Virus record (IMG/VR): IMGVR_UViG_3300028925_005942
Coordinates: 1-63,437 of that record
Strand: one strand, 5' to 3'
From: a virus
Length of the DNA: 63,437 nucleotides
Position numbers and translations under genes: made by a program. The notes under the pieces were generated by a model. That model was not told the DNA's origin, ran no database searches, and saw nothing but the letters and a program-made list of their open reading frames with translations. How positions within the stretch are numbered: the stretch's first letter is position 1; the number at the start of each line of letters is the position of its first letter. Positions 1 to 63,437 of the stretch are shown one piece after another.

Positions 1-48
1 GAATGCGAATAATCCAATAGCTACAACTATTACTTTTAAAAATATCAT
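1..48 (-). CDS. partial small membrane protein, N-terminus only
   Basis: The first 16 codons of a leftward gene cut by the window edge, read from the ATG at 48. They are strongly hydrophobic after the first residues (MIFLKVIVVAIGLFAF), as in a signal peptide or single membrane anchor. The leader before the ATG is A-rich, as for other genes here. Function cannot be judged. Confidence 0.4.
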   Translation of the reverse strand, partial: MIFLKVIVVAIGLFAF

Positions 49-103
49 AATTTCTTTTTTATTTGTTAATTGTATTGGGGAGGCGACCAAACCCCCCCTC
101 TAC

Positions 104-174
104 TACTCAGGTCTGAAAAATTAAATGCTTTTGCAGGTCTTACCCTATATTTATTATTAATTATTTCCTGAGTA
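104..174 (-). other. intergenic inverted repeat (TACTCAGG / CCTGAGTA)
   Basis: The gap between the partial gene and the 43-codon gene holds an exact 8-base inverted repeat (104-111 and 167-174) around a 55-base loop. Next to it at 77-98 is a G-run/C-run hairpin (GGGGAGG, loop, CC..CCCC). It could be a structured leader or a terminator for the 181-312 gene. There is no clean U-run, so its role is open. Confidence 0.3.
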
Positions 175-180
175 TTATTG

Positions 181-312
181 TTAATCTTCTAAGTCCCTAA
201 GAAGTGATAGTAATTTATGCTTTGCTGTATCCACCTTACAGTGACTACCCTGCATTGCTTCTATTGACTCTAGGATTTCCTCAATCCTTTTTATTATTGC
301 TTTATTATCCAT
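181..312 (-). CDS. hypothetical 43-residue helical protein
   Basis: A short frame whose ATG overlaps the stop of the upstream resolvase gene (TAATG), typical of coupled phage genes. The product is helical and charged (starts MDNKAIIKRIEEILESIEAM) with no recognisable domain. It ends at TAA 181-183. The overlap and the codon usage like neighbours support it as real. Confidence 0.5.
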   Translation of the reverse strand: MDNKAIIKRIEEILESIEAMQGSHCKVDTAKHKLLSLLRDLED

Positions 313-680
313 TATAGTATTGTCATTATCATTCCTGCATTCTCTTTATCTACCTCATAACCTAAGAAAGATGGGATTACATAGTCACAATTATCTTCCT
401 CTAGCCATTCATATTTCTGCATAAGGTCTAATGGAAGTTGAGCTGCATTTATATAATCAAACTTTCTCTTTGAATCTCTTACAAAGTAAAACCCTATCTT
501 ATATGGTTTCTCCTTACCCTCCAGAAGCTTTAAGAACTCTCCTTTCTTAGCTAGGTACTCAGCCTTAGTGTTTTTAACATACCTCTGTGCTGTTTTAGAG
601 TACACCAAGAACTTCCCAGTCCATTGCTTACTATTTTTGGAGCTAGACACATTACCTGATATCCATATTTCGCTACTCAT
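312..680 (-). CDS. RusA-like Holliday junction resolvase (probable)
   Basis: 122 residues, the usual RusA size. The C-terminal half has the RusA layout: KFDYINAAQ around residue 75, a helix, then an acidic EEDN..D cluster at 94-99. This matches the spaced aspartates that bind Mg2+ in RusA (known for the family). Such enzymes cut four-way junctions made during recombination or replication before packaging. It overlaps the upstream nuclease gene by 8 bases and sits in the leftward replication block with ERF and exonuclease genes, which fits. Similarity is by motif layout only and the N-terminal half is not typical, so the assignment is moderate. Confidence 0.6.
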   Translation of the reverse strand: MSSEIWISGNVSSSKNSKQWTGKFLVYSKTAQRYVKNTKAEYLAKKGEFLKLLEGKEKPYKIGFYFVRDSKRKFDYINAAQLPLDLMQKYEWLEEDNCDYVIPSFLGYEVDKENAGMIMTIL

Positions 681-1179
681 CTAATTCTGTTTTTTTAATT
701 GTATCAATGCCAAAATATCTACTATATTCTTTTCTTGGTATTAATATTAGCTTAGATTGATTATTGTCCCCTCCCATCACTACCTTAAGATTTTTTATAC
801 TCTTCTTGATTAATTTCTTTAACTTGTCTACCTCCATCATCCATACATTATTAGAGGAGATGTTGGGCATATAGTACACCCACCAATCAGACTTAGTAAC
901 AGATAAGCCAGAAGGCTTGCCCTTGAATTCAATCTCAATAGCTATATTACCTGTATCTCTACCGTCAGAGACATAATCATCTGTTTTGACTTCAAACATA
1001 AGGTTTTTGTCGGCTTTTGGAGAGTACATTATTAAATCATAATCTGAGTTCTTACCATTCTTTTCTAAGCCATCAATGATTTCCATACCCTGCATAGCAA
1101 GATATAGTGCTATAATTTTCTCTCCATTCTCACCGAACTCTCTATCTTTTTCTACCTTTTCGTTTCTCCATGTTTCCAT
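673..1179 (-). CDS. PD-(D/E)XK-fold phage endonuclease-like protein
   Basis: 168 residues. Residues 45-66 read SDYDLI..., a short loop, then FEVKTD, giving the D48...E63-x-K65 core of the PD-(D/E)XK nuclease fold. It is followed by an acidic/aromatic segment (GNIAIEIEFKGKPSGL, then SDWWVYYMP) typical of a phage family usually annotated as nuclease or resolvase. It likely cleaves DNA during replication or recombination; the substrate is unknown. It is the first gene after a TATATTTG promoter box only 4 bases upstream of the ATG, so its mRNA may be leaderless. Confidence 0.6.
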   Translation of the reverse strand: METWRNEKVEKDREFGENGEKIIALYLAMQGMEIIDGLEKNGKNSDYDLIMYSPKADKNLMFEVKTDDYVSDGRDTGNIAIEIEFKGKPSGLSVTKSDWWVYYMPNISSNNVWMMEVDKLKKLIKKSIKNLKVVMGGDNNQSKLILIPRKEYSRYFGIDTIKKTELDE

Positions 1180-1183
1180 ACTG

Positions 1184-1191
1184 CAAATATA
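1184..1191 (-). promoter_or_regulatory. Bacteroidetes-type -7 box, leftward
   Basis: TATATTTG on the minus strand matches the TAnnTTTG -7 element of the Bacteroidetes primary sigma factor. It lies immediately before the ATG at 1179, in the 48-base gap after the primase-helicase gene, so it would start a separate transcript for the nuclease-resolvase group. Confidence 0.6.
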
Positions 1192-1227
1192 TGTTTTTTT
1201 GTTAATATAATTATTAAATGTTAATAA

Positions 1228-2991
1228 CTAGTAAGGTAGCCTATCTGAATCTATTTTATTAACCAAGTCATCTAAGGGATACTCTCCATTTTCATAGAAC
1301 CTACCCGATGGTCTATGGTAGTTAAACGTAATAGGAGCTCCTGTAGGGATACCTACAAGCTTTTGAAACTTAATCTTCTGCACATGAATATGAGAAGTAG
1401 TGTCTCTAGGGTCTTTAGGGTTAGGTCTATGGACTGTTATAATATTATCAGCCTTATTATACCAGTTAGCCCCTCCAGAAATCCTATATGCCGTTGGAAC
1501 TTCATTATCCATTGTATTACTACCCGCTACACTCCTCATTGTAATAGGATGAGCAACAACCATAAACTTAACATCATTAGCCTTAGTGAACCTTCTAATC
1601 TTGTTAAGAGTGTTGGCTACGTGATTAGCTTCAGATACTCCCGAATAGTCATGGTCTAATTGATTGTAAGGGTCTATTATAACTCCTTTAATCCCTCTAG
1701 TCCTAACAAGGTACTGAAACCTATCCAACACATTATCTAGTTTAAAGTTATCCTCTGGGTATACTGCAAAGAAATGCTTATTAACAAACTTCATTCCCGC
1801 ATCATACTCATTGATATTCATCCTACTGTCAGCATCAATATCAGATGTTGTACCCACATACATCTCAATAAGAGTTTCATACAACTCATTGATTGGATAA
1901 TTCTCTGGAGAAAACACCCCCCACTTCCATCCATAAAGAATAGCTGAGTTAATCATAATCTGAAAGCAGAAAGATGACTTACCGTGTCCTGGTATCCCTG
2001 TAAACACATCAAATTCAGCAGCTCTAAGTGAGTAGTGTCCATCCAACCCTGCATACCCAGTAGTTAACCCTTTCTCTTTTCCATTGTGATATGAATCCCA
2101 TAGCATTTCTTCTACAGAATCAACTCCAAATACTCCTTCAATAGGATAAGGTCTAGCCCCTTCGTAACACTCGTAAAGCTTTTCCTCACTATGCTTAACT
2201 AAAACATCATTCGCATCCTTACAGTCTTCAGGAAAGTCTATAATCCAAACTCTATCTCTACCAAGCCTTCTACTAAGTTCTTCTAGGAGTCTTCTTCCAT
2301 TAGCATCATTGTCTACTGCGATATATATCTTAGTCTTATTCTCAAAGTACTTGTAACAATTATCTAAGTAAGAAAATTTAGCTTCAACATTTTTAGCATT
2401 AGCATTTGGAGCTCCATCAGGTACTGATACACAGAAATCTAACCCTAGAGCATCAAAAGAAAGCTTATCAAATTCTCCCTCTACTATAATAACCTGTTCT
2501 TTCTCTTTAATATCATCTAAACCATAGAAAACCTTTTCCGCACCAGCCACTTGCTTAAAGTTCTTATCTCCATCTCTATACTTAACATTCACACACTCAC
2601 CATCCTTGAAATAATTAAACCTGATAGTGTTTGCTTCTTTCTGTACTTGCGGCATGTACACCTTCTCTTCTGTTATTTTGTTTTTAATAACGACTTCTTG
2701 AGGTATACCTCTACCCTTAAAATACTTAAGCATTTTATCCGATACATCTGACTTATTGTATGCAGGCTTATTATATTTTATATACTTTTCTCTCATTTTT
2801 TTTTCTATTACCTTCCCAGACCACTCACAGTGATGACATACAAACACTCCGTTCTCTGTGTTTATAGACAAACATGGTTCTGTCTTTTTCTTTCTAGAGG
2901 TAGAACATTTAGGGCAGATGGCTTTTATTTCGTGTGTCCATCTACCCTTATATTCTATCCCGTACTCGTATAATTGCTCTTTTGTTATCAT
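1228..2991 (-). CDS. DNA primase-helicase (T7 gp4-like)
   Basis: 587 residues with the full primase-helicase order. An N-terminal zinc finger has C26PKC29 and C52HHC55. The TOPRIM primase core has EGEFD at 171-175 and DNDANG at 227-232. A RecA-type helicase has Walker A GIPGHGKSS at 332-340, Walker B GVIIDPYNQ near 440, and VAHP sensor-like residues. By family knowledge it primes lagging-strand synthesis and unwinds DNA 5'-3' as a hexamer. It overlaps the upstream initiator-like gene by 4 bases (ATGA), so the two are probably translated together. It is the clearest replication gene in the window; no DNA polymerase gene is seen beside it. Confidence 0.93.
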   Translation of the reverse strand: MITKEQLYEYGIEYKGRWTHEIKAICPKCSTSRKKKTEPCLSINTENGVFVCHHCEWSGKVIEKKMREKYIKYNKPAYNKSDVSDKMLKYFKGRGIPQEVVIKNKITEEKVYMPQVQKEANTIRFNYFKDGECVNVKYRDGDKNFKQVAGAEKVFYGLDDIKEKEQVIIVEGEFDKLSFDALGLDFCVSVPDGAPNANAKNVEAKFSYLDNCYKYFENKTKIYIAVDNDANGRRLLEELSRRLGRDRVWIIDFPEDCKDANDVLVKHSEEKLYECYEGARPYPIEGVFGVDSVEEMLWDSYHNGKEKGLTTGYAGLDGHYSLRAAEFDVFTGIPGHGKSSFCFQIMINSAILYGWKWGVFSPENYPINELYETLIEMYVGTTSDIDADSRMNINEYDAGMKFVNKHFFAVYPEDNFKLDNVLDRFQYLVRTRGIKGVIIDPYNQLDHDYSGVSEANHVANTLNKIRRFTKANDVKFMVVAHPITMRSVAGSNTMDNEVPTAYRISGGANWYNKADNIITVHRPNPKDPRDTTSHIHVQKIKFQKLVGIPTGAPITFNYHRPSGRFYENGEYPLDDLVNKIDSDRLPY

Positions 2992-3689
2992 TCAAACATT
3001 TCTTTATGTTCATTTCCCGATATATTATCAAAATTAACTTCATTCGCTCCAGTTTTCGAAACTATTTCATCCTCCCATCCCTTATTTCTTAGGAATGTAT
3101 CAGGATTTTTTCTATACTGTTTATCAGGTCTATGTAATTTATACTTAGGTATGTAATTCATACAACTTTTCTTATCTTTAGCTGATAGAGAACTCCACAA
3201 TGATAGTGACTTATCTTTCCCTACCCTCTTATCATATCCCTCCCAGAATTCTTCGAATCCTTCAGGGTTGTTAGCTTTCTTTTTATTTGTTTTGGTAGGA
3301 CTTGTCCCACCAGTTTTATCCTTACTCCATCTGATTTTAGCCCACTCTCTTGCTTTTTCTGTTTTTATATCTCTTTTAGCAAGTCTTTTGTTTAGGGAGT
3401 TAGACCAGAAATGTTCTCCATCGGATTCAAATAGCTCAAATTCTTCTATGCAATCCTTGACAAATTCTTTGATTGTATCAGGGTCACTACATGTTCTCTT
3501 GGCTAATACTCCCCATGTGGATTTTTTAGACATAATTAACTTATACCCTTCCTCCATAGATAGAGTTTCTATAATAATCCAATAGAACCCATACCCTTCA
3601 GCCCCATAGACTGAGAGTAGGGTTTCTATCTTCATATCACTAAACGCTATCGTATCATGTGGAAACCAATACGACTTTGTTTTAGCCAT
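2988..3689 (-). CDS. DUF4373-type replication initiator / helicase-loader-like protein
   Basis: 233 residues. The N-terminal 90 residues (YWFPHDTIAFSD, then VYGAEGYGFYWIIIETL) match the Lin1244/Lin1753 (DUF4373) winged-helix domain found in phage and plasmid replication proteins. A lysine/threonine-rich linker (about 120-140) leads to a C-terminal domain (FEEFWEGYDKR...YIPKY...YRKNPDTFLRNKGWEDE) like those in phage helicase loaders. It lies directly upstream of the primase-helicase gene, overlapping it by 4 bases, which supports a loader/initiator role. The linker DNA at 3294-3311 contains one member of the GTAGGAC palindrome family. Confidence 0.75.
   Translation of the reverse strand: MAKTKSYWFPHDTIAFSDMKIETLLSVYGAEGYGFYWIIIETLSMEEGYKLIMSKKSTWGVLAKRTCSDPDTIKEFVKDCIEEFELFESDGEHFWSNSLNKRLAKRDIKTEKAREWAKIRWSKDKTGGTSPTKTNKKKANNPEGFEEFWEGYDKRVGKDKSLSLWSSLSAKDKKSCMNYIPKYKLHRPDKQYRKNPDTFLRNKGWEDEIVSKTGANEVNFDNISGNEHKEMFE
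3294..3311. repeat. GTAGGAC palindrome copy (one mismatch)
   Basis: GGTAGGACTTGTCCCACC, one base short of a perfect 8+8 palindrome. It lies inside the coding region for the linker of the DUF4373 protein and is the leftmost member of a family otherwise found at 11.3-15.5 kb. Confidence 0.6.
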
Positions 3690-3691
3690 CT

Positions 3692-3958
3692 TTAGAACGG
3701 TAAGTCATCAGCATCAGCACTAGTAGACTCAGCTGGAGCTTTCTTTTCAGACTCTCTCCATTCCGATGCAGCTACTGCAAAATATTTCTTACCCGTCTTA
3801 CTTTCATTCAGCCACATAGCTAAATTCAATTTAACACCATCCTTGTCGTAGAATGTTCCTGTGTAATCAGGGTGTTTTTCAGACTCTTTCTTTTCATTTT
3901 TGAACATCGCTCCCGTGTTCGGTTTGTTTTCGTATGCCATTGTATTTGTTTTTGACAT
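3692..3958 (-). CDS. small ssDNA-binding-like protein with DDLPF tail
   Basis: 88 residues. The C-terminus is acidic and ends ADADDLPF, the same kind of tip single-stranded-DNA-binding proteins use to recruit partners. The core (NTGAMFKN..., DYTGTFYDKDGVKLNLAMWLNESKTGKKYFAVA) matches a short phage beta-rich family with that tail. It sits between initiator-like genes in the replication block, so a role coating or escorting ssDNA is plausible but not proven. The second ATG (MAYENK, at 3940) has the better A-rich leader and may be the true start. Confidence 0.6.
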   Translation of the reverse strand: MSKTNTMAYENKPNTGAMFKNEKKESEKHPDYTGTFYDKDGVKLNLAMWLNESKTGKKYFAVAASEWRESEKKAPAESTSADADDLPF

Positions 3959-3968
3959 TATGCTTACT

Positions 3969-4289
3969 CTAATATTGGTTTTCAGCTTCCCCCGTTTTCC
4001 TAATTTTACTATACATCATTTTAACTTCTCTTTTTCCAAATCCTGTGATGTGATATAAAGCAGTAATACCGTTACCACCCCCTCTCATCATCTCTATCAG
4101 TCTTTTGTCCTTCAGAGCCTTCATACCCTGCTGGATAGTATTATGGCCTAAGGGGATGTCTCTTTTTACTTCTCCCTTAGAGAATGTCTCTGAGTGGTAT
4201 GCATACAATAATATATGCACTACCGAGTATGAGACATCAATTCTATCTGATGTTTCTTTTTGGAACTTTCTAAAATATTTTAAATTCAT
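3969..4289 (-). CDS. winged-helix DNA-binding protein
   Basis: 106 residues with a MarR/replication-type winged-helix pattern: SYSVVHILLYAYHSETFSKGEVKRDI, a recognition helix GHNTIQQGMKALKDKRLIE, and a wing MRGGGNGITALYHIT. It starts inside the end of the DnaA-domain gene (4-base overlap). It could be a repressor of the early block or a replication accessory factor; the sequence does not decide. Confidence 0.6.
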   Translation of the reverse strand: MNLKYFRKFQKETSDRIDVSYSVVHILLYAYHSETFSKGEVKRDIPLGHNTIQQGMKALKDKRLIEMMRGGGNGITALYHITGFGKREVKMMYSKIRKTGEAENQY

Positions 4290-4864
4290 GACTCAATATA
4301 AATTCTCTCAGCATCTGTACCTATACAAATTAATCCTTCATATTCATATAAAACATCATTTACTGAATTCCATCCTTCACCATTTTGCTTAATATCTCCC
4401 TTAAGGTAAAGTCTATTGCCTTTAAGTTCAACTCCATCATGTTTCCATAAGATGTTATTAGCACCTTTATAAGATAAAGGAATGACTGTACCTTTAGTTT
4501 TATGTAGGAAGAAGTGAAGGGTTACATAGGTTTTATTTTCAACTCCTATCAAGTCATTCAGTTCTTTGATGATAGTATTAGCATCAGTAGAATAGTCTAA
4601 GATATCATTCACCTTGTTAATAGCGTGAATTACCGTAGCATGAGTTGCAAATCCTCCCATCTCTCTATACTGCTTAGAGATTAATGTTGATGAACCATTA
4701 TATTCCCCATAATAATGAGCATACCAAAATAAGTGATGTCTAGCATCAATTACAGCCCTTACTCTTGTCTTAGAAAATATCTGCTCTAATGTAACATTAA
4801 AGTACTCAGACATATATACCGATAACTGTTGCATCGATACATCTTTTGTTATTGTTTTTTTCAT
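4286..4864 (-). CDS. DnaA domain IV-like DNA-binding protein
   Basis: 192 residues. Residues about 30-85 (SKTRVRAVIDARHHLFWYAHYYGEY..., then SKQYREMGGFATHATVIHAINKV) follow the DnaA C-terminal domain: a basic helix, a helix-turn-helix, and a THATVIHA signature replacing the usual DHTTVLHA. No AAA+ ATPase part is present, so it can bind DnaA-box-like DNA but not melt it alone. The C-terminal 80 residues are beta-rich and unknown. TTATCAA repeats in the non-coding region at 15.7-16.0 kb are possible targets (inference). Confidence 0.72.
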   Translation of the reverse strand: MKKTITKDVSMQQLSVYMSEYFNVTLEQIFSKTRVRAVIDARHHLFWYAHYYGEYNGSSTLISKQYREMGGFATHATVIHAINKVNDILDYSTDANTIIKELNDLIGVENKTYVTLHFFLHKTKGTVIPLSYKGANNILWKHDGVELKGNRLYLKGDIKQNGEGWNSVNDVLYEYEGLICIGTDAERIYIES

Positions 4865-5637
4865 TATAATATTCCTTTAAAATAATACTCATCTATGTTA
4901 CTACTTTTATCTATAAAGAATTCCTTATATCTATTTAATAGTGCGTTATTTTTTAATCTTCCTGCTCCAACGAAATCCTCACTTGCTTGGTAGATAGCTA
5001 ATCGATATGGAGATGCTTTCTCTATAACAACAAACCAAAAGTCAGTTGCTCCAAAACCATCCAAATACCACGCTGCTTGCCTGTCATACCCATACTTCAT
5101 TGAAGACCTTCTAAAGGCATCTAAAGAGCAATCCTGAGTAGTTTTGATGTCAATAAGAATCTTATCTCCATTGTCATCTATAACAATCATATCAGCCTTA
5201 CCCTTACACTTAACACTTCCATTATCCCAAATCCTAACTGATTCTTTATGAGATTTTTCTAGGAATTTACTTGCTATATCATTGCTATAAATAACATCAG
5301 ACATTTGATTGATAGCATTCCATTCAGACACAGAGATGATAGTTTTTCCCTCATTCTCTAATACGAATTCATCCCAGACCTTACCTCTTCTAGTCTTACC
5401 ATCGTATATTGCTATGTCTGAGTCTACCTTTCCAGGCTCTAGTATTGTTGTATGGAATGCCTTACCAAATGTAAGAGCTGGAGAAGACTCTCCCACTCCC
5501 TCAAAATACTCTCTTAGATGTTGAGGAGACTTTCCTAATTTCCCTAACATACTGTTCGTTAGATATTCTCTATCTGCATAGTAAATATCGTCATCAAGAA
5601 ACTTAATCTCTTGATTTAAAATATCCTCCTCACTCAT
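4864..5637 (-). CDS. RecE/exonuclease VIII-like nuclease (DUF3799)
   Basis: 257 residues. SPALTFGKAFHTTILEP at 52-68 (H62) and GKADMIV...ILIDIKTTQ at 146-168 (D149, D163, K165) are the catalytic blocks of the lambda/RecE-type PD-(D/E)XK exonucleases, followed by a YGYDRQAAWY helix. By family knowledge it resects double-stranded ends 5'-3' to leave 3' tails. It is directly upstream of an ERF annealing gene, making a two-part recombination module. Start ATG 5637 overlaps nothing upstream and the stop abuts the 4864 gene start. Confidence 0.85.
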   Translation of the reverse strand: MSEEDILNQEIKFLDDDIYYADREYLTNSMLGKLGKSPQHLREYFEGVGESSPALTFGKAFHTTILEPGKVDSDIAIYDGKTRRGKVWDEFVLENEGKTIISVSEWNAINQMSDVIYSNDIASKFLEKSHKESVRIWDNGSVKCKGKADMIVIDDNGDKILIDIKTTQDCSLDAFRRSSMKYGYDRQAAWYLDGFGATDFWFVVIEKASPYRLAIYQASEDFVGAGRLKNNALLNRYKEFFIDKSSNIDEYYFKGIL

Positions 5638-6234
5638 CTATAAAGGAGGTAGTGTCGCAAGATTAATAGCAGCGCTAAGTTGTTTATGTTGGATTTTAGT
5701 CATTGTGTAGTCGTTCATTCTCTCACTAACTACCCCATCATTACCAGCCTTGATAGAAGTCATCATTAAACCCATAATAGCTTCAGTCATCTTCTTTTTA
5801 GTTGCCTTAGCTGGTTTAGTAACTTCTTTAGGATTAGATGTAGCATCTGCATCCTTTGTATCATCAATCAAAAACATATTTCCGAGAGTGTATTTCTTTG
5901 AATAACTGCTTGATGAACCAAAAGATTGTGCTATATCCATACCCTTACGGTCAGGGTCTATTCCTGCTGATGAAGTAGATGTAATAACCTCTCCTGTCTC
6001 ATCTATCAATGAAGCTTTTGTAGCTACAAATAAATATCCTCCCAACTCATTTGTTTCTTCTGAGAAAAGTAATATTAGTTTATGCTCCTTTAGGTGAGGC
6101 TTAAGAGCCTCAAGGATATCTTCAGAGCTCCTGTACTTATAACCACCAAAGGAATTCATCTGTCCTTTATGAACCTTTAAGTTTGTTTGTATCATGTTTA
6201 ATTTTTCGTGCAATGTCTTAGTTACTTTTGTCAT
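5638..6234 (-). CDS. ERF-family ssDNA annealing protein
   Basis: 198 residues. The N-terminal 130 residues carry ERF hallmarks: KGQMNSFGGYKYRSSEDILEAL, ALKPHLKEHKLILLFSEE, then GMDIAQSFGSSSSYSKKYTLGNMFLIDDTKDAD. It anneals complementary single strands exposed by the neighbouring exonuclease. The C-terminal part (lysine-rich KPAKATKKK, then helical) is the usual variable tail. Stop and start of the exonuclease gene are adjacent (5637/5638), so expression is coupled. Confidence 0.88.
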   Translation of the reverse strand: MTKVTKTLHEKLNMIQTNLKVHKGQMNSFGGYKYRSSEDILEALKPHLKEHKLILLFSEETNELGGYLFVATKASLIDETGEVITSTSSAGIDPDRKGMDIAQSFGSSSSYSKKYTLGNMFLIDDTKDADATSNPKEVTKPAKATKKKMTEAIMGLMMTSIKAGNDGVVSERMNDYTMTKIQHKQLSAAINLATLPPL

Positions 6235-6388
6235 TTCTTAATCTTTTAATTGTTAATTTTAATTGTTTTACTTCTTCTTCTAGAGCCAGTCTTATCGACC
6301 TCTCCTCATCATAATTCATCATCCACACCCTTGTCGACATGGCTAATTGTTCTGACTGCTGAATGAACAGCTCCTTCATTTTTCCCAT
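6218..6388 (-). CDS. small coiled-coil protein
   Basis: 56 residues, charged and helical (LALEEEVKQLKLTIKRLRND at the C-terminus). The frame is open 15 codons further upstream, but that extension runs through the -7 promoter box at 6412-6419, so the ATG at 6388 (MGKMKE) is chosen. It overlaps the ERF gene start by 17 bases and would lead the ERF-exonuclease transcript. Function unknown. Confidence 0.6.
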   Translation of the reverse strand: MGKMKELFIQQSEQLAMSTRVWMMNYDEERSIRLALEEEVKQLKLTIKRLRNDKSN

Positions 6389-6411
6389 ATTATTTTGTTT
6401 TAAATTGTATG

Positions 6412-6419
6412 CAAATATA
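6412..6419 (-). promoter_or_regulatory. Bacteroidetes-type -7 box, leftward
   Basis: TATATTTG on the minus strand, 24 bases before the ATG at 6388. It would fire the ERF / exonuclease / DnaA-like / initiator group as one early transcript. Confidence 0.65.
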
Positions 6420-6459
6420 CGGCATCTTTTCATATATATTACAATTGTTAATAACTTTT

Positions 6460-6837
6460 TTAATTGACAGAATCAGTATCCATATCACTTATCATAGCTC
6501 TAGTAAGGGGGTCTAGTCCATCCTCATATAGGTCATCCAAGCCCTTATATTTTTTGAACTCATCCCCCGCAGCTTTAAGGATATTAACAGCTAACTCCAT
6601 GTCATTTGAGCATTCAAAGAGAATGTTTGATAGTGTTTGAAGTCCAGAGATATGGTGCATTACAACATCTTCTCCGTTTAAGTCAAACTCCTCAATCTTT
6701 GCATCTGAATTACTCATTCTAATCATCATGCTATCCAAATGTTTTCTTACTTCGGGAGCAGAGTCCTCAATGAATTTAACCAATCCTTCTTGTAGTTTGG
6801 TTACTTTCTCTATTGTTACCTTTATATCTTTTTTCAT
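6460..6837 (-). CDS. hypothetical 125-residue acidic helical protein
   Basis: Helical, acidic (ends GLDPLTRAMISDMDTDSVN), no recognised domain. Its start is preceded by the three-copy TGCATATGCATATGCA control element with GATAA repeats, so it may be regulated differently from the other early genes. Confidence 0.6.
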   Translation of the reverse strand: MKKDIKVTIEKVTKLQEGLVKFIEDSAPEVRKHLDSMMIRMSNSDAKIEEFDLNGEDVVMHHISGLQTLSNILFECSNDMELAVNILKAAGDEFKKYKGLDDLYEDGLDPLTRAMISDMDTDSVN

Positions 6838-6902
6838 ATATTATGTTATATTATCTTATCTTATCTCATCTTATAGCATTGCGTTTGCATATGCATATGC
6901 AT
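6838..6902 (-). promoter_or_regulatory. TGCATATGCATATGCA control element, copy 1
   Basis: Read leftward: TGCATATGCATATGCA, a few bases, TGCTATAAGAT, then repeated GATAAGATAA up to the ATG at 6837. The same order occurs at 54784-54840 before another gene and (first part) at 16520-16554. TGCTATAAG resembles an extended -10 box with TTGCAT upstream. It could be a promoter class distinct from the TAnnTTTG sites, or an operator. Confidence 0.55.
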
Positions 6903-6905
6903 ACT

Positions 6906-6983
6906 TTAACCCTGTAAAAGTAGAGATATCATCACTATAACTGCCCATACTATGGTTTTAACTATATATTCCTTAGTCCTCAT
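6906..6983 (-). CDS. 25-residue single-span membrane peptide
   Basis: ATG at 6983, stop TAA 6906-6908. A short charged start (MRTKEYIVK) leads into a hydrophobic span (TIVWAVIVMISLLL). It fills the gap between two leftward genes. It is a plausible membrane micropeptide, but small size makes it uncertain. Confidence 0.4.
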   Translation of the reverse strand: MRTKEYIVKTIVWAVIVMISLLLQG

Positions 6984-6993
6984 ACTCACTATG

Positions 6994-7230
6994 CTATAGT
7001 GTGATTAGGTGGACTTCATCTGATTCTATCTGTTGGATTAGTATATAATCTGTCTCATTTCTATATCGTTCTAGGAGCAATTCTATTACCTCATGACTCT
7101 CTAAATCTGGAGCATTCTCCCATTCAAAGATACTCATTTCAAATAATTTACTGAACTCATTATGCAATTCAAATGCATCTAAAAATTCTCTTAATGTAAC
7201 ATACTCTTCTTTTCTTTTTGCTAATACCAT
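6994..7230 (-). CDS. hypothetical 78-residue acidic protein
   Basis: Acidic, helical N-terminus, ends in a strand-like EVHLITL. No known domain seen. First of a long series of small leftward genes spaced by 10-25 bases with A-rich leaders. Confidence 0.6.
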   Translation of the reverse strand: MVLAKRKEEYVTLREFLDAFELHNEFSKLFEMSIFEWENAPDLESHEVIELLLERYRNETDYILIQQIESDEVHLITL

Positions 7231-7249
7231 TTTTGTTTTCTTTTTTTTA

Positions 7250-7588
7250 TTAATAATTATCTAATTGTTCTGATGCTTCTTGTAAATCCTCATACTCCTT
7301 TACTAATGCAAGAAACCTATCTAATAAGTTCTTCCCATTCCCTTTTATTCCAAAGTATTTTTTAACATCAGTAACATACCAATTCCTATGAGGTTTCATA
7401 TTGTTGTTTACATACAACGATATATCTCTTTTTGATACCATTAAATTGTATACTGCCCTGTTCATAGGGTTTCCATTCATCTGAAAGACATTGTCTTGGT
7501 CAAATAATTCATCAGTAAATTGAGTTTTCTGCGCTAACATAGGTAACCCTAGATTAGTCATGATAGTGTATTGTTCTTTTTTATTCAT
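7250..7588 (-). CDS. hypothetical 112-residue protein
   Basis: No recognised domain. The middle (NPMNRAVYNLMVSKRDISLY) and the charged helical tail could form a small helical fold. Leader is A-rich (AATAAAATG). Part of the leftward small-gene series; an ACTATCA motif lies at 7561-7567. Confidence 0.6.
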   Translation of the reverse strand: MNKKEQYTIMTNLGLPMLAQKTQFTDELFDQDNVFQMNGNPMNRAVYNLMVSKRDISLYVNNNMKPHRNWYVTDVKKYFGIKGNGKNLLDRFLALVKEYEDLQEASEQLDNY

Positions 7589-7605
7589 TTTATTTATTTT
7601 TATTA

Positions 7606-7851
7606 TTAATCAAGTAGTACCATATATTCATCAGGATAATTCTTCCTAAACCAAGCTATACCTTTATTCATTAGAGGGTACATACTCATGGCTTCAGCCC
7701 CCATTATTAAATCATACATTGACGCTGAATGAGAGTCGCAATAAATCTCTCCGTAACCCATTCTATTCTGTATAATTTCTCCTTCAGGGTAAATTCTTCC
7801 ATCAAACCATTTAGGTAGTGGAGCGTTCTTGTCTTCTTTATTCATTGACAT
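7606..7851 (-). CDS. hypothetical 81-residue phage protein
   Basis: Starts MSMNKEDKNAPLPKWFDG, then SMYDLIMGA, and ends with IAWFRKNYPDEYMVLLD. This pattern (KWFDG...YD.I.GA...WFR..NP..YM.LLD) is one I associate with a small family common in marine phages, without known function. It overlaps the upstream 66-residue gene by 14 bases. Confidence 0.65.
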   Translation of the reverse strand: MSMNKEDKNAPLPKWFDGRIYPEGEIIQNRMGYGEIYCDSHSASMYDLIMGAEAMSMYPLMNKGIAWFRKNYPDEYMVLLD

Positions 7852-8038
7852 TATTTATTTCATTTTTAATTTGTTCTTCATCCATTGAAAGTATTTCTTC
7901 CAATAATTCCCCTATACATTGTATAGTTTCTTCTTTTTGACGCTTAACGGCTGTCTCTAAAGCACCATCTGTATAAGGGTCTATACTTACATCATAATCT
8001 TTCATCCATGATGCCATTATTTCTAATCTTTCTTTCAT
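7838..8038 (-). CDS. hypothetical 66-residue helical protein
   Basis: Helical and acidic. The ATG overlaps the stop of the upstream gene (ATGA). No domain recognised. The coupling to both neighbours supports it as a real gene. Confidence 0.6.
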   Translation of the reverse strand: MKERLEIMASWMKDYDVSIDPYTDGALETAVKRQKEETIQCIGELLEEILSMDEEQIKNEINNVNE

Positions 8039-8448
8039 TTAATTATTTTTATTATTCTTCCTTCAATTATTATATTATCATAATGATTACCATCTACATC
8101 ATTATTATTCTCATCAACCCAATGAGGAAGTTTTCTTGGATTGTATGATAGTGTTTCTTCAGCCCAGTAGTGTTTCTGCGTTAAAGTATTCAGCTCATCA
8201 CCCATTAAATCTGCATCAGTATTATACGCCATAATAGACTCACACTCTATCCAAGAACAAACCGTTTTATTTTCCCCATCTTTTATTTTAAGGGCTGTTT
8301 TTTTATTATTCTTGAGGACTGCATTATCTACATCTAAAAGCACATCTTCAGGAGTAAAATAATATAACTCATCAGTATCAATACCTCTGACCTGCCATTT
8401 CATATAATTTTCTCCCTTACCTAGATGATATCTTAATTTATATTTCAT
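8035..8448 (-). CDS. hypothetical 137-residue protein
   Basis: Contains LPHWVDENNNDVDGNHYDN and a basic C-terminus; no family recognised. The frame is open to 8469, but ATG 8448 (MKYKLRYH) has the better A-rich leader and reduces overlap with the upstream gene to 11 bases. ATG 8403 (MKWQVRG) after a GGGAG tract is another possibility. Confidence 0.55.
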   Translation of the reverse strand: MKYKLRYHLGKGENYMKWQVRGIDTDELYYFTPEDVLLDVDNAVLKNNKKTALKIKDGENKTVCSWIECESIMAYNTDADLMGDELNTLTQKHYWAEETLSYNPRKLPHWVDENNNDVDGNHYDNIIIEGRIIKIIK

Positions 8449-8611
8449 GTTTATTATTTTGGTTATCATATAAGAATTCTTGTTCCATTGACATAGTCAA
8501 ACCTATTGACCTTATCTGTTGGCACTTCTCACTTTTTGTTAACTCTTTGTTTCTTTCTACATCTACAAGTTCCTCTATGTAACATGCGATGGCTTCGTTT
8601 AATTCTTCCAT
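8438..8611 (-). CDS. hypothetical 57-residue helical protein
   Basis: ATG 8611 to TAA 8438. Acidic/helical start (MEELNEAIACYIEELVDVER), no domain recognised. It fills an otherwise empty 140-base gap in the leftward series and its 3' end overlaps the next gene by 11 bases. Confidence 0.55.
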   Translation of the reverse strand: MEELNEAIACYIEELVDVERNKELTKSEKCQQIRSIGLTMSMEQEFLYDNQNNKHEI

Positions 8612-8613
8612 AT

Positions 8614-8916
8614 CTATTTATATTTTACATTTAATTGTTTATACATCTGAAAATCCATTCCCGTCTCTTCAAGAATATGTTGCATGTTCTCTCCATCCAC
8701 TTCCCTTTCTTTAATCATTTCTATTATATCCTTAACACCACGAATTCTTAATTCTTTAGTCCTAAGTTCTAATTCCTCTATGTGTTTCATAAAGGCTTTT
8801 ACATAACATGTATCATCTGTATTCATTTCTTCTAAGCGATAGTCATTAAAGTAATTAAACCCATCATCGACTCTATTTATTAGACTTTTATATGTTTTAT
8901 TTTCTGGCTCATTCAT
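8614..8916 (-). CDS. hypothetical 100-residue helical protein
   Basis: Charged, mostly helical (AFMKHIEELELRTKELRIRG); no domain recognised. It starts 4 bases inside the end of the 8913 gene (ATGA overlap), so it is probably translationally coupled. Confidence 0.6.
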   Translation of the reverse strand: MNEPENKTYKSLINRVDDGFNYFNDYRLEEMNTDDTCYVKAFMKHIEELELRTKELRIRGVKDIIEMIKEREVDGENMQHILEETGMDFQMYKQLNVKYK

Positions 8917-9149
8917 AATTTTTTTGGGTATATATTTGTTAGGTTATTTAATAAGTTTTCATATTCATCATACATTTCTACATAATATTCGTGTGCTTCT
9001 TCTTGCATAACCATCTCATTTTGTTTTCCTACTTCATTTGATGGAGCGTAAGTTTCTTGCCCGTAATTCATCTGAGTTATCTGTGTAGCTAATTCATCCA
9101 CTAATTCCATGAATAAATTATGGTCTATATATATTTTATTTTTTTCCAT
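8913..9149 (-). CDS. hypothetical 78-residue acidic protein
   Basis: Acidic, rich in glutamate and tyrosine (EEAHEYYVEMYDEYENLL). No domain recognised. Its start codon lies within an ACTATCATGG sequence, one of the strand-biased ACTATCA copies. Confidence 0.6.
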   Translation of the reverse strand: MEKNKIYIDHNLFMELVDELATQITQMNYGQETYAPSNEVGKQNEMVMQEEAHEYYVEMYDEYENLLNNLTNIYPKKL

Positions 9150-9160
9150 GATAGTATTTG

Positions 9161-9502
9161 TTAATCTATTAAGTTAATTTCACTAATATGCTCTACATAA
9201 TCCCAGTACACACCTATCTCAGAATGCAACTCTCCAGCTTCTCCTAGCCCTATACAAAAAGCATTGTCATTATCTTCTGACACCTTATGTATATACTCCA
9301 TAATATCCTTACACCAGTCATCTGATTCATACCACTTTGTATATTCAAAAGTATAAAACTTCATCCCATCGTTTTCAATATGTATCTTTAGATAGTTGGT
9401 TGACTTGATAGGGTGGAATTCGTGCTTAATCAATATTTCATCAAACTTATCCGATAATTTACCATACTCTACTCCTATAATTACTTTACTTCTATATCCC
9501 AT
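9161..9502 (-). CDS. hypothetical 113-residue protein (MGYRSKV family)
   Basis: Starts MGYRSKVIIGVEYG, a start shared by small alpha/beta phage proteins I have seen before; ends with an acidic GLGEAGELHSEIG segment. No enzymatic motif. A fold with beta-strands and one or two helices is likely. Role unknown. Confidence 0.6.
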   Translation of the reverse strand: MGYRSKVIIGVEYGKLSDKFDEILIKHEFHPIKSTNYLKIHIENDGMKFYTFEYTKWYESDDWCKDIMEYIHKVSEDNDNAFCIGLGEAGELHSEIGVYWDYVEHISEINLID

Positions 9503-9526
9503 TTTATTTAGTTTTAGTTAATTTAT

Positions 9527-9778
9527 TTATAAGTGTCCTCCATATCCATCAGGGCATTGGTATCTCCACTCGCTATCTCCTTTATTATCCATCCCCTCAT
9601 AATCTCCCAACCCACTTCCAAACAGATATTCTGACTTAGCTACTTTATTTGATATTTCCTCAATCCATAGGTCTTCGTTATCTAATATCCAGTCATCTAC
9701 TTGAACATCTTTAGGTACTTCAATTTCTATCTCTGTAAACTTATGATATACACTTCGTTGTTGAATTTTTACTTTCAT
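9527..9778 (-). CDS. hypothetical 83-residue protein
   Basis: Beta-rich start (MKVKIQQRSVYHKFTEIEIEVP), glycine- and tryptophan-containing C-terminus. No domain recognised. Separated from the next gene by a single base. Confidence 0.6.
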   Translation of the reverse strand: MKVKIQQRSVYHKFTEIEIEVPKDVQVDDWILDNEDLWIEEISNKVAKSEYLFGSGLGDYEGMDNKGDSEWRYQCPDGYGGHL

Positions 9779-9779
9779 C

Positions 9780-10052
9780 TTATTTATTTTTATTGTAATT
9801 ATTAATAAATCCCACTACTGAGTTGTAAGCATGTGCTATGTCTTGATTGCATATACTCTCGTAGATATTTTTGATAGCAGTATTAGATACTTCTTCACTT
9901 TGCTCTGCCTCTCCGACCAAACACTTTTCTATCACTGGCATTAGCCAATCCCAAGATTTGTGGTAATCTCCCCAAGGTAAACTACCATCTATTTTAGGAT
10001 GTTCAAAATCACCAACATACATAAATTCTGCTATAATTTTATTTTCTTTCAT
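9780..10052 (-). CDS. SWDWLMPV-family phage protein, copy 1
   Basis: 90 residues. IIAEFM near the start, then YHKSWDWLMPVIEKC, then a helical tail with VVGFIN. This is a small family common in Bacteroidetes phages with unknown role. A diverged second copy lies at 12022-12276 with the same IAEFM...SWDWLMPVV layout, so the window has a paralogous pair. Confidence 0.7.
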   Translation of the reverse strand: MKENKIIAEFMYVGDFEHPKIDGSLPWGDYHKSWDWLMPVIEKCLVGEAEQSEEVSNTAIKNIYESICNQDIAHAYNSVVGFINNYNKNK

Positions 10053-10057
10053 CTTAT

Positions 10058-10408
10058 TTAATTATTAGGGTTGTTAATTGTAGCTATACACTCTAGAACT
10101 GATTGACCTATACTAGCATTTACTTCATAGTCATAATAGCGTACTAGATGGCTCGTGATAGTGTTTCTCATCTCTTCAGTATATCCTACTAACGAATCAA
10201 ATTCATTAGGGTACACTTCATCTAGATAATTATGCATACATTCATACTCTGAGTCTAGCTCGGTATTGAACTTAGACTTAATAAACCCAGCATAAGCAGG
10301 TTTAATGATGTCAAATTGTAGGTCATACTCCATCTTTGAAAAGTCTTTATTGAAACAAACCAATAGTTGGCTGAATAAATATTCACTGTAATTTAATGTT
10401 TTTTCCAT
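10058..10408 (-). CDS. hypothetical 116-residue protein
   Basis: Helical, acidic (LNYSEYLFSQLLVCFNKDF...), no domain recognised. In the small-gene series with 4-5 base spacing to its neighbours. Confidence 0.6.
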   Translation of the reverse strand: MEKTLNYSEYLFSQLLVCFNKDFSKMEYDLQFDIIKPAYAGFIKSKFNTELDSEYECMHNYLDEVYPNEFDSLVGYTEEMRNTITSHLVRYYDYEVNASIGQSVLECIATINNPNN

Positions 10409-10412
10409 TTTT

Positions 10413-10652
10413 TTAAATAGTATTAGTTAGTATCTCGTATTCTGATATTTGCACGGACTTTATTGAGCCATCTCTCTTAAAATACCTAGTAGGTACATTA
10501 ATTTTGTTTGACTTAACATCATATCCATATTTCTTTAGTTCGCATATCCTTGATGCTAGTCTATAACACCCAAATAAATTGATAGCTTCCTTTTGTGTGA
10601 GTTTATTACCTGCTTGTAGGTAATCAATTATATCACTTGTCTGTGTTCTCAT
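10413..10652 (-). CDS. small helix-turn-helix protein
   Basis: 79 residues. IIDYLQAGNKLTQKEAINLFGCYRLASRICELKKYGYDV is the pattern of the short phage winged-helix family that begins with a LT..EA...FGC.RL..RI..LR.RG core. The remaining residues form a wing-like YFKRDGS segment. Probably binds DNA as a regulator; no target is evident. Confidence 0.7.
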   Translation of the reverse strand: MRTQTSDIIDYLQAGNKLTQKEAINLFGCYRLASRICELKKYGYDVKSNKINVPTRYFKRDGSIKSVQISEYEILTNTI

Positions 10653-10653
10653 T

Positions 10654-10992
10654 TTAAATAGTATTTATTATCGTATTAGTTATCAACACTTCTTGTTGAT
10701 TAGCTACTTCTTTTATGCATTCCTTTAATTTACTAAAATACACATCTTCATTATTGTCGGTTATTATTTGTAGTACATAAGTTTTTATAACTGTAAAATC
10801 CTCATCATAAGTTTTTTTCCATCCACCTTGACCCTTCAGTAAAGTATAGCCTGTATGGTGTATTCTTTGTAATTCACCATTTTGATTGGCATACATACCA
10901 TGACTAATTGCATCAGTTATTTTATTGAGAACCTCTGAGCATTCTAATTCATTGTCTATTGAAAAATAGATTGTATATAATTGCTTTTTCAT
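10654..10992 (-). CDS. hypothetical 112-residue protein
   Basis: Alternating strands and helices (QLYTIYFSIDNELECSEVL...), no domain recognised. One base from the downstream HTH gene and one base from the upstream gene, so part of a tight transcription unit. Confidence 0.6.
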   Translation of the reverse strand: MKKQLYTIYFSIDNELECSEVLNKITDAISHGMYANQNGELQRIHHTGYTLLKGQGGWKKTYDEDFTVIKTYVLQIITDNNEDVYFSKLKECIKEVANQQEVLITNTIINTI

Positions 10993-10993
10993 A

Positions 10994-11599
10994 TTATTGT
11001 CTATAATTAGTTTTAATTTTTCTGAATGCCTCCCAAGTACTTGATTGTAGTAGTAGTGGAGAGATGTCTATTTTTTTAGCCGTATATTTGAAACAATCCA
11101 CAAAGAAATTGTACTGAACCTTTGTCATTCCTTGATAATCGTCATTATTAGTCCATTTACCAAGACTAACTGATAAAGCGTGTCTATCAATAGTGATATT
11201 TTCGGTATTTGTAGGGTAAAGTATGTTCATATAGAAAGAACTTATCTTAGAGCCATTCAATATACCTAGTATATCAGTATCAGAACCTGATGATGATAGT
11301 ATTCCCTTTGCTTTATCCTCAAATTGTTTCATATGGTGGGACTGTCCTACTGAAATCATTTTTTCAGCACATATCATATTTTGACTCCAAGTTTTTACTG
11401 GAGAAAGTGCAGCGATTACCCCTACACATTTATTTACACTGATATTATACCTACCTGCTAGAGATTTAGCAAAGTTATTAGCATCTCCATACCAATCCCT
11501 TCTATCCTCTTGAGAGGAATTAAAGTAAAAACCAAGAATATTATTCTTAATTTTAGTTCTACTAAGCATTTCGCCCTTGTATATTTGTTTTGTTTTCAT
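10994..11599 (-). CDS. conserved phage protein, DNA-glycosylase-like helical fold (DUF7178-type, tentative)
   Basis: 201 residues. RRDWYGDANNFAKSLAGRYNISVNKCVGVIAALSPVKTWSQN, then GILNGSKISSFYMNILYP, then ITIDRHALSVSLG, match a recurring phage family with helix-hairpin-helix-like segments. Enzyme activity has not been shown to my knowledge, and no catalytic residue can be assigned. The coding region contains one GTAGGAC palindrome copy (11336-11350) and a GATGATAGT copy (11292). Confidence 0.6.
   Translation of the reverse strand: MKTKQIYKGEMLSRTKIKNNILGFYFNSSQEDRRDWYGDANNFAKSLAGRYNISVNKCVGVIAALSPVKTWSQNMICAEKMISVGQSHHMKQFEDKAKGILSSSGSDTDILGILNGSKISSFYMNILYPTNTENITIDRHALSVSLGKWTNNDDYQGMTKVQYNFFVDCFKYTAKKIDISPLLLQSSTWEAFRKIKTNYRQ
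11336..11350. repeat. GTAGGAC palindrome copy (one mismatch, in a gene)
   Basis: GTGGGACTGTCCTAC inside the 10994-11599 gene. It matches the 15-base form of the family except for one base. Confidence 0.55.
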
Positions 11600-11601
11600 A
11601 A

Positions 11602-11679
11602 TTAGTAACCTATATATATTAGTAAAATAAATGCTAGTATTACTAGCAAGAGTTCTTGTATGTTAGATAATTTATACAT
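11602..11679 (-). CDS. 25-residue membrane micropeptide, paralogue B
   Basis: ATG 11679, TAA 11602. Sequence plan: polar start with KLSNIQ, then one hydrophobic span ending LIYIGY. It shares the KLS.NQ.L.LVI.AFI layout with the peptide encoded just upstream (11683-11769), so the two look like a tandem duplication. Confidence 0.5.
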   Translation of the reverse strand: MYKLSNIQELLLVILAFILLIYIGY

Positions 11680-11682
11680 AGT

Positions 11683-11769
11683 TTAATGTATAAAAGGGTT
11701 CATCATAATCATAATAATAAATGCTATTATTACTAGTGCTAGTTGCTGATTGTCTGATAATTTACTCAT
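11683..11769 (-). CDS. 28-residue membrane micropeptide, paralogue A
   Basis: ATG 11769, TAA 11683. MSKLSDNQQLALVIIAFIIM followed by a short tail; one membrane span. It begins inside the end of the zinc-ribbon gene upstream and is followed after 3 bases by its paralogue. Similarity between the two in adjacent frames argues that both are real. Confidence 0.5.
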   Translation of the reverse strand: MSKLSDNQQLALVIIAFIIMIMMNPFIH

Positions 11770-12019
11770 CATATTTTCTTTTAGAATCGGCTTTATCCTC
11801 CTCGTTATTTTCTAGTTTTGTAGCATGATAGTCATTCGCATCTACTTTATCTTCAAACCACTCATCACATTCATCACAAATATATCCTTCAGGTTCAGCA
11901 TGGTCTAAGCAATCTAAATTCATACATATTCCTGAGTCTGATATTTCTGCATCACAGCAATAGCTCGTGGTAGCTGTTTCATAATCTTCCCCACAGCAAG
12001 GGCTTACTAAATTTCCCAT
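11762..12019 (-). CDS. small zinc-ribbon protein
   Basis: 85 residues with paired cysteines: CCGEDY near the start, YCCDAEIS, CMNLDC, then CDECDEWF. Several CxxC/CC pairs suggest two zinc sites. The tail is acidic and basic by turns (NEEDKADSKRKYDE). Role unknown. Confidence 0.65.
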   Translation of the reverse strand: MGNLVSPCCGEDYETATTSYCCDAEISDSGICMNLDCLDHAEPEGYICDECDEWFEDKVDANDYHATKLENNEEDKADSKRKYDE

Positions 12020-12021
12020 AA

Positions 12022-12276
12022 TTATTTATTGTTAGTTTGTTTTATAAATTCTACTACTACTTTGTATAACTCGTCTATGTTACAAGTAAGTAGAGCATCG
12101 TTCAACCTCATATAATCTATAGTGTCTGTGTTTCCAAATCGTTCAAAACACTCTATTACCACAGGCATCAGCCAATCCCAAGAGGTATTGTAAGGAAACT
12201 TATCATTTGTATAGTAGTCGTTTCCATAACCTATACTTGTACCCATAAATTCTGCTATTAGTTTGTTATTTTCCAT
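12022..12276 (-). CDS. SWDWLMPV-family phage protein, copy 2
   Basis: 84 residues with LIAEFMG, NTSWDWLMPVVIECF and a helical tail, paralogous to the 9780-10052 gene but diverged outside the core. Function unknown. Confidence 0.7.
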   Translation of the reverse strand: MENNKLIAEFMGTSIGYGNDYYTNDKFPYNTSWDWLMPVVIECFERFGNTDTIDYMRLNDALLTCNIDELYKVVVEFIKQTNNK

Positions 12277-12278
12277 AA

Positions 12279-12464
12279 TTATTCTTTATTAATATGTATT
12301 TCGTTAATCACTTCTTGGATATCTTCCACATCTTCTAGGTCGTTTATAAACTGAAGTAAGTCTACATTGCCTTTTAAACTGTAATTATCTAGAAATCTAT
12401 TGTAGTTATGCATAGATAAGTCTAGTATCATATCTATTAACTCTTGTGTTAATTTTTCTTCCAT
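12279..12464 (-). CDS. hypothetical 61-residue acidic helical protein
   Basis: Acidic, helical (LQFINDLEDVEDIQEVINEI), no domain recognised. The ATG at 12464 is 15 bases from a perfect GTAGGAC palindrome (12479-12494), which sits in the leader of its mRNA. Confidence 0.55.
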   Translation of the reverse strand: MEEKLTQELIDMILDLSMHNYNRFLDNYSLKGNVDLLQFINDLEDVEDIQEVINEIHINKE

Positions 12465-12471
12465 AATTTAT

Positions 12472-12639
12472 TTATTTGGTAGGACTTGTCCTACGATGAT
12501 AGTTTTCAAATTCTATTTTTAAGGCATTTTCTTCATTATCTGATAGCCTTAGTAATCCTTGTGCGTATAGATTGTATAATTCAGAAATACTAGGGGTGTA
12601 CCCAAATTTTTCTTCATACCTTTTTATTATTGTTTCCAT
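12472..12639 (-). CDS. hypothetical 55-residue protein ending in palindrome-encoded tail
   Basis: ATG 12639, TAA 12472. METIIKRYEEKFGYTPSISE start, then helical. Its last residues (HRRTSPTK) are encoded by the palindrome at 12479-12494, suggesting the palindrome was inserted or retained at the gene end. A similar TSPTK is encoded by the copy in the DUF4373 gene. Confidence 0.5.
   Translation of the reverse strand: METIIKRYEEKFGYTPSISELYNLYAQGLLRLSDNEENALKIEFENYHRRTSPTK
12479..12494. repeat. GTAGGAC palindrome copy
   Basis: GTAGGACTTGTCCTAC, perfect 16-base form, between the end of one small gene and 15 bases before the ATG of the next. A GATGATAGT motif follows immediately (12495-12503). 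No U-run follows on either strand. Confidence 0.75.
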
Positions 12640-12652
12640 AATTTATTTTTTG

Positions 12653-12667
12653 GTAGGACTGTCCTAC
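12653..12667. repeat. GTAGGAC palindrome copy
   Basis: GTAGGACTGTCCTAC, 15-base form with a single central base, 14 bases before the ATG at 12639 and 4 bases past the stop of the upstream gene. Confidence 0.75.
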
Positions 12668-12670
12668 TGG

Positions 12671-12970
12671 TTAATAAGCTGAGATAGGTCTTGATTGATG
12701 CTCTTCATAATCAATTCCCATTTTATCAGCAAAATGTTTCTTTAGTTCCTCTCCGATACCATCTAAAATGCTATTGTCATCATCACTCACTTCATCTCTT
12801 TTGGTTTCTCTTCTCAATGTATCATTAACTGCAATACTTCCTAGCATACCACCTCCTAAGTAGTTTTGGTAGGCAGACATTTTCTCTCCCTCAAATCCAA
12901 ATGGAGTTAAGTCAATTTCAATACCACCACCTCTTGATGATAGTTTTTCCCTAATAATTTTAAATTCCAT
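12671..12970 (-). CDS. hypothetical 99-residue protein
   Basis: Glycine-rich middle (QNYLGGGMLGSIAVND), acidic helical tail. The run FGFEGEKMSAYQNYLGGGMLG resembles short phage proteins without known role. Its stop is next to the palindrome at 12653-12667. Confidence 0.6.
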   Translation of the reverse strand: MEFKIIREKLSSRGGGIEIDLTPFGFEGEKMSAYQNYLGGGMLGSIAVNDTLRRETKRDEVSDDDNSILDGIGEELKKHFADKMGIDYEEHQSRPISAY

Positions 12971-12972
12971 GA

Positions 12973-13239
12973 TTATTGTTTTAAATTAATAATATTCTCT
13001 GTATTTGCGTCATGTATTTCCCAATCAAATAACATAATCATATCTGATAGAGTTAATGACTTAAATTCTTCTTCCTCAAGTCCTCCGTTATCTATTTCGT
13101 GAAAGCTATATAAATCACCTTCAATTTCTTTTAAATCGTCATAGATAATATGCCCTTCAGTACCTCCTTTATAATCGTGTAGTTGATTATCCCATAATTT
13201 ATATTTCTTTTTCATAGTTTTATTATCTTGATATTTCAA
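12973..13239 (-). CDS. hypothetical 88-residue acidic protein
   Basis: Acidic with mixed strands (HIIYDDLKEIEGDLYSFHEI). No domain recognised. Start overlaps the upstream gene by 17 bases. Confidence 0.55.
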   Translation of the reverse strand: MKYQDNKTMKKKYKLWDNQLHDYKGGTEGHIIYDDLKEIEGDLYSFHEIDNGGLEEEEFKSLTLSDMIMLFDWEIHDANTENIINLKQ

Positions 13240-13585
13240 TTATAGCTTCAGGGTATTCCTCACAAGCCTTTAGGTACGTCTCTACAAATTCTAAGAAATG
13301 TTCGTACATTCCCCAACCATTAGGGGAGTTGAACTGCTTAAAGTGTTCAGGTCTTAGTTTTAAATCCGTTAGCCCTAGTTTAAGTGGAGCTATTATATCT
13401 TTAGCCTTATCCCACTCTGACTCATCAGGTCTCCATAATGCCTTATATAAATCGCATTCATCAGCCATCTTAGTTAGATTATGAGTAGTCCCTCCATCAT
13501 AAATGCACTCAGATTCTTCTTTCCAAGTTTCTCCTTTATTGTAGCTTGTCCATTTCTGAACCCTTAATTCTATATATAAACCCAT
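13223..13585 (-). CDS. hypothetical 120-residue protein
   Basis: Contains ESECIYDGGTTHNLTKMADE, LYKALWRPDE and LRPEHFKQFNSPNGWGMYEHFLEFV, a pattern seen in small phage proteins of unknown function. No catalytic motif identified. Confidence 0.6.
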   Translation of the reverse strand: MGLYIELRVQKWTSYNKGETWKEESECIYDGGTTHNLTKMADECDLYKALWRPDESEWDKAKDIIAPLKLGLTDLKLRPEHFKQFNSPNGWGMYEHFLEFVETYLKACEEYPEAIIEISR

Positions 13586-13595
13586 AATTATTATT

Positions 13596-13925
13596 TTAAA
13601 TTAAATTCTCCCAAATCATTTCCCCTTCTTTTTCAGTCTCAATCCCATCTTTATATATTTCATCTGATAGGCTATACTTAGTGCTTAGGAAAAAATCTAC
13701 TATCCTTTGCGTTTCTGTATTAGATATACAACCATAAGAAAAAATAGTTTTATCAGCATAACTGATGTACCATATCATTTGTATTGGAGGAAATAATTTA
13801 CCGCTTCCTTTTTGTCCGTGTAATTTAGTTCGGAACGATAATTTAAACCCCTCTTCACTGATAAGGGTATTATCCTGGTAATCTATCCAATTACAATTTT
13901 CTAACTTTACTATAAACTCATTCAT
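13596..13925 (-). CDS. hypothetical 109-residue protein
   Basis: Mixed alpha/beta, no domain recognised. Starts 31 bases from the palindrome at 13956-13971, which lies in its leader. Confidence 0.55.
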   Translation of the reverse strand: MNEFIVKLENCNWIDYQDNTLISEEGFKLSFRTKLHGQKGSGKLFPPIQMIWYISYADKTIFSYGCISNTETQRIVDFFLSTKYSLSDEIYKDGIETEKEGEMIWENLI

Positions 13926-13955
13926 ATCTTAAAAATTTTAATTAATACTATTTTG

Positions 13956-13971
13956 GTAGGACTTGTCCTAC
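13956..13971. repeat. GTAGGAC palindrome copy
   Basis: GTAGGACTTGTCCTAC, perfect, in the 48-base gap between the lipoprotein gene (stop 13974) and the 13596-13925 gene. Confidence 0.75.
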
Positions 13972-13973
13972 GA

Positions 13974-14141
13974 CTATTGACCACCAAACCATCCACCTTG
14001 ACAATGTTTCTGCATTGGTCTGCCTGTTCCTACATTGTACTGGGTACTAGCGCATGATGATAGTAATAGGATTATAATTATTAATGTCAGGTAGGCTGTC
14101 CCTACAACTGATGCTGGGTTATTTTCTGCTATTTTTTTCAT
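13974..14141 (-). CDS. small lipoprotein
   Basis: 55 residues from ATG 14141 (MKKIAENNPA...), chosen because it overlaps the upstream stop as TAATG. The frame is open 15 codons further. A hydrophobic span (TLIIIILLLSSCAS) ends in a lipobox-like LSSC, followed by a short glycine-rich extracytoplasmic tail ending GGWFGGQ. Probably lipid-anchored; role unknown, possibly entry exclusion or lysis. Confidence 0.6.
   Translation of the reverse strand: MKKIAENNPASVVGTAYLTLIIIILLLSSCASTQYNVGTGRPMQKHCQGGWFGGQ
14091..14105. repeat. diverged GTAGG palindrome
   Basis: GTAGGCTGTCCCTAC inside the lipoprotein gene, same length and ends as the 15-base family but with a rearranged centre. Possibly a decayed copy. 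Confidence 0.35.
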
Positions 14142-14437
14142 TATCTTTGTATTTTTAGTCCGTGATTTTCCATATACTCTATCCAACTCATCAACTCATC
14201 AGTATTTTCAAATGTATTTAAACATTCATTGATACTCATATCTGTTGGAAATGGATTTTTATTCTCGTGTCTAAAGTATTGGTATGTATATTCGCCTACC
14301 TTTTCTGCTAAATAATAAGGGTACTGAACAAAACTTCTCACAATACTTGCTCTAATTTCTTTTCCATGTCCAAAGGCGATACTTCTTTTGTCGCACCACT
14401 TTTGTTTTCCTTGTGTACTTCTAATAATTGTAGTCAT
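14141..14437 (-). CDS. hypothetical 98-residue protein
   Basis: Basic start (STQGKQKWCDKRSIAFGHG), then a VRSFVQYPYYLAEKVGEYTY segment and an acidic helical C-terminus. No domain recognised. Confidence 0.55.
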   Translation of the reverse strand: MTTIIRSTQGKQKWCDKRSIAFGHGKEIRASIVRSFVQYPYYLAEKVGEYTYQYFRHENKNPFPTDMSINECLNTFENTDELMSWIEYMENHGLKIQR

Positions 14438-14446
14438 AATTCTTTT

Positions 14447-14581
14447 TTAATTTATTAGTATTTTAATTGTTATGATACTGAATGACATTGCTGTTACCAT
14501 CCACCATAGGAATGGTCGTTTACATTTAGTTGCGTCATTACTCCAAAAGTTTACATAATCTTTCATTAATTCTTTTTTCAT
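14447..14581 (-). CDS. 44-residue single-span membrane protein
   Basis: ATG 14581, TAA 14447. Polar start (MKKELMKDYVNFWSNDATKC) followed by a hydrophobic C-terminal span (LWWMVTAMSFSIITIKILI). Its leader (GTAGGAC palindrome, AATAATTTAAAGATAA, ATGAAAAAA) is nearly the same as that of the 14617-14988 gene. Confidence 0.5.
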   Translation of the reverse strand: MKKELMKDYVNFWSNDATKCKRPFLWWMVTAMSFSIITIKILIN

Positions 14582-14605
14582 CTTATTATCTTTAAATTAT
14601 TTCTC

Positions 14606-14620
14606 GTAGGACTGTCCTAC
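14606..14620. repeat. GTAGGAC palindrome copy
   Basis: GTAGGACTGTCCTAC, perfect, overlapping the stop of the 14617-14988 gene and 25 bases before the ATG at 14581. Confidence 0.75.
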
Positions 14621-14988
14621 TCGTTTCTTAAAAATTCTTTATCTAATTCCATCTGCATTTTAAAATTAGTATTCTTATTCATTCGACTACTCATAGGGCA
14701 ACTAGAGGTCTCTTGTGTATAGTACTCGGCTCTAGTATTGATTTCATGCACAAGTCCTTCAGGTGTCTTAATAACAAGATATAGCACCCCTCCAATTCTA
14801 TAATGATGTAAATTTCCCTTGCCTCGATTTTTTAGTTTCTTTCCGTTCCATTCCTCGACTATCCAACCCTTATTTTGAGGGATATACGGTGATGATAGTA
14901 TTTTAGTCTTCATTACTTTAGGAGGGCTTATTAATCCTTCAAGGATAAGTAACCTACGGAGTGATTTTTTAAATTCAGATTTTTTCAT
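14617..14988 (-). CDS. hypothetical 123-residue basic protein
   Basis: Basic (MKKSEFKKSLRRLLILEGLI), with WIVEEWNGKKLKNRGKGNLHHY and a beta-rich YLVIKTPEGLVHEINT segment. No family assigned. Contains GATGATAGT at 14891. Confidence 0.55.
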   Translation of the reverse strand: MKKSEFKKSLRRLLILEGLISPPKVMKTKILSSPYIPQNKGWIVEEWNGKKLKNRGKGNLHHYRIGGVLYLVIKTPEGLVHEINTRAEYYTQETSSCPMSSRMNKNTNFKMQMELDKEFLRNE

Positions 14989-15011
14989 TGCCTTATCTTT
15001 AAATTATTTTG

Positions 15012-15026
15012 GTAGGACTGTCCTAC
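15012..15026. repeat. GTAGGAC palindrome copy
   Basis: GTAGGACTGTCCTAC, perfect, 24 bases before the ATG at 14988 and just downstream of the tRNA-like element. Confidence 0.75.
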
Positions 15027-15034
15027 TAAATTTG

Positions 15035-15097
15035 TAGCCATAAAAGGAATCGAACCTTTAGCACCTATTATTTCAGCACCTTACCAAGTTAACGGCT
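15035..15097 (-). tRNA. degenerate tRNA-like element (Phe GAA-like loop)
   Basis: Read leftward, a canonical T arm (AAAGG, TTCGATT, CCTTT) is followed by an acceptor 3' strand that pairs with AGCCGT at the 5' end, and a D-like ACTTGGTAAGG. A loop CTGAAAT would carry anticodon GAA (Phe). But the anticodon stem does not form: GGTGC occurs as a direct repeat on both sides instead of an inverted one, and the total is only about 63 nt. It may be a decayed tRNA or a tRNA mimic. Confidence 0.4.
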
Positions 15098-15150
15098 AGT
15101 TATAAGAGGAATTTCAACCCCTTAGATTATTTGGTTTATCTAGTACTACT
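15098..15150 (-). other. second tRNA-like hairpin set
   Basis: Directly upstream of the first. AGTAGTA pairs with TATAACT with one mismatch and one wobble. A T-arm-like AGGGG, TTGAAATT, CCTCT follows a TAGAT/ATCTA hairpin. No D arm. It would be an armless tRNA-like fold, or simply non-coding sequence; weak. Confidence 0.25.
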
Positions 15151-15605
15151 TATGAAGCCGATACCTCTAGCATGATACTTTGTGCTAGTACTTTACCTAA
15201 TTGTTGTACTTCTTTTTGTGTCAAATCACAATTTTCGCTAGATAGTAACTCAACAATTTTGTCGAATGTACTTTTTTGACTACTTTTTGAAACATAATCG
15301 ACTAGAGAATATACCTTTGTCGTTCTATCGAATGCTAATTTTAAAGGGTTCAAATTCTCATCTTTAGTTGATACCCTCTTAATTGTCTTATTTAGCGTGT
15401 TAATTCGTTGGTCTTTACCACCTTGTTTGCTAGTAGTGTAGATGAAATTTGCCGTATCTACTAGTACTTTGCCATTCTCATCAGTTAAATTTGATAGGAC
15501 TTGTCCTACTAAACTAGCATTGTGCTTTGTCGCTAGTGTTAAAGTTGATACTAATTGTGCTACATTTGATTTAGGCGTAACTTTCCCATTGATTAATTTG
15601 CTCAT
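15150..15605 (-). CDS. hypothetical 151-residue helical protein
   Basis: Serine/threonine-rich, helical, no recognised domain (starts MSKLINGKVTPKSNVAQLVS). First leftward gene after the long non-coding region, with a weak -7 box (TATACTTG) 49 bases upstream. Position next to the candidate origin hints at a replication or early role, but nothing in the sequence shows one. Confidence 0.6.
   Translation of the reverse strand: MSKLINGKVTPKSNVAQLVSTLTLATKHNASLVGQVLSNLTDENGKVLVDTANFIYTTSKQGGKDQRINTLNKTIKRVSTKDENLNPLKLAFDRTTKVYSLVDYVSKSSQKSTFDKIVELLSSENCDLTQKEVQQLGKVLAQSIMLEVSAS
15494..15509. repeat. GTAGGAC palindrome copy (in a gene)
   Basis: ATAGGACTTGTCCTAC; the inner 14 bases are perfectly palindromic. 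It lies within the 15150-15605 coding region. Confidence 0.6.
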
Positions 15606-15653
15606 AATTTTTGTTTTTTTGTTTTAGTTAAATTCGCTTTGTTAATTATAATG

Positions 15654-15661
15654 CAAGTATA
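15654..15661 (-). promoter_or_regulatory. weak Bacteroidetes-type -7 box, leftward
   Basis: TATACTTG on the minus strand, one base off TAnnTTTG, before the 15150-15605 gene. It could start the transcript for the whole small-gene block. Confidence 0.45.
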
Positions 15662-15684
15662 CAGGTTTAAAATTAAGTGGTAAC

Positions 15685-16022
15685 TAACTGATAATGAGAG
15701 GGTTAAAGCTAACTGCTTGATAATCAAGTACTTATAAGTATATGATAGTGAACCACTTAGCTATTTAGTAAAGTGTAAACATCGATTTTGGAAAATATAT
15801 GGTGTCATGTTGTAACTGCTTGATACTCAATAGGTTACAGAGGTAAAAAAGGTAATGATTATTTCAATTATTGCTAACTACTTGATAACCAATGATATAT
15901 AAGGTGTTGATTATCAATGCTTTAGCTATTTGTCAGTAACTTATTGACATTCTTATTTAGAATGACTATAAATAAGCAATTACTTTGTAAAGTACTGATT
16001 ATCAGGTGGTTACAGAGGTAAA
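15685..16022. repeat. TTGATAATCAA-type iterons
   Basis: Four rightward units TAACT-(GC/AC)-TTGATA-A/C-TCA plus two palindromic reverse-reading units within 340 bases. TTATCAA in these units resembles the TTATCCA part of a DnaA box. Confidence 0.55.
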
Positions 16023-16519
16023 TTAAGTAATTAGCTAGATAAGACTAGGTATAGACTAGGTCTGTAACCCTAGTAGATGAGTTTTAAGGCGTTAACTAGT
16101 GTTTTTGATACTGATATACTGTAAAGAAGTTAGAAGGCTTTAGAAGTCCTTAAATGGATTATTTAGGGTGTGCCTAGAGTATATACTAATATATACTAGA
16201 ATTCCTAATTTTGTGCCAACATTTTATACAATAGTTTTCAACAAAAATAGAAGGGGGATTATCCCTCTCATCTTATGGTCTACCTTAAATAAAGTTTAGT
16301 CTTGTCTAAACATTAGTTTGTATAAACCGAAATCTAAAATTAGTTAAGGCTTAATTATAGATAAGGATTGCCTGAATATGGAAACAACCCCACCCCCCTA
16401 ATTAATTTCGTTTAGGTAAAAGGATTTGTATGGTGCTGTATAGTATATTATCCCACCCCTAAGTATAACTGGAATCTTTAATTAAATTCTCCACTGGTAT
16501 GTGTACTTTTTAACCAAGG

Positions 16520-16554
16520 TATGCATATGCATATGCAAGTGCATTGCTATAAGA
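16520..16554 (+). promoter_or_regulatory. TGCATATGCATATGCA control element, copy 2
   Basis: TATGCATATGCATATGCAAG followed by TGCATTGCTATAAGA. Same order and direction (relative to the element) as copies before the genes at 6837 and 54849. Here no gene follows for 1 kb; it points straight into the AT-rich segment. Confidence 0.5.
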
Positions 16555-16665
16555 ATCAATATAGATATATATAGATATATATTATTATTATATAATACTA
16601 TTATATATTACTATATACTTTATATATTAATCTTATATATTAATATATAATAGGAATACAATGAA
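16555..16665. other. AT-rich segment (possible unwinding element)
   Basis: Roughly 110 bases of almost only A and T with repeated ATATATAGATAT, TATATTAT and TATATTAAT words, directly after the control element. Confidence 0.45.
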
Positions 16666-16807
16666 TTAAAAATAAGTTACTGTAAGTGCTGTGTATATTA
16701 TTAGGGGTACCCATATTCACGTGAAGGGTACTGGCTCTGCGTGTAAGGGTGTAACGATATCTCCTTGGTATCAATACCCCCCAGTCTTGTGTGGAGCTCT
16801 TAGATGC

Positions 16808-16841
16808 ATAAAAAAACCCCAGAGGTATTAGCTCCAGGGTT
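16808..16841 (-). terminator. intrinsic terminator for the leftward small cationic genes
   Basis: On the minus strand AACCCTGGAG, loop CTAATAC, CTCTGGGGTT forms a 10-pair stem (two G-U) followed by TTTTTT. It is 4 bases past the stop of the 16846 gene. Confidence 0.8.
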
Positions 16842-16845
16842 ATCA

Positions 16846-17109
16846 TTATCTTTTTGATTTCTTACCTACACACTTCCATCTCTTGCGTGATAAGTTGTTT
16901 GGGGTGTTGGGGTCGTTTTGTTTCTTCTTGGATAATCCCATTTTAATTCCATAGCTTCTGGCACAATAAGCATCTCCCTTGGATGTTCCAGGTTTAACTC
17001 TTGCTCCACCTCCTTTAGCTTTTCCTGCTTGACCGTAACTAACTTTCTTTCCGCTAGCTGTAATCTTTACTTTAGCTTTTCCTTTTCTTGGTGTTCTTTT
17101 AGTAGCCAT
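16846..17109 (-). CDS. small basic conserved phage protein (DUF5872-like)
   Basis: 87 residues, very basic N-terminus (TPRKGKAKVKITASGKKVSY), then VKPGTSKGDAYCARSYGIK and NDPNTPNNLSRKRWKCVGKK. That KGD.YCARS.GI...DPNTPNNLSR.RW.C pattern is a known small phage family of unknown role. Two cysteines may be structural. Last gene of a short operon ending at a clear terminator. Confidence 0.75.
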   Translation of the reverse strand: MATKRTPRKGKAKVKITASGKKVSYGQAGKAKGGGARVKPGTSKGDAYCARSYGIKMGLSKKKQNDPNTPNNLSRKRWKCVGKKSKR

Positions 17110-17176
17110 AAGATGGTTTTTTCTTTTTAACTACCTTCTTTTTAACTACCTTCTTTTTCATTGGTTTATTTTTCAT
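17099..17176 (-). CDS. 25-residue lysine-rich repeat peptide
   Basis: ATG 17176, TAA 17099. Contains a repeated KKKVV unit and ends PSYGY; more than half lysine. The 3' end overlaps the next start. Could bind nucleic acid or be a translated spacer. Confidence 0.4.
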   Translation of the reverse strand: MKNKPMKKKVVKKKVVKKKKPSYGY

Positions 17177-17197
17177 ACTATAATTATTAATTAGTTA

Positions 17198-17479
17198 TTA
17201 CTTTCTGGTTCCTGTTCCAGATGATTTCCTGTTCTTAGGGTAGTTATGACTAGACCCTTTCTTTCTTCCTCCCTCTCCTGCTTTACCTCTGTTTGATTTA
17301 ACTGTTCTACAGACACAATTCGATGGAGCGTTGTTTCTTGGATTACCATCCTTATGATGAACCTCCTTACCAGCAGGGCATTTCTTCTTTCTTGCGGCAG
17401 CATTTCTGGCAGCTCTATCTTTCTTTGCTTTTGTGGAGCTTTGAAATTTCTTATATTCGTCTTTATAATCTCTAGCCAT
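17198..17479 (-). CDS. HNH-like small basic protein
   Basis: 93 residues. MARDYKDEYKKFQSSTKAKK, basic middle, then KEVHHKDGNPRNNAPSNCV. The HHKDGNPRNN...SN motif is HNH-nuclease-like and the layout is that of a short phage family found near packaging genes. Many such proteins lack a proven nuclease activity. The ATG overlaps the upstream stop as TAATG. Confidence 0.65.
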   Translation of the reverse strand: MARDYKDEYKKFQSSTKAKKDRAARNAAARKKKCPAGKEVHHKDGNPRNNAPSNCVCRTVKSNRGKAGEGGRKKGSSHNYPKNRKSSGTGTRK

Positions 17480-17544
17480 TATTTATTGCATTTACAAGGT
17501 TTACTTTTGCACTTCTTACACTTACTTGAACATCCACATCCCAT
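17479..17544 (-). CDS. 21-residue cysteine-rich (metallothionein-like) peptide
   Basis: ATG 17544, TAA 17479. Six cysteines in 21 residues at positions 3, 5, 9, 12, 17 and 19, in CxC, CxxC and CxC pairs separated by lysines. It follows a -7 box by 25 bases and overlaps the next ATG as TAATG, so it leads its operon. The pattern suggests metal binding (zinc or copper); no homologue is claimed. Confidence 0.5.
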   Translation of the reverse strand: MGCGCSSKCKKCKSKPCKCNK

Positions 17545-17568
17545 AGTTAAATATTTTTAGTTAGAGTA

Positions 17569-17576
17569 CAAATATA
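17569..17576 (-). promoter_or_regulatory. Bacteroidetes-type -7 box, leftward
   Basis: TATATTTG on the minus strand, 25 bases before the ATG at 17544. Divergent from the rightward box at 17624. Confidence 0.7.
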
Positions 17577-17623
17577 GGTAAATAGTTTTTATTAACAAAC
17601 TAATTTCTTTTAAAATAATTTAC

Positions 17624-17631
17624 TACATTTG
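17624..17631 (+). promoter_or_regulatory. Bacteroidetes-type -7 box, rightward
   Basis: TACATTTG, 25 bases before the ATG at 17656. Start of the rightward structural block. Confidence 0.7.
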
Positions 17632-17655
17632 TATTATAATTTAAAACAAAACAAA

Positions 17656-17910
17656 ATGTCAGAAGAAAAGAAAGGGCCTAATATGATATCTAAAGCTTGG
17701 AATCTAACTAAGGCTGTAACCAAATATGCAGCATACGGATTCAAGACAGTACCCGTATCAGTATACGAAACTAGAATGAAGGAATGTGATAAGTGTGAGC
17801 ATCTAATAAAAGATAAAGGAGCATGCGGAATGTGCGGATGTGACGTAGAACTAAAGGGTCAATGGTCAACTGAGAAGTGTCCAGATAACAGATGGAAAGC
17901 TACAGTATAA
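17656..17910 (+). CDS. zinc-ribbon-like small protein
   Basis: 84 residues from ATG 17656 (MSEEKKGP). An upstream in-frame TTG lies in the promoter and is rejected. A membrane-like/amphipathic middle (AVTKYAAYGFKTV) precedes CDKCEHL...CGMCGCDVELKGQW...KCPDNRW, a two-pair zinc ribbon of a type common in phage early/late switch regions. Role unknown. Confidence 0.65.
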   Translation: MSEEKKGPNMISKAWNLTKAVTKYAAYGFKTVPVSVYETRMKECDKCEHLIKDKGACGMCGCDVELKGQWSTEKCPDNRWKATV

Positions 17911-18185
17911 TGGAGATACCAACAGGACTAATAAGAAAAGTTATAGTTATGGCAGGAGACCGTGATATAACATACGTGAGAGGAAACTCAATAGCTAAGG
18001 GAGCAATTAAAATTGTAGACATCACCTTTGACCAAGCATATTCAATGCAATACAATAAACCTAGATACAATATCTACGTACAAGAGATAAACTCTGAGTT
18101 TACTAGACTATGGAAGTCAATACCAGCAGACCACTGCTTACCAGAATATGAATTAGGCATCGAAACAATTAAAGACAATGATTAA
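17910..18185 (+). CDS. hypothetical 91-residue protein
   Basis: Start MEIPTGLIRK chosen because its ATG overlaps the upstream stop (TAATG); an earlier in-frame ATG exists at 17892. Beta-rich, no domain recognised. It precedes the tandem Cpn10 gene by an 8-base overlap. Confidence 0.55.
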   Translation: MEIPTGLIRKVIVMAGDRDITYVRGNSIAKGAIKIVDITFDQAYSMQYNKPRYNIYVQEINSEFTRLWKSIPADHCLPEYELGIETIKDND

Positions 18186-18762
18186 AGGAGTGTTCGGAAG
18201 TATGGTTTTAATAGAGCTAGAGAAAGAAACAGAAGATTCTAAAGTATTAGAGAATGGAACTGAGATATGGTTAGATACAGAGATAGATAGACTATGGCAT
18301 GCAAGGCAAAGCGGTATCGTTAGGTTTGCAGCTACCACATCTACCAAGCGAGTAGAAGATAACATCCAATTAAAAGATGGAGATAAGGTTTACTTCCACC
18401 ACTTTGTGATTAATAGTAAGATTGAATTAGATGGAGAGAAGTTCTACAAGGCAGATGTCAATCAGATATATGCTAAAGAAGATGAGAATGGGAATATCGT
18501 TATGCTCCAGGATTATATCTTTGTGGAGCCAGTCACAAACAGTGACCGCATCAAAACAGATTCAGGTATTACAATAGCACAAGAAGAAGAAATAGAGAAT
18601 GAAGGTATCGTTAGACATATCAATCAGTTCACGGAGAAAGTAATCGAAGTAGCCGTAGGCGATAGAATAGTATTTACAAAGCACTCCAATTACAAAATGA
18701 ATGTGGGAGATAAGAAGTACTATAGAATGAGAGACTACGATACCCTTGCGGTAATAGGATAA
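18178..18762 (+). CDS. tandem GroES-like (Cpn10) protein
   Basis: 194 residues made of two Cpn10-like halves. The C-terminal half (about 108-194) aligns with this phage's own GroES: VEPV..., TDSGITI (mobile-loop edge), EGIVRHI, VAVGDRIVFTKHSNYKM, and D.LAVIG at the end. The N-terminal half (1-105) has the same order in weaker form: VLIELEKE, GTEIWLD, SGIVRFAA, LKDGDKVYFHH. By family knowledge such subunits cap GroEL; a fused pair could form a trimer-of-dimers-like or sevenfold-mismatched cap, as T4 gp31 varies the cap for capsid protein. It sits just upstream of packaging and capsid genes. Confidence 0.7.
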   Translation: MIKGVFGSMVLIELEKETEDSKVLENGTEIWLDTEIDRLWHARQSGIVRFAATTSTKRVEDNIQLKDGDKVYFHHFVINSKIELDGEKFYKADVNQIYAKEDENGNIVMLQDYIFVEPVTNSDRIKTDSGITIAQEEEIENEGIVRHINQFTEKVIEVAVGDRIVFTKHSNYKMNVGDKKYYRMRDYDTLAVIG

Positions 18763-18764
18763 AC

Positions 18765-19064
18765 ATGGAAGAGAAGACAGAAATACAAATATACCTAGAG
18801 GAAACTTCGGCATCTCTACTAAGAGCAGCTAAGGCAGGAATAAAAACGCTTATAGCTGAGGTGTCAAGACCTATAGCTGATGATGTTCCAGATGAGAAGC
18901 GTAAGTCAGCCTTAGACTCCAAGAAGAAAGCTTTTATGGATGCACAAGAAATGATGTTAGCTTTAGCTGTACTAGATAGAAGTCTAAAGGGAGAGGTAGA
19001 AGTAGAAGATGACTTAACCGACAGACACTTTAAAAGAGGTGCTGCTGAAAAATTCGCTAAATAA
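18765..19064 (+). CDS. hypothetical 99-residue protein
   Basis: Helical, charged (RKSALDSKKKAFMDAQEMML), no domain recognised. Between the tandem Cpn10 gene and terminase, so possibly virion- or packaging-related by position only. Confidence 0.5.
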   Translation: MEEKTEIQIYLEETSASLLRAAKAGIKTLIAEVSRPIADDVPDEKRKSALDSKKKAFMDAQEMMLALAVLDRSLKGEVEVEDDLTDRHFKRGAAEKFAK

Positions 19065-19066
19065 TT

Positions 19067-19324
19067 ATGGAAGAGATGGAGAAATATAAAATGCAACAAG
19101 AGATATTAGAGGATACCATGTACTGGTCATACCTACTGATAACAAAACAAATGACTTTTGATGAGTTGTTAGATTCAGATGAAGACTTTGGTTTAATATA
19201 TAATCCAGATGACGAAGACTCTAATTTCGATGAGGCTATTGACACTCTTCTTGACTTTTTCATATACAGGGAAGAGTATGAAAAATGCCAAGACTTGGTT
19301 GACGTGAGAAAATTCTACAAATAA
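19067..19324 (+). CDS. hypothetical 85-residue very acidic protein
   Basis: Strongly acidic (DSDEDFGLIYNPDDEDSNFDEAID), helical. By position it could be a small terminase-related or scaffold factor, but small terminases usually have HTH regions that are not visible here. Followed by a strong terminator. Confidence 0.55.
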   Translation: MEEMEKYKMQQEILEDTMYWSYLLITKQMTFDELLDSDEDFGLIYNPDDEDSNFDEAIDTLLDFFIYREEYEKCQDLVDVRKFYK

Positions 19325-19346
19325 AAAAGGGGCTATCGCCCCTTTT
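19325..19346 (+). terminator. intrinsic terminator before terminase
   Basis: AAAAGGGGC, loop TATC, GCCCCTTTT, 9-pair stem with T-run. Immediately after the stop at 19324, separating the early rightward genes from the packaging transcript. Confidence 0.9.
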
Positions 19347-19381
19347 ATACTTCAGGTCTAGTTTATATACTATTAATTCAC

Positions 19382-19389
19382 TATATTTG
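19382..19389 (+). promoter_or_regulatory. -7 box for the packaging operon
   Basis: TATATTTG, 18 bases before the terminase ATG at 19407, with a leader GTAATATTAATTTAAGTAATG very close to that at 42622-42641. Confidence 0.75.
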
Positions 19390-19406
19390 TAATATTAATT
19401 TAAGTA

Positions 19407-21440
19407 ATGAGCGAAAAGAAAATACAAGGTATAAATATTAGCGTTCCAAAGAAACCAAAACTGAAAGACATAGATGGTTTTAATAGAAGTAAAAAGAATC
19501 AGAAGTGGAAAAGAAATCCAATCCCAGATAATTGGGAAACCTTATCAGCAGCGAAACAGGATAAGTTTATAGAGTTGGAATTCGAGAGAAGGCAGAATGG
19601 TTATTGGTTTATGAATAACGGAGATGCGACATACATAACAGGTGCGCATTATTATTATATGAACTGGTGTAACATTGATATAGGTTATCCAGACTACTGG
19701 GATAGAGATAGAAGATTCTTTATAGTTTGGGATGCAGTAAGAAAGGATGGAGATTGTTTTGGATTAATAATGCCTAAGCACAGAAGACAAGGTGCATCGT
19801 GGAAGGCAGCAGCAATAGTACTACATGATATATCGTTATCATACAATGCTAGTGGTGGAATGTTATCTAAGACAGGTTCGGATGCAAAGAAGCTCTTTGA
19901 CAAGGTTGTTTATATTTTTAGAAAGTTACCTGATTTCTTTCAGCCAATTATTGAAGGTACAGACTCACCGAAGACTGTGCTATCTTTTAAGAAGCCTGGA
20001 GAAAGGATAACTAAAAATAATACCAAGGTAAAGGCCTCGGAAGCTTTAGAGTCTCAGATTGATTGGAGGAATACGAAAAACAATTCCTATGATGGTGAGA
20101 AGTTAAAGACTTTCATATCCGATGAGGGAGGTAAGTGGTTGGAAGCAGATGTATCTAAGAATTGGCAGATTGTGAAGCCAGCCTTATCTCAAGGGAGAAA
20201 GATAATAGGTAAAGCATTTTTACCGTCAACTGTGAATGAGATGAAAGAAGGGGGAGCAGCGTTTAAAGATATTTGGGATGATTCAGACCAAGAGGACATA
20301 GTACTAGGTACTAAAAGAACTCGTTCAGGATTGTTTAGATACTTTACTCCAGCGTATGACGGATTTGAAGGATTCATTGATGAATTTGGAATGTCAGTTG
20401 TAGGAGCTCCAAAGAAAGGAACAAAAGATAAGTATGGAGACTTAATAGATATGGGCTCCAAAGAATACCTATCCAAGATACGAGAAGGATTTAAAAATGA
20501 TACAAATAAGTTAGCGGAACACAAGAGACAATTCCCTTGGACTCCAGAGGAAGCGTTTAGGGTTAATACAGATACATGCTTATTTGATTCAGAAAGAATA
20601 TACCAACAAATAGATTACATCGAAGGAACTGGTGGGGCTATGGTAACGAAAGGAGATTTTAGATGGAAAGACGGAGAGAGAGACTCAAAGGTAGTATGGA
20701 CACCATCAGCAAAAGGAAAGTGGAGTGTTGTTTCTCTGCCTGAAGAAGAAAAGACAAATATAAAGATAAAGAAACATAACGGATGGAGTGCTGGTAATGA
20801 AATGGAATATGTGTCAGGTTGTGACCCGTTTGACCATGATGTTACAACAGACGGTAGAAGGTCGGATGCAGCTGCATATATGTTTAGAAAGTTTACCGCT
20901 CATGACCAGGATAACTCTCATATGTTTGTTGCACAATATATACATAGACCTCCTAAAGCAGAGATGTTTTTTGAAGACATGCTTATGATGTCGATATACT
21001 ATGGAGCTCCGATGTTAGTAGAGAATAACAAGATAGGATTGATACAGTATTTTAAAAGAAGAGGGTATGAAGGATTCTTAATGGCTAGACCTGAATCTAC
21101 ACATACTAAGTTTAGTAGGAAGCAAACAGAGTTTGGAATACCAGCTACAGGTTCAGCAGTAGCAAATGCGATAGTAGATTCCATACAGGCTTACGTATAT
21201 GATTACGTAGGAGTGAATGAGGAAACTGGAGAAGTAGGTAGAGTATTCTTTTATGAACTGTTAAAGGATTGGTTAGGGTTTGATGTAAATAATAGAACTA
21301 AGTTTGATGCGAGTATGGCGAGTGGATTTACTTTGTTAGCATCTCAGAAGCATGTTAAACCGAAAGTAGAAATAAAAAGGACTGCACCTTTTGTGCATAG
21401 ATATAGTAATAATGGTAGGCTATCAAAAAGAATACGATAA
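19407..21440 (+). CDS. terminase large subunit
   Basis: 677 residues, the usual size for large podophage terminases. A Walker A variant PKHRRQGASWK (123-133) follows a FGLIM strand. A Walker B-like TFISDE lies near 236-241. An RNase H-like nuclease starts with VSGCDPFDHD (about 470-478). It cuts and pumps DNA into the prohead. The start codon is 18 bases past its own promoter box and its stop overlaps the portal gene (TAATG). Confidence 0.9.
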   Translation: MSEKKIQGINISVPKKPKLKDIDGFNRSKKNQKWKRNPIPDNWETLSAAKQDKFIELEFERRQNGYWFMNNGDATYITGAHYYYMNWCNIDIGYPDYWDRDRRFFIVWDAVRKDGDCFGLIMPKHRRQGASWKAAAIVLHDISLSYNASGGMLSKTGSDAKKLFDKVVYIFRKLPDFFQPIIEGTDSPKTVLSFKKPGERITKNNTKVKASEALESQIDWRNTKNNSYDGEKLKTFISDEGGKWLEADVSKNWQIVKPALSQGRKIIGKAFLPSTVNEMKEGGAAFKDIWDDSDQEDIVLGTKRTRSGLFRYFTPAYDGFEGFIDEFGMSVVGAPKKGTKDKYGDLIDMGSKEYLSKIREGFKNDTNKLAEHKRQFPWTPEEAFRVNTDTCLFDSERIYQQIDYIEGTGGAMVTKGDFRWKDGERDSKVVWTPSAKGKWSVVSLPEEEKTNIKIKKHNGWSAGNEMEYVSGCDPFDHDVTTDGRRSDAAAYMFRKFTAHDQDNSHMFVAQYIHRPPKAEMFFEDMLMMSIYYGAPMLVENNKIGLIQYFKRRGYEGFLMARPESTHTKFSRKQTEFGIPATGSAVANAIVDSIQAYVYDYVGVNEETGEVGRVFFYELLKDWLGFDVNNRTKFDASMASGFTLLASQKHVKPKVEIKRTAPFVHRYSNNGRLSKRIR

Positions 21441-23725
21441 TGAGTAAAAAACAAATTGGAGGGTATCCAGACCCTCAAGCATCACGAGAAGAGAAGCTAG
21501 AAAATAGTTATGGAGTAGATTATTTTAAAAGAATGTATGGCGAATGGTCTAATGATGAATCAGGTGATGGTTCTCATTCTTCTAAAAACCAGAGATACAA
21601 TAAATGTAGAGAGTATTCCTCAGGAATGCAATCTGTAGAACCATATAAAGAATTGCTAGGAGCTACTGGTGACTCTTCATACTTAAATCTTAACTGGGAG
21701 ATAGTTCCTATCATACCTAAATTCGTTGATGTTATTGTAGGAGGACTTACTAATCAAGAGTATAAAATTAAATGTACTTCTATTGATAAGGTATCTCAAG
21801 ATAAACGCTCTGAAGATAAATTAAAGAAACTCACTAACATGGAGTTGAAGGGGTTTGCTAATGAGATTTCAGGAATGACAGGTATTCCTTTCGATAGAGG
21901 AGTTGAAGACTTGCCAGAAGATGACGCTGCACTTGACCTTTATATGCAATTAGAATACAAACAAGCTGTAGAAATTGCAATGGAAGAAGGTATTGAACTT
22001 GCTTTCTATTTGAATGATTGGGAGGAAATTAAAAAGAGAGTTACTAGAGATATTATTGATATTAATATGGGAGGAACGAAAACATCTGTAGAAGATGGTC
22101 AATTAAGAATAAGATATGTAGACCCTGCAAATCTTATTACATCACACTCTACAAGTCCTGACTTTAACAATATACAACATGCAGGAGAGATAACATACAT
22201 GACTATACAGGAGTTAAAAAAACTAGCAGGAGATACCTTTACTGAAGACGAGTACAATGAAATAGGTAGAAATAATCTTGGTAAGTTTGGTAATGCTAAG
22301 TCAGTAGGTAATAGTCAAGATATATACAATGGCTATGACACAGGCGTATACGATACATTTAAGATAGCAGTATTGGATGGTGTATTTAAGTCTACTGATG
22401 CATTACACTACGAAAAGAAGTCTAATAAATTCGGAGGGTATTCTATTAATAAAAAGAAAACTGGATACAAAGCTCCAAAGAAACCTACATATAAAAGAGA
22501 GCAGATTAAAACTCATGTAGAGAATATATATAAGGGGAGTTGGATTATAGGTACTAACTCTATATATGATTACGGACTAGCAACAAATATACTAAGACCT
22601 AAGTCTAATCTTTCTAGAGTTATACTACCTTACTCTTTATATTCTCCTAATATGAGAAACATGAATAGCAAGGGATTGGTAGAAAGAATGATTCCTTTTG
22701 CTGACCAGATACAACTGTGTCATCTTAAGCTACAACACTTAATGGCTAAATCTAAACCAAAAGGAGCTGCCATTGAATTAGGGGCTATTGAAAATGTAGG
22801 TAAGGGAGATGGAGGTACATTTACTCCTATCGAAGTTCAAGACATCTATCAACAAACAGGTAATCTTTACTATAGAGCTCAATCAGATGATGGGGCTCCA
22901 ACTCAAGTTAATCCAATACAGGAGCTAGGAGGAGGTATAGGAGGTGCTTTACAAGAAATCATTGCTATATACCAATACAACATGCAGATGATAAGAGATG
23001 TTACTGGTATCAATGAAGTGAGAGATGCATCACAACCAGATAAAGAATCTTTAGTAGGTGTTAATAAGATGGCTTTACTTGCATCTAACAATGCAACGAG
23101 ATGGATTAATCAAGCTGTACTATCTATTACTCAGGGAACAGCAACTAGTATTGCCCTAAGAGTTAGTGACTTAGTTAAATACAAAGGAACGTATAAAGGA
23201 TATGTAAGAGCTATTGGTGAATTTAATATGAAGACTATTGAAGTAAGTAAAGATGTTACTATGGCTGACTATGGTATTATGATTGAACCATTACCAGACG
23301 AGGAAGAGAGAGCATTACTAGAAGGTAATATTCAAATGTCTATTCAGCAAGGAGCACTTAGATTAGAAGATGCTATTCTAGTTAGAGGTATTAAAAATAC
23401 TAAACTAGCAAATCAAATGTTAATACTTAGGAGAAAGAAGTACGCTACAGAACAGACTGAAACAGCTAATGCTAATGCTCAAGCTAATGCTCAACAGCAA
23501 CAGCAATCAATAGCAGCTAAGTCTGAATCTGATTCTCAATTAAAGCAAATGGATGCTCAAATTGATATGCAGAGAATGGAAGCTGAATATGAAATGAAAG
23601 AAAGATTTGCTCAAGCAGAGCACGAAAGAAAATTAAAAGAATTAGAATATGGTGGTTCAATAAAATCAGACCACATTGAATTATCTCAGGATGATTCAGA
23701 CCTAGTAAGAAATAGTGTTGCATAA
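21440..23725 (+). CDS. portal protein
   Basis: 761 residues directly after terminase. The middle has WIIGTNSIYDYGLAT, PYSLYSPN and ITGINEVRDAS..DKE, as in phage portals, and a long glutamine/alanine- and glutamate-rich coiled tail (630-720) typical of portal C-terminal barrels. Twelve copies would form the DNA gate at one capsid vertex. It is followed by a separate promoter and the scaffold and capsid genes. Confidence 0.85.
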   Translation: MSKKQIGGYPDPQASREEKLENSYGVDYFKRMYGEWSNDESGDGSHSSKNQRYNKCREYSSGMQSVEPYKELLGATGDSSYLNLNWEIVPIIPKFVDVIVGGLTNQEYKIKCTSIDKVSQDKRSEDKLKKLTNMELKGFANEISGMTGIPFDRGVEDLPEDDAALDLYMQLEYKQAVEIAMEEGIELAFYLNDWEEIKKRVTRDIIDINMGGTKTSVEDGQLRIRYVDPANLITSHSTSPDFNNIQHAGEITYMTIQELKKLAGDTFTEDEYNEIGRNNLGKFGNAKSVGNSQDIYNGYDTGVYDTFKIAVLDGVFKSTDALHYEKKSNKFGGYSINKKKTGYKAPKKPTYKREQIKTHVENIYKGSWIIGTNSIYDYGLATNILRPKSNLSRVILPYSLYSPNMRNMNSKGLVERMIPFADQIQLCHLKLQHLMAKSKPKGAAIELGAIENVGKGDGGTFTPIEVQDIYQQTGNLYYRAQSDDGAPTQVNPIQELGGGIGGALQEIIAIYQYNMQMIRDVTGINEVRDASQPDKESLVGVNKMALLASNNATRWINQAVLSITQGTATSIALRVSDLVKYKGTYKGYVRAIGEFNMKTIEVSKDVTMADYGIMIEPLPDEEERALLEGNIQMSIQQGALRLEDAILVRGIKNTKLANQMLILRRKKYATEQTETANANAQANAQQQQQSIAAKSESDSQLKQMDAQIDMQRMEAEYEMKERFAQAEHERKLKELEYGGSIKSDHIELSQDDSDLVRNSVA

Positions 23726-23754
23726 AATATGTAGGTATTCTAAATATTTTTTAC

Positions 23755-23762
23755 TATATTTG
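23755..23762 (+). promoter_or_regulatory. -7 box for scaffold/capsid
   Basis: TATATTTG upstream of the ATG at 23796, in a 70-base intergenic region. Confidence 0.7.
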
Positions 23763-23795
23763 TATTAATTAAACTTAAAATTAAATTTAAACACA

Positions 23796-24860
23796 ATGTC
23801 AAATAACAGATTTGAAGAGTTAGCTGCAAAAAGCATGGGGATGGATATCGCAGAAGAAGTAGCTCAGGAGGAGACTCCTACACAAGAAACCCAAACAGTT
23901 GAAACAACTACGGAAGAAGTTCCAGAAGTGAATGCAACTGAAGATAGTTCTTTGAAAGAAGATATTACTAATGAAACAGGTGACGAATCAAGTCCTGCTC
24001 CAGAAGTTAGTTTTGAATCCCTATTAGGCGAAAAGTCAGAAGGGAAATACGAAACTTATGAGCAGATTGAAGAAGCGCTTAATTCAGCTAAAGGCAGTTC
24101 AGTAAGTTTTGCTAACGAACAGATAGAAAAACTAAATGAGTATGTTGCTAAAGGCGGGAATGTTTCTGAGTATCTAAGGACTCAAACGGCTAACTATGAA
24201 GAGATGGATGAATCAAGTGTTGTCAAGGCATCAATGAGGTTTAATAACCCCGACCTAGATAATGAAGATATTGATTTATTATTTCAAGATAAGTACAAGC
24301 TAGATGAGGACGAATATACGGATAGTGAAATTAGATTGTCTAAGATTAAATTAAAGCAAGCGTCAAAAATTGCTAAATCTGAACTTATGAAATTTCAAAA
24401 AGAAAACGCAACTCCACAAAATTTTCAAGATGCCGAAGCCGATAAGGTTAAGCTAGAGAATGATGCCAGACAATGGTCTGCAAAGGTTGATGATTCTATT
24501 AAGGAATTTAAAAGTGTTGACTTTGAGATTAACAATAAAGGAGAAACATTTTCTTTTGAGTTAAATGAAAAGGCATTAGATACTGTTTCGCACTCCACCA
24601 AGAATTTAGGCGAATTCTGGAATAGGTATGTTAACGAGGATGGAAGTGAAAATATCACTAAACTAGCTCGTGACATGGCATCTCTAGATAATTTAGATTC
24701 TATCGTTAGGAATGCTTATGCTCAAGGAGCTTCAGGAGGGAAAGAAGATGTCATTAAAGATATCACAAATCCATCTTACAGCCCTGAGAACAGAGGTGAT
24801 TCTGACAAACCTCTTTCTATGGATGCGCAAATTGCTGCTGAACTTAGAAAGAATATGTAA
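23796..24860 (+). CDS. capsid scaffold-like protein
   Basis: 354 residues. The first 70 are acidic and threonine/glutamate-rich, likely disordered. The rest is helical and charged (ITKLARDMASLDNLDSIV, then DKPLSMDAQIAAELRKN). Position between portal and major capsid, composition and lack of a folded domain fit a scaffold, but no protease site or homologue was confirmed. Confidence 0.7.
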   Translation: MSNNRFEELAAKSMGMDIAEEVAQEETPTQETQTVETTTEEVPEVNATEDSSLKEDITNETGDESSPAPEVSFESLLGEKSEGKYETYEQIEEALNSAKGSSVSFANEQIEKLNEYVAKGGNVSEYLRTQTANYEEMDESSVVKASMRFNNPDLDNEDIDLLFQDKYKLDEDEYTDSEIRLSKIKLKQASKIAKSELMKFQKENATPQNFQDAEADKVKLENDARQWSAKVDDSIKEFKSVDFEINNKGETFSFELNEKALDTVSHSTKNLGEFWNRYVNEDGSENITKLARDMASLDNLDSIVRNAYAQGASGGKEDVIKDITNPSYSPENRGDSDKPLSMDAQIAAELRKNM

Positions 24861-24887
24861 TAATATTAATGCTAAAAAAATAAAAAA

Positions 24888-26255
24888 ATGGCTTATACTA
24901 CAACTCCTGGAATTCCAAGTGCTTTTCAGGTCGCTTCAAGCGAAAATTATGTATCTACACTAAACATTCACCAACCAGAGGTTGCTGAGGATTTCGTGCA
25001 AAGATATGGAGACCAATCTTTAATGGGTTTCTTAGATGCTGTCGGGGCAATGTCTCCAGTTTCACAAAGAAAATTCGAACATTATGAGGATGATTTCTTA
25101 CACCAAAACTTTACTGCTGCCGCTGTAACAATTGCTGCTGCTGGTACTTCAATTACAATGGCTGCTGCTTTTTCATCTACTGGTATTGCGGCTGGTTCAT
25201 ATTTCTTAAGACTTGGGGATATCGTTCAGAACAAATTCGGAGAGATTGCATTATGTACTGTTCGTAGTGCAACTAACGGAACTGCAACATTAGTTCCTTA
25301 TAAGAATGCTGCATGGACTGCAATGGCTGCTGCTGATGTTTATATCATTATCGGTAATGAGCACGAAGAAGGTACTGGTCAACCAGCTGGAATTACTCCA
25401 ACTGCTAACCACTACGAGAACTATACAATGATTATGAAAGACTCTTTCCAAGTTACTGGTTCAGAGGCTACTAATAAAGTATGGTTCAAAGTAAATGATG
25501 CTGCTACTGGTAAATCTGGTTACTTATGGTACTTAAAAGGTGAAGGAGATACTTACAAGCGTTTTAACAACTACTGTGAGACTCAAATGCTTTTAGGTCA
25601 AGTTGCTACAAATACTGTATTACCAGGAACAATTGGTTCAGGAGGTATTTCAGGGACTGAAGGTCTTGTTGACTTCATGAGAAGTGGAAATGTTCAGACT
25701 TATACTGCTGGTACATTTGGTCTTACTCAGTTTGACGCAATGATTAAGAAGTTAGATGCTGCAAAAGGAGCTAAAGAAAATACTATCTGGGCTGGTATTG
25801 ACTTGTCAATGGATATTGATGATTCAATCGCTATTATGGCTGGTATGGCTGCTGGAGGAATTCAGTATGGAGCTTTTAATGGAAACAAAGAATTAGCTGT
25901 TGCTTTTGGATTTAATTCTTTCACTAGAGGTGGTTACACTTTCCATAAGAAAATCTATGATGCTTTAAGTTACTCTCCAATGATGGGTGCTACTGGTTTT
26001 GATTATACTGGAATGGGATTAGTTATTCCTGGTGATTCTGGAAGAGATGCTAAAACTAGAGAAGCTATTCCTTCTTTAAGAGTTCGTTATAAAGAAGCTG
26101 GAGGTTACTCAAGAAAGATGGAGCACTGGTTAACAGGTTCTGCTGGATTAGCTAACCCTACTACTGACGTGGATGAGTTAAGATGTCACTACAGAACTGA
26201 AAGAGGTTTTGAAGGATTTGCAAACAATAGATTCGCACTAATTGAATTAGCGTAG
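24888..26255 (+). CDS. major capsid protein
   Basis: 455 residues following the scaffold-like gene. It has the alanine/glycine-rich composition and an LMGFLDAVGAMSPVSQRKFEHYEDD start seen in HK97-type shells; the length is in the usual range. A strong promoter region before scaffold and a terminator just after (26275) agree with very high expression. No capsid fold can be proven by eye. Confidence 0.8.
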   Translation: MAYTTTPGIPSAFQVASSENYVSTLNIHQPEVAEDFVQRYGDQSLMGFLDAVGAMSPVSQRKFEHYEDDFLHQNFTAAAVTIAAAGTSITMAAAFSSTGIAAGSYFLRLGDIVQNKFGEIALCTVRSATNGTATLVPYKNAAWTAMAAADVYIIIGNEHEEGTGQPAGITPTANHYENYTMIMKDSFQVTGSEATNKVWFKVNDAATGKSGYLWYLKGEGDTYKRFNNYCETQMLLGQVATNTVLPGTIGSGGISGTEGLVDFMRSGNVQTYTAGTFGLTQFDAMIKKLDAAKGAKENTIWAGIDLSMDIDDSIAIMAGMAAGGIQYGAFNGNKELAVAFGFNSFTRGGYTFHKKIYDALSYSPMMGATGFDYTGMGLVIPGDSGRDAKTREAIPSLRVRYKEAGGYSRKMEHWLTGSAGLANPTTDVDELRCHYRTERGFEGFANNRFALIELA

Positions 26256-26274
26256 TTTCTACACAATAATAGAG

Positions 26275-26307
26275 AGGGAGGATTTGTCTCCTCCCTTTCT
26301 TTTTTAT
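26275..26307 (+). terminator. terminator after capsid gene
   Basis: AGGGAGGA, loop TTTGTC, TCCTCCCT, then TTCTTTTTT. Would keep capsid expression separate from the following gene. Confidence 0.85.
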
Positions 26308-26325
26308 TAATTAAATTTTAAAAAA

Positions 26326-27150
26326 ATGACAAACAAAAAAAGAAAGCCAGTTGTTTTTCAACTGACGAGAAGGAACGAAAGACCTTCTATTACAGGACAA
26401 AATTATCCTGTAAGTCATAGAATCCCATCTGAAGATGAGGTGTATGACGAAGAAACAGGAAGAAATAGAATGATTAGGTATGCGATTGGTGAACAATCTA
26501 TATACTTAGACGAACAAACATCTGACAATCCTGTATTAGGAGATATCGTTTTCGAAAATGGTATCTTAGTAGTACAATACCAACAAGTAACATTAAGAGA
26601 ATTTCTTCAAGCTTCTAATTGGAATAAATCAAATCCAGATAGAATGACTACTAAGCGTATTATTTATGATGCTTTAGATGGAGAGGTAGACGCTCAGAAG
26701 AATCTTGAAAATCTTGAGGTGGAATTCCATGCGATGGAGTTACTAATGGAGATGGATGCTCAAAAGATGATTGGGTACGCTAGAGCTCTTGGAGTTAATG
26801 TGGATAGAAGTATGTATGAGATTAAGCACGACATGATGGTTATGTCTAAAAATCAACCTCAACTATTCTTAGATGAAATTGCTAATCCAAAAACAGAAAG
26901 AATGCAGGTAATTTTAGAGGCTGAAGACGAAAGAGTCATTGTTGTTAACACAGCAAAGAGACAAGTATTCTGGGGATTCGGAGCTAAAGAAGTTATTACA
27001 ACAGTACCTGTCGGAATAGACCCTAAAGACCATTTTGTAGATTATACATTTGGAGAGGAAGGTCAAGAAGTATTTAAGAAAATAAAGAAAGTATTAGCTG
27101 GAGAAGTTGCACCAACTAAAGAAAAAGTAAAAGCTACAAGTAAAGCGTAG
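26326..27150 (+). CDS. structural protein after capsid (unknown)
   Basis: 274 residues, soluble, mixed alpha/beta, ends in a lysine-rich tail (KVLAGEVAPTKEKVKATSKA). The QVTLREFLQASNWNKSNPDR and KRQVFWGFGAKEVITTVPVG segments suggest a fold I cannot name. Position suggests a head-associated or completion protein. Confidence 0.6.
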   Translation: MTNKKRKPVVFQLTRRNERPSITGQNYPVSHRIPSEDEVYDEETGRNRMIRYAIGEQSIYLDEQTSDNPVLGDIVFENGILVVQYQQVTLREFLQASNWNKSNPDRMTTKRIIYDALDGEVDAQKNLENLEVEFHAMELLMEMDAQKMIGYARALGVNVDRSMYEIKHDMMVMSKNQPQLFLDEIANPKTERMQVILEAEDERVIVVNTAKRQVFWGFGAKEVITTVPVGIDPKDHFVDYTFGEEGQEVFKKIKKVLAGEVAPTKEKVKATSKA

Positions 27151-27180
27151 TAATATCTTATATTTTTAATTTGTTTTAGA

Positions 27181-27210
27181 GGGGGTATGTTTATTCATAT
27201 CCCCTTTTTT
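27181..27210 (+). terminator. terminator
   Basis: GGGGGTATG, loop TTTATT, CATATCCCC, then TTTTTT. One G-U pair. Just before the next promoter at 27228. Confidence 0.85.
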
Positions 27211-27227
27211 ATATAGATAAATTTCAC

Positions 27228-27235
27228 TATATTTG
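27228..27235 (+). promoter_or_regulatory. -7 box for fibre gene
   Basis: TATATTTG, 24 bases before the ATG at 27259. Confidence 0.7.
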
Positions 27236-27258
27236 TATGATTAAAAATTATATAAATT

Positions 27259-30200
27259 ATGATTACTAGTTTAAAACTGGAAGAAGTACATATCCATGCC
27301 TATGATAATTCTTTTGCAACTGATGCTGAAATGCACGGGGGAATTGTGTTTAAATTTGATAATACTAATTATCAAAATAATGGCATTAGCATAACATTAG
27401 AAGATGCATCAGGAAATCTTGTGAGTGCAACGTCTATCTCTTCCTCTGTCACGGGAACTACATTTAATGCTTTCTTTGGTAAGCATAATACTTCTTCAAC
27501 GAATGACAGGCTTTTACCTGGGACTTATACGGCAATTTTTTCTAGTTCAGTAGAATCGACAAGTATGACACATAGATTCTACATTCCTAATAAGACTCAA
27601 TTAGCTGATACATACTACGGGGTTGGTAACGCTTCTATAAAATATATAATAGGTTATGACGCTGTAAATACAACTTGTACAGCGGAAGTTGTATTCCCTA
27701 CAAGTACAGGTATAACTTGGGTTTATGATACGTGGGAAGTTAAGGATGCTGATACTGGATTAATTAGTGCTCCTTCACCTATTGCTGGTTCTGGTGGGGT
27801 AGGTTCAAATACACCATGGTTTCCTATAGAAACTGTTACAACTATAACAGACACTAAATGGGAGGTTCAGAGATTTAGCAATGTTACTGGTAATCCAGCT
27901 CTTGATAATGTATTTGTTTATCAAGATTTTGGATGGGAAGATATATTTGACGCTACAACATGTGGTCTTCCTGTTGTGTGCAGTGAACCTCAGTTTACAA
28001 TATTAAGTACTGGAGATGTTTCTGCCGCAAATGCTAGTGATGGAACGGCTAATATACAAGCAACTTATGCGCAACCAGTTACTTCAACTAATCTTCTATT
28101 CACAGTTACAGGTACGGCTGGAAATGCTTTAAGTCAAAATTATTCTTCTACTTTTCTTGTGTCAGGAACATCTCCTAATTTTCCTATTGAGTATTTAACA
28201 GGATTATACGAAGGAACATATCTAGTTACATGTATAGATGAGAACGGATGTCATACCTCTAGTTCTTTTACAATAGTTGCTATGCCTGTATGGGCATGTA
28301 CAATAAATATGTATCCAATGGAAGCTCCTGGATGTGATTCTACAATGCTTATCGTTGACATCAATACTCACTACGCAGGAACATCTACTTATGAGGTTAT
28401 ATGGACTAACGATGCAGGAACTGTACTTCAAAGTAATGTATATCCTGGTCAACCAGCAAATAATTCTGATTTCTATACAACATTCGTTACTGGAAACTTT
28501 ACTGTGACTGTTAATTTACTTGATTCTCCTTGTATAGGAGTTACTGAAACTTATACTTTTATGCATCCAGTTATCCCTTCTTTTTCTGGAAATCTTATTA
28601 AGACAGATGAAACTATAGCGGGGGCTAATGACGGTACGGCAGAAGTAATAGCTGCACCATCTGGAACAACCTATTTATGGTCTAATGGGGAGACTACATC
28701 GGCAATAACAAATTTAGGCCCTGGGTTATATTCAGTAGCATGTACATGGGGAGGAGGAAAATGTACTGAAGGGTGGTCATTCGAGATTTTAGAGGGAAAA
28801 GCTTATCCAGATGTAGATAATTTAGATATTTGCCTAAATCTAAATACAGGGATGTTTGAATTCACAGATAATAATCATTATATTAGTAATGTACCTGCTC
28901 CATACATAATCTCGATAAATATAGAGCATTCTAATGGAACTACTGCTTATTCAGGGGTATCAGATATAATTATAGATAATCTTGATGCTTCACTCAGAAC
29001 GTATGATTACACTAACCAGTTAGGAGAGAATTTTACTATACCTATTCCTCAGTATAGCGCAAATGATTATATTGATGATATTTATAAAATAACTTTTGAT
29101 TGGAATTTTGAAGGAACATCAATATCACAAGACTCTAAGGTTGTTTATCTTAACGCTTCAGACTTAGATTTATATAACGACTTAACGATAGATGCTACAT
29201 TAACATATAGTTGTGATGGAGATATTGAGAGTAATGATATGACTGACTATAATATATCTACCACTCCATATGCATTTACAAGAACGCATGAATTATTTTC
29301 TCAGTTATCTGCTGGGTCTGCATTAGTATCTACAAGTAATGCTTTTGTAGCTTATGATTTATATTCTGGAGGATGGAGTAATATGATTACTACAGATATA
29401 GTATGGACAGTACCTCCAATCATATCTTCTCCACATAGTTTCTCTGGAGTTTGTTTCAAAAAAACAATCACAGGGTCTGATACGGAATCAGTGAACTGTA
29501 ATATAGACCCATGCGTTATAAATCAATTCATGAAGAACATTAAGAAAAGATATGATGATTCTGTATGTGATAGAGATATAATAAATATAAAGAAAAATAA
29601 AGCTAAATATCAAAGAGCAATAGAGCTAATGGTATTATATAGTACTGGAGATGACTCTCAATGTGGAAGTGATTTTCAAGAGTTATGGGATATACTAGAA
29701 ATAGCTAACCTAGATGATATAACATCATTAAGCTGCTGTGGAGACCCTACGGTCAATAACTCTATGATTGCAGACGGCTCACCTTACTTTTCATCAATAT
29801 CTTGTGATACTGGAGGGGGAGGAACTTATGGGGACGGAGATTCAGGAGGTGGTGGCGGTGGTGGTGGTGGTGGCGGCGGCGGTGGTGGTGGTGGTGGTGG
29901 TGGAGCTTTATGCCCTTGTGATTCTGATACTCCAATGTGGGGTGACGCTGCTCAGATGGCAGGAGATTACGTTGTAGGAGAATCTGTTTGGATTCAAGCT
30001 ACTGATGTTTCAGGAACTATTATGGACTTATGCTTTGAATTATACGAAGTTCCAGGTGGAGGATTTAATACAAATGGCACTGAGGGGGAGAGTCCTTTTG
30101 ATGATGGAGGGGCTTATTGGAATTTCCAACCATGCGGATATAGCAATTCTCTAATATGGGGTTGTACTGACCTTACTTCAGATAACTACGACCCATTAGC

Positions 30201-32256
30201 TACTTTTAATGATGGTTCTTGTATAGCTCCAGTTTGGGGTTGTACTGACCCGCTAGCAGTTAACTATATTGCTGGAGCAGATTTGGATGATGGTTCTTGT
30301 TCTTATGTTTCAGGTTGTGCGACAGGTACTCCTTCTTGGATACAGACAGACCCCCCTCTGAGTCATTACTCTCCTTATGGAGGTGAGTTCGCAGAAGATT
30401 CTACTGGGGGAATTTGGATGTGCGGAAGAAATGCTTGTGGGGCAAGTATGCATGCCTTAAAACTCGCTAAATGGAATACAACTACAGCTTTATGGGAAAA
30501 TCCCTTAGCTATGTGTGATGCGATTGACAACAGTGTGTTTCCATATGCTTCTATGGTTTTTGATAGCAACGATAATATATATGTACAGTATGGAAATTTA
30601 GTTCATAAATATACTGGCTCTTTAGCTGGCGGTGGTACTTGGACTGACATAACTGATGGAACTGATAAACCTTATAATTGGTATCAAAATCACATGAGTG
30701 TTGATTCGTCAGATAATATATATCAAAGTGACATATTGAAATGTATGAAATGGAACGGTACTTCTTGGACTAAAATACTAGAATACGGAGTCGGTAATGG
30801 CATAGGTGACATTAATAATATATGTGAACGTATGCTATGGATTGGTACAGACTTATACATGATTGTTAAAATCGCTGCGGTAGGGGTTAGGTTAGCAAAA
30901 TACAATGGTACTGTATGGAGTCTTGTTGGAGGTGATACTGGAACTAATCTAGGGGGGACAATAAACAGACAGACTACTGACTTAACAAAGGATAGCAATA
31001 ACAATATATATATTATAGGTGTTACGGCAAATGCAAGTATTGCTAGTAATGCGCAATTAACCGTAGCTAAATGGGATGGTAGTTCTTGGTCTATGCTAAA
31101 CTCAACCAATGATTTAATGACACCTACTCAGTATCTATATGATGGTGGTGTTTATGTATGTAAAGAAAGAGTTAGTATTAAGATAACAAGTACTGATGTA
31201 TTAGTAGCAGGTTTTGTTGACAATGGAAGAGATTTAGAGGTGAGGCAGTTAGATTTAAACGCAGGTACATTACAATGGGAATATCTTACTCCTACTGCTT
31301 CCTCTGTCATGACTACTACTCTTGCTGCTATAGTTTTTGTAGATAGTAGTGATGGGATTTGGGTGAAAGGTAATTATCAAGCTACAGTTAATACCTTCTT
31401 CTTAGACCCTTGTGTTCCTGTTCAACCTCCGCCACCTCCTGAACCGTGTACTGGGGTTACACTTATTCCAGATGTTGCCTTTGAGACGAGATTAGACGCA
31501 TATGGCATTGGGAATGGAATTATTGATGGTCAAGTTGAAGATATTTGTTATGTTGACAAAATAAATGTGAATAATTCAGATGGACTAATGTATTGTATTC
31601 CTGGAGATATATTAACCTTATCAGGGATAGAAGATTTTACAGCTTTAAAGGAGTTACTTTGTTTTGCTCATCCCTTGACGGCTGTAGGAGGTGTAGATTT
31701 AACTCAAAATATTTTATTAGAAGTAATAGATTTTCAGTGGACAGGCTTCACTTCTATAGATTTATCTACTTTATCAAACTTATGGAATTTTCTGAAAGCG
31801 GGAGCTGCTTCGGGTTGTGCAGGTTGGCCAGCATCAGACATGAATACGCTAACTTCAATAACATTACCAACGGCAGGAGTATTAACACAATTAATGCTTT
31901 CTTACCAGCCACTAACCAATAGCTCTATAATTAATCTTCCTCTTCAAACGTCTCTTGAAAATCTCTACCTTTATAATAACACAGGAATTACAACTCTTGA
32001 TTTAACTCTTAATACCGCTCTAAAGCTTATACGAGTTTATGGTTGCGGTCTTACTTCTTTAACTATAGGTAATAATATAGATTTAGCGGTTCTTGCTACT
32101 AATACTACTAGTGGGCTTAAGAGATTTAAAGCAACTGCAAATGACGCTAATTTAATAATACACGTAGGGAATGCTGCTGGTAGGGTAGCTCTTGCTCAAT
32201 CATTATTTACAGTGGCTAATGGAAGTATATCACCTGGAACAACTTTTGCAATATAA
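27259..32256 (+). CDS. large fibre/adhesin with SprB-like, propeller-like and leucine-rich domains
   Basis: 1665 residues. Domains in order: a start of Ig-like strands; two SprB-type repeats (SDGTANIQATYA..., then ANDGTAEVIAAPSG, YLWSNGETTSAITNLGPGLY); a cysteine-containing helical module (about 755-845); a polyglycine linker (863-882); two calcium-type repeats with GCTD...DGSC (about 970-1020); a region of KW(N/D)G(T/S)SW repeats that look like propeller blades (about 1050-1370); a C-terminal leucine-rich domain (FETRLDAYGIGNGIIDG, then TALKELL). These types are common in surface adhesins of Bacteroidetes hosts. Likely binds the host surface during infection. Confidence 0.75.
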   Translation: MITSLKLEEVHIHAYDNSFATDAEMHGGIVFKFDNTNYQNNGISITLEDASGNLVSATSISSSVTGTTFNAFFGKHNTSSTNDRLLPGTYTAIFSSSVESTSMTHRFYIPNKTQLADTYYGVGNASIKYIIGYDAVNTTCTAEVVFPTSTGITWVYDTWEVKDADTGLISAPSPIAGSGGVGSNTPWFPIETVTTITDTKWEVQRFSNVTGNPALDNVFVYQDFGWEDIFDATTCGLPVVCSEPQFTILSTGDVSAANASDGTANIQATYAQPVTSTNLLFTVTGTAGNALSQNYSSTFLVSGTSPNFPIEYLTGLYEGTYLVTCIDENGCHTSSSFTIVAMPVWACTINMYPMEAPGCDSTMLIVDINTHYAGTSTYEVIWTNDAGTVLQSNVYPGQPANNSDFYTTFVTGNFTVTVNLLDSPCIGVTETYTFMHPVIPSFSGNLIKTDETIAGANDGTAEVIAAPSGTTYLWSNGETTSAITNLGPGLYSVACTWGGGKCTEGWSFEILEGKAYPDVDNLDICLNLNTGMFEFTDNNHYISNVPAPYIISINIEHSNGTTAYSGVSDIIIDNLDASLRTYDYTNQLGENFTIPIPQYSANDYIDDIYKITFDWNFEGTSISQDSKVVYLNASDLDLYNDLTIDATLTYSCDGDIESNDMTDYNISTTPYAFTRTHELFSQLSAGSALVSTSNAFVAYDLYSGGWSNMITTDIVWTVPPIISSPHSFSGVCFKKTITGSDTESVNCNIDPCVINQFMKNIKKRYDDSVCDRDIINIKKNKAKYQRAIELMVLYSTGDDSQCGSDFQELWDILEIANLDDITSLSCCGDPTVNNSMIADGSPYFSSISCDTGGGGTYGDGDSGGGGGGGGGGGGGGGGGGGGALCPCDSDTPMWGDAAQMAGDYVVGESVWIQATDVSGTIMDLCFELYEVPGGGFNTNGTEGESPFDDGGAYWNFQPCGYSNSLIWGCTDLTSDNYDPLATFNDGSCIAPVWGCTDPLAVNYIAGADLDDGSCSYVSGCATGTPSWIQTDPPLSHYSPYGGEFAEDSTGGIWMCGRNACGASMHALKLAKWNTTTALWENPLAMCDAIDNSVFPYASMVFDSNDNIYVQYGNLVHKYTGSLAGGGTWTDITDGTDKPYNWYQNHMSVDSSDNIYQSDILKCMKWNGTSWTKILEYGVGNGIGDINNICERMLWIGTDLYMIVKIAAVGVRLAKYNGTVWSLVGGDTGTNLGGTINRQTTDLTKDSNNNIYIIGVTANASIASNAQLTVAKWDGSSWSMLNSTNDLMTPTQYLYDGGVYVCKERVSIKITSTDVLVAGFVDNGRDLEVRQLDLNAGTLQWEYLTPTASSVMTTTLAAIVFVDSSDGIWVKGNYQATVNTFFLDPCVPVQPPPPPEPCTGVTLIPDVAFETRLDAYGIGNGIIDGQVEDICYVDKINVNNSDGLMYCIPGDILTLSGIEDFTALKELLCFAHPLTAVGGVDLTQNILLEVIDFQWTGFTSIDLSTLSNLWNFLKAGAASGCAGWPASDMNTLTSITLPTAGVLTQLMLSYQPLTNSSIINLPLQTSLENLYLYNNTGITTLDLTLNTALKLIRVYGCGLTSLTIGNNIDLAVLATNTTSGLKRFKATANDANLIIHVGNAAGRVALAQSLFTVANGSISPGTTFAI
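29845..29904 (+). repeat. polyglycine-encoding GGN run (20 codons)
   Basis: Twenty consecutive glycine codons, mostly GGT with some GGC/GGA, in-frame. It forms a flexible linker; triplet changes in copy number would alter only linker length. Confidence 0.9.
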
Positions 32257-32266
32257 AAAATAATAT

Positions 32267-32935
32267 ATGTCTAGAATAAATCACGATAAAAAAAAGAAAC
32301 AAGGTAGCACAAATGATATCTTTAGAAGCGTAAGCAAAAGTAAACGTATTCGTAAGAAAGTCGGCCATAAAGGTGACTATGCTGTAGTCAAGACTGGTAG
32401 TTCGTTTATAACTTCCGTAGAGACTGGACTAGGAACAGTGGCATCTCCTTTTCTATATACTATTGATGTAGATAGTGGATTAAAATCTAAGTTAGCTTCT
32501 CAAAGAGCTAGTTCTATCACCCTTGATACAGACTCTATACAACAGAGAGCAACACTTGGTAATAATTTATTAGCATTAAATTTAAAAAAGAAGAGTCTAA
32601 AGATAATAGACTTCCAGGCATCTATTAATGCTACTAGTAATGGTATTAATGTTGGTGTTAGTGAATTCGGCAGAAATAATGAATATACATATACTTTATC
32701 GAGCTTAAATAATGTTCTTGACAAAAATAATCACTTTGCAATTATATTCACAAATGAATTAAACCGTATCCCTGTATTGCATTACGGATGTGATAAAGAA
32801 GGATATAACATTGATATAGTATCAATAAGTAAGAAAACAATAGGATTTAAAATAACATACGATAAGATGGATGTAACCAATAGATACCTTTCAAGTCAAG
32901 ATGATTTAGACATTAGCTTTGTCATAGAATGGTAG
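32267..32935 (+). CDS. tail/fibre-associated protein
   Basis: 222 residues. A basic N-terminus (KKKKQGSTNDIFRSVSKSKR...) is followed by beta-rich segments. No domain recognised. Between two fibre-like genes and 10 bases after the first, so probably part of the same assembly. Confidence 0.55.
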   Translation: MSRINHDKKKKQGSTNDIFRSVSKSKRIRKKVGHKGDYAVVKTGSSFITSVETGLGTVASPFLYTIDVDSGLKSKLASQRASSITLDTDSIQQRATLGNNLLALNLKKKSLKIIDFQASINATSNGINVGVSEFGRNNEYTYTLSSLNNVLDKNNHFAIIFTNELNRIPVLHYGCDKEGYNIDIVSISKKTIGFKITYDKMDVTNRYLSSQDDLDISFVIEW

Positions 32936-32955
32936 GTTTATTGGAAGGAATTCAT

Positions 32956-32963
32956 TATATTTG
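32956..32963 (+). promoter_or_regulatory. -7 box
   Basis: TATATTTG, 22 bases before the ATG at 32985. Confidence 0.7.
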
Positions 32964-32984
32964 TAATAATTATACACATAAAAC

Positions 32985-34601
32985 ATGGCAATAACATTTG
33001 ATTTACTATTTAATATGGCTTCTAACGAAGTCACTCTTAGCGATACGACTGATTATACAGGGTACACAACACCCGTACATGGGGTGGTTAGTATTGTAAG
33101 TACTACGTTTGGAGCCTTAAACACTCCAGGAACCAATCTTGTTCCTGATATAACGATTGCTTCTGGTGATTTTAGTCCAGCTGGGCAGTCGTCAAGAAAT
33201 TTCTTGGTAACAACAGGTAGTCCATCTCCAGGAACCCCATTCAACGGGGATTGGACTGTAACATACTCTATATACGATGATGCAGGGCAAACAGGATTTG
33301 CAGAATCAGCTATAACTAAATCATTTACCTTTTCTTTTATTGGGATTACTGCTGCACTTTCTATAGTTACATCTAATACTGCGTCTCAAGCTACATCAAC
33401 AGACTCTACAGATTACCTAAATGGAGGGGCATATACTTTAATTGCCGAGGCTAAAACACATTCAATATACGCTCCTCATGGAGCTGTGGATGCAGCAGGA
33501 AATGCTATACCATCTCCAGCAGATACAGGTAGCTCTTCGGTAATAACATACACTGGGATAACTACTGGAGTATGGTCATCAGAAATAACTAATATTTATA
33601 CTGTTGGGCTCAACGGAGGAATGGGGGCTGACAAAACTCACAATGTTAAGAACATAACGCAATTTGATGCGTATGCTGAGGCTAGTAGTACTGTTGGATT
33701 GTGTAATGTTTATTGCTGTTTAAAAGCATTGAACTTAAGGTATGAAGAAGCTAAGTGTATGAATAAATCATTAGCTGAAAACTATAAGAATAAGATAGAA
33801 GATGTGACTAGATTGGTCACTCTTTATAATCAATCTGTGAATTGCGGATTAAATGCAGATGCGGAGGTTTATTTATTGGAGATTATGAATGTGTCTGAAT
33901 GCAATACAGAATGCAATTGTTACGGTAAAGATGAAGGTGGAGGAGATGAAAGGCCACCAGCATTAATTCCTATTACATCAAGCACTTCATCTAAATCATA
34001 TAATTTAGTTGCAGGCTCTTCTGATATGGTAATATCATCAGCAGGTACAGGTTCTTCTGCTAGTCCTGTAGTGTACAATATGAAATTAGGGGCTGGTGTG
34101 AGTGGGGACATTGCTTTTATAGCATCCAACTTAAATAAATCTATTGATAATATAGCTATAATAAAAAAGTCAACCACAAAGATAGAGTCTAAAATAAGCA
34201 CTTTATCTACAGGAGTAAATCAACAAGCTTACAATGTAGAGTTAAATAATTCAACTACAACAGCCACTACCACTCAACTAGTATCAACTACTGGAATATT
34301 TAATAGTGCGGCTTCAACAGTATATAACAACTCAGGATTAGCTAATTTTCTTGATATGAATAATTCATTCACTGTAAGTAATATATACTCATCTACTTTA
34401 ACTAATAATTTGTTTTCTGTAACTCCTACTAGTCATAGTAATAGTAGAGTATCTGTTCAGGTAACTAATAAGACTACGGCTGGTTTAGGTGCGTTCTCCT
34501 TTAGACTTATGGATACAGAAACGAATCAACCTTTAACTAACAAAGAGTTAAATAACTACACAATGCTTTTAAACATAACATTCAGAATAATTATAAAATA
34601 A
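32985..34601 (+). CDS. tail/fibre protein sharing a Cys module with the large fibre
   Basis: 538 residues. Ig-like/beta-rich N-terminus (about 1-230), then a cysteine-rich helical module (CLKALNLRYEEAKC..., LYNQSVNCGLNAD..., about 240-315) that aligns with the module in the 1665-residue protein, then a serine/threonine-rich C-terminal region. Likely another surface fibre or trimer component. Confidence 0.65.
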   Translation: MAITFDLLFNMASNEVTLSDTTDYTGYTTPVHGVVSIVSTTFGALNTPGTNLVPDITIASGDFSPAGQSSRNFLVTTGSPSPGTPFNGDWTVTYSIYDDAGQTGFAESAITKSFTFSFIGITAALSIVTSNTASQATSTDSTDYLNGGAYTLIAEAKTHSIYAPHGAVDAAGNAIPSPADTGSSSVITYTGITTGVWSSEITNIYTVGLNGGMGADKTHNVKNITQFDAYAEASSTVGLCNVYCCLKALNLRYEEAKCMNKSLAENYKNKIEDVTRLVTLYNQSVNCGLNADAEVYLLEIMNVSECNTECNCYGKDEGGGDERPPALIPITSSTSSKSYNLVAGSSDMVISSAGTGSSASPVVYNMKLGAGVSGDIAFIASNLNKSIDNIAIIKKSTTKIESKISTLSTGVNQQAYNVELNNSTTTATTTQLVSTTGIFNSAASTVYNNSGLANFLDMNNSFTVSNIYSSTLTNNLFSVTPTSHSNSRVSVQVTNKTTAGLGAFSFRLMDTETNQPLTNKELNNYTMLLNITFRIIIK

Positions 34602-34602
34602 A

Positions 34603-36141
34603 ATGGCAATAAATAATTTAGGAAACGGTAGTGGATATCTTTATATCACTGATACAAGTAACGGAATATTATCTAACATAGTAAATAATACTACAGGAAG
34701 GAAATCAGTATTAAAGGACGCATTGATAAATGCAACTTTAGCTGATAACTCAACAAGTATTACAAACGACAGAAAATACTTTATTAATACGGCAGGTACT
34801 GAGGGGTCTATAGCAGGAGCTACAGATATAACTAATTATGTTACATCTATAGGTGTGAATAATAGATTCTTAGTGGATGACGCTACAATAGCTACTGGAG
34901 TAATTACTTACACTAGAAAAGGAAGTATTCAAAGACTTAGGGTAGATACACAGGGAGCAGCGTCAACTGACAATGTTTTTCGTATAAGTGAAACCAATGC
35001 GTATACAACAGACGGAGATATTATGATACTTGTAGGTGAAAACACTGCAAGAGTCGTTAGCGCACTGGATAAAGCTTCAGCGGCAGCATCTACAGATAAC
35101 GGAGGGTCAGCGCCTACAGGGGTTGGTATTCTAGCTTTAGATAGCGCTACGGCATTTAGTACTAGTGACGATACTTTTTCTTTAATGTTACAATATAATG
35201 CTGATACGGATATATGGTTTGAAATTAATAGAACTCCAGGTGCAGTTATTACTGATGTTAAGCTTAGAGATGCTGGAATCAATATACCTAAGAAAGGAAC
35301 TAAGTTAATTGCTTCTATAGTTGCAGGTGGTAGTTTTACCCCTACAAACGATACTACATCTGGAATTATCCATGTATCAGGAACTCATGATATTTCTGCT
35401 GGGGCTTATACTATTAACCCTCCTACTGGAGGAACTCCTATAGAGGGGGATGAATTTACTGTAGTATGGGAAGCTAATCTAACTACATCGGGAGTGGTTA
35501 CTGTATTTGGTGCTGTATTAGACTCAGCGAATTACGCAGCAGGAGCTACAGATACAATAGAGATTAAAACAAGATATATCAATGGAGGATGGAAGACAGG
35601 TACTATTGTTAAAGATACTAAAGCTATAACAGCAACTAGAGAGCCAGTAATTAGTAATCCTTCATCCGCAGGTCAGTTTTTAACATCAACAACTGGAGGT
35701 GCTAGAAGTTGGTCGGTAGTTAATACAGGATTAAAGACATTAACCTTTGAATATGATTTCTCTAGACTCGGAGGAACTATTGGTACTATTGAACTTGCAA
35801 CCGCAACTAATGGAAGTGCTATTCCAAGTGGAGCTATTATATCTCCATCAAATAGTGTTATTGAAACGATAACAGCACTTACGGGAGAGGCAGCATGTAC
35901 AATTAAATTAGGAATAATACCAGCGGCAACAGCATCAGGCTCGTTAGCTGTTGATGATGATTATTTCTCTACTGCAATAGCTTTTGATGCCGCTCCTTTT
36001 TCATCTACAAATGGGGTTAAAATATGCTCAGGAAGTATTGGGAAGATTGCAGGTGGTATCGCTACATTGTCTGTAGTTATAGCTGGGGGAGGAATATTGT
36101 CAGGTAAATTTAATATTATCGTAGCTTATTACGAATCATAA
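34603..36141 (+). CDS. structural protein, fibre- or decoration-like
   Basis: 512 residues, glycine/alanine/serine/threonine-rich and beta-rich throughout. No known domain. Starts 2 bases after the previous stop. Likely secreted or virion-exposed by composition. Confidence 0.55.
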   Translation: MAINNLGNGSGYLYITDTSNGILSNIVNNTTGRKSVLKDALINATLADNSTSITNDRKYFINTAGTEGSIAGATDITNYVTSIGVNNRFLVDDATIATGVITYTRKGSIQRLRVDTQGAASTDNVFRISETNAYTTDGDIMILVGENTARVVSALDKASAAASTDNGGSAPTGVGILALDSATAFSTSDDTFSLMLQYNADTDIWFEINRTPGAVITDVKLRDAGINIPKKGTKLIASIVAGGSFTPTNDTTSGIIHVSGTHDISAGAYTINPPTGGTPIEGDEFTVVWEANLTTSGVVTVFGAVLDSANYAAGATDTIEIKTRYINGGWKTGTIVKDTKAITATREPVISNPSSAGQFLTSTTGGARSWSVVNTGLKTLTFEYDFSRLGGTIGTIELATATNGSAIPSGAIISPSNSVIETITALTGEAACTIKLGIIPAATASGSLAVDDDYFSTAIAFDAAPFSSTNGVKICSGSIGKIAGGIATLSVVIAGGGILSGKFNIIVAYYES

Positions 36142-36152
36142 AAACAAAATAG

Positions 36153-36923
36153 ATGGCTATCAATATTGACGAATTATATAAGTTTGTTCAGTTTGTTGCT
36201 AATAAAGAGCAATCTGGATTCATAAAACCATCGGAGTTCAACTTATCAGTTGATAGGGCTCAGATGCAATTATTTATGGAAAGATATGGAAATCCTGCTG
36301 AGTATCAGCCAGGAAGACCTGTACCTAGAATCGCATATAATCAGACACAGAAAATTTCTGATGATTTAAGAGAGTTTATAGTTAGAGGAACATTTAATGT
36401 ACCTGCAAATGGTATAATGAGCTATCCTTCTAATTATTTACATTTCTCTTCAGCATCATCCTCTTACTTAGATAGTTCTATGTCCATTAAGGATGTTAGT
36501 GAGGATTGCCCTGACTGCAATAAAGCACAAAAAAAGAAAAATATGACCGCTTCTATTATAAATAAAATGGTAAGTATTAGGCATATTGATGATTTTGAAT
36601 TAGCTAATATTCTTGGCTCCTCAATTGTACCTCCTACAAAGGAGTACCCAATACTAACTTTCTATAGCGAAGGAGTTCAATATCACCCTAAAGATATAGG
36701 TTCGGTGGATTTTGTTTACTTAAGAAGACCTCTTAAACCATTATGGTCGTTCACAACACCAGTTTCAAAACCTGTATACGATTCAGCTAATTCTATTGAC
36801 TTAGAATGGCCTGAGCAAGTGTTTAATGAGATTGCAGTAAGAATATTATCTTTTGTAGGTATCAACCTTAGAGAGGCTGATTTAGCTCAATACAGTGACG
36901 GTAAACGACAAACAGGAATATAA
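36153..36923 (+). CDS. tail ring/adaptor protein
   Basis: 256 residues. Helical N-terminus (IDELYKFVQFVANKEQSGFIKPSEFNLS), a short CPDCNKAQKKK segment, and a SVDFVYLRRPLKPLWSF region. Its order before two more small proteins and a 1432-residue protein matches the head-tail adaptor and ring series of crAss-like/podophage tails (inference). Confidence 0.6.
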   Translation: MAINIDELYKFVQFVANKEQSGFIKPSEFNLSVDRAQMQLFMERYGNPAEYQPGRPVPRIAYNQTQKISDDLREFIVRGTFNVPANGIMSYPSNYLHFSSASSSYLDSSMSIKDVSEDCPDCNKAQKKKNMTASIINKMVSIRHIDDFELANILGSSIVPPTKEYPILTFYSEGVQYHPKDIGSVDFVYLRRPLKPLWSFTTPVSKPVYDSANSIDLEWPEQVFNEIAVRILSFVGINLREADLAQYSDGKRQTGI

Positions 36924-37550
36924 ATGGCTACTACAAAAAAACAATTAGCAGAACAAATAATTAGAATACTTAATTCAGGGGATGTGAGTACTGATAATTC
37001 TATAGACCCTAGAGAACTTCTTCTAGCTATAGAACAAGAAAGAGATAGATTAGTTAGATTGAGATTATTCGAATCTATGAAGATGGGTAATCCGACAATA
37101 CCAGGAGATGTTGTATCTGCATTCGATAGTATAAAAATAAAGAAAGACGTAGTAAAGAATTTATTATATTCAGATTTACCAGGACGTGTAATGTCTTTAC
37201 CAGAAGATAAGGGAATAGCTCATGTTAGTTATACAAAAGACCAGTACAATGCTTTTGTTAGAATGCCTAATGGTTCTTTAAGCCTTTACAACGGATTATT
37301 ATCTTCTATGATAGGAGGTAGAGGAGGTTACTGGCTAGAAGGAGATAGATTATATTATAATGATTCGGTTGATGATTGCTGTGGTAACACTGTGATTGTT
37401 AAAATGGTAATGAATTCAGGTGATTTAGACCCTAATGAACCATTTCCAATTCCTTCTGATTTAGAGTCAGAAGTTGTAAAGAATGTTATTTCTTTATATT
37501 CTTTAATGAAACAAGCTCCTAATGATGAACAAAACGATAATATAGAATAA
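36924..37550 (+). CDS. tail ring/adaptor protein
   Basis: 208 residues, starts directly after the previous stop. N-terminal helices, then beta-rich; ends in an acidic tail (DEQNDNIE). Part of the ring/adaptor series; exact role unknown. Confidence 0.55.
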   Translation: MATTKKQLAEQIIRILNSGDVSTDNSIDPRELLLAIEQERDRLVRLRLFESMKMGNPTIPGDVVSAFDSIKIKKDVVKNLLYSDLPGRVMSLPEDKGIAHVSYTKDQYNAFVRMPNGSLSLYNGLLSSMIGGRGGYWLEGDRLYYNDSVDDCCGNTVIVKMVMNSGDLDPNEPFPIPSDLESEVVKNVISLYSLMKQAPNDEQNDNIE

Positions 37551-37551
37551 T

Positions 37552-38289
37552 ATGGCATTAGACACTACATTAAATGAAGTCGTTAAATCTCTCCTAATAC
37601 AACAAGGAGAAACTTCCGAGCATAAGTATATGCAATACTTAGATATCGCTATAAGGGGCTTAAAAGAGCTTACCTTTGATATCTTACAGCAGATTAAAGT
37701 AGCAAGTCTAGACGTGAATAGCAATCTTACTGTGGACTTACCTAAAGACTACGTTAACTATGCGAAAATTGGTATATGTAAGTCTGATGGCAGGATACAT
37801 ACCTTAGGTTTTGATGAGCAAATATGTATAGCTAATAATTTAGATTGTTGTGGAGCTCCAGATTCAAATGGAGGAAGAGGTGCTGAGAATTACTCAGGTA
37901 ACTATAGGAACGGAGAAGCTACTGGAGGTTTATATGGATTAGGAGGAGGACAGAATAAGAATGGATATTACAGGGTAGATAGAGAGAAGAATCAAATTGC
38001 CTTGTCCTCAGACTTAGGGGGCAAGCAACTTATACTTGAATATGTATCTGATGGCTCTAGCGTGAACGGAGAAATGAAGGTTAATGCTATGGCTGAAGAA
38101 GCTTTAAGAGCTTACATATATTGGAAGCTTGTGCAAAGAAGAAATAATGTTCCTCTTCAGGAAAAAGAATCCGCTAGGAGAGATTTTTATAATGAGAAAA
38201 GATTATCAAGAGCTAGAATCGTAAACTTTACTCCTGACCAAGCAAGACAAATCACAAGAAAAAGTTTTAAACAATCTCCTAAATTCTAA
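37552..38289 (+). CDS. tail tubular-A-like protein
   Basis: 245 residues. LIQQGETSEHKYMQYLDIAIRGLKELTFDI, then VDLPKDYVNYAKIGI, and LILEYVSDGSSV, with a C-terminal helix that ends QITRKSFKQSPKF. Layout is like podophage tubular ring proteins; several such rings join head and tail. Confidence 0.6.
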   Translation: MALDTTLNEVVKSLLIQQGETSEHKYMQYLDIAIRGLKELTFDILQQIKVASLDVNSNLTVDLPKDYVNYAKIGICKSDGRIHTLGFDEQICIANNLDCCGAPDSNGGRGAENYSGNYRNGEATGGLYGLGGGQNKNGYYRVDREKNQIALSSDLGGKQLILEYVSDGSSVNGEMKVNAMAEEALRAYIYWKLVQRRNNVPLQEKESARRDFYNEKRLSRARIVNFTPDQARQITRKSFKQSPKF

Positions 38290-38291
38290 AT

Positions 38292-41200
38292 ATGGCTATA
38301 GAGAAAAAGATATTTGCAGGTGGGGGGATGGATATGGATACTGATGAAAGATTCATGGCAAAAACAGACTACAAGAAAGCTGTTAATTGTCGTATTTCTA
38401 AAACAGATGAAGGTAATGATGGTATCGTAGAAAATATTCGCTCTAATTTAAAAAGAACAAATCCACCTATAGATGATGGAGATATTTGTATTGGTACTTA
38501 TGAGGACAAGAGTACTGAATCTGTTATATTTTTTATTTATGCAGCTGACGGTAATCATGGTATATACAGGAGATTAGGAGCTGGAAATATTCAAACAATA
38601 TTACAAGACCCTATACTTAATTTTTCATGGAGGCACTTAGTCACGGGAGTTAATGTAGTAGGCTCTGATGAAGATAAATTTCCTGACGGACTTCTTTATT
38701 GGACAGATGATTATAATCCACCAAGAAAGATTAATATCGATAAAGCTCTGACAAGTGGTTATTCTTTTATTACAGAAACTATTTTAGATGCTATCAAACA
38801 TCCTCCGCAAGAGCATCCTAGAAGTTATGGATTTGTAACAGATTCAAATGTACCTTCTAATCAGTTAAAATCTAAATCATGGCAGTTTAAATATAGATGG
38901 GTATATGATGATGGAGAAAAATCTTCTTGGTCTCCAATTAGTCCTAATTATATTGATACTTCTTTTTCTGCTTACTATAATGATTTCGGCGATACTTCTT
39001 ACGAAAACAATGCTATACCAATTCGTTTTATGTCTGGCTCTGAGACTGTAGCTAGAATACAAATAGCTTCAAGAAACACAAACGGAATAGATGATTTTTT
39101 ATTAATTGCAGACATAGATAAAGTAAGGGTTAATGAATTAGTCACAGCAGGCCCTCCTCCACCAACTTATCTTGGTGAGCTATCACTCCCTTTAGTTCCA
39201 GTATTAGGAGACAATGCTAGTTATTATTTAGTCTTTTATAACAATGGAATATATTCCACTATAGATTCAGTAGAGTCTAATAAATTATATAACGATGTTC
39301 CACATCTAGCTAAAGCACAAGAAATAGTAGATGGAAATATTATTGTATATGGAAATGTCGTATCAGGTCAAACCGTAGATAATGTTGTTGATATTTCTTT
39401 ATCCCCAGGGCATCTAGATGAAAACATATTAAGCGAAAATGTTTCTTCAGTAACTCTACCAGCAATTTCGATGGTAGAGACGATATGGAGTGATTGGGTA
39501 GACCCTTGGGGAGGGATACGGGAAAGAAAATGTAGGTTTAGAGCTTTTTTAAGATGGGAAATAAATGATGTACCATCAACTTGTAATTCTATATATCATC
39601 TTGAAGTTGAAGATGTGATGTTTGGGGGGCTTGTTAATGGTTATCCTGGGATAAACAATCCTCATCTATCAATACTTAATATTAATTTTACATCATCTAT
39701 GCAAGCTACTTCCACAGCAGCAGCAACGGTGGCTAATAATATTGTCGCTGAATTAAATACAGCTTCCAGTTCTGAATTTGATTATAATAATATTCAAGGA
39801 ACTAGAGGGTCATGGGCAGGATACAGCTTTACTGGATTTTTACACAGCACTCACGTCTGGTCAGTAGTTACTTCAGGAGGTACTACATACGTTCAGTTAA
39901 AACTAGAGACAGAAAAGACTCCAGGAAGACTACCTTGGTCAGACTCGGGAGCAGGAACTATCTGGAGTACATATAGGCTTGCGGGGTTTGCTTACCCATC
40001 AGGAGGTTTAGGAGGATATCAATCTAATTGGATACCTTTAAATGGGATGAATTACGTTTCTCAATTCTTAGACAGGTCAGCAGAATTAGCTAATAGTGCT
40101 CACGCTTGGGTAGGACAAAAAATACAGCAAAATACAAGCTTTTATACGTTAAGCGCTACCCATCTTGAATATTATTTGTTTTCTAATCAATGGTTTATTG
40201 ACCAGATTGCTTCAAGTAACGGATGGTTTATGTATACTCCTGGAGGTATCAGTTTTATGGGATATAATTACACAACATCATCTGCATCGGATTATGCAAA
40301 TCTACAAGGGGTTGATTCGGTTAATCCTGAGTATGTAAATATTTATGAAAATTTATGTGCAGGTAAAAATTTCAAAGCTATACATCCTTCATTTAAGACG
40401 GGAGCTAAACACAGATTTGGATTAGTTTATTATGATAGAGGTAATAGGAGCTCTTCCGTAAAGCTAGGAAAAACATCTGAAGTTTACATTCCTAAAACCT
40501 CAGAAACAGTTCCTTCTTACTTTAATACCACTCTAGGAGCTAATACAAATATGTATTCTGGAACTTGGCATATTGACTGGGAAATTAATCATGCTCCACC
40601 TGATTGGGCTACGCATTATCAATGGGTTTACGGAGGGAATACACTTACAGATAGTTTCTTGCAATTTGTTACTGACGGTATATATGATGGGGTGCATGCG
40701 ATGAAGAATAGCGGAAAGGTAATACCAACTACAGGTGTGCCTATATCATCAGGTACTTATGCTAATAATGTTTTAATAGACATAACAAACATAAGGAAAT
40801 TCCAAGAAGGAGAGTCTGGTGAAGTTGTTAAATACAATTTTAAAGAAGGGGATATGCTTAGATTTGTTCTGGATGAAGTATCTCAACCTTCCATCAGCGC
40901 TTCTTTTGAATTCCCTATTGTTGGTGTAGCTGGAGAGCGTGATTTACCTTCAATAATACATTCTGAAACTGGTGCTGCTGGTGCTGACTCTGAATTTGAT
41001 AATAAAGATTTTTTAGTTTTAGCAAGAGAAACAGCACTTACCTCTGGGGGTATTGTTGTTGACCCTGTTGCTGCGATTGCTGTATATAAAAATTACACGC
41101 TAGAAATATACTCACCTAAAAGTGATTTAGAGAATGACGCTATTATTTATAATGAATTTAGCAATGTAGGATATATATATTTCGACCCTGCTACAGGGAC

Positions 41201-42590
41201 TAAGATTCACAGTAGGATACTGACTCCTGGATTGCCAAGTACAGGTCAAGCCCAAATAATAGACCCTATAAACCCCTTAAATAATATTCCAGCAAAGGGA
41301 ACTTTTCTCAATGGAGATGTTTACTATAGATTAAGAAACTCTAAATCTGATGTCATATTCACTCCAGTAGAATCTTTCCATTATTCTGATACTTTTAAAT
41401 CTAATTACTGGAATAAAGGAAGACCTAACGCTGTATTAGAAGATTTTAAAAGAACTAGAAAGCATTCAACTTGCTTATATTCTGAGTCTTACATCCCTAA
41501 TACAAATATAAACGGACTATCTTCTTTCTTCCCTGATGTATCATTCCAGGAGTTTGAAAGAGATTATAATTCAATTCAGAAGTTACATTCTAAAGATAAT
41601 AAATTAATTATTTTTCAAGAAGACAAAGTTTCTCAATCACTAGTAAATAGAAATGTTCTGTATAATATTGATGGAAGTGGAAATGTAGCTACATCCGACT
41701 CTGTATTATCTCAAGCAGTTCCTTACTTGGGTAATTATGGAATAAATAAAAACCCAGAGTCATTTGCTGCTTACGGAAACTCAATCTATTTTACTGATGT
41801 AAAGAGAGGAGGTGTTTTAAGATTAGGGAATGATGGGTTCACTATTATTTCCAACTATAAAATGAAAAATTTCTTTACAGATGCTTTTAAGTCTATCCAA
41901 ACTTTTAAGTCAGGTGCATTTCATAAGATAGTTGGAGTATATGATGTTGCATTTGATGAGTATATAGTATCTCAAGAAGGAGCTTGGAGTCAAAAATTAG
42001 AGCAAGACAAAGATGGTAATTGGGTTTTAGTTAATGATAAGAATGTAATACCGTCATGGACATTAGGATTCTGCGAAGCATCTAATAGATGGAATTCATT
42101 TTATTCTTATATACCTGAAATGATGTGCGCTACTCAAAATGGCTTTGTTTCTTTTGATTGGGGTCAATTATATACTCATAACATATCAGGAACATATTTG
42201 AATGTTAGACAGGAATTAAAAAAATTCAATGACTATAATAAATTCTATGGTGTAGAATATGATTCTGAGTTATGGGTGGTATCTAATGAAGCAGCCTCTA
42301 ATAATAAGATATACAAAGCATTTAGTCAGGAAACGGATGATATATGGGATGTAACTTTTGACAGTCCTAATGGGCAGCAGACAGTTTTACTGCCATCTGA
42401 TTTTGATACTAGAGAAAATATACACTATAGCGATATAATGAATGATGTAAATAGTCCTGGTGGATTAATTGAAGGAGATAGGATGAGAGATGTCACTTTA
42501 CTAGCTAAATTAAAGTTATTTTCTAAGACTCTAACTAGGGTATTTGGGGTGAATTTTAACTTCTCTCCTAGTGAACGAAGCAATAAATAA
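38292..42590 (+). CDS. large tail nozzle/stabilisation protein
   Basis: 1432 residues, mainly beta-rich, with a start (EKKIFAGGGMDMDTDERFMAKTDYKKAVNCRI) as in crAss-like and podophage tail-nozzle (muzzle) proteins, which form the short tail. Late segments (YFNTTLGANTNMYSGTW, FQEDKVSQSLVNRN) are also of that type. Among the largest virion genes. Expression is probably from the 32956 promoter or earlier. Confidence 0.65.
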   Translation: MAIEKKIFAGGGMDMDTDERFMAKTDYKKAVNCRISKTDEGNDGIVENIRSNLKRTNPPIDDGDICIGTYEDKSTESVIFFIYAADGNHGIYRRLGAGNIQTILQDPILNFSWRHLVTGVNVVGSDEDKFPDGLLYWTDDYNPPRKINIDKALTSGYSFITETILDAIKHPPQEHPRSYGFVTDSNVPSNQLKSKSWQFKYRWVYDDGEKSSWSPISPNYIDTSFSAYYNDFGDTSYENNAIPIRFMSGSETVARIQIASRNTNGIDDFLLIADIDKVRVNELVTAGPPPPTYLGELSLPLVPVLGDNASYYLVFYNNGIYSTIDSVESNKLYNDVPHLAKAQEIVDGNIIVYGNVVSGQTVDNVVDISLSPGHLDENILSENVSSVTLPAISMVETIWSDWVDPWGGIRERKCRFRAFLRWEINDVPSTCNSIYHLEVEDVMFGGLVNGYPGINNPHLSILNINFTSSMQATSTAAATVANNIVAELNTASSSEFDYNNIQGTRGSWAGYSFTGFLHSTHVWSVVTSGGTTYVQLKLETEKTPGRLPWSDSGAGTIWSTYRLAGFAYPSGGLGGYQSNWIPLNGMNYVSQFLDRSAELANSAHAWVGQKIQQNTSFYTLSATHLEYYLFSNQWFIDQIASSNGWFMYTPGGISFMGYNYTTSSASDYANLQGVDSVNPEYVNIYENLCAGKNFKAIHPSFKTGAKHRFGLVYYDRGNRSSSVKLGKTSEVYIPKTSETVPSYFNTTLGANTNMYSGTWHIDWEINHAPPDWATHYQWVYGGNTLTDSFLQFVTDGIYDGVHAMKNSGKVIPTTGVPISSGTYANNVLIDITNIRKFQEGESGEVVKYNFKEGDMLRFVLDEVSQPSISASFEFPIVGVAGERDLPSIIHSETGAAGADSEFDNKDFLVLARETALTSGGIVVDPVAAIAVYKNYTLEIYSPKSDLENDAIIYNEFSNVGYIYFDPATGTKIHSRILTPGLPSTGQAQIIDPINPLNNIPAKGTFLNGDVYYRLRNSKSDVIFTPVESFHYSDTFKSNYWNKGRPNAVLEDFKRTRKHSTCLYSESYIPNTNINGLSSFFPDVSFQEFERDYNSIQKLHSKDNKLIIFQEDKVSQSLVNRNVLYNIDGSGNVATSDSVLSQAVPYLGNYGINKNPESFAAYGNSIYFTDVKRGGVLRLGNDGFTIISNYKMKNFFTDAFKSIQTFKSGAFHKIVGVYDVAFDEYIVSQEGAWSQKLEQDKDGNWVLVNDKNVIPSWTLGFCEASNRWNSFYSYIPEMMCATQNGFVSFDWGQLYTHNISGTYLNVRQELKKFNDYNKFYGVEYDSELWVVSNEAASNNKIYKAFSQETDDIWDVTFDSPNGQQTVLLPSDFDTRENIHYSDIMNDVNSPGGLIEGDRMRDVTLLAKLKLFSKTLTRVFGVNFNFSPSERSNK

Positions 42591-42614
42591 CTTGCTTTTT
42601 TAATATTAAATAGG

Positions 42615-42622
42615 TATATTTG
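42615..42622 (+). promoter_or_regulatory. -7 box
   Basis: TATATTTG upstream of the ATG at 42641; the 19 bases after it (GTAATATTAAATTTAAGTT) nearly copy the leader of the terminase gene. Confidence 0.7.
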
Positions 42623-42640
42623 TAATATTAAATTTAAGTT

Positions 42641-43204
42641 ATGAGTGAAGTATCTGTAGTTAGCAAGGAATTGAAGCAGGAAATAAGAAGAGTGATATAC
42701 AATATAGAGGAAACTATCTCTAAATCAGAACAAGAAGGGCTCGAGCCTTTCTTTAATGATACAGAAAAATGTCCTTTAACTCATTCGTTTTCAGATGGGA
42801 TATATTGTAGGGAGATAAAAATACCATCAGGTATGGTGATAACAGGAAAGATACATAAACACGAACATCCTAACTACTTAATGTCAGGAGAAGTGTTAGT
42901 TTTAACAGAAGATGGAGGGAGTGAAGTTCTAAAAGGCCCTTTATCAATGATGTCAAAAGGAGGTACTAAGAGAGCTTTATATGCTATAACTGACTTAGTA
43001 TGGACTACAATCCATCACAATCCCACTAATACTAGGGACTTGAAGGAGATAGAAAAAATAGTTATAGCTAAGGATTATGATGAGTACACGAAGTTTGTTA
43101 ACTCTCCTAAACCTATATATTTATCTGTAAGACGTACAGTTGCGGTTACATTTATTGAGAGAGTTGTTAAATGGTTTAAAAAATTAACTAAAAGAACTAA
43201 ATGA
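42641..43204 (+). CDS. cupin-like small virion-block protein
   Basis: 187 residues. IPSGMVITGKIHKHEHPNYLMSGEVLVLTEDGG has the cupin pattern H-x-H...G (HKHEHP and following strands), with a helical N-terminus. Cupin folds in phages occur in assembly or decoration proteins. Here no enzymatic partner is evident; function unknown. Confidence 0.6.
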   Translation: MSEVSVVSKELKQEIRRVIYNIEETISKSEQEGLEPFFNDTEKCPLTHSFSDGIYCREIKIPSGMVITGKIHKHEHPNYLMSGEVLVLTEDGGSEVLKGPLSMMSKGGTKRALYAITDLVWTTIHHNPTNTRDLKEIEKIVIAKDYDEYTKFVNSPKPIYLSVRRTVAVTFIERVVKWFKKLTKRTK

Positions 43205-43205
43205 T

Positions 43206-43955
43206 ATGAGTTGGATAGCAGCAGGAGTAGCGGTAGTCGGAGGAGGTATAAAAATGTACCAAGGCTATAAGCAAAAAAAAGATGGTCAAGAAATGGAGGA
43301 TGGCTTAAATAAGCCTGACTTTGTCATACCAGAGGAAGCTTTAAAGAATTTATCTATTGCTGAAAAAGAAGCTTACAACGGACTACCTGAAAATCAGAAG
43401 CGAGCTTTCTTAGAGAATCAGCAAAGGACTTCTCAGACTGCCTTAAGAAATTCTTCTGATAGGAGAGGGGGGTTGGGTATTGTATCTCAAGTACAAGGTC
43501 AAGAGAACTTATCTAATAGACAATTATTGATTGACGATACAAAAGCTAGGCAACAAAATATGCAGAGAGCTTCAGACGCTAGGAATGTAATGTCTGATTA
43601 TAAGATGAAAAGATTTGAACATCAATATAATGAATACTCTTCTGATTTAGACTATGCTCGTGGAATCCAAGGAGCTGGGTTACAGAACATGAATACAGCA
43701 ACTAGTGAGATAGCGGGAGGAGTTATGCAGGGAGTTGGAGGAATGAACGCAAACAAACAGGCGGAATTAGATAGAGAGGCTGGGCTATTACCTAGACGAA
43801 TGAATTCTGTCGGCCCTACTAACATGAACATGCCTACTAATAACGTAATACCTAATACTCTATCCACAGTATCAGCTCCTCAATCAACTGCTTCAGCTAA
43901 CTTTGGAGCTCAATTAGATTTTTACAGGTTTCCTTTAAATGGAATAAATCAATAA
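43206..43955 (+). CDS. internal virion protein (small)
   Basis: 249 residues. A glycine-rich hydrophobic start (SWIAAGVAVVGGGIKMYQGYKQKKDGQ) followed by long charged helices and a glycine/methionine-rich segment. This organisation is typical of a small internal/ejection protein encoded before a giant one in podophages. Probably packed in the head and released on infection. Confidence 0.6.
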   Translation: MSWIAAGVAVVGGGIKMYQGYKQKKDGQEMEDGLNKPDFVIPEEALKNLSIAEKEAYNGLPENQKRAFLENQQRTSQTALRNSSDRRGGLGIVSQVQGQENLSNRQLLIDDTKARQQNMQRASDARNVMSDYKMKRFEHQYNEYSSDLDYARGIQGAGLQNMNTATSEIAGGVMQGVGGMNANKQAELDREAGLLPRRMNSVGPTNMNMPTNNVIPNTLSTVSAPQSTASANFGAQLDFYRFPLNGINQ

Positions 43956-43958
43956 AAC

Positions 43959-45731
43959 ATGGCAATAAAATACGCAGGGACTAATTTAAAAGGATATGGT
44001 AAAGCTCAAGTATACACTCAGAGTAACTTAGTTGAGCAAGCTGCTGGTGTCATAGCTAAACAGGAAGCAAGGAAAAATAAAGCCGCTGCTGCTAAAGCCG
44101 CTGCCGCTAAAGCTAAAAAAGCCGCTGGCAATAAAATGCTAGATGACTTAAACAAAGTTGATTTCTCTAAAGTAAGAGATGCTGAGGTTGGGGTTATTAC
44201 TAACGGTGGAGGAGAGAATCAAACTATTGGAGTTAACGGTATATATAAATTTGCTCAAGAAAACTTAGATGCTATTATCGACCCCTCTGTAGATGGAGGG
44301 AAGGCTAAGATGCAGTTTGAGCAACACAAAACACAATTACAAGGATATATAGTTCAATCTATTAATCAGAAGGGTAGAGATGAAGTTGACTATAAATCTA
44401 TGACTACTAATAATGAGCTCTATACAGAGGAGAATGAAGTAGGTTTAGCTGCACGAAAGAATACTACTATCGGTAGTACTTCATGGAGCACTAGAGATGT
44501 TCTTGACCGCTCAGAAGCTAACGGCCATAGAAACGTAGAGAATGAAGATGGGAGTATGATGTCTGTGCCTACGATTTCAGGGGCAGGTAATTATGAAATT
44601 ACACCTGACGCAAATCTAGAGAGAGAGCTACAGGGTTTAGCTGAAGAGTTGAAGAATAAGAAAAGCACTACTGCCAAGGGAGGTACTTTCTCTATTGGTA
44701 ATGGTAATCTAGCCGTAGAATTTGTTACAGGAGGGAAGTTTGATGAAGCATTAGTCGTTCAAGCAGGTAAAAATATGATGCAAAATCATAAGTGGAATGG
44801 AAAATTAAATGCTGACTTAAAAGAATACCTAGATTCTGGGTATACTGAAGACGAAGCTATTTACGAAATAATGAGACCTTTCCTAGATGAAGACCAATCT
44901 TCTACTATAAAAACTAGCACTGGGAGAAAGTCGAAATCAGGGAATGATGACGTTTCAGCATTAAATACGGATATAGTAATACCTACTGAACCTATGAATA
45001 CGGCTGTTAACATCACTGGAGGGGAGGGTAGTTTACTACTTCCTATAAGTGGGAATCTATCGGGAAGTAATCCTTTTTTCTCTTCAGGTATAGATAAGGG
45101 TGAAGCTTCTCGTGACAAATGGATGGAGTTAGCGGGATTAGAAAAAGATAATCCATATATTGATTACAGTGGAGATACTCCAGCAGTCCAGTACGTTCCT
45201 CAAGGTAACGCTGTAATGGCCTTTTCAAAACCTACTAAAAATGCTAAAAGAACCTTCCAATTTCAATCTCCACCAAATACAAGGCATGTAAGTTCCAGAA
45301 AAGGTAAAAATGGTAAAAATATCCCCCCAGGATTACTCTCAAAATCAGAAATTTTTGACGTATCTCCTACTGACGTGAGAATGATGCGGACAGCTACTGA
45401 AGACATTAAAGTTGGTATGACTGATGAAATGGTGACTGGAAACAAGACATTCAATCTAACTGTAAAGAAAGGAGATTGGATTCCTGAGTGGGTTTTCCAT
45501 TCTACAAATAAAGATATTATTGGTGCTTTAAAATCTAAACCATTTAAGACAAGTCCTTGGCTTATGTCAATAGATGAGCACAAGACATCTAAGCCAACAA
45601 TAGCTGCGGAATTTACTCCTGCATTATTTCAAAAATGGTCTGCATGGATGATTGACAACCAAGAAAATCCGCATCTATATATTGATGCAATGAAGAAAGA
45701 AATTTTTGGAATAGAAGGAAAATCAAAATAA
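43959..45731 (+). CDS. internal virion protein (medium)
   Basis: 590 residues. N-terminal lysine/alanine-rich coiled coil (about 30-65), no known domain afterwards. Between a small internal protein and the giant ejected protein, so likely part of the ejection complex. Confidence 0.6.
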   Translation: MAIKYAGTNLKGYGKAQVYTQSNLVEQAAGVIAKQEARKNKAAAAKAAAAKAKKAAGNKMLDDLNKVDFSKVRDAEVGVITNGGGENQTIGVNGIYKFAQENLDAIIDPSVDGGKAKMQFEQHKTQLQGYIVQSINQKGRDEVDYKSMTTNNELYTEENEVGLAARKNTTIGSTSWSTRDVLDRSEANGHRNVENEDGSMMSVPTISGAGNYEITPDANLERELQGLAEELKNKKSTTAKGGTFSIGNGNLAVEFVTGGKFDEALVVQAGKNMMQNHKWNGKLNADLKEYLDSGYTEDEAIYEIMRPFLDEDQSSTIKTSTGRKSKSGNDDVSALNTDIVIPTEPMNTAVNITGGEGSLLLPISGNLSGSNPFFSSGIDKGEASRDKWMELAGLEKDNPYIDYSGDTPAVQYVPQGNAVMAFSKPTKNAKRTFQFQSPPNTRHVSSRKGKNGKNIPPGLLSKSEIFDVSPTDVRMMRTATEDIKVGMTDEMVTGNKTFNLTVKKGDWIPEWVFHSTNKDIIGALKSKPFKTSPWLMSIDEHKTSKPTIAAEFTPALFQKWSAWMIDNQENPHLYIDAMKKEIFGIEGKSK

Positions 45732-45738
45732 TAATACA

Positions 45739-48700
45739 ATGCCAATAGAAGACTTAGATAATCTCGAACTTAATACAGACGAGTTAGGACAAAATTATTC
45801 AACTGAAGAGGATGCTCCTGAAGTACCTGTTACCGAAGAGGTAGACGTTACTGCTGAGGATGAAACGAAGGTAGATGATATTAAGACTTCTGTAGACACC
45901 CTAACATATAAGTGGAATGGCGTTAAAGGAGATGAGTTAAAACAGTCTCACGCAAATCTGTATGCTACTATGTCAAACCCTAACTTAATCACTAGAGCTG
46001 AAGAAGCAGGGGTAGAGCCAGAAGAATTTCTTTTTAATTTATTTGAAGATGAATTCAATGGAGATAAAGCTAATTTCAAAATAGCTTTAAAGAACATCAA
46101 AAAAGAAACTAACTTAACATTAGAGCATGCAACAAGCGTTGATAAGGACGCTTACTTAGAAGACTTTTTTGGTAAGAATATTACAGCTCCTAAAGAAGGA
46201 GCTATTAAATATAAAGAAGAGGATGGCATATACTCTATGTCTAATGATAAGGGAGAATGGAGTACAATAAATGAACGTACATTTAATTTAGGTAAAAGGA
46301 ACTCACAATACGATTCTAAAAGTAGAGAATATATTAGAGGAGTCGAAGAGGACATAATACCTCCTATTAACAATGATGAAGAAAATTCTACAAAAGGAAT
46401 AACAAGAGAAGAATTTGCTACGGGAATTGTTTTTGCTGAGAATAGTGGTGAGTTTGACTACAAAGCAATTAATCCTAAATCATCTGCTACTGGAGCTTAT
46501 CAGTTCTTGTATGAAAGAGATGAGGTGAAGGCGTATCTTAAGAAAAATTACAGCATAACAACTAGAAAGGGATTTCAAGATAGCGAGGAAGCTCAGGATG
46601 GATTATTAGACTATATGCTTGAAGATAAGCCTGGAAGGTATCCTTTTATGGCTAAATCATTGCAAAAGGACTATAAAGATTTTATACCAGAAACTATAGA
46701 GTACAATCAACTACTTGCATTAGAGCACTTTGCAGGGCATGGTGAGCTTAGAGAATTATTCGCTAGAGTTCGTGATAAAAAGATAACCAAGAAAGAGGTA
46801 TTTGATTTTGTGCCAAAAGGACAAGAGGTTTTAAACTTATCTGTAGGAGAGTATCTTAAAAGATTTAACAAAGGATTTTCTTCTGTAGGAAATGACGAAG
46901 CTATTAATGAGCAGGAATCATTTTTCAATAACCCTCTTATTGCTATTTCAGATGGAATTAATAGTCAATTACCTACAAATGGTGAAGATGCTAATGAAGG
47001 GGCTATTATAGACTCTAGAGAGATATACGAGCAAAGCTTAATAACTTCTAATGAAATATCTCCACTCTTAGATAATAAAATGCCTGCGGGATTTGACTTT
47101 ACTGACGATTTAGATGAGGTGTGGGATAACATGAGTTTATCTGCCATTGAACTAATATCTTCTAATGTTGACGAAAAACTAAATGATGAGAGCGTATTAG
47201 GTGATGAAAAATCTATTCTACAAGCATCTCTTACTAATGAGTCTGATATTGAGGAAATTGCTGAGATGACTGTTAATAATAAAAAACTTAACCTATATAC
47301 TGCTGCTGCTGATGGGATGTTTGCTGATATACTCTCTGTATACGAGTCTGATATTGAGGAGGAGAGAAAGGCTAATCAAGAAGCAACGAACAACGCAAAC
47401 AAAAGAATTAAATCCTCTGGAGTGAATATAATGATGCCAGGAGCAACTACTTCTAGAGAGGTTTCAACTGAAATAGGCACGCCAGATATTATACAATTTA
47501 CAGCTGAAGAATTCTTAACGAAGGATAGGTTTAATAATATACCTCCAGCAATGAAGTTGATTATGGCTGAACGTATTCAAGATTTGTATAATAATAAATT
47601 AAGAGAACCAGAATTTAATAAGAAGAAAGAAGATATGCTAACTTTTTGGGGAGCATCATCTAAAGAAAGTATCGCTACAGAGGTTCAGAATTTCATTGAT
47701 TCATCCGCAGAGAACGGGGAAACTATGAAAGATATTGTAACTAAGGTTAATGAATCATATCCTGTTGAATTAAAGTTAGATGATGCAGGTAAATTAAGTG
47801 TAGAATTTAATGACGAAGAATTATATAATAAAATCGATGGAGAAGCTACTTCTCATGCGAATGAAGTAGTCCCAGGACAGACAAATATAGGTTCGTCAGC
47901 AGAGATGGTTTTAAAGCATGGATTAAATCAAACGATTCCAGGGTATCTTAAATGGGCTCTAACAGGAACTAAAGCATTTTCAATAGTAGGAAGAACACCT
48001 ACAGAGTCTGAAGAATTTAAAAGCTCTATAGTTAGCTTTATAGGAGACCCTACCTTATGGGCAACTGGAGGGATTGTTGGTTTTGCTGGAAAAAAAATAG
48101 GTACGAAATTACTCACAAGGCATTTAGCTAAGTGGGAAACAAGATTAGCAGTTAAATATGGTGATGAAGCTGCAAAGACAACAGTAAATCTAGTAGCTAA
48201 GAGGCAAGCAGCGAAAATAACCGCCCCAATAGCTTCTGGAGCTACTCTAGGGACTTGGAAGTTTAATAACGAAGTTCTTACTCAAAGAGTTCAGAAGTCT
48301 GGATGGGGAGTTAATGATATAGACTACTGGGATAGCATACAAGAAGGAGGAATTGATGCGGTACTAGGAGCTTCGATATTTGGAGTGTCTTCAAAAGTTA
48401 TGGGTAGATTTAAACTTATGGATGAAACTATGGCTTTAAAAGGAAGGTCTCCATTAAGTAGAGGTATGTTAAAGTATGGTGTTGCTCATCCAATAGATTT
48501 AGCAGGACAAACATCTGTATTTGTTGGTGGTGGTGCTGTTCTTCATGGTAATATACCTACAATGCAAGAGGCGGAAGAAACTGCCGTATTCTTATTGTCA
48601 ATGAAGTTTGCCCATGGAGTTCAGAACGGACTATTTACTTATGTAAAAACTGGAAACTTTAAGAAAGGAGAAGGTATGCCTGCAAATTTTTCTCCAATAG

Positions 48701-51700
48701 AGAGAGATATTATTAATGCTAAGTTTAACTTAACAAAACCTAAGGAAAATGCTACTGTAAGTGAAAAGGTAGAGTGGGATAATAACACCTCTAAAGAAAT
48801 AGCTGAGAATAAAGAAATTTTTAATGACCTTTTACACGATAAAACTGTTCCTTTAACATTAAGGTCTAAGGTTTTAATGAGAGAGTTTGGGTTGAAATTA
48901 GGGGTAAATGGAGATACTGATGATAATAAATTCAAAAGAAATAAAAAAGCTAAAGCGCTTGTAACTACAGAAGTTAAGACAATATTCAATGGTGCTAATT
49001 TTGATGTTATAAAGCTTAATGAAAATGGAGAAGTATTAGATGTCGCTAGATTTAAAAACTCTACAGATGCAAATACATTCGCTCAAACTACAGTAAAGAA
49101 CATCTCTGACAACATAGCTAGATTTAATTACAACAATGAAATGTCTCTTGACAATAAGGTTGAGATTGTAGATTATTTAAAAAATGAATTAGGTTCTTCT
49201 CTTAATGAGGTTACAGAAATACTAAATACTACTACACCTACCGAGAGAACTCATAATCAAAATATATTAGTGGAGGCTTTCAAGAGTAAGGTTCAGGAGG
49301 TTTCAGACCTTAATCAACTGAAAATTAAAGAAGAAGCCACGGAAAGTCTTAAAACCAAAGGAGAAGAGGTTACTGAGCAGGCGTTAGAAAATGAGATTAT
49401 TAAGTTAAGGGAATTAAAATCCAAACAGGATGAAGTTATTCTAAAAGGAAGAGTAAAGAAAGAAGGAGAGCAAGAAATACAAGGAAAACAAAAAGCTGAT
49501 AATCAATTACTTAGAAACATAGAGATAGCTCTTAGTAAAGATGGTGATAATCCTATATATGCTACTGAAGAAAGTATATCCTCAATTAATAAAGAGAATC
49601 TAACAGACCATCAGAAAGAAGCTTTAATTGATATTGATAAATCTATAAAAGCATTTAAGAGTTTAGGTCTTGACGTGTATATCCATACTTCTAACAAAGA
49701 ATACATGAAGAGCTCTGGAGAAGCAATAGAGGGGGTTAACATACAAGGACATAGAAACACAAAGACAGGAGATATTCACATGAACATGTCTCACTTAGAT
49801 AAATTAACTACGGCTCATGAAGTTGGTCATCACTTTGGAGAGTTACTTAAAAAAGCTAATCCAGAAAAATATAAGATTGTTGAGGAGGGGGTTTATAAAT
49901 TAATTAGTGAGAACCCAGAGTTCGCTGAGGTTTTAGATTACATTAAGTCAAAAGACGCAGAAGGTAATGACATATATAAAGATATTAGTGAAAAAAAGAA
50001 TGAAGCTTTAGCTGAATATATCGCTAAACTCCAAAAAGGAGACTACACTGTAGAGACTCAGAATAAATTTATTAACGGAGCTAAAATCCAGCTTAATAAA
50101 ATCATGGAAACTCTGAAAATAGATTATAAATTTGAAACTAATAACGAAGTATTAACGTTTTTAGATGGAATAACTAAAAAGATTGACAAAGGAGAGGATA
50201 TTACTAAGAAGGATTTAGGAGTGGGGAAAGAAAAGACTGAGTTTTCCGAACTTCTTACTAAAACTAAAAATGAAAATCCTGATGCATATTGGAGTGTAGG
50301 AGAGGTTAGTCTTGAAGAGGTTAAAAAAGGAACTCTTATAAAAACTGAAGGAGGTCAGGCTATTGTTAAAGCTGATGGAGATATTGTTGGTTTATTTAAG
50401 ACTCCAGGAACTACAGAAAAAGGAGTTGCTGGTAAGTTATTAGATAAAGCTGTTGAGGCTGGAGGAACTAAATTAGATAATTTTGACAATCATTTAACTC
50501 CTATATACGAGAAGGCTGGATTTAGAGTTGTCTCTAGGATGAAATTTAATGAAGAATATGCTCCAGAAGGATGGAATAAAGAAAAGCATGGTACACCAGA
50601 TGTTGTTGCTATGGTTTATGACCCTGCTAAAAAGTTAAAAATAGAAGAGAAGTCTTTCACGGATTACGATAAGGCAATGTCTTATAGAGATTCGCAGATA
50701 AAAGGGGAGGCAATTCAACCAAGAGTATCTAAAGAAAGAGGAAGAGTATTTACTGAAATAGATAATATAATATCTAAAACCAAGAAGAGGTTAACTGAAG
50801 ATGTTAATCCTGAGACTCTAGAGAATAATGCTATATCGTATCTTCAAGAAAGTAAATGGTATGCAGAAGCTACTGATAAGGAGAGAGAGATTGCAGTTGT
50901 AGAGGTTAGAAGTAATCTAGCTATAAAAGAAAAGAAATCTCCTAGTGTAAATAAAGTTTTAGGAAATCCTAAAGAAAATACTGTTGTAATGACAGAGAAG
51001 GTAGCCCTGAAAGAGCAGCTTAAATCTGAAGCAAAGGGAGCTAAAGGAGCTGAAGGGTATATTAAAGAAATAAATACTAAACTTATTGATTATATTAAAG
51101 AATCAGACTTAAAAGATTCTTCTATAGGTAAATCCTTACTTAAGAAAGTAGCTTCTGTTACTAGTGAGAAGGGGTTTGACAATGTTGTTGATGCTTTAGA
51201 GGTAGCTGTAGAGAGACAAACAAGAAGAGATTTAATTGGTAATGTTAGAATTCTAAAGGAAAAAGTAAGAAAGAAGCTTAACAAGGGGGATTATACTAAT
51301 CAATCAGATATAATTAAGGATTTATTAGAAGCTCCATCTCATAAGGTAAAGGATAATGCTATTCTTGGAGAATTAGTCGTTAAGTTAGAGGAATTAAACA
51401 GGAGTAATGTAGCATTGGTTGAACCTAAAAAGATAGAAGAATTAAATAAATCAATATCTGAATTAGTTGCTAAGTCTGAGAAGTCTATACCAACCCAAGA
51501 TTCTTTAGGGGAGTTAGGTGTTGACATCAAGACTAGACTTAAAGGCGAGTTGAAATCAGAATCTACGGAGGAAATTGATACCGTTAAGGGATTGCGTAGT
51601 GATATCTTGCGATTTGAGAGGAATTTAGAGGAATTAAACATAGCAGGTAAACTTTCAGAAGGTCAGTATGAACAATATACTAAGGAATTGAATGAGTTTG

Positions 51701-54453
51701 TTACTAAATTCAAGGGTAAAAGTACTGAGTTTAATAAAGACAGGTTTGAAACAGCTAAAGATATTCTAAAAGAATTAGATACAAGCAAGTTAACGGGTGA
51801 TAATAAAAAAGTTATTGAAGAATTAGTAGATAATGTAATCAATGAAGAGATATTTATAGATGATATGTCTTATGCAGACAACTTATACATTACGGCATTA
51901 GATTTATCTTTTGAGGTAGGTAAGAATAATGAACCCTATATACCAACTCAGGTTATAGCTAAACTAAACAGAAAGGCTTTCGCAGCTAAGAATGCTAAAG
52001 AGATTTCAGATGGTATAGCTAACGGAGTTAAAAAGTTAGGATTGTCTGACATGAGTACTATTGAAATTGAAAATGTATTAGGAAGGCAAAACTTAGCATT
52101 TATAGATGAAGCTGTAGGAACAGGGAAAACTAGCCCTATATATAAGGCTATCGTTAACCCTATAGAAAGAGGTATTAGTGGTTTACTTACAGATGTTAGT
52201 ACTGCTATGTCTACTTTTAATGCAGCTCTAGGGAGAAAGGTTAATGAGAAGACTTCTTTTGATACAGAATATAAGAGAAAAAAAATCAATACAAAGGTTG
52301 GGATGCTCATGATTCAGATGCAAGAGAATAGTGCTTACAGTAAAAGAGATGTTTGGGGATATATATTAGGGAAGGAAAATAGAAAAAAAACATACAAGAA
52401 TAAAGAAACGCCTATTCTTCTTCAAGAGATTTATGATGCCCTTCCAAAGAAGAGAAATGATGAAGGATTATTTGTTGTTGATGTAGAGAAAGCTTATAAA
52501 GGATTATCAGCAAGAGAGAAAAGAGTATTTGATGCGTCAAGAAAAATACTTAATGAATTAGAATCAAAACAAAAGCATATCAACGAGTATAGAGGAATTC
52601 CTTTTAATGCTATTGAGAATTATGTGCCTTTATTGGGTAAATCAGAAACATCAAGAGCAGATGGAGATGGATACACTATATCTGATATGAAAGATAAACC
52701 TTGGGCGGCTAATATGGCTAACTCTAATGTTAAGTTGGCAGCAGACAGAGGTAAGGCTAGAACTTCTAATAACATTAGAATTTACGAACCTAATATTGAG
52801 AGAATATTAACTGATGCTGTTCAGCAGGTTAATAGAGATTACCATCTAACAGATGCCGTTGGTAAAATGGGTGAGACAATTAACCATGTCAAAAATAACT
52901 GGGGAAAAGAAAATGTAGATGGATTAAATATTTTTGCTGATGCAGTTCAAAATAGAATGATAGATGCAGTTAAATTTCAATTTGAAACCACTCCAGGGAC
53001 TATTGCTCAGAAATTTATGGGAGCTACTTATGCCTTTAAACTTGCTAGAACATGGAGAGTTCCAATTGAAATATGCACAGAAGTATATAGAATTAACACT
53101 GCTGTAGGAAATAAGTACTCTCCTGAAATTATAATAAAGTCTGGTTTAGAAAGAATAAATAAAAACTTAATAAACTCTAAAAACAAACTATATAGCTTTC
53201 TTCGTTCTGATACTAAACTAGAGGATTTGTCTTCTGGAGTTAAGTATGACAAAGAATACACTGTATTTGATAAATTACTCCAACAAACAAAAAGTCCATA
53301 CATTCATAAATTTAATAGGTGGCAAATTGAAGGTGCTTATGATATGAATAATGTAATGGCTAATAAAGGGGTTGTAGCGGGAATGGCACAATATGCTTTA
53401 GGATTACCAGATAGAGCTACTATACATATGGCTTGGATGCCTAGATTCATGGCAGAATTCAAGTCAATCACTGGAGAAAAATTCTCTTATGAAAAATATG
53501 CTGAAGACGCTTCATACGGAAAGAATCATAATAAGGCTATATTAGAAGCATCCTCAATAGGAGATAAGGCAGCTCAGATGTATAAAAACACTTCTATGAA
53601 GGGGCAGCAGAGAACAAAGCTTAGAGTATTTAATCCTCTGAAAGGTAAGGATGCATTTAACTATTATGTTGACGCTAAAAGTGCTGCGTCTCCTTACTTA
53701 ACCTACATGTCTACATTTGGAGCTTTAGAGTCGGCTATGTTCAGTAAATCTGTATCTGATTCTTATAATGGAGTCAACTCTAATAAAGGAGACGGAATAA
53801 GAGCTGCTGTTGGTATATTTTCAGCTGGCGTTGGTTATGGACTAATGACTCAAATTGAATACCAGTATGGTTCATACCTTTACAATCAAGCTGTTTATGG
53901 AGAAAGTTCTGAAGAAGCTCAAGCAAAAGCAGCGGAAATAGCTAAGATAATTACTCCTGAAGGTATTGGGTTACAGATTTTAGCGAATGCAGCATTCTTA
54001 AACATAACTAAATTTTCACAAACAGCTAGATTAGTTTCTTTATCGACAGCTGGGTTGATTTCTCAGAATACTGAAAACAAGGAATTAAAAGTTAAATTAG
54101 ATGAATTGACCAATAAGATACTTATGGGAGACCCTATATTAGCTGAAAAATATGGAGATAAAACACAAATATTAAAAGATTTAGTTCCTAATATACATTA
54201 TGGATTAGGAGTTGTCACTGATAATGTAGGAAATATAAATGATTTTGGTGAGTTTTATGATGCAGAGCTTGATAGTGATACAAAACGTGTAGAGTTATGG
54301 AAACTAATTGAGTCTCTTAATGATTTACAAAAACTATATTTCATGACTAAGCATGGTACACAGGTATTTGGACAGAAATATATAGATAAACAAATAAGAA
54401 AAGAACAAGAAATACTAAAGAATAGAGCTATTGGAGATTACAACGATTTATAA
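45739..54453 (+). CDS. giant ejected virion protein: transglycosylase, metallopeptidase and large-polyvalent domains
   Basis: 2904 residues. Acidic N-terminus; lytic transglycosylase-like domain (221-345: EEFATGIVFAENSGEFDY..., INPKSSATGAYQFL, with E near 234); metallopeptidase-like HEVGH at 1359-1363 with a following E; a region (about 1512-1634) with GGTKLDNFDNHLTPIYEKAGFRV and GTPDVVAMVYDP that resembles an acetyltransferase-like domain of phage internal proteins; long coiled segments (1700-2030); a C-terminal portion (about 2420-2740) like large polyvalent domains. Works like T7 gp16: punches peptidoglycan and helps DNA enter the cell. It fills 13.7% of the window. Confidence 0.75.
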   Translation: MPIEDLDNLELNTDELGQNYSTEEDAPEVPVTEEVDVTAEDETKVDDIKTSVDTLTYKWNGVKGDELKQSHANLYATMSNPNLITRAEEAGVEPEEFLFNLFEDEFNGDKANFKIALKNIKKETNLTLEHATSVDKDAYLEDFFGKNITAPKEGAIKYKEEDGIYSMSNDKGEWSTINERTFNLGKRNSQYDSKSREYIRGVEEDIIPPINNDEENSTKGITREEFATGIVFAENSGEFDYKAINPKSSATGAYQFLYERDEVKAYLKKNYSITTRKGFQDSEEAQDGLLDYMLEDKPGRYPFMAKSLQKDYKDFIPETIEYNQLLALEHFAGHGELRELFARVRDKKITKKEVFDFVPKGQEVLNLSVGEYLKRFNKGFSSVGNDEAINEQESFFNNPLIAISDGINSQLPTNGEDANEGAIIDSREIYEQSLITSNEISPLLDNKMPAGFDFTDDLDEVWDNMSLSAIELISSNVDEKLNDESVLGDEKSILQASLTNESDIEEIAEMTVNNKKLNLYTAAADGMFADILSVYESDIEEERKANQEATNNANKRIKSSGVNIMMPGATTSREVSTEIGTPDIIQFTAEEFLTKDRFNNIPPAMKLIMAERIQDLYNNKLREPEFNKKKEDMLTFWGASSKESIATEVQNFIDSSAENGETMKDIVTKVNESYPVELKLDDAGKLSVEFNDEELYNKIDGEATSHANEVVPGQTNIGSSAEMVLKHGLNQTIPGYLKWALTGTKAFSIVGRTPTESEEFKSSIVSFIGDPTLWATGGIVGFAGKKIGTKLLTRHLAKWETRLAVKYGDEAAKTTVNLVAKRQAAKITAPIASGATLGTWKFNNEVLTQRVQKSGWGVNDIDYWDSIQEGGIDAVLGASIFGVSSKVMGRFKLMDETMALKGRSPLSRGMLKYGVAHPIDLAGQTSVFVGGGAVLHGNIPTMQEAEETAVFLLSMKFAHGVQNGLFTYVKTGNFKKGEGMPANFSPIERDIINAKFNLTKPKENATVSEKVEWDNNTSKEIAENKEIFNDLLHDKTVPLTLRSKVLMREFGLKLGVNGDTDDNKFKRNKKAKALVTTEVKTIFNGANFDVIKLNENGEVLDVARFKNSTDANTFAQTTVKNISDNIARFNYNNEMSLDNKVEIVDYLKNELGSSLNEVTEILNTTTPTERTHNQNILVEAFKSKVQEVSDLNQLKIKEEATESLKTKGEEVTEQALENEIIKLRELKSKQDEVILKGRVKKEGEQEIQGKQKADNQLLRNIEIALSKDGDNPIYATEESISSINKENLTDHQKEALIDIDKSIKAFKSLGLDVYIHTSNKEYMKSSGEAIEGVNIQGHRNTKTGDIHMNMSHLDKLTTAHEVGHHFGELLKKANPEKYKIVEEGVYKLISENPEFAEVLDYIKSKDAEGNDIYKDISEKKNEALAEYIAKLQKGDYTVETQNKFINGAKIQLNKIMETLKIDYKFETNNEVLTFLDGITKKIDKGEDITKKDLGVGKEKTEFSELLTKTKNENPDAYWSVGEVSLEEVKKGTLIKTEGGQAIVKADGDIVGLFKTPGTTEKGVAGKLLDKAVEAGGTKLDNFDNHLTPIYEKAGFRVVSRMKFNEEYAPEGWNKEKHGTPDVVAMVYDPAKKLKIEEKSFTDYDKAMSYRDSQIKGEAIQPRVSKERGRVFTEIDNIISKTKKRLTEDVNPETLENNAISYLQESKWYAEATDKEREIAVVEVRSNLAIKEKKSPSVNKVLGNPKENTVVMTEKVALKEQLKSEAKGAKGAEGYIKEINTKLIDYIKESDLKDSSIGKSLLKKVASVTSEKGFDNVVDALEVAVERQTRRDLIGNVRILKEKVRKKLNKGDYTNQSDIIKDLLEAPSHKVKDNAILGELVVKLEELNRSNVALVEPKKIEELNKSISELVAKSEKSIPTQDSLGELGVDIKTRLKGELKSESTEEIDTVKGLRSDILRFERNLEELNIAGKLSEGQYEQYTKELNEFVTKFKGKSTEFNKDRFETAKDILKELDTSKLTGDNKKVIEELVDNVINEEIFIDDMSYADNLYITALDLSFEVGKNNEPYIPTQVIAKLNRKAFAAKNAKEISDGIANGVKKLGLSDMSTIEIENVLGRQNLAFIDEAVGTGKTSPIYKAIVNPIERGISGLLTDVSTAMSTFNAALGRKVNEKTSFDTEYKRKKINTKVGMLMIQMQENSAYSKRDVWGYILGKENRKKTYKNKETPILLQEIYDALPKKRNDEGLFVVDVEKAYKGLSAREKRVFDASRKILNELESKQKHINEYRGIPFNAIENYVPLLGKSETSRADGDGYTISDMKDKPWAANMANSNVKLAADRGKARTSNNIRIYEPNIERILTDAVQQVNRDYHLTDAVGKMGETINHVKNNWGKENVDGLNIFADAVQNRMIDAVKFQFETTPGTIAQKFMGATYAFKLARTWRVPIEICTEVYRINTAVGNKYSPEIIIKSGLERINKNLINSKNKLYSFLRSDTKLEDLSSGVKYDKEYTVFDKLLQQTKSPYIHKFNRWQIEGAYDMNNVMANKGVVAGMAQYALGLPDRATIHMAWMPRFMAEFKSITGEKFSYEKYAEDASYGKNHNKAILEASSIGDKAAQMYKNTSMKGQQRTKLRVFNPLKGKDAFNYYVDAKSAASPYLTYMSTFGALESAMFSKSVSDSYNGVNSNKGDGIRAAVGIFSAGVGYGLMTQIEYQYGSYLYNQAVYGESSEEAQAKAAEIAKIITPEGIGLQILANAAFLNITKFSQTARLVSLSTAGLISQNTENKELKVKLDELTNKILMGDPILAEKYGDKTQILKDLVPNIHYGLGVVTDNVGNINDFGEFYDAELDSDTKRVELWKLIESLNDLQKLYFMTKHGTQVFGQKYIDKQIRKEQEILKNRAIGDYNDL

Positions 54454-54476
54454 TAGAACTTGTAATAAAAAAACAC

Positions 54477-54484
54477 TATATTTG
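54477..54484 (+). promoter_or_regulatory. -7 box
   Basis: TATATTTG before the ATG at 54508. Confidence 0.7.
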
Positions 54485-54507
54485 TAACACATAAATAATA
54501 AAAAACC

Positions 54508-54783
54508 ATGGCAGATAAACACGATGAATTAGCATTAGGAATGGCTAAACAATTAGTACTAACAGACGCAGATGTAATTATCAACAGACAAGTGTATTAT
54601 ATTGTTGCGGTTACTGATACAGTTTTAACTGGTATAACAATGAATACAGACGCAGCTGGAACTGGTGAGACTATAACTGGCGTTCTAAACGGAAAGACTA
54701 TTGTAGCGGGAAGTCAATTCCCTTTATCAATATCAGCAGCAACAGTTACATCTGGTGAGTGCATTATGTATAGCAAAGTTTAA
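54508..54783 (+). CDS. small virion/tail-associated protein
   Basis: 91 residues, beta-rich, glycine/threonine-rich, no domain recognised. Stop is followed directly by a copy of the TGCATATGCATATGCA control element. Confidence 0.5.
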   Translation: MADKHDELALGMAKQLVLTDADVIINRQVYYIVAVTDTVLTGITMNTDAAGTGETITGVLNGKTIVAGSQFPLSISAATVTSGECIMYSKV

Positions 54784-54840
54784 TGCGTTTGCATATGCAT
54801 ATGCATTGCTATAAGATAACATAAGATAACATAAGATAAC
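54784..54840 (+). promoter_or_regulatory. TGCATATGCATATGCA control element, copy 3
   Basis: GTTTGCATATGCATATGCAT, then TGCTATAAGATAAC followed by two more ATAAGATAAC repeats and CTATATTATG. Same plan as the element before the 6837 gene. The ten-base ATAAGATAAC is present three times in a row (54811-54840). Confidence 0.6.
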
Positions 54841-54848
54841 ACTATATT

Positions 54849-55538
54849 ATGAAATTAGGAATAAGATTAGGACATCCTAAAGTATCATCAGGATTTTCAC
54901 CAACAGACGCTTCAGACTTATCTTTATGGTATCAGAATGGGGTTGGAGTAACTTCTCGTCAATGGGCGGATTCTTCTGGAAATAATAATACAGCAGACGC
55001 TCCTACAGGGAATGAGCCTACACCAGCAGAAGGAGGTTTTGATTTTGAAAACGACAGTAGCACTACTATTGATTACTTGGACTTTTCTTCATTTGATTTA
55101 ACAGGGGCATTCAGTATGTTTTGGGTAATCAAAATGGAGTCTTACGATAATCAAAACACGCTATTTAGCTCAAACAACTCAAATTTTATTGAACAGCAAT
55201 CAGCCGCTCAAATAAGAATGAAATGTAAAGGAAGTACAACTATATTAGCGTATGGAGGCCCTAATAACTTTTCTACTGGTAGTAAGTTTTTGATGACTGT
55301 AAATAGAGATTCCTCAGGAAATATTTCCACCTATAAAGATGGGGTTTTATTAACTCAGTCTGGTTCTTCAGGAAACCCAAATACAAGCACTCTTACAATA
55401 GATACGCTTGGAGTTAGAGATGATACCGATAGAGCATTTGATGGGATAATGTATGAGTTATTAGTGTATGACTCAGAAAAGACGGGAAGCGAATTAACTA
55501 GTCTTCATAATTATTTAACAACTAAATTTTCTCTGTAA
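54849..55538 (+). CDS. LamG/concanavalin-like tail or surface protein
   Basis: 229 residues. DASDLSLWYQNGVGVTSRQW..DSSGNNN, then FSMFWVIKMES..., SSGNISTYKDGVLL, then FDGIMYELLVYDSEKTGSEL and a LHNYLTTKF end. This is a LamG-like carbohydrate-binding jelly-roll as in fibre tips. It follows the control element, suggesting expression separate from the TAnnTTTG promoters. Confidence 0.65.
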   Translation: MKLGIRLGHPKVSSGFSPTDASDLSLWYQNGVGVTSRQWADSSGNNNTADAPTGNEPTPAEGGFDFENDSSTTIDYLDFSSFDLTGAFSMFWVIKMESYDNQNTLFSSNNSNFIEQQSAAQIRMKCKGSTTILAYGGPNNFSTGSKFLMTVNRDSSGNISTYKDGVLLTQSGSSGNPNTSTLTIDTLGVRDDTDRAFDGIMYELLVYDSEKTGSELTSLHNYLTTKFSL

Positions 55539-56035
55539 TGAGGTATTTTTTACATAACATTGTCAGCCATTTTGGTTTTGATACATTCCACGACTTTACA
55601 ACATCTATGATACACTTCCATCTTTTAAAAGTTACTGCTCCAGTTGGAGTTTGTCTTGGCTTAATGTCTAGTATGTTGGGCTTTGCTGATGCGACATCAT
55701 TAGCCTTCTTTGTAATGGTTTTATTTGAGTTAATCTCAGGTGTTTCTGCCTCAGTATTTGAAGGTAAAAAGATAGAAAGCAGGAAGTTTTCTAGATTTGG
55801 TTTTAAATTATTGACGTGGTTAGTGCTAATGGGAGTGTTAAATTCCTTTAAAAGCCAATATGATTCAGGAGTATTAGGATGGTTGATGAGTACCATGGCT
55901 TCTAGTGTTGTAGGGTATATATTATTTGAATATGTTTTATCAATTGTAGAGAATTTAGAAAGAATTACTGGAAAATCCATTCCATTAAAGAAATTTTTAT
56001 TAGATTTGTTTGATAAATTCATAAACAAAAACTAA
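55538..56035 (+). CDS. holin
   Basis: 165 residues with three hydrophobic spans (about 30-70, 80-105, 110-135) and the E-S-GV...ESRKFSRFGFK segment of the phage holin_4 type. Helical C-terminus (EYVLSIVENLERITGKS). It lies upstream of the amidase and its start overlaps the previous stop. Makes holes in the inner membrane at lysis. Confidence 0.75.
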   Translation: MRYFLHNIVSHFGFDTFHDFTTSMIHFHLLKVTAPVGVCLGLMSSMLGFADATSLAFFVMVLFELISGVSASVFEGKKIESRKFSRFGFKLLTWLVLMGVLNSFKSQYDSGVLGWLMSTMASSVVGYILFEYVLSIVENLERITGKSIPLKKFLLDLFDKFINKN

Positions 56036-56526
56036 TGAACCGAGAATTAAAGTACCTTGTTATACATTGTACTGCAACACCAGCTGGCAGAGAAGTAACA
56101 GAACAAGACATCAAAGAGTGGCATATGGCAGAGCCACCAAAAGGAAGGGGATGGTCTAAAGTAGGTTACTCCGACTTAATCCATTTAGATGGCACTATGA
56201 CTAACCTAACACCATTCAATCAAGATGGTAGAGTTGACTATTGGGAACTTACTTATGGTTCTTCAGGTATTAATTCAGTATCAAGACATATTGTATACTC
56301 AGGAGGAACATCTAAAGATGGCTATAACGCTAAAGATACAAGAACAAAAGAGCAGACCAAGACAATGGATGCTTATGTACTCTACATGATTAGAAGACAC
56401 CCTGATATTCAAGTAGCAGGTCATAATCAATTTAAAAAGAAGTCATGTCCATCATTCTGTACGGTAGATTACTGCAAATCAATTGGAGTCCCAGGAAAGA
56501 ATATATTCAAAGGGGAACACAAGTAA
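56035..56526 (+). CDS. N-acetylmuramoyl-L-alanine amidase (endolysin)
   Basis: 163 residues, T7 lysozyme-like Amidase_2. H11 in VIHCTATP, H130 in VAGHNQF, and C138 (SCPSF), with K136, fit the zinc site and catalytic lysine. It breaks the bond between muramic acid and the peptide. The 56035 ATG overlaps the holin stop (TAATG). Confidence 0.92.
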   Translation: MNRELKYLVIHCTATPAGREVTEQDIKEWHMAEPPKGRGWSKVGYSDLIHLDGTMTNLTPFNQDGRVDYWELTYGSSGINSVSRHIVYSGGTSKDGYNAKDTRTKEQTKTMDAYVLYMIRRHPDIQVAGHNQFKKKSCPSFCTVDYCKSIGVPGKNIFKGEHK

Positions 56527-56594
56527 AGTTATAAACAAATCCAATTACTATCATTAATTATTAGTATTATTGCATAACAATTAAAAGTTATACA

Positions 56595-57689
56595 ATGAAA
56601 AAAGAAGAAGGAAAAAGACTAAGACTATCCAGAGATGAGGTTGAATTAGTCAATCAGAGTAGAGCTAACTCTCTAGACAATTTTAATGATAACACATCAT
56701 TAGATATCCACCTAGAAGATAGAGGTATTAAGAAGAAAGATGTAGTCTCCGTAAAGCATTGGCAAACAATGAAGGGAGATAACAGATTCTCTGTAGTAAC
56801 TAAAGAAGGAGTCGATAACGAGGACTCAGACATACTAGAGAGAGTTGGAAAATTCATAGAAGAACACTCCCCTCATTACCCTTCGGTAAAGAGATTACAC
56901 AAAGATGATGGTCATTTATTAGTAATTAATCCTGCTGACATTCATGTAGGTAAATATGCTAATGCAAGAGAGACTGGAGAGGAATATAACATGCAGATAG
57001 CCAAAGAAAGGGTTTTAGAGGGGGTACAAGGGCTTATAAACAAATCTAAGGGTTTCCATGTAGATAAGGTATTATTCTGTATTGGTAACGATATTCTCCA
57101 TACGGACTCCGTGCTTTCGGCAACTACTAGAGGTACTTATCAGGACACTGATGGTAAGTGGTGGGAGCATTATGAAGTTGCTTTAGAAATTTATGTAGCT
57201 TGTGTTGAGATGTTAAGAGAGGTAGCTCCAGTAGATGTGGTTCATTCAATGTCTAACCATGATTTCCAGAGTGGATTTCATTTAGCACACGCTTTACAAT
57301 CTTGGTTCAGAAACACTAAAGATGTTGACTTTGATATATCAGTAGCTAATCGTAAGTATTATAGATATTTTTCTAGTCTTATAGGATTAGAACATGGCGA
57401 TGGAGCTAAGATGGATAAGTTACCTATTTTAATGGCACAGGAGCAACCACTACTCTGGGGGGAAACTACTCATAGGTACTGGTATCTACATCATTTACAT
57501 CACAAGATAAAATATAAGTGGCTGGATGCTAAGGATTTCATTGGAGTTACAGTAGAATACATGAGAAGTCCATCATCAGCAGATTCCTGGCATGCAGGGA
57601 AAGGATTTACAGGAACCTTGCGGGCAGTTGAAGGTTTCATTCATGCTAAACAAGGAGGTCAAGTGGCTCGATTAGTACATTACTTTTAA
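56595..57689 (+). CDS. metallophosphoesterase-family phage protein
   Basis: 364 residues. Metal motifs in order: PADIHVGK (near 115), CIGNDILH (near 163), SNHD (219-222), EHGDG (near 266) and LHHLHH (near 300). Late genes of this type are found near lysis genes of podophages. It cleaves a phosphoester; the substrate is not evident (a DNA nuclease such as SbcD is one known use). Confidence 0.75.
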   Translation: MKKEEGKRLRLSRDEVELVNQSRANSLDNFNDNTSLDIHLEDRGIKKKDVVSVKHWQTMKGDNRFSVVTKEGVDNEDSDILERVGKFIEEHSPHYPSVKRLHKDDGHLLVINPADIHVGKYANARETGEEYNMQIAKERVLEGVQGLINKSKGFHVDKVLFCIGNDILHTDSVLSATTRGTYQDTDGKWWEHYEVALEIYVACVEMLREVAPVDVVHSMSNHDFQSGFHLAHALQSWFRNTKDVDFDISVANRKYYRYFSSLIGLEHGDGAKMDKLPILMAQEQPLLWGETTHRYWYLHHLHHKIKYKWLDAKDFIGVTVEYMRSPSSADSWHAGKGFTGTLRAVEGFIHAKQGGQVARLVHYF

Positions 57690-57719
57690 CATAATAAATA
57701 ATAACAAACAAACAACAAA

Positions 57720-57950
57720 ATGGCAAAAACAATTAAACCAGATTTCTCTATGGCAAACACAATCAATCCAGCAATCGCTGATGCAAGAGACGAAAGAGCA
57801 TCTCAAGAAAGAAAGATGTTAAGAATGGAAGCGCTTAAGACAGCGGCAGGACTTGCTGTAAGTGGTGGAGACGTAGATACTAAAGTAGTTATAGATGCAG
57901 CTAACAATATCTATAATTATTTAGAGAACGGAACAACAATGGTGAAATAA
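57720..57950 (+). CDS. hypothetical 76-residue protein
   Basis: Basic/helical, no domain recognised. Overlaps the next gene as TAATG. In the lysis region by position. Confidence 0.5.
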   Translation: MAKTIKPDFSMANTINPAIADARDERASQERKMLRMEALKTAAGLAVSGGDVDTKVVIDAANNIYNYLENGTTMVK

Positions 57951-58564
57951 TGAAATCAAATATAAACATCATCGTAGTGTTTATCGTGATGTTAACATCT
58001 ATAGCTATGTGTAATATAGAAAGGCGTGAGTCTATTCAAAATGCACATAACCTTTCTAGTATGGCTGACACTACTAATCATTATAGACACGCATATAAAG
58101 TTAATAAAGAACACATAAATGAACTTAAAATTAATAATGAAGCACTTAGGGAAACTATTAAGGATTACAAAAATGTTAATAATATCACAACCGTTGTTAC
58201 TGTTACGAGCCTTGACACAATATACATTCCTTTTTCTGATACTATTAATTATATTTTCAATACTACTGCCGTGGTTAGTAGTGAGTTCTATAATATCAAT
58301 GCTGCTATTAGTAACGAAGGGCTTCAGATAAATAAGATATCTTTTCCTAATGAGACTTCAATAGTAGTTGGAGATAAAAAGATTAGGGGATTTTTAGGTA
58401 TAACTAAAGGAACTGAGTATGCAATTGGAGTTACTCATACTAACCCTCATATGAAAACTGTTAACCTTCAGCATTACACGATAACAAAAAAGAAGAGGTG
58501 GTACGAAACCACCCCCTTTCTTATTGGTGCTGGACTTATATCAGGAATACTGATAGCCAAATAG
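57950..58564 (+). CDS. two-span membrane protein, candidate spanin
   Basis: 204 residues. N-terminal membrane span (NIIVVFIVMLTSIAMC) and C-terminal span (PFLIGAGLISGILIAK) with a 150-residue helical/beta extracytoplasmic part between. This layout could link membranes at the end of lysis. Family members in Bacteroidetes prophages are unassigned. Last gene of the rightward block. Confidence 0.5.
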   Translation: MKSNINIIVVFIVMLTSIAMCNIERRESIQNAHNLSSMADTTNHYRHAYKVNKEHINELKINNEALRETIKDYKNVNNITTVVTVTSLDTIYIPFSDTINYIFNTTAVVSSEFYNINAAISNEGLQINKISFPNETSIVVGDKKIRGFLGITKGTEYAIGVTHTNPHMKTVNLQHYTITKKKRWYETTPFLIGAGLISGILIAK

Positions 58565-58738
58565 TCTTTCCTAATCGTCAGTCTTTATGTAGATTTGAAG
58601 TTGAAATTGAATTAACTGGTCTATTCTATGATTGTAACTGTAAACCATCAGTGTTAACTAGAGGAGACTTCTTGAGCTAATCCTAGCCATCTACATCTTC
58701 ACACCCTAAGACCTCAGAGTGTTTTTATGCTCCCCTTT
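58565..58738. other. convergent intergenic region
   Basis: Between the rightward lysis block and leftward GroEL block. A weak ACACCCT...AGAGTGT hairpin followed by TTTTT (58691-58722) could stop rightward transcription; no gene is credible here. Confidence 0.4.
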
Positions 58739-60943
<2,205 letters not shown>

Positions 60944-60944
60944 A

Positions 60945-61199
60945 TTAAAATCTATCATTAGTTAATCCGCAATCTTGTAATTTTTCTATATTAGTTATCC
61001 TCAATGTAATGTCCTCAGCTCTCTTGTTTATACTTCTTAAAAGCTTACCCATGACCCAAGAGTCATTAAGAGCTTCTGCTGTGGTAGTGCATACTGTGAT
61101 AACCTCTATACTGGAGCTATTAGATTTAGTAGCCCTAAGGGTTTTCTTTCTATTAGACCAATCAAAATCAATTCTTATGTTGTATATCGTCTTCTTCAT
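60945..61199 (-). CDS. hypothetical 84-residue protein
   Basis: Beta-alpha mix (YNIRIDFDWSNRKKTLRATK), no domain recognised. Begins inside the end of phoH (1-base overlap) and ends 1 base from groES, so part of one operon. Confidence 0.55.
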   Translation of the reverse strand: MKKTIYNIRIDFDWSNRKKTLRATKSNSSSIEVITVCTTTAEALNDSWVMGKLLRSINKRAEDITLRITNIEKLQDCGLTNDRF

Positions 61200-61855
61200 T
61201 AGTATCCTGTTAATAGTGTTAGCACTTCATTTATAGCTGGATGTCTGTGATTATCTTCTAGAATAACTTTAAACACATGCTTACTGTCTGTAATCTTTGC
61301 AACCTCATGTATAGCACTATAGTTTATATCCTTTAAGTCTATCTGCTGTTTGTCTCCGCAAAATATCATTATACTATTTTTACCCAATCTACCTAAAGCC
61401 ATATTGAATTGAGACTTAGTTAAATTCTGGAACTCATCTATAATAACAACAGAGTTCTCAAATGTCCTCCCTCTAAAATGTGATAGTGATACAAGCTCTA
61501 CTTCCTCATCTTCCACCATCTTCTCTATCTTCTCTGGCTTATTGTATACCTTTCTCATGTTGGACATAATAGGGACTAACCATGGCTCCATCTTTTCTTT
61601 TTCACTCCCAGGAAGAAATCCATTATCTTCTGTAGCTATTGTAGGTCTAGTAATAACAATCTTATCATACTGGCGCTTAAAGAATTGGTCAAGAGCTATT
61701 TGAACTGCTAATAGCGTTTTACCTGAACCAGCTCTACCTACAACGAAACTAAAAGCATGACTAAGTATATGTTCTTTAGCTCTCCTTTGTTCTTCTGAAA
61801 GGGATATGTTAAATTTAATATTACCCTTGGGGGGTTTCTTTTCTTTATTCCCCAT
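61199..61855 (-). CDS. phoH: PhoH-family P-loop ATPase
   Basis: 218 residues. Walker A GRAGSGKT at 40-47, Walker B VVIIDE at 136-141, and CGDKQQIDLKD late. PhoH-like proteins are common in marine phages. They bind ATP; the biological role is unsettled. Start ATG follows the 61856 gene with no spacer. Confidence 0.9.
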   Translation of the reverse strand: MGNKEKKPPKGNIKFNISLSEEQRRAKEHILSHAFSFVVGRAGSGKTLLAVQIALDQFFKRQYDKIVITRPTIATEDNGFLPGSEKEKMEPWLVPIMSNMRKVYNKPEKIEKMVEDEEVELVSLSHFRGRTFENSVVIIDEFQNLTKSQFNMALGRLGKNSIMIFCGDKQQIDLKDINYSAIHEVAKITDSKHVFKVILEDNHRHPAINEVLTLLTGY

Positions 61856-62131
61856 TTATTTACTTTCTTTCATTTCGTTAACAGCACTGTCTCGACCTTC
61901 TAATACATAATCCATAATAGAATCATATATTAATTCTGGAGTATGGTCTCCAGTAACCTCCATTGATTTGTCTATTTCCTGTTCGTATTGTCTAGATACC
62001 TTTAGCAATCTGTTAAACTTCTGTTTGACATTTCTGGCGTTAGTTCCTTTTAAGGAATGAAGATGCTCCGTAAAACACTTAAACAATGCTAAGGTTATGT
62101 TTATATCTAATAGTTCTATTTTATTTTTCAT
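61856..62131 (-). CDS. hypothetical 91-residue helical protein
   Basis: Helical and charged (NARNVKQKFNRLLKVSRQYEQ), no domain recognised. Overlaps the upstream gene by 11 bases. Confidence 0.55.
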   Translation of the reverse strand: MKNKIELLDINITLALFKCFTEHLHSLKGTNARNVKQKFNRLLKVSRQYEQEIDKSMEVTGDHTPELIYDSIMDYVLEGRDSAVNEMKESK

Positions 62132-62441
62132 TTCTTATTCTATCTAATTCAAATTCTAAATGGTTAATTGCTTTTTGTATACACTCAACACTTGTCGAAT
62201 GCTTCCTTTTTGCTCGGAGCAAATATGTGGTGGCAGTACCGACATTATAGGATAAATCAAAGTCTTCAATCACTTTACGTGCTTCGTAACCATAAACTCT
62301 TCCAATGTAATAGTTAGGAATCTTATCCTTACTGTAATCTACATCTGATTCTGTTGCTTCGTTCTTAGCGCTGTTTGTAGCACTCATGGTGTATCCATTT
62401 CTCCCTTGTTCGTAATAGTACTTATTATGTTTTTCACTCAT
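62121..62441 (-). CDS. DUF3310-like protein
   Basis: 106 residues. YYIGRVYGYEARKVIEDF, LSYNVGTATTYLLRAKRK and CIQKAINHLEFELDRI match the small phage family related to DUF3310 (Y.A..VI.DF.L....G....YL.RA.RK...KAI.HL). Function unknown, proposed nucleotide- or DNA-associated. Confidence 0.65.
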   Translation of the reverse strand: MSEKHNKYYYEQGRNGYTMSATNSAKNEATESDVDYSKDKIPNYYIGRVYGYEARKVIEDFDLSYNVGTATTYLLRAKRKHSTSVECIQKAINHLEFELDRIRNEK

Positions 62442-62445
62442 ATCT

Positions 62446-62571
62446 TTATTCTAAATTATTCATTTTATCCTCTAACCTCTTGTTAGCTTTATTTCTTTTA
62501 CTTCCTGTCTTACAGCTAAATAGTATTAGTATTGTAGCTGCCAACAGTATGTAGTATATTATTAGTTCCAT
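62446..62571 (-). CDS. 41-residue membrane/lipoprotein-like peptide
   Basis: ATG 62571, TAA 62446. A hydrophobic span (LIIYYILLAATILILFSC) with a lipobox-like LFSC, then a basic tail. Could be lipid-anchored. Confidence 0.5.
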   Translation of the reverse strand: MELIIYYILLAATILILFSCKTGSKRNKANKRLEDKMNNLE

Positions 62572-62573
62572 AT

Positions 62574-62753
62574 TTATTTATTTAAAAGATTTAGTAACTG
62601 GTTGCTCGTATAAATACGGTCTTCACCGTCATAATTTTCATAGATGCAGGTAAAGTTATCATTTCGCCAAGTCCATAACGACTTGACGTTCTTCTTGATG
62701 TGGTCTTTTAATATCCACTTAATCGTTTTGTATGTTCTTTCTTCTTCTTTCAT
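62574..62753 (-). CDS. hypothetical 59-residue basic protein
   Basis: ATG 62753, TAA 62574. MKEEERTYKTIKWILKDHIK followed by SLWTWRNDNFTC. No domain recognised; fits the small-gene series. Confidence 0.5.
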   Translation of the reverse strand: MKEEERTYKTIKWILKDHIKKNVKSLWTWRNDNFTCIYENYDGEDRIYTSNQLLNLLNK

Positions 62754-62754
62754 G

Positions 62755-62838
62755 TTATTGTTTTTTATTTACATAACTTACTATTATAATTGCAACTACT
62801 GCAAAGATGATATAGTACATTAATATCTTTATGGCCAT
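62755..62838 (-). CDS. 27-residue membrane micropeptide
   Basis: ATG 62838, TAA 62755. One hydrophobic span (MYYIIFAVVAIIIVSYV) flanked by lysines. Small and uncertain. Confidence 0.4.
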   Translation of the reverse strand: MAIKILMYYIIFAVVAIIIVSYVNKKQ

Positions 62839-62850
62839 ATCACTACTATA

Positions 62851-63057
62851 TTATTTGTCATCTAACGTATTTATATTATTCATTAGGCTTTCATCTATCT
62901 TCCTTCTATTATTTATTGCGTTGCGAACCGATATTTGTGCCCACATCTCTGCGAAGTCTAGTAGTTGTTCTTCTGTGTATTCTTGGTTCCCTTCTGGGTC
63001 AAATACTGAATTCCATTCATCTATCTCATCTGAGTGTAAATATTCTTTTGCATCCAT
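62851..63057 (-). CDS. hypothetical 68-residue acidic protein
   Basis: Acidic and helical (DEIDEWNSVFDPEGNQEYTE), no domain recognised. Confidence 0.55.
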   Translation of the reverse strand: MDAKEYLHSDEIDEWNSVFDPEGNQEYTEEQLLDFAEMWAQISVRNAINNRRKIDESLMNNINTLDDK

Positions 63058-63075
63058 AATTTATTACGCCTATAA

Positions 63076-63103
63076 TTAGTGAGTAGGGCTTTTCTCTGTT
63101 AAT
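63076..63103. repeat. right-edge spacer repeat, copy 1
   Basis: TTAGTGAGTAGGGCTTTTCT and a few bases; similar to 63325-63350 (TTAGTGAGAGGGACTTTACT...). Overlaps the last codons of the 63076 gene. Confidence 0.5.
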
Positions 63104-63309
63104 TTTTTAATTCTATCTGATATTTTTTTAGCAATAGCTATTTCTAAATAATCCCTTGAGTATATTAATTTTTTAATAGAATGCAATTCTTTTATTACCA
63201 TTTCACTTGAATATTTATCTATAAATAGTTGTATTTCATAATTTGCTTTTTCTGATACACCAAACTTGTGATGTATTTTTGCCATTTCATCTTGTATATT
63301 AACTTCCAT
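63076..63309 (-). CDS. hypothetical 77-residue helical protein
   Basis: MEVNIQDEMAKIHHKFGVSE start; helical, ends TEKSPTH. Its 3' end lies in the repeated sequence that recurs at 63325-63350. Confidence 0.5.
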   Translation of the reverse strand: MEVNIQDEMAKIHHKFGVSEKANYEIQLFIDKYSSEMVIKELHSIKKLIYSRDYLEIAIAKKISDRIKKLTEKSPTH

Positions 63310-63324
63310 TTTCTATTCGCCCTT

Positions 63325-63350
63325 ATTAGTGAGAGGGACTTTACTCTGTT
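63325..63350. repeat. right-edge spacer repeat, copy 2
   Basis: Same spacer as at 63076-63103, here between the 63309 gene start and a cut-off gene. Confidence 0.5.
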
Positions 63351-63437
63351 TATTTTAATATTAATTTAATCTTTTGCCAAAATGTCATTTGTCTATAATC
63401 CCAATAGAAATTAATCGCTTGTGGTACTCCACTTTGG
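63350..63437 (-). CDS. partial gene, C-terminus only
   Basis: The last 28 codons of a leftward gene cut by the window edge (ending FWQKIKLILK). No function can be assigned. Confidence 0.4.
   Translation of the reverse strand, partial: QSGVPQAINFYWDYRQMTFWQKIKLILK

Follow-up and report, generated by a model that had tools for sequence, protein, structure and literature searches.

In lambda-type nut sites, the boxB RNA hairpin, which adjoins boxA and has an A-rich loop, is bound by the arginine-rich protein N in the early nascent RNA. To our knowledge, little is known about the control of early genes in Bacteroidetes-type phages. The described systems that appear closest to the sites reported here are the stoperators and the SAS/ESAS elements of mycobacteriophages. 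Stoperators of the Cluster A mycobacteriophages (L5/Bxb1) are numerous short sites, located mostly away from promoters, that lie in one orientation relative to transcription, have a phage-specific consensus and are able to act on DNA (PMC6550527); they are asymmetric 13-bp DNA sites for a known immunity repressor. The SAS/ESAS elements of the Cluster K mycobacteriophages are found only in the non-structural half of the genome, in one orientation and near start codons, and include inverted repeats whose consensus is subcluster-specific (PMC3203893). SAS, 13 bp long, accompanies particular genes and carries a Shine-Dalgarno core at 3-7 nt before their start codons; ESAS is a 17-bp imperfect repeat. 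At the RNA level, T4 RegB cuts early mRNAs at sites that are mostly intergenic and sometimes intragenic (PMC3014915), the sites being unpaired GGAG/U at the Shine-Dalgarno sequence.

Here we describe a family of palindromes in the window, that is, the whole 63,437-base virus record analysed, which derives from a marine, Bacteroidetes-type phage. Stoperators, SAS/ESAS, nut sites and RegB sites each share features with this family, yet each fails at least one defining feature tested, and a literature search did not find this hairpin family described.

Hairpin copies in the window

The window contains five perfect GTAGGAC-A(A)-GTCCTAC palindromes, compared with 0.00 expected from 100 shuffles, and three further copies with one mismatch, for a total of eight. 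This bears out the family in the original prediction, whose copy at 3294 corresponds to 3295-3310, except that a "rearranged" copy proposed at 14091 (GTAGG-GACAG-CCTAC) is too diverged to count. All eight copies are on the minus strand, which is the sense strand of the leftward early genes. Lowering the threshold to 2 or 3 mismatches gave no additional copy on the early sense strand of the window, and the late (structural) arm has none, as had been claimed. Five of the eight copies are located 5-40 nt upstream of a start codon (p=0.0003); for the five perfect copies the distance to the downstream ATG is 13-30 nt, in close agreement with the 13-31 nt proposed.

The copy at the head of the operon (15494..15509, minus strand; mRNA GTAGGACAAGTCCTAT) has one mismatch, forms a G-U outer pair and lies in frame within the first early gene. 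It is identical at 16/16 positions between the window and the related phage G001, while the 60-nt flanks are only 63-78% identical. Next come the perfect copies, all on the minus strand: 15012..15026, with the ATG of 14617-14988 beginning 23 nt on; 14606..14620, which contains the stop codon of ORF 14617-14988 and has the next ATG 24 nt on; 13956..13971, with an AA centre, 30 nt ahead of the ATG of 13596-13925; 12653..12667, placed with a stop 3 nt before it and an ATG 13 nt after; and 12479..12494, also with an AA centre, which is in frame at the 3' end of ORF 12472-12639, is immediately preceded by ACTATCATC and has the next ATG 14 nt on. The remaining one-mismatch copies are both within genes on the minus strand. 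The weakest, 11336..11350, is in a DUF7178 gene; its conservation in G001 is not above that of its flanks, it is predicted to be unfolded in context, and it is possibly coincidental. The other, 3295..3310, contains a stem G-U and is located in an 18-aa linker of a Lin1244_N replication gene, a linker that is missing from the homologue in the related phage G010. The proposed location in the leaders of small genes covers only some of the copies, those at 3295, 11336 and 15494 being inside genes.

The stem is not followed by a U-run on the transcript strand, so that this feature of an intrinsic terminator is lacking, and terminator prediction made no minus-strand call at any copy; both results agree with the earlier view that these are not terminators. 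A CCA tail had also been described, for five copies, and is present in six of the window copies. Its suggested likeness to a tRNA acceptor was rejected because the tail is absent from the relatives. ARAGORN found no tRNA in the window, an Rfam search of the window gave no match at the gathering score and none at E up to 1 for 10900-16200, and promoter-like matches in a promoter scan were not above those in shuffles.

Related phages carrying the family

The window terminase matches PHROG 6681, and among the relatives listed, the named ones have Flavobacterium, Cellulophaga and Maribacter as hosts, with terminase identity below 40%. IMG/VR was searched for carriers using the terminase and two stem versions as queries. 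With the window, the hairpin family was found in five phages. Seven copies of RTAGGAC-A(A)-GTCCTAY are present in G001 (3300027810_000018), 11 of TCGGAC-AA-RTCCGA in G010 (3300030098_003093), 9 of TCGGAC-AA-GTCCGA in G039 (3300006802_000101) and 2 of GTTGGA-AAA-TCCAAC in G002 (3300023278_002077), an 8.8-kb contig. A near-duplicate of G039, G030, has the same hairpin spacing and was left out of the total, which is 37 copies including the eight in the window. A scan of IMG/VR with the window stem returned 66 matches, none having a comparable set in an A+T-rich early operon, and a scan with the G002 stem revealed no additional carrier. A comparable family was not found in the relatives G015, G026, G016 and G025, and G013 has no hairpin within the approximately 1.2 kb of early region examined.

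With the operon start taken as immediately upstream of the first early start codon, the first copy is 131 nt from the start in the window, 122 nt in G001, 64 nt in G010 and 83 nt in G039; the first G002 copy is in the 5' leader of gene 1, and G010 has one extra copy upstream of the operon start used. Copy density is highest near the operon start and declines with distance. Even spacing was significant only in G001 (p=0.005), and not in the window, G010 or G039. The window and G001 have in common two leader sites (15012 and 14606) and two gene-internal sites, whereas the window site ahead of 13596-13925 is missing ahead of the G001 homologue, and the majority of the G010 and G039 copies are intragenic. 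The hairpin sites are tied to particular genes only partly, and their positions 13-30 nt before a start or inside genes differ from that of the SAS core.

Stem versions, covariation and folding

Alignment of the 37 copies gave the core T-N-GGA-(loop 3-4)-TCC-N'-A, in which the N-N' pair varies by phage and is A-T, C-G or T-A. Every copy is within one mismatch of the version of its own genome and none is at two. The GGA is able to pair with UCC in all aligned rows. At N-N' the distinct rows are C-G (9), A-U (7), G-U (1), U-A (1) and unpaired (2), and the covariation score is 0.195, compared with 0.051 in shuffles and with lower values in all slid versions; since rows from the same genome are not independent, this amounts to about two stem changes between phages. 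The two arms change together at this one stem position, as predicted for a functional palindrome in relatives, and the joint change suggests that these are probably sites to which a phage regulator binds, and not mobile or chance repeats. The same covariation would be expected equally of a DNA dyad. Chance is further argued against by the conservation of the family, by the orientation of its copies and by the evidence from coding sequence given below.

Two G010 copies (CAAA) and those of G002 (AAA) lack the inner C-G pair, and spacing at the centre is 3 or 4 nt, differing by 1 bp within a genome; both are what an RNA loop would allow. Of the 37 mRNA contexts, 30 are predicted to form the hairpin (mean pairing >0.8), and replacing the native flanks by random ones lowers the predicted folding. 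However, the antisense strand also folds above random in context (0.72 vs 0.55), so in-context folding does not discriminate an RNA site from a DNA site.

Orientation of the copies

All 36 centre-asymmetric copies have their A-rich centre (A, AA or AAA) on the mRNA strand; the one remaining copy, in G039, has an AT centre, which is neutral. Under free orientation the probability of 36/36 would be 2^-36 = 1.5e-11, although the true value is less extreme because copies are inherited at shared positions. Such a lock is not inherent to palindrome families of this shape: the Vibrio-type phages G032 and G040, relatives of SHOU24, carry CGGAC-WW-GTCCG palindromes in leaders, and the centres of these are a mixture of AA, TT and AT. 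A plain symmetric operator, one of the possibilities raised in the original prediction, is disfavoured because of this orientation lock, and a site acting at the RNA level is favoured over it.

Copies within coding sequence

The intragenic copies of G010 and G039, both of which have A+T-rich genomes, are spelled with rare codons (TCG is 4-5% and TCC 6-7% of Ser), and given the amino acids the probability of this spelling is approximately 1e-4 per copy. In the DUF7178 gene, the G039 copy overlies LSDKSDRHDWY, and the corresponding residues in G010 are LTDKTDRYDWY. As the two genes are equal in length and align without gaps, the G039 copy did not arise by insertion. Selection acts here at the nucleotide level within codons. 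The copies also occur outside conserved codons, contrary to what would be expected if the repeated sequence reflected protein alone, and this favours a function for the palindrome.

The first early gene

Gene 1, at the head of the leftward operon (15150..15605, minus strand; family A1, 151 aa), has no database match and is a candidate for a trans-acting factor. Homologues are present in G001, G010, G039 and G002, and G030 has a partial one at its end. In a profile scan of IMG/VR only 3 records matched, all of them carriers, and hmmsearch against all fetched loci detected the family in the six carrier records only, with no match between E=1e-15 and E=10. In G013, the first gene is different and the family is absent. 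Gene 1 is first in the operon, except that in G039 it directly follows the homologue of gene 2 (14617..14988, minus strand; family A2/A4), a context gene also present in G001, G010 and G013. Comparison of the family with Pfam, PHROGs, PDB and bacterial genomes gave no trustworthy match, and its profile had 0 matches in 84,980 bacterial and archaeal genomes and 0 in phages. The protein has a conserved NTL-x-(K/R)-(T/S)-x-K block without a recognised domain; its fold model was poor (mean pLDDT 41), and that of gene 2 was likewise too poor for use. From its co-occurrence with the hairpins in six related records, which is not proof, gene 1 would be the leading candidate for a factor that binds them.

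Weighing the explanations

The palindromes could be stoperator-like DNA sites, at which a phage repressor binds near-palindromes across the early operon and blocks the elongating RNA polymerase. Like stoperators, they are scattered, lie in one orientation (36/36 copies) and have motifs that differ by phage (three stem versions), as stoperator motifs track the repressor of each phage (PMC6550527), and half-site symmetry with a common consensus genome-wide would suit a DNA-binding protein. However, stoperators are described as asymmetric sites for a monomeric repressor (PMC9283540), whereas the hairpins are near-perfect and asymmetric only at the centre. A symmetric dyad also offers no reason for the orientation lock, the spacing of the site differs by 1 bp within one genome, and the copies are confined to one early operon. 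No match to Phage_integrase or HTH_3 was found in six records, several of which are fragments, and other repressor folds are possible. We regard this explanation as unlikely, though a serious contender. Internal early promoters with ordinary dyad operators, bound by a dimeric transcription factor, would account for perfect dyads whose arms change symmetrically between phages, but the same lock of orientation, the depth of some copies within genes and the spacing of 3-4 nt make them quite improbable.

Cleavage of the early polycistronic mRNA at or near the hairpin by a phage or host endoribonuclease, segmenting or inactivating messages in the manner of RegB, would explain the restriction of the copies to the early sense strand, and copies in the window and G001 are often between a stop and the following start. 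The T4 precedent includes intragenic sites, and a hammerhead-like ribozyme, another RNA-cleaving element, adjoins one G039 copy. Against this, no nuclease candidate common to the carriers was found, nor did the proteins scanned include one recognisably like RegB; RegB requires an unpaired GGA, which here is paired in the stem, and cuts at the intragenic G010 and G039 copies would destroy those messages. Such processing seems rather doubtful. A mobile, REP-like palindromic mini-element, also suggested originally, would fit the numerous near-identical copies in each genome, the copy at 3295 in a linker missing from the G010 homologue and the placement of some G010 copies in non-homologous tails. 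It is contradicted by the G039 DUF7178 copy, which sits on homologous codons without an indel, and by the single orientation of all copies; moreover, no flanking duplications were seen, and the stem version is common to the copies of a phage and can differ from that of its relatives. An origin of this kind is very improbable.

Proposed reading

Recognition of RNA is favoured by the orientation lock, the 3-4-nt loops, the loss of the inner C-G pair in two versions and the sense-strand G-U pairs. We tentatively propose, with a little less than even confidence, that the palindromes form an RNA hairpin in the early transcript to which a trans-acting phage factor binds, possibly in the manner of nut/boxB. 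The hairpin in the leftward early transcript would have a stem of 5-7 bp (U-N-GGA/UCC-N'-A) capped by an A-rich, 3-4-nt loop (CAG, CAAG, CAUG, CAAA or AAA). A phage-encoded or co-opted factor would read it by its exact sequence, the stem version being specific to the phage and common to all its copies, and the hairpin may then load an antitermination or RNA polymerase-modifying protein onto the nascent early RNA. Polymerase modification of the nut/boxB type is rated the likeliest outcome, given the closeness of the first site to the operon start and the presence of a small conserved gene at its head; antitermination, taken alone, would still be an outcome on which we would not count.

In common with nut sites, these are short, A-rich-loop hairpins of phage-specific sequence, with the first one near the first gene of the operon, and their orientation and predicted folding place them on the sense strand of the early transcript, although the antisense strand folds too. 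They differ in that, in the phages whose operon was covered, there are 7-11 copies per operon, unlike the classical nut, with a loop of 3-4 nt, and no N homologue was recognised. Nor is there a consistent boxA-like partner: the only candidate, a ACTATCAT motif, is directly upstream of just 3 copies.

It is possible, though we would not yet expect it on balance, that this is a new RNA regulatory system, in which the gene-1 family, an early protein family not described before, binds a dispersed hairpin, present at 7-11 copies per operon and kept within genes even where rare codons are needed to spell it, with protein and hairpin co-diverging. If the site does act in RNA, these phages would carry a dispersed hairpin code overlaid on their coding sequence, in contrast to lambdoid phages with their single nut sites. 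Because the site is defined, a candidate for the partner protein has been put forward and compensatory arm variants occur in nature, recognition is open to direct test.

Motifs of the early operon and other features of the window

A second motif locked to the sense strand, ACTATCAT(CA), was observed in the early operon (window 1-15640, minus strand), where 12 copies are found against 0.43 expected. The opposite strand of the operon carries none, and the motif is nearly absent from the late arm. Examples lie at window 14899, 14064, 12944, 12503 and 11300, all on the minus strand. The copies fall in differing reading frames and are separated by intervals of approximately 0.4-1.1 kb, a spacing more even than random in both the first 9 kb of the window (p=0.001) and the hairpin-carrying relative G001 (p=0.003). 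G001 and a second carrier, G010, are likewise enriched for ACTATCAT(CA), which is also present in the carrier G039 and in G013, a relative with a different first early gene.

Repeated TTGATTATCAAGCAGTTA-like units occupy window 15690-15960, upstream of the early operon, and similar units occur in relatives; these are possibly upstream regulatory or origin repeats. The perfect 16-bp palindrome TGCATATGCATATGCA is present in three identical, widely separated intergenic copies (window 6886, 16522 and 54790). The window also encodes a DnaA C-terminal-type DNA-binding protein (4286-4864), GroEL (59064-60662) and a PhoH-like ATPase (61199-61855).

Structured elements between early genes

Between early genes 1 and 2 lies a tRNA-like sequence (window 15030-15105, minus strand; 5675-5735 in locus L071) with an acceptor-like stem of 7 bp and a T-arm, GGTTCGATTCC. 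Neither ARAGORN nor Rfam gave a call for window 15030-15105. Compensatory changes in the acceptor stem, as judged by eye, were seen between the window and G001. Hammerhead-ribozyme-like sequences were located between the early genes of G039 (L315 7944-8042, minus strand) and G013 (L089 715-782, minus strand), their best Rfam match being RF03152 RAGATH-1, at 25 and 29 bits, respectively, below the gathering score of 56. The 5' hairpin of the G039 sequence is itself a copy of the hairpin family.

Repeat families of other phages

In G015 (L188/L329-L330) and G026 (L189/L331-L332), GCTATACAC is a dispersed single-strand motif with 7-9 copies, every one on the same strand. Many leaders of the Vibrio-type phages G032 (L319-L320) and G040 (L324-L325) contain CTTTCGGACWWGTCCGAAA-like palindromes, which are positioned immediately upstream of AGGAG and a start codon in mixed orientation, and which look like a dyad operator family.
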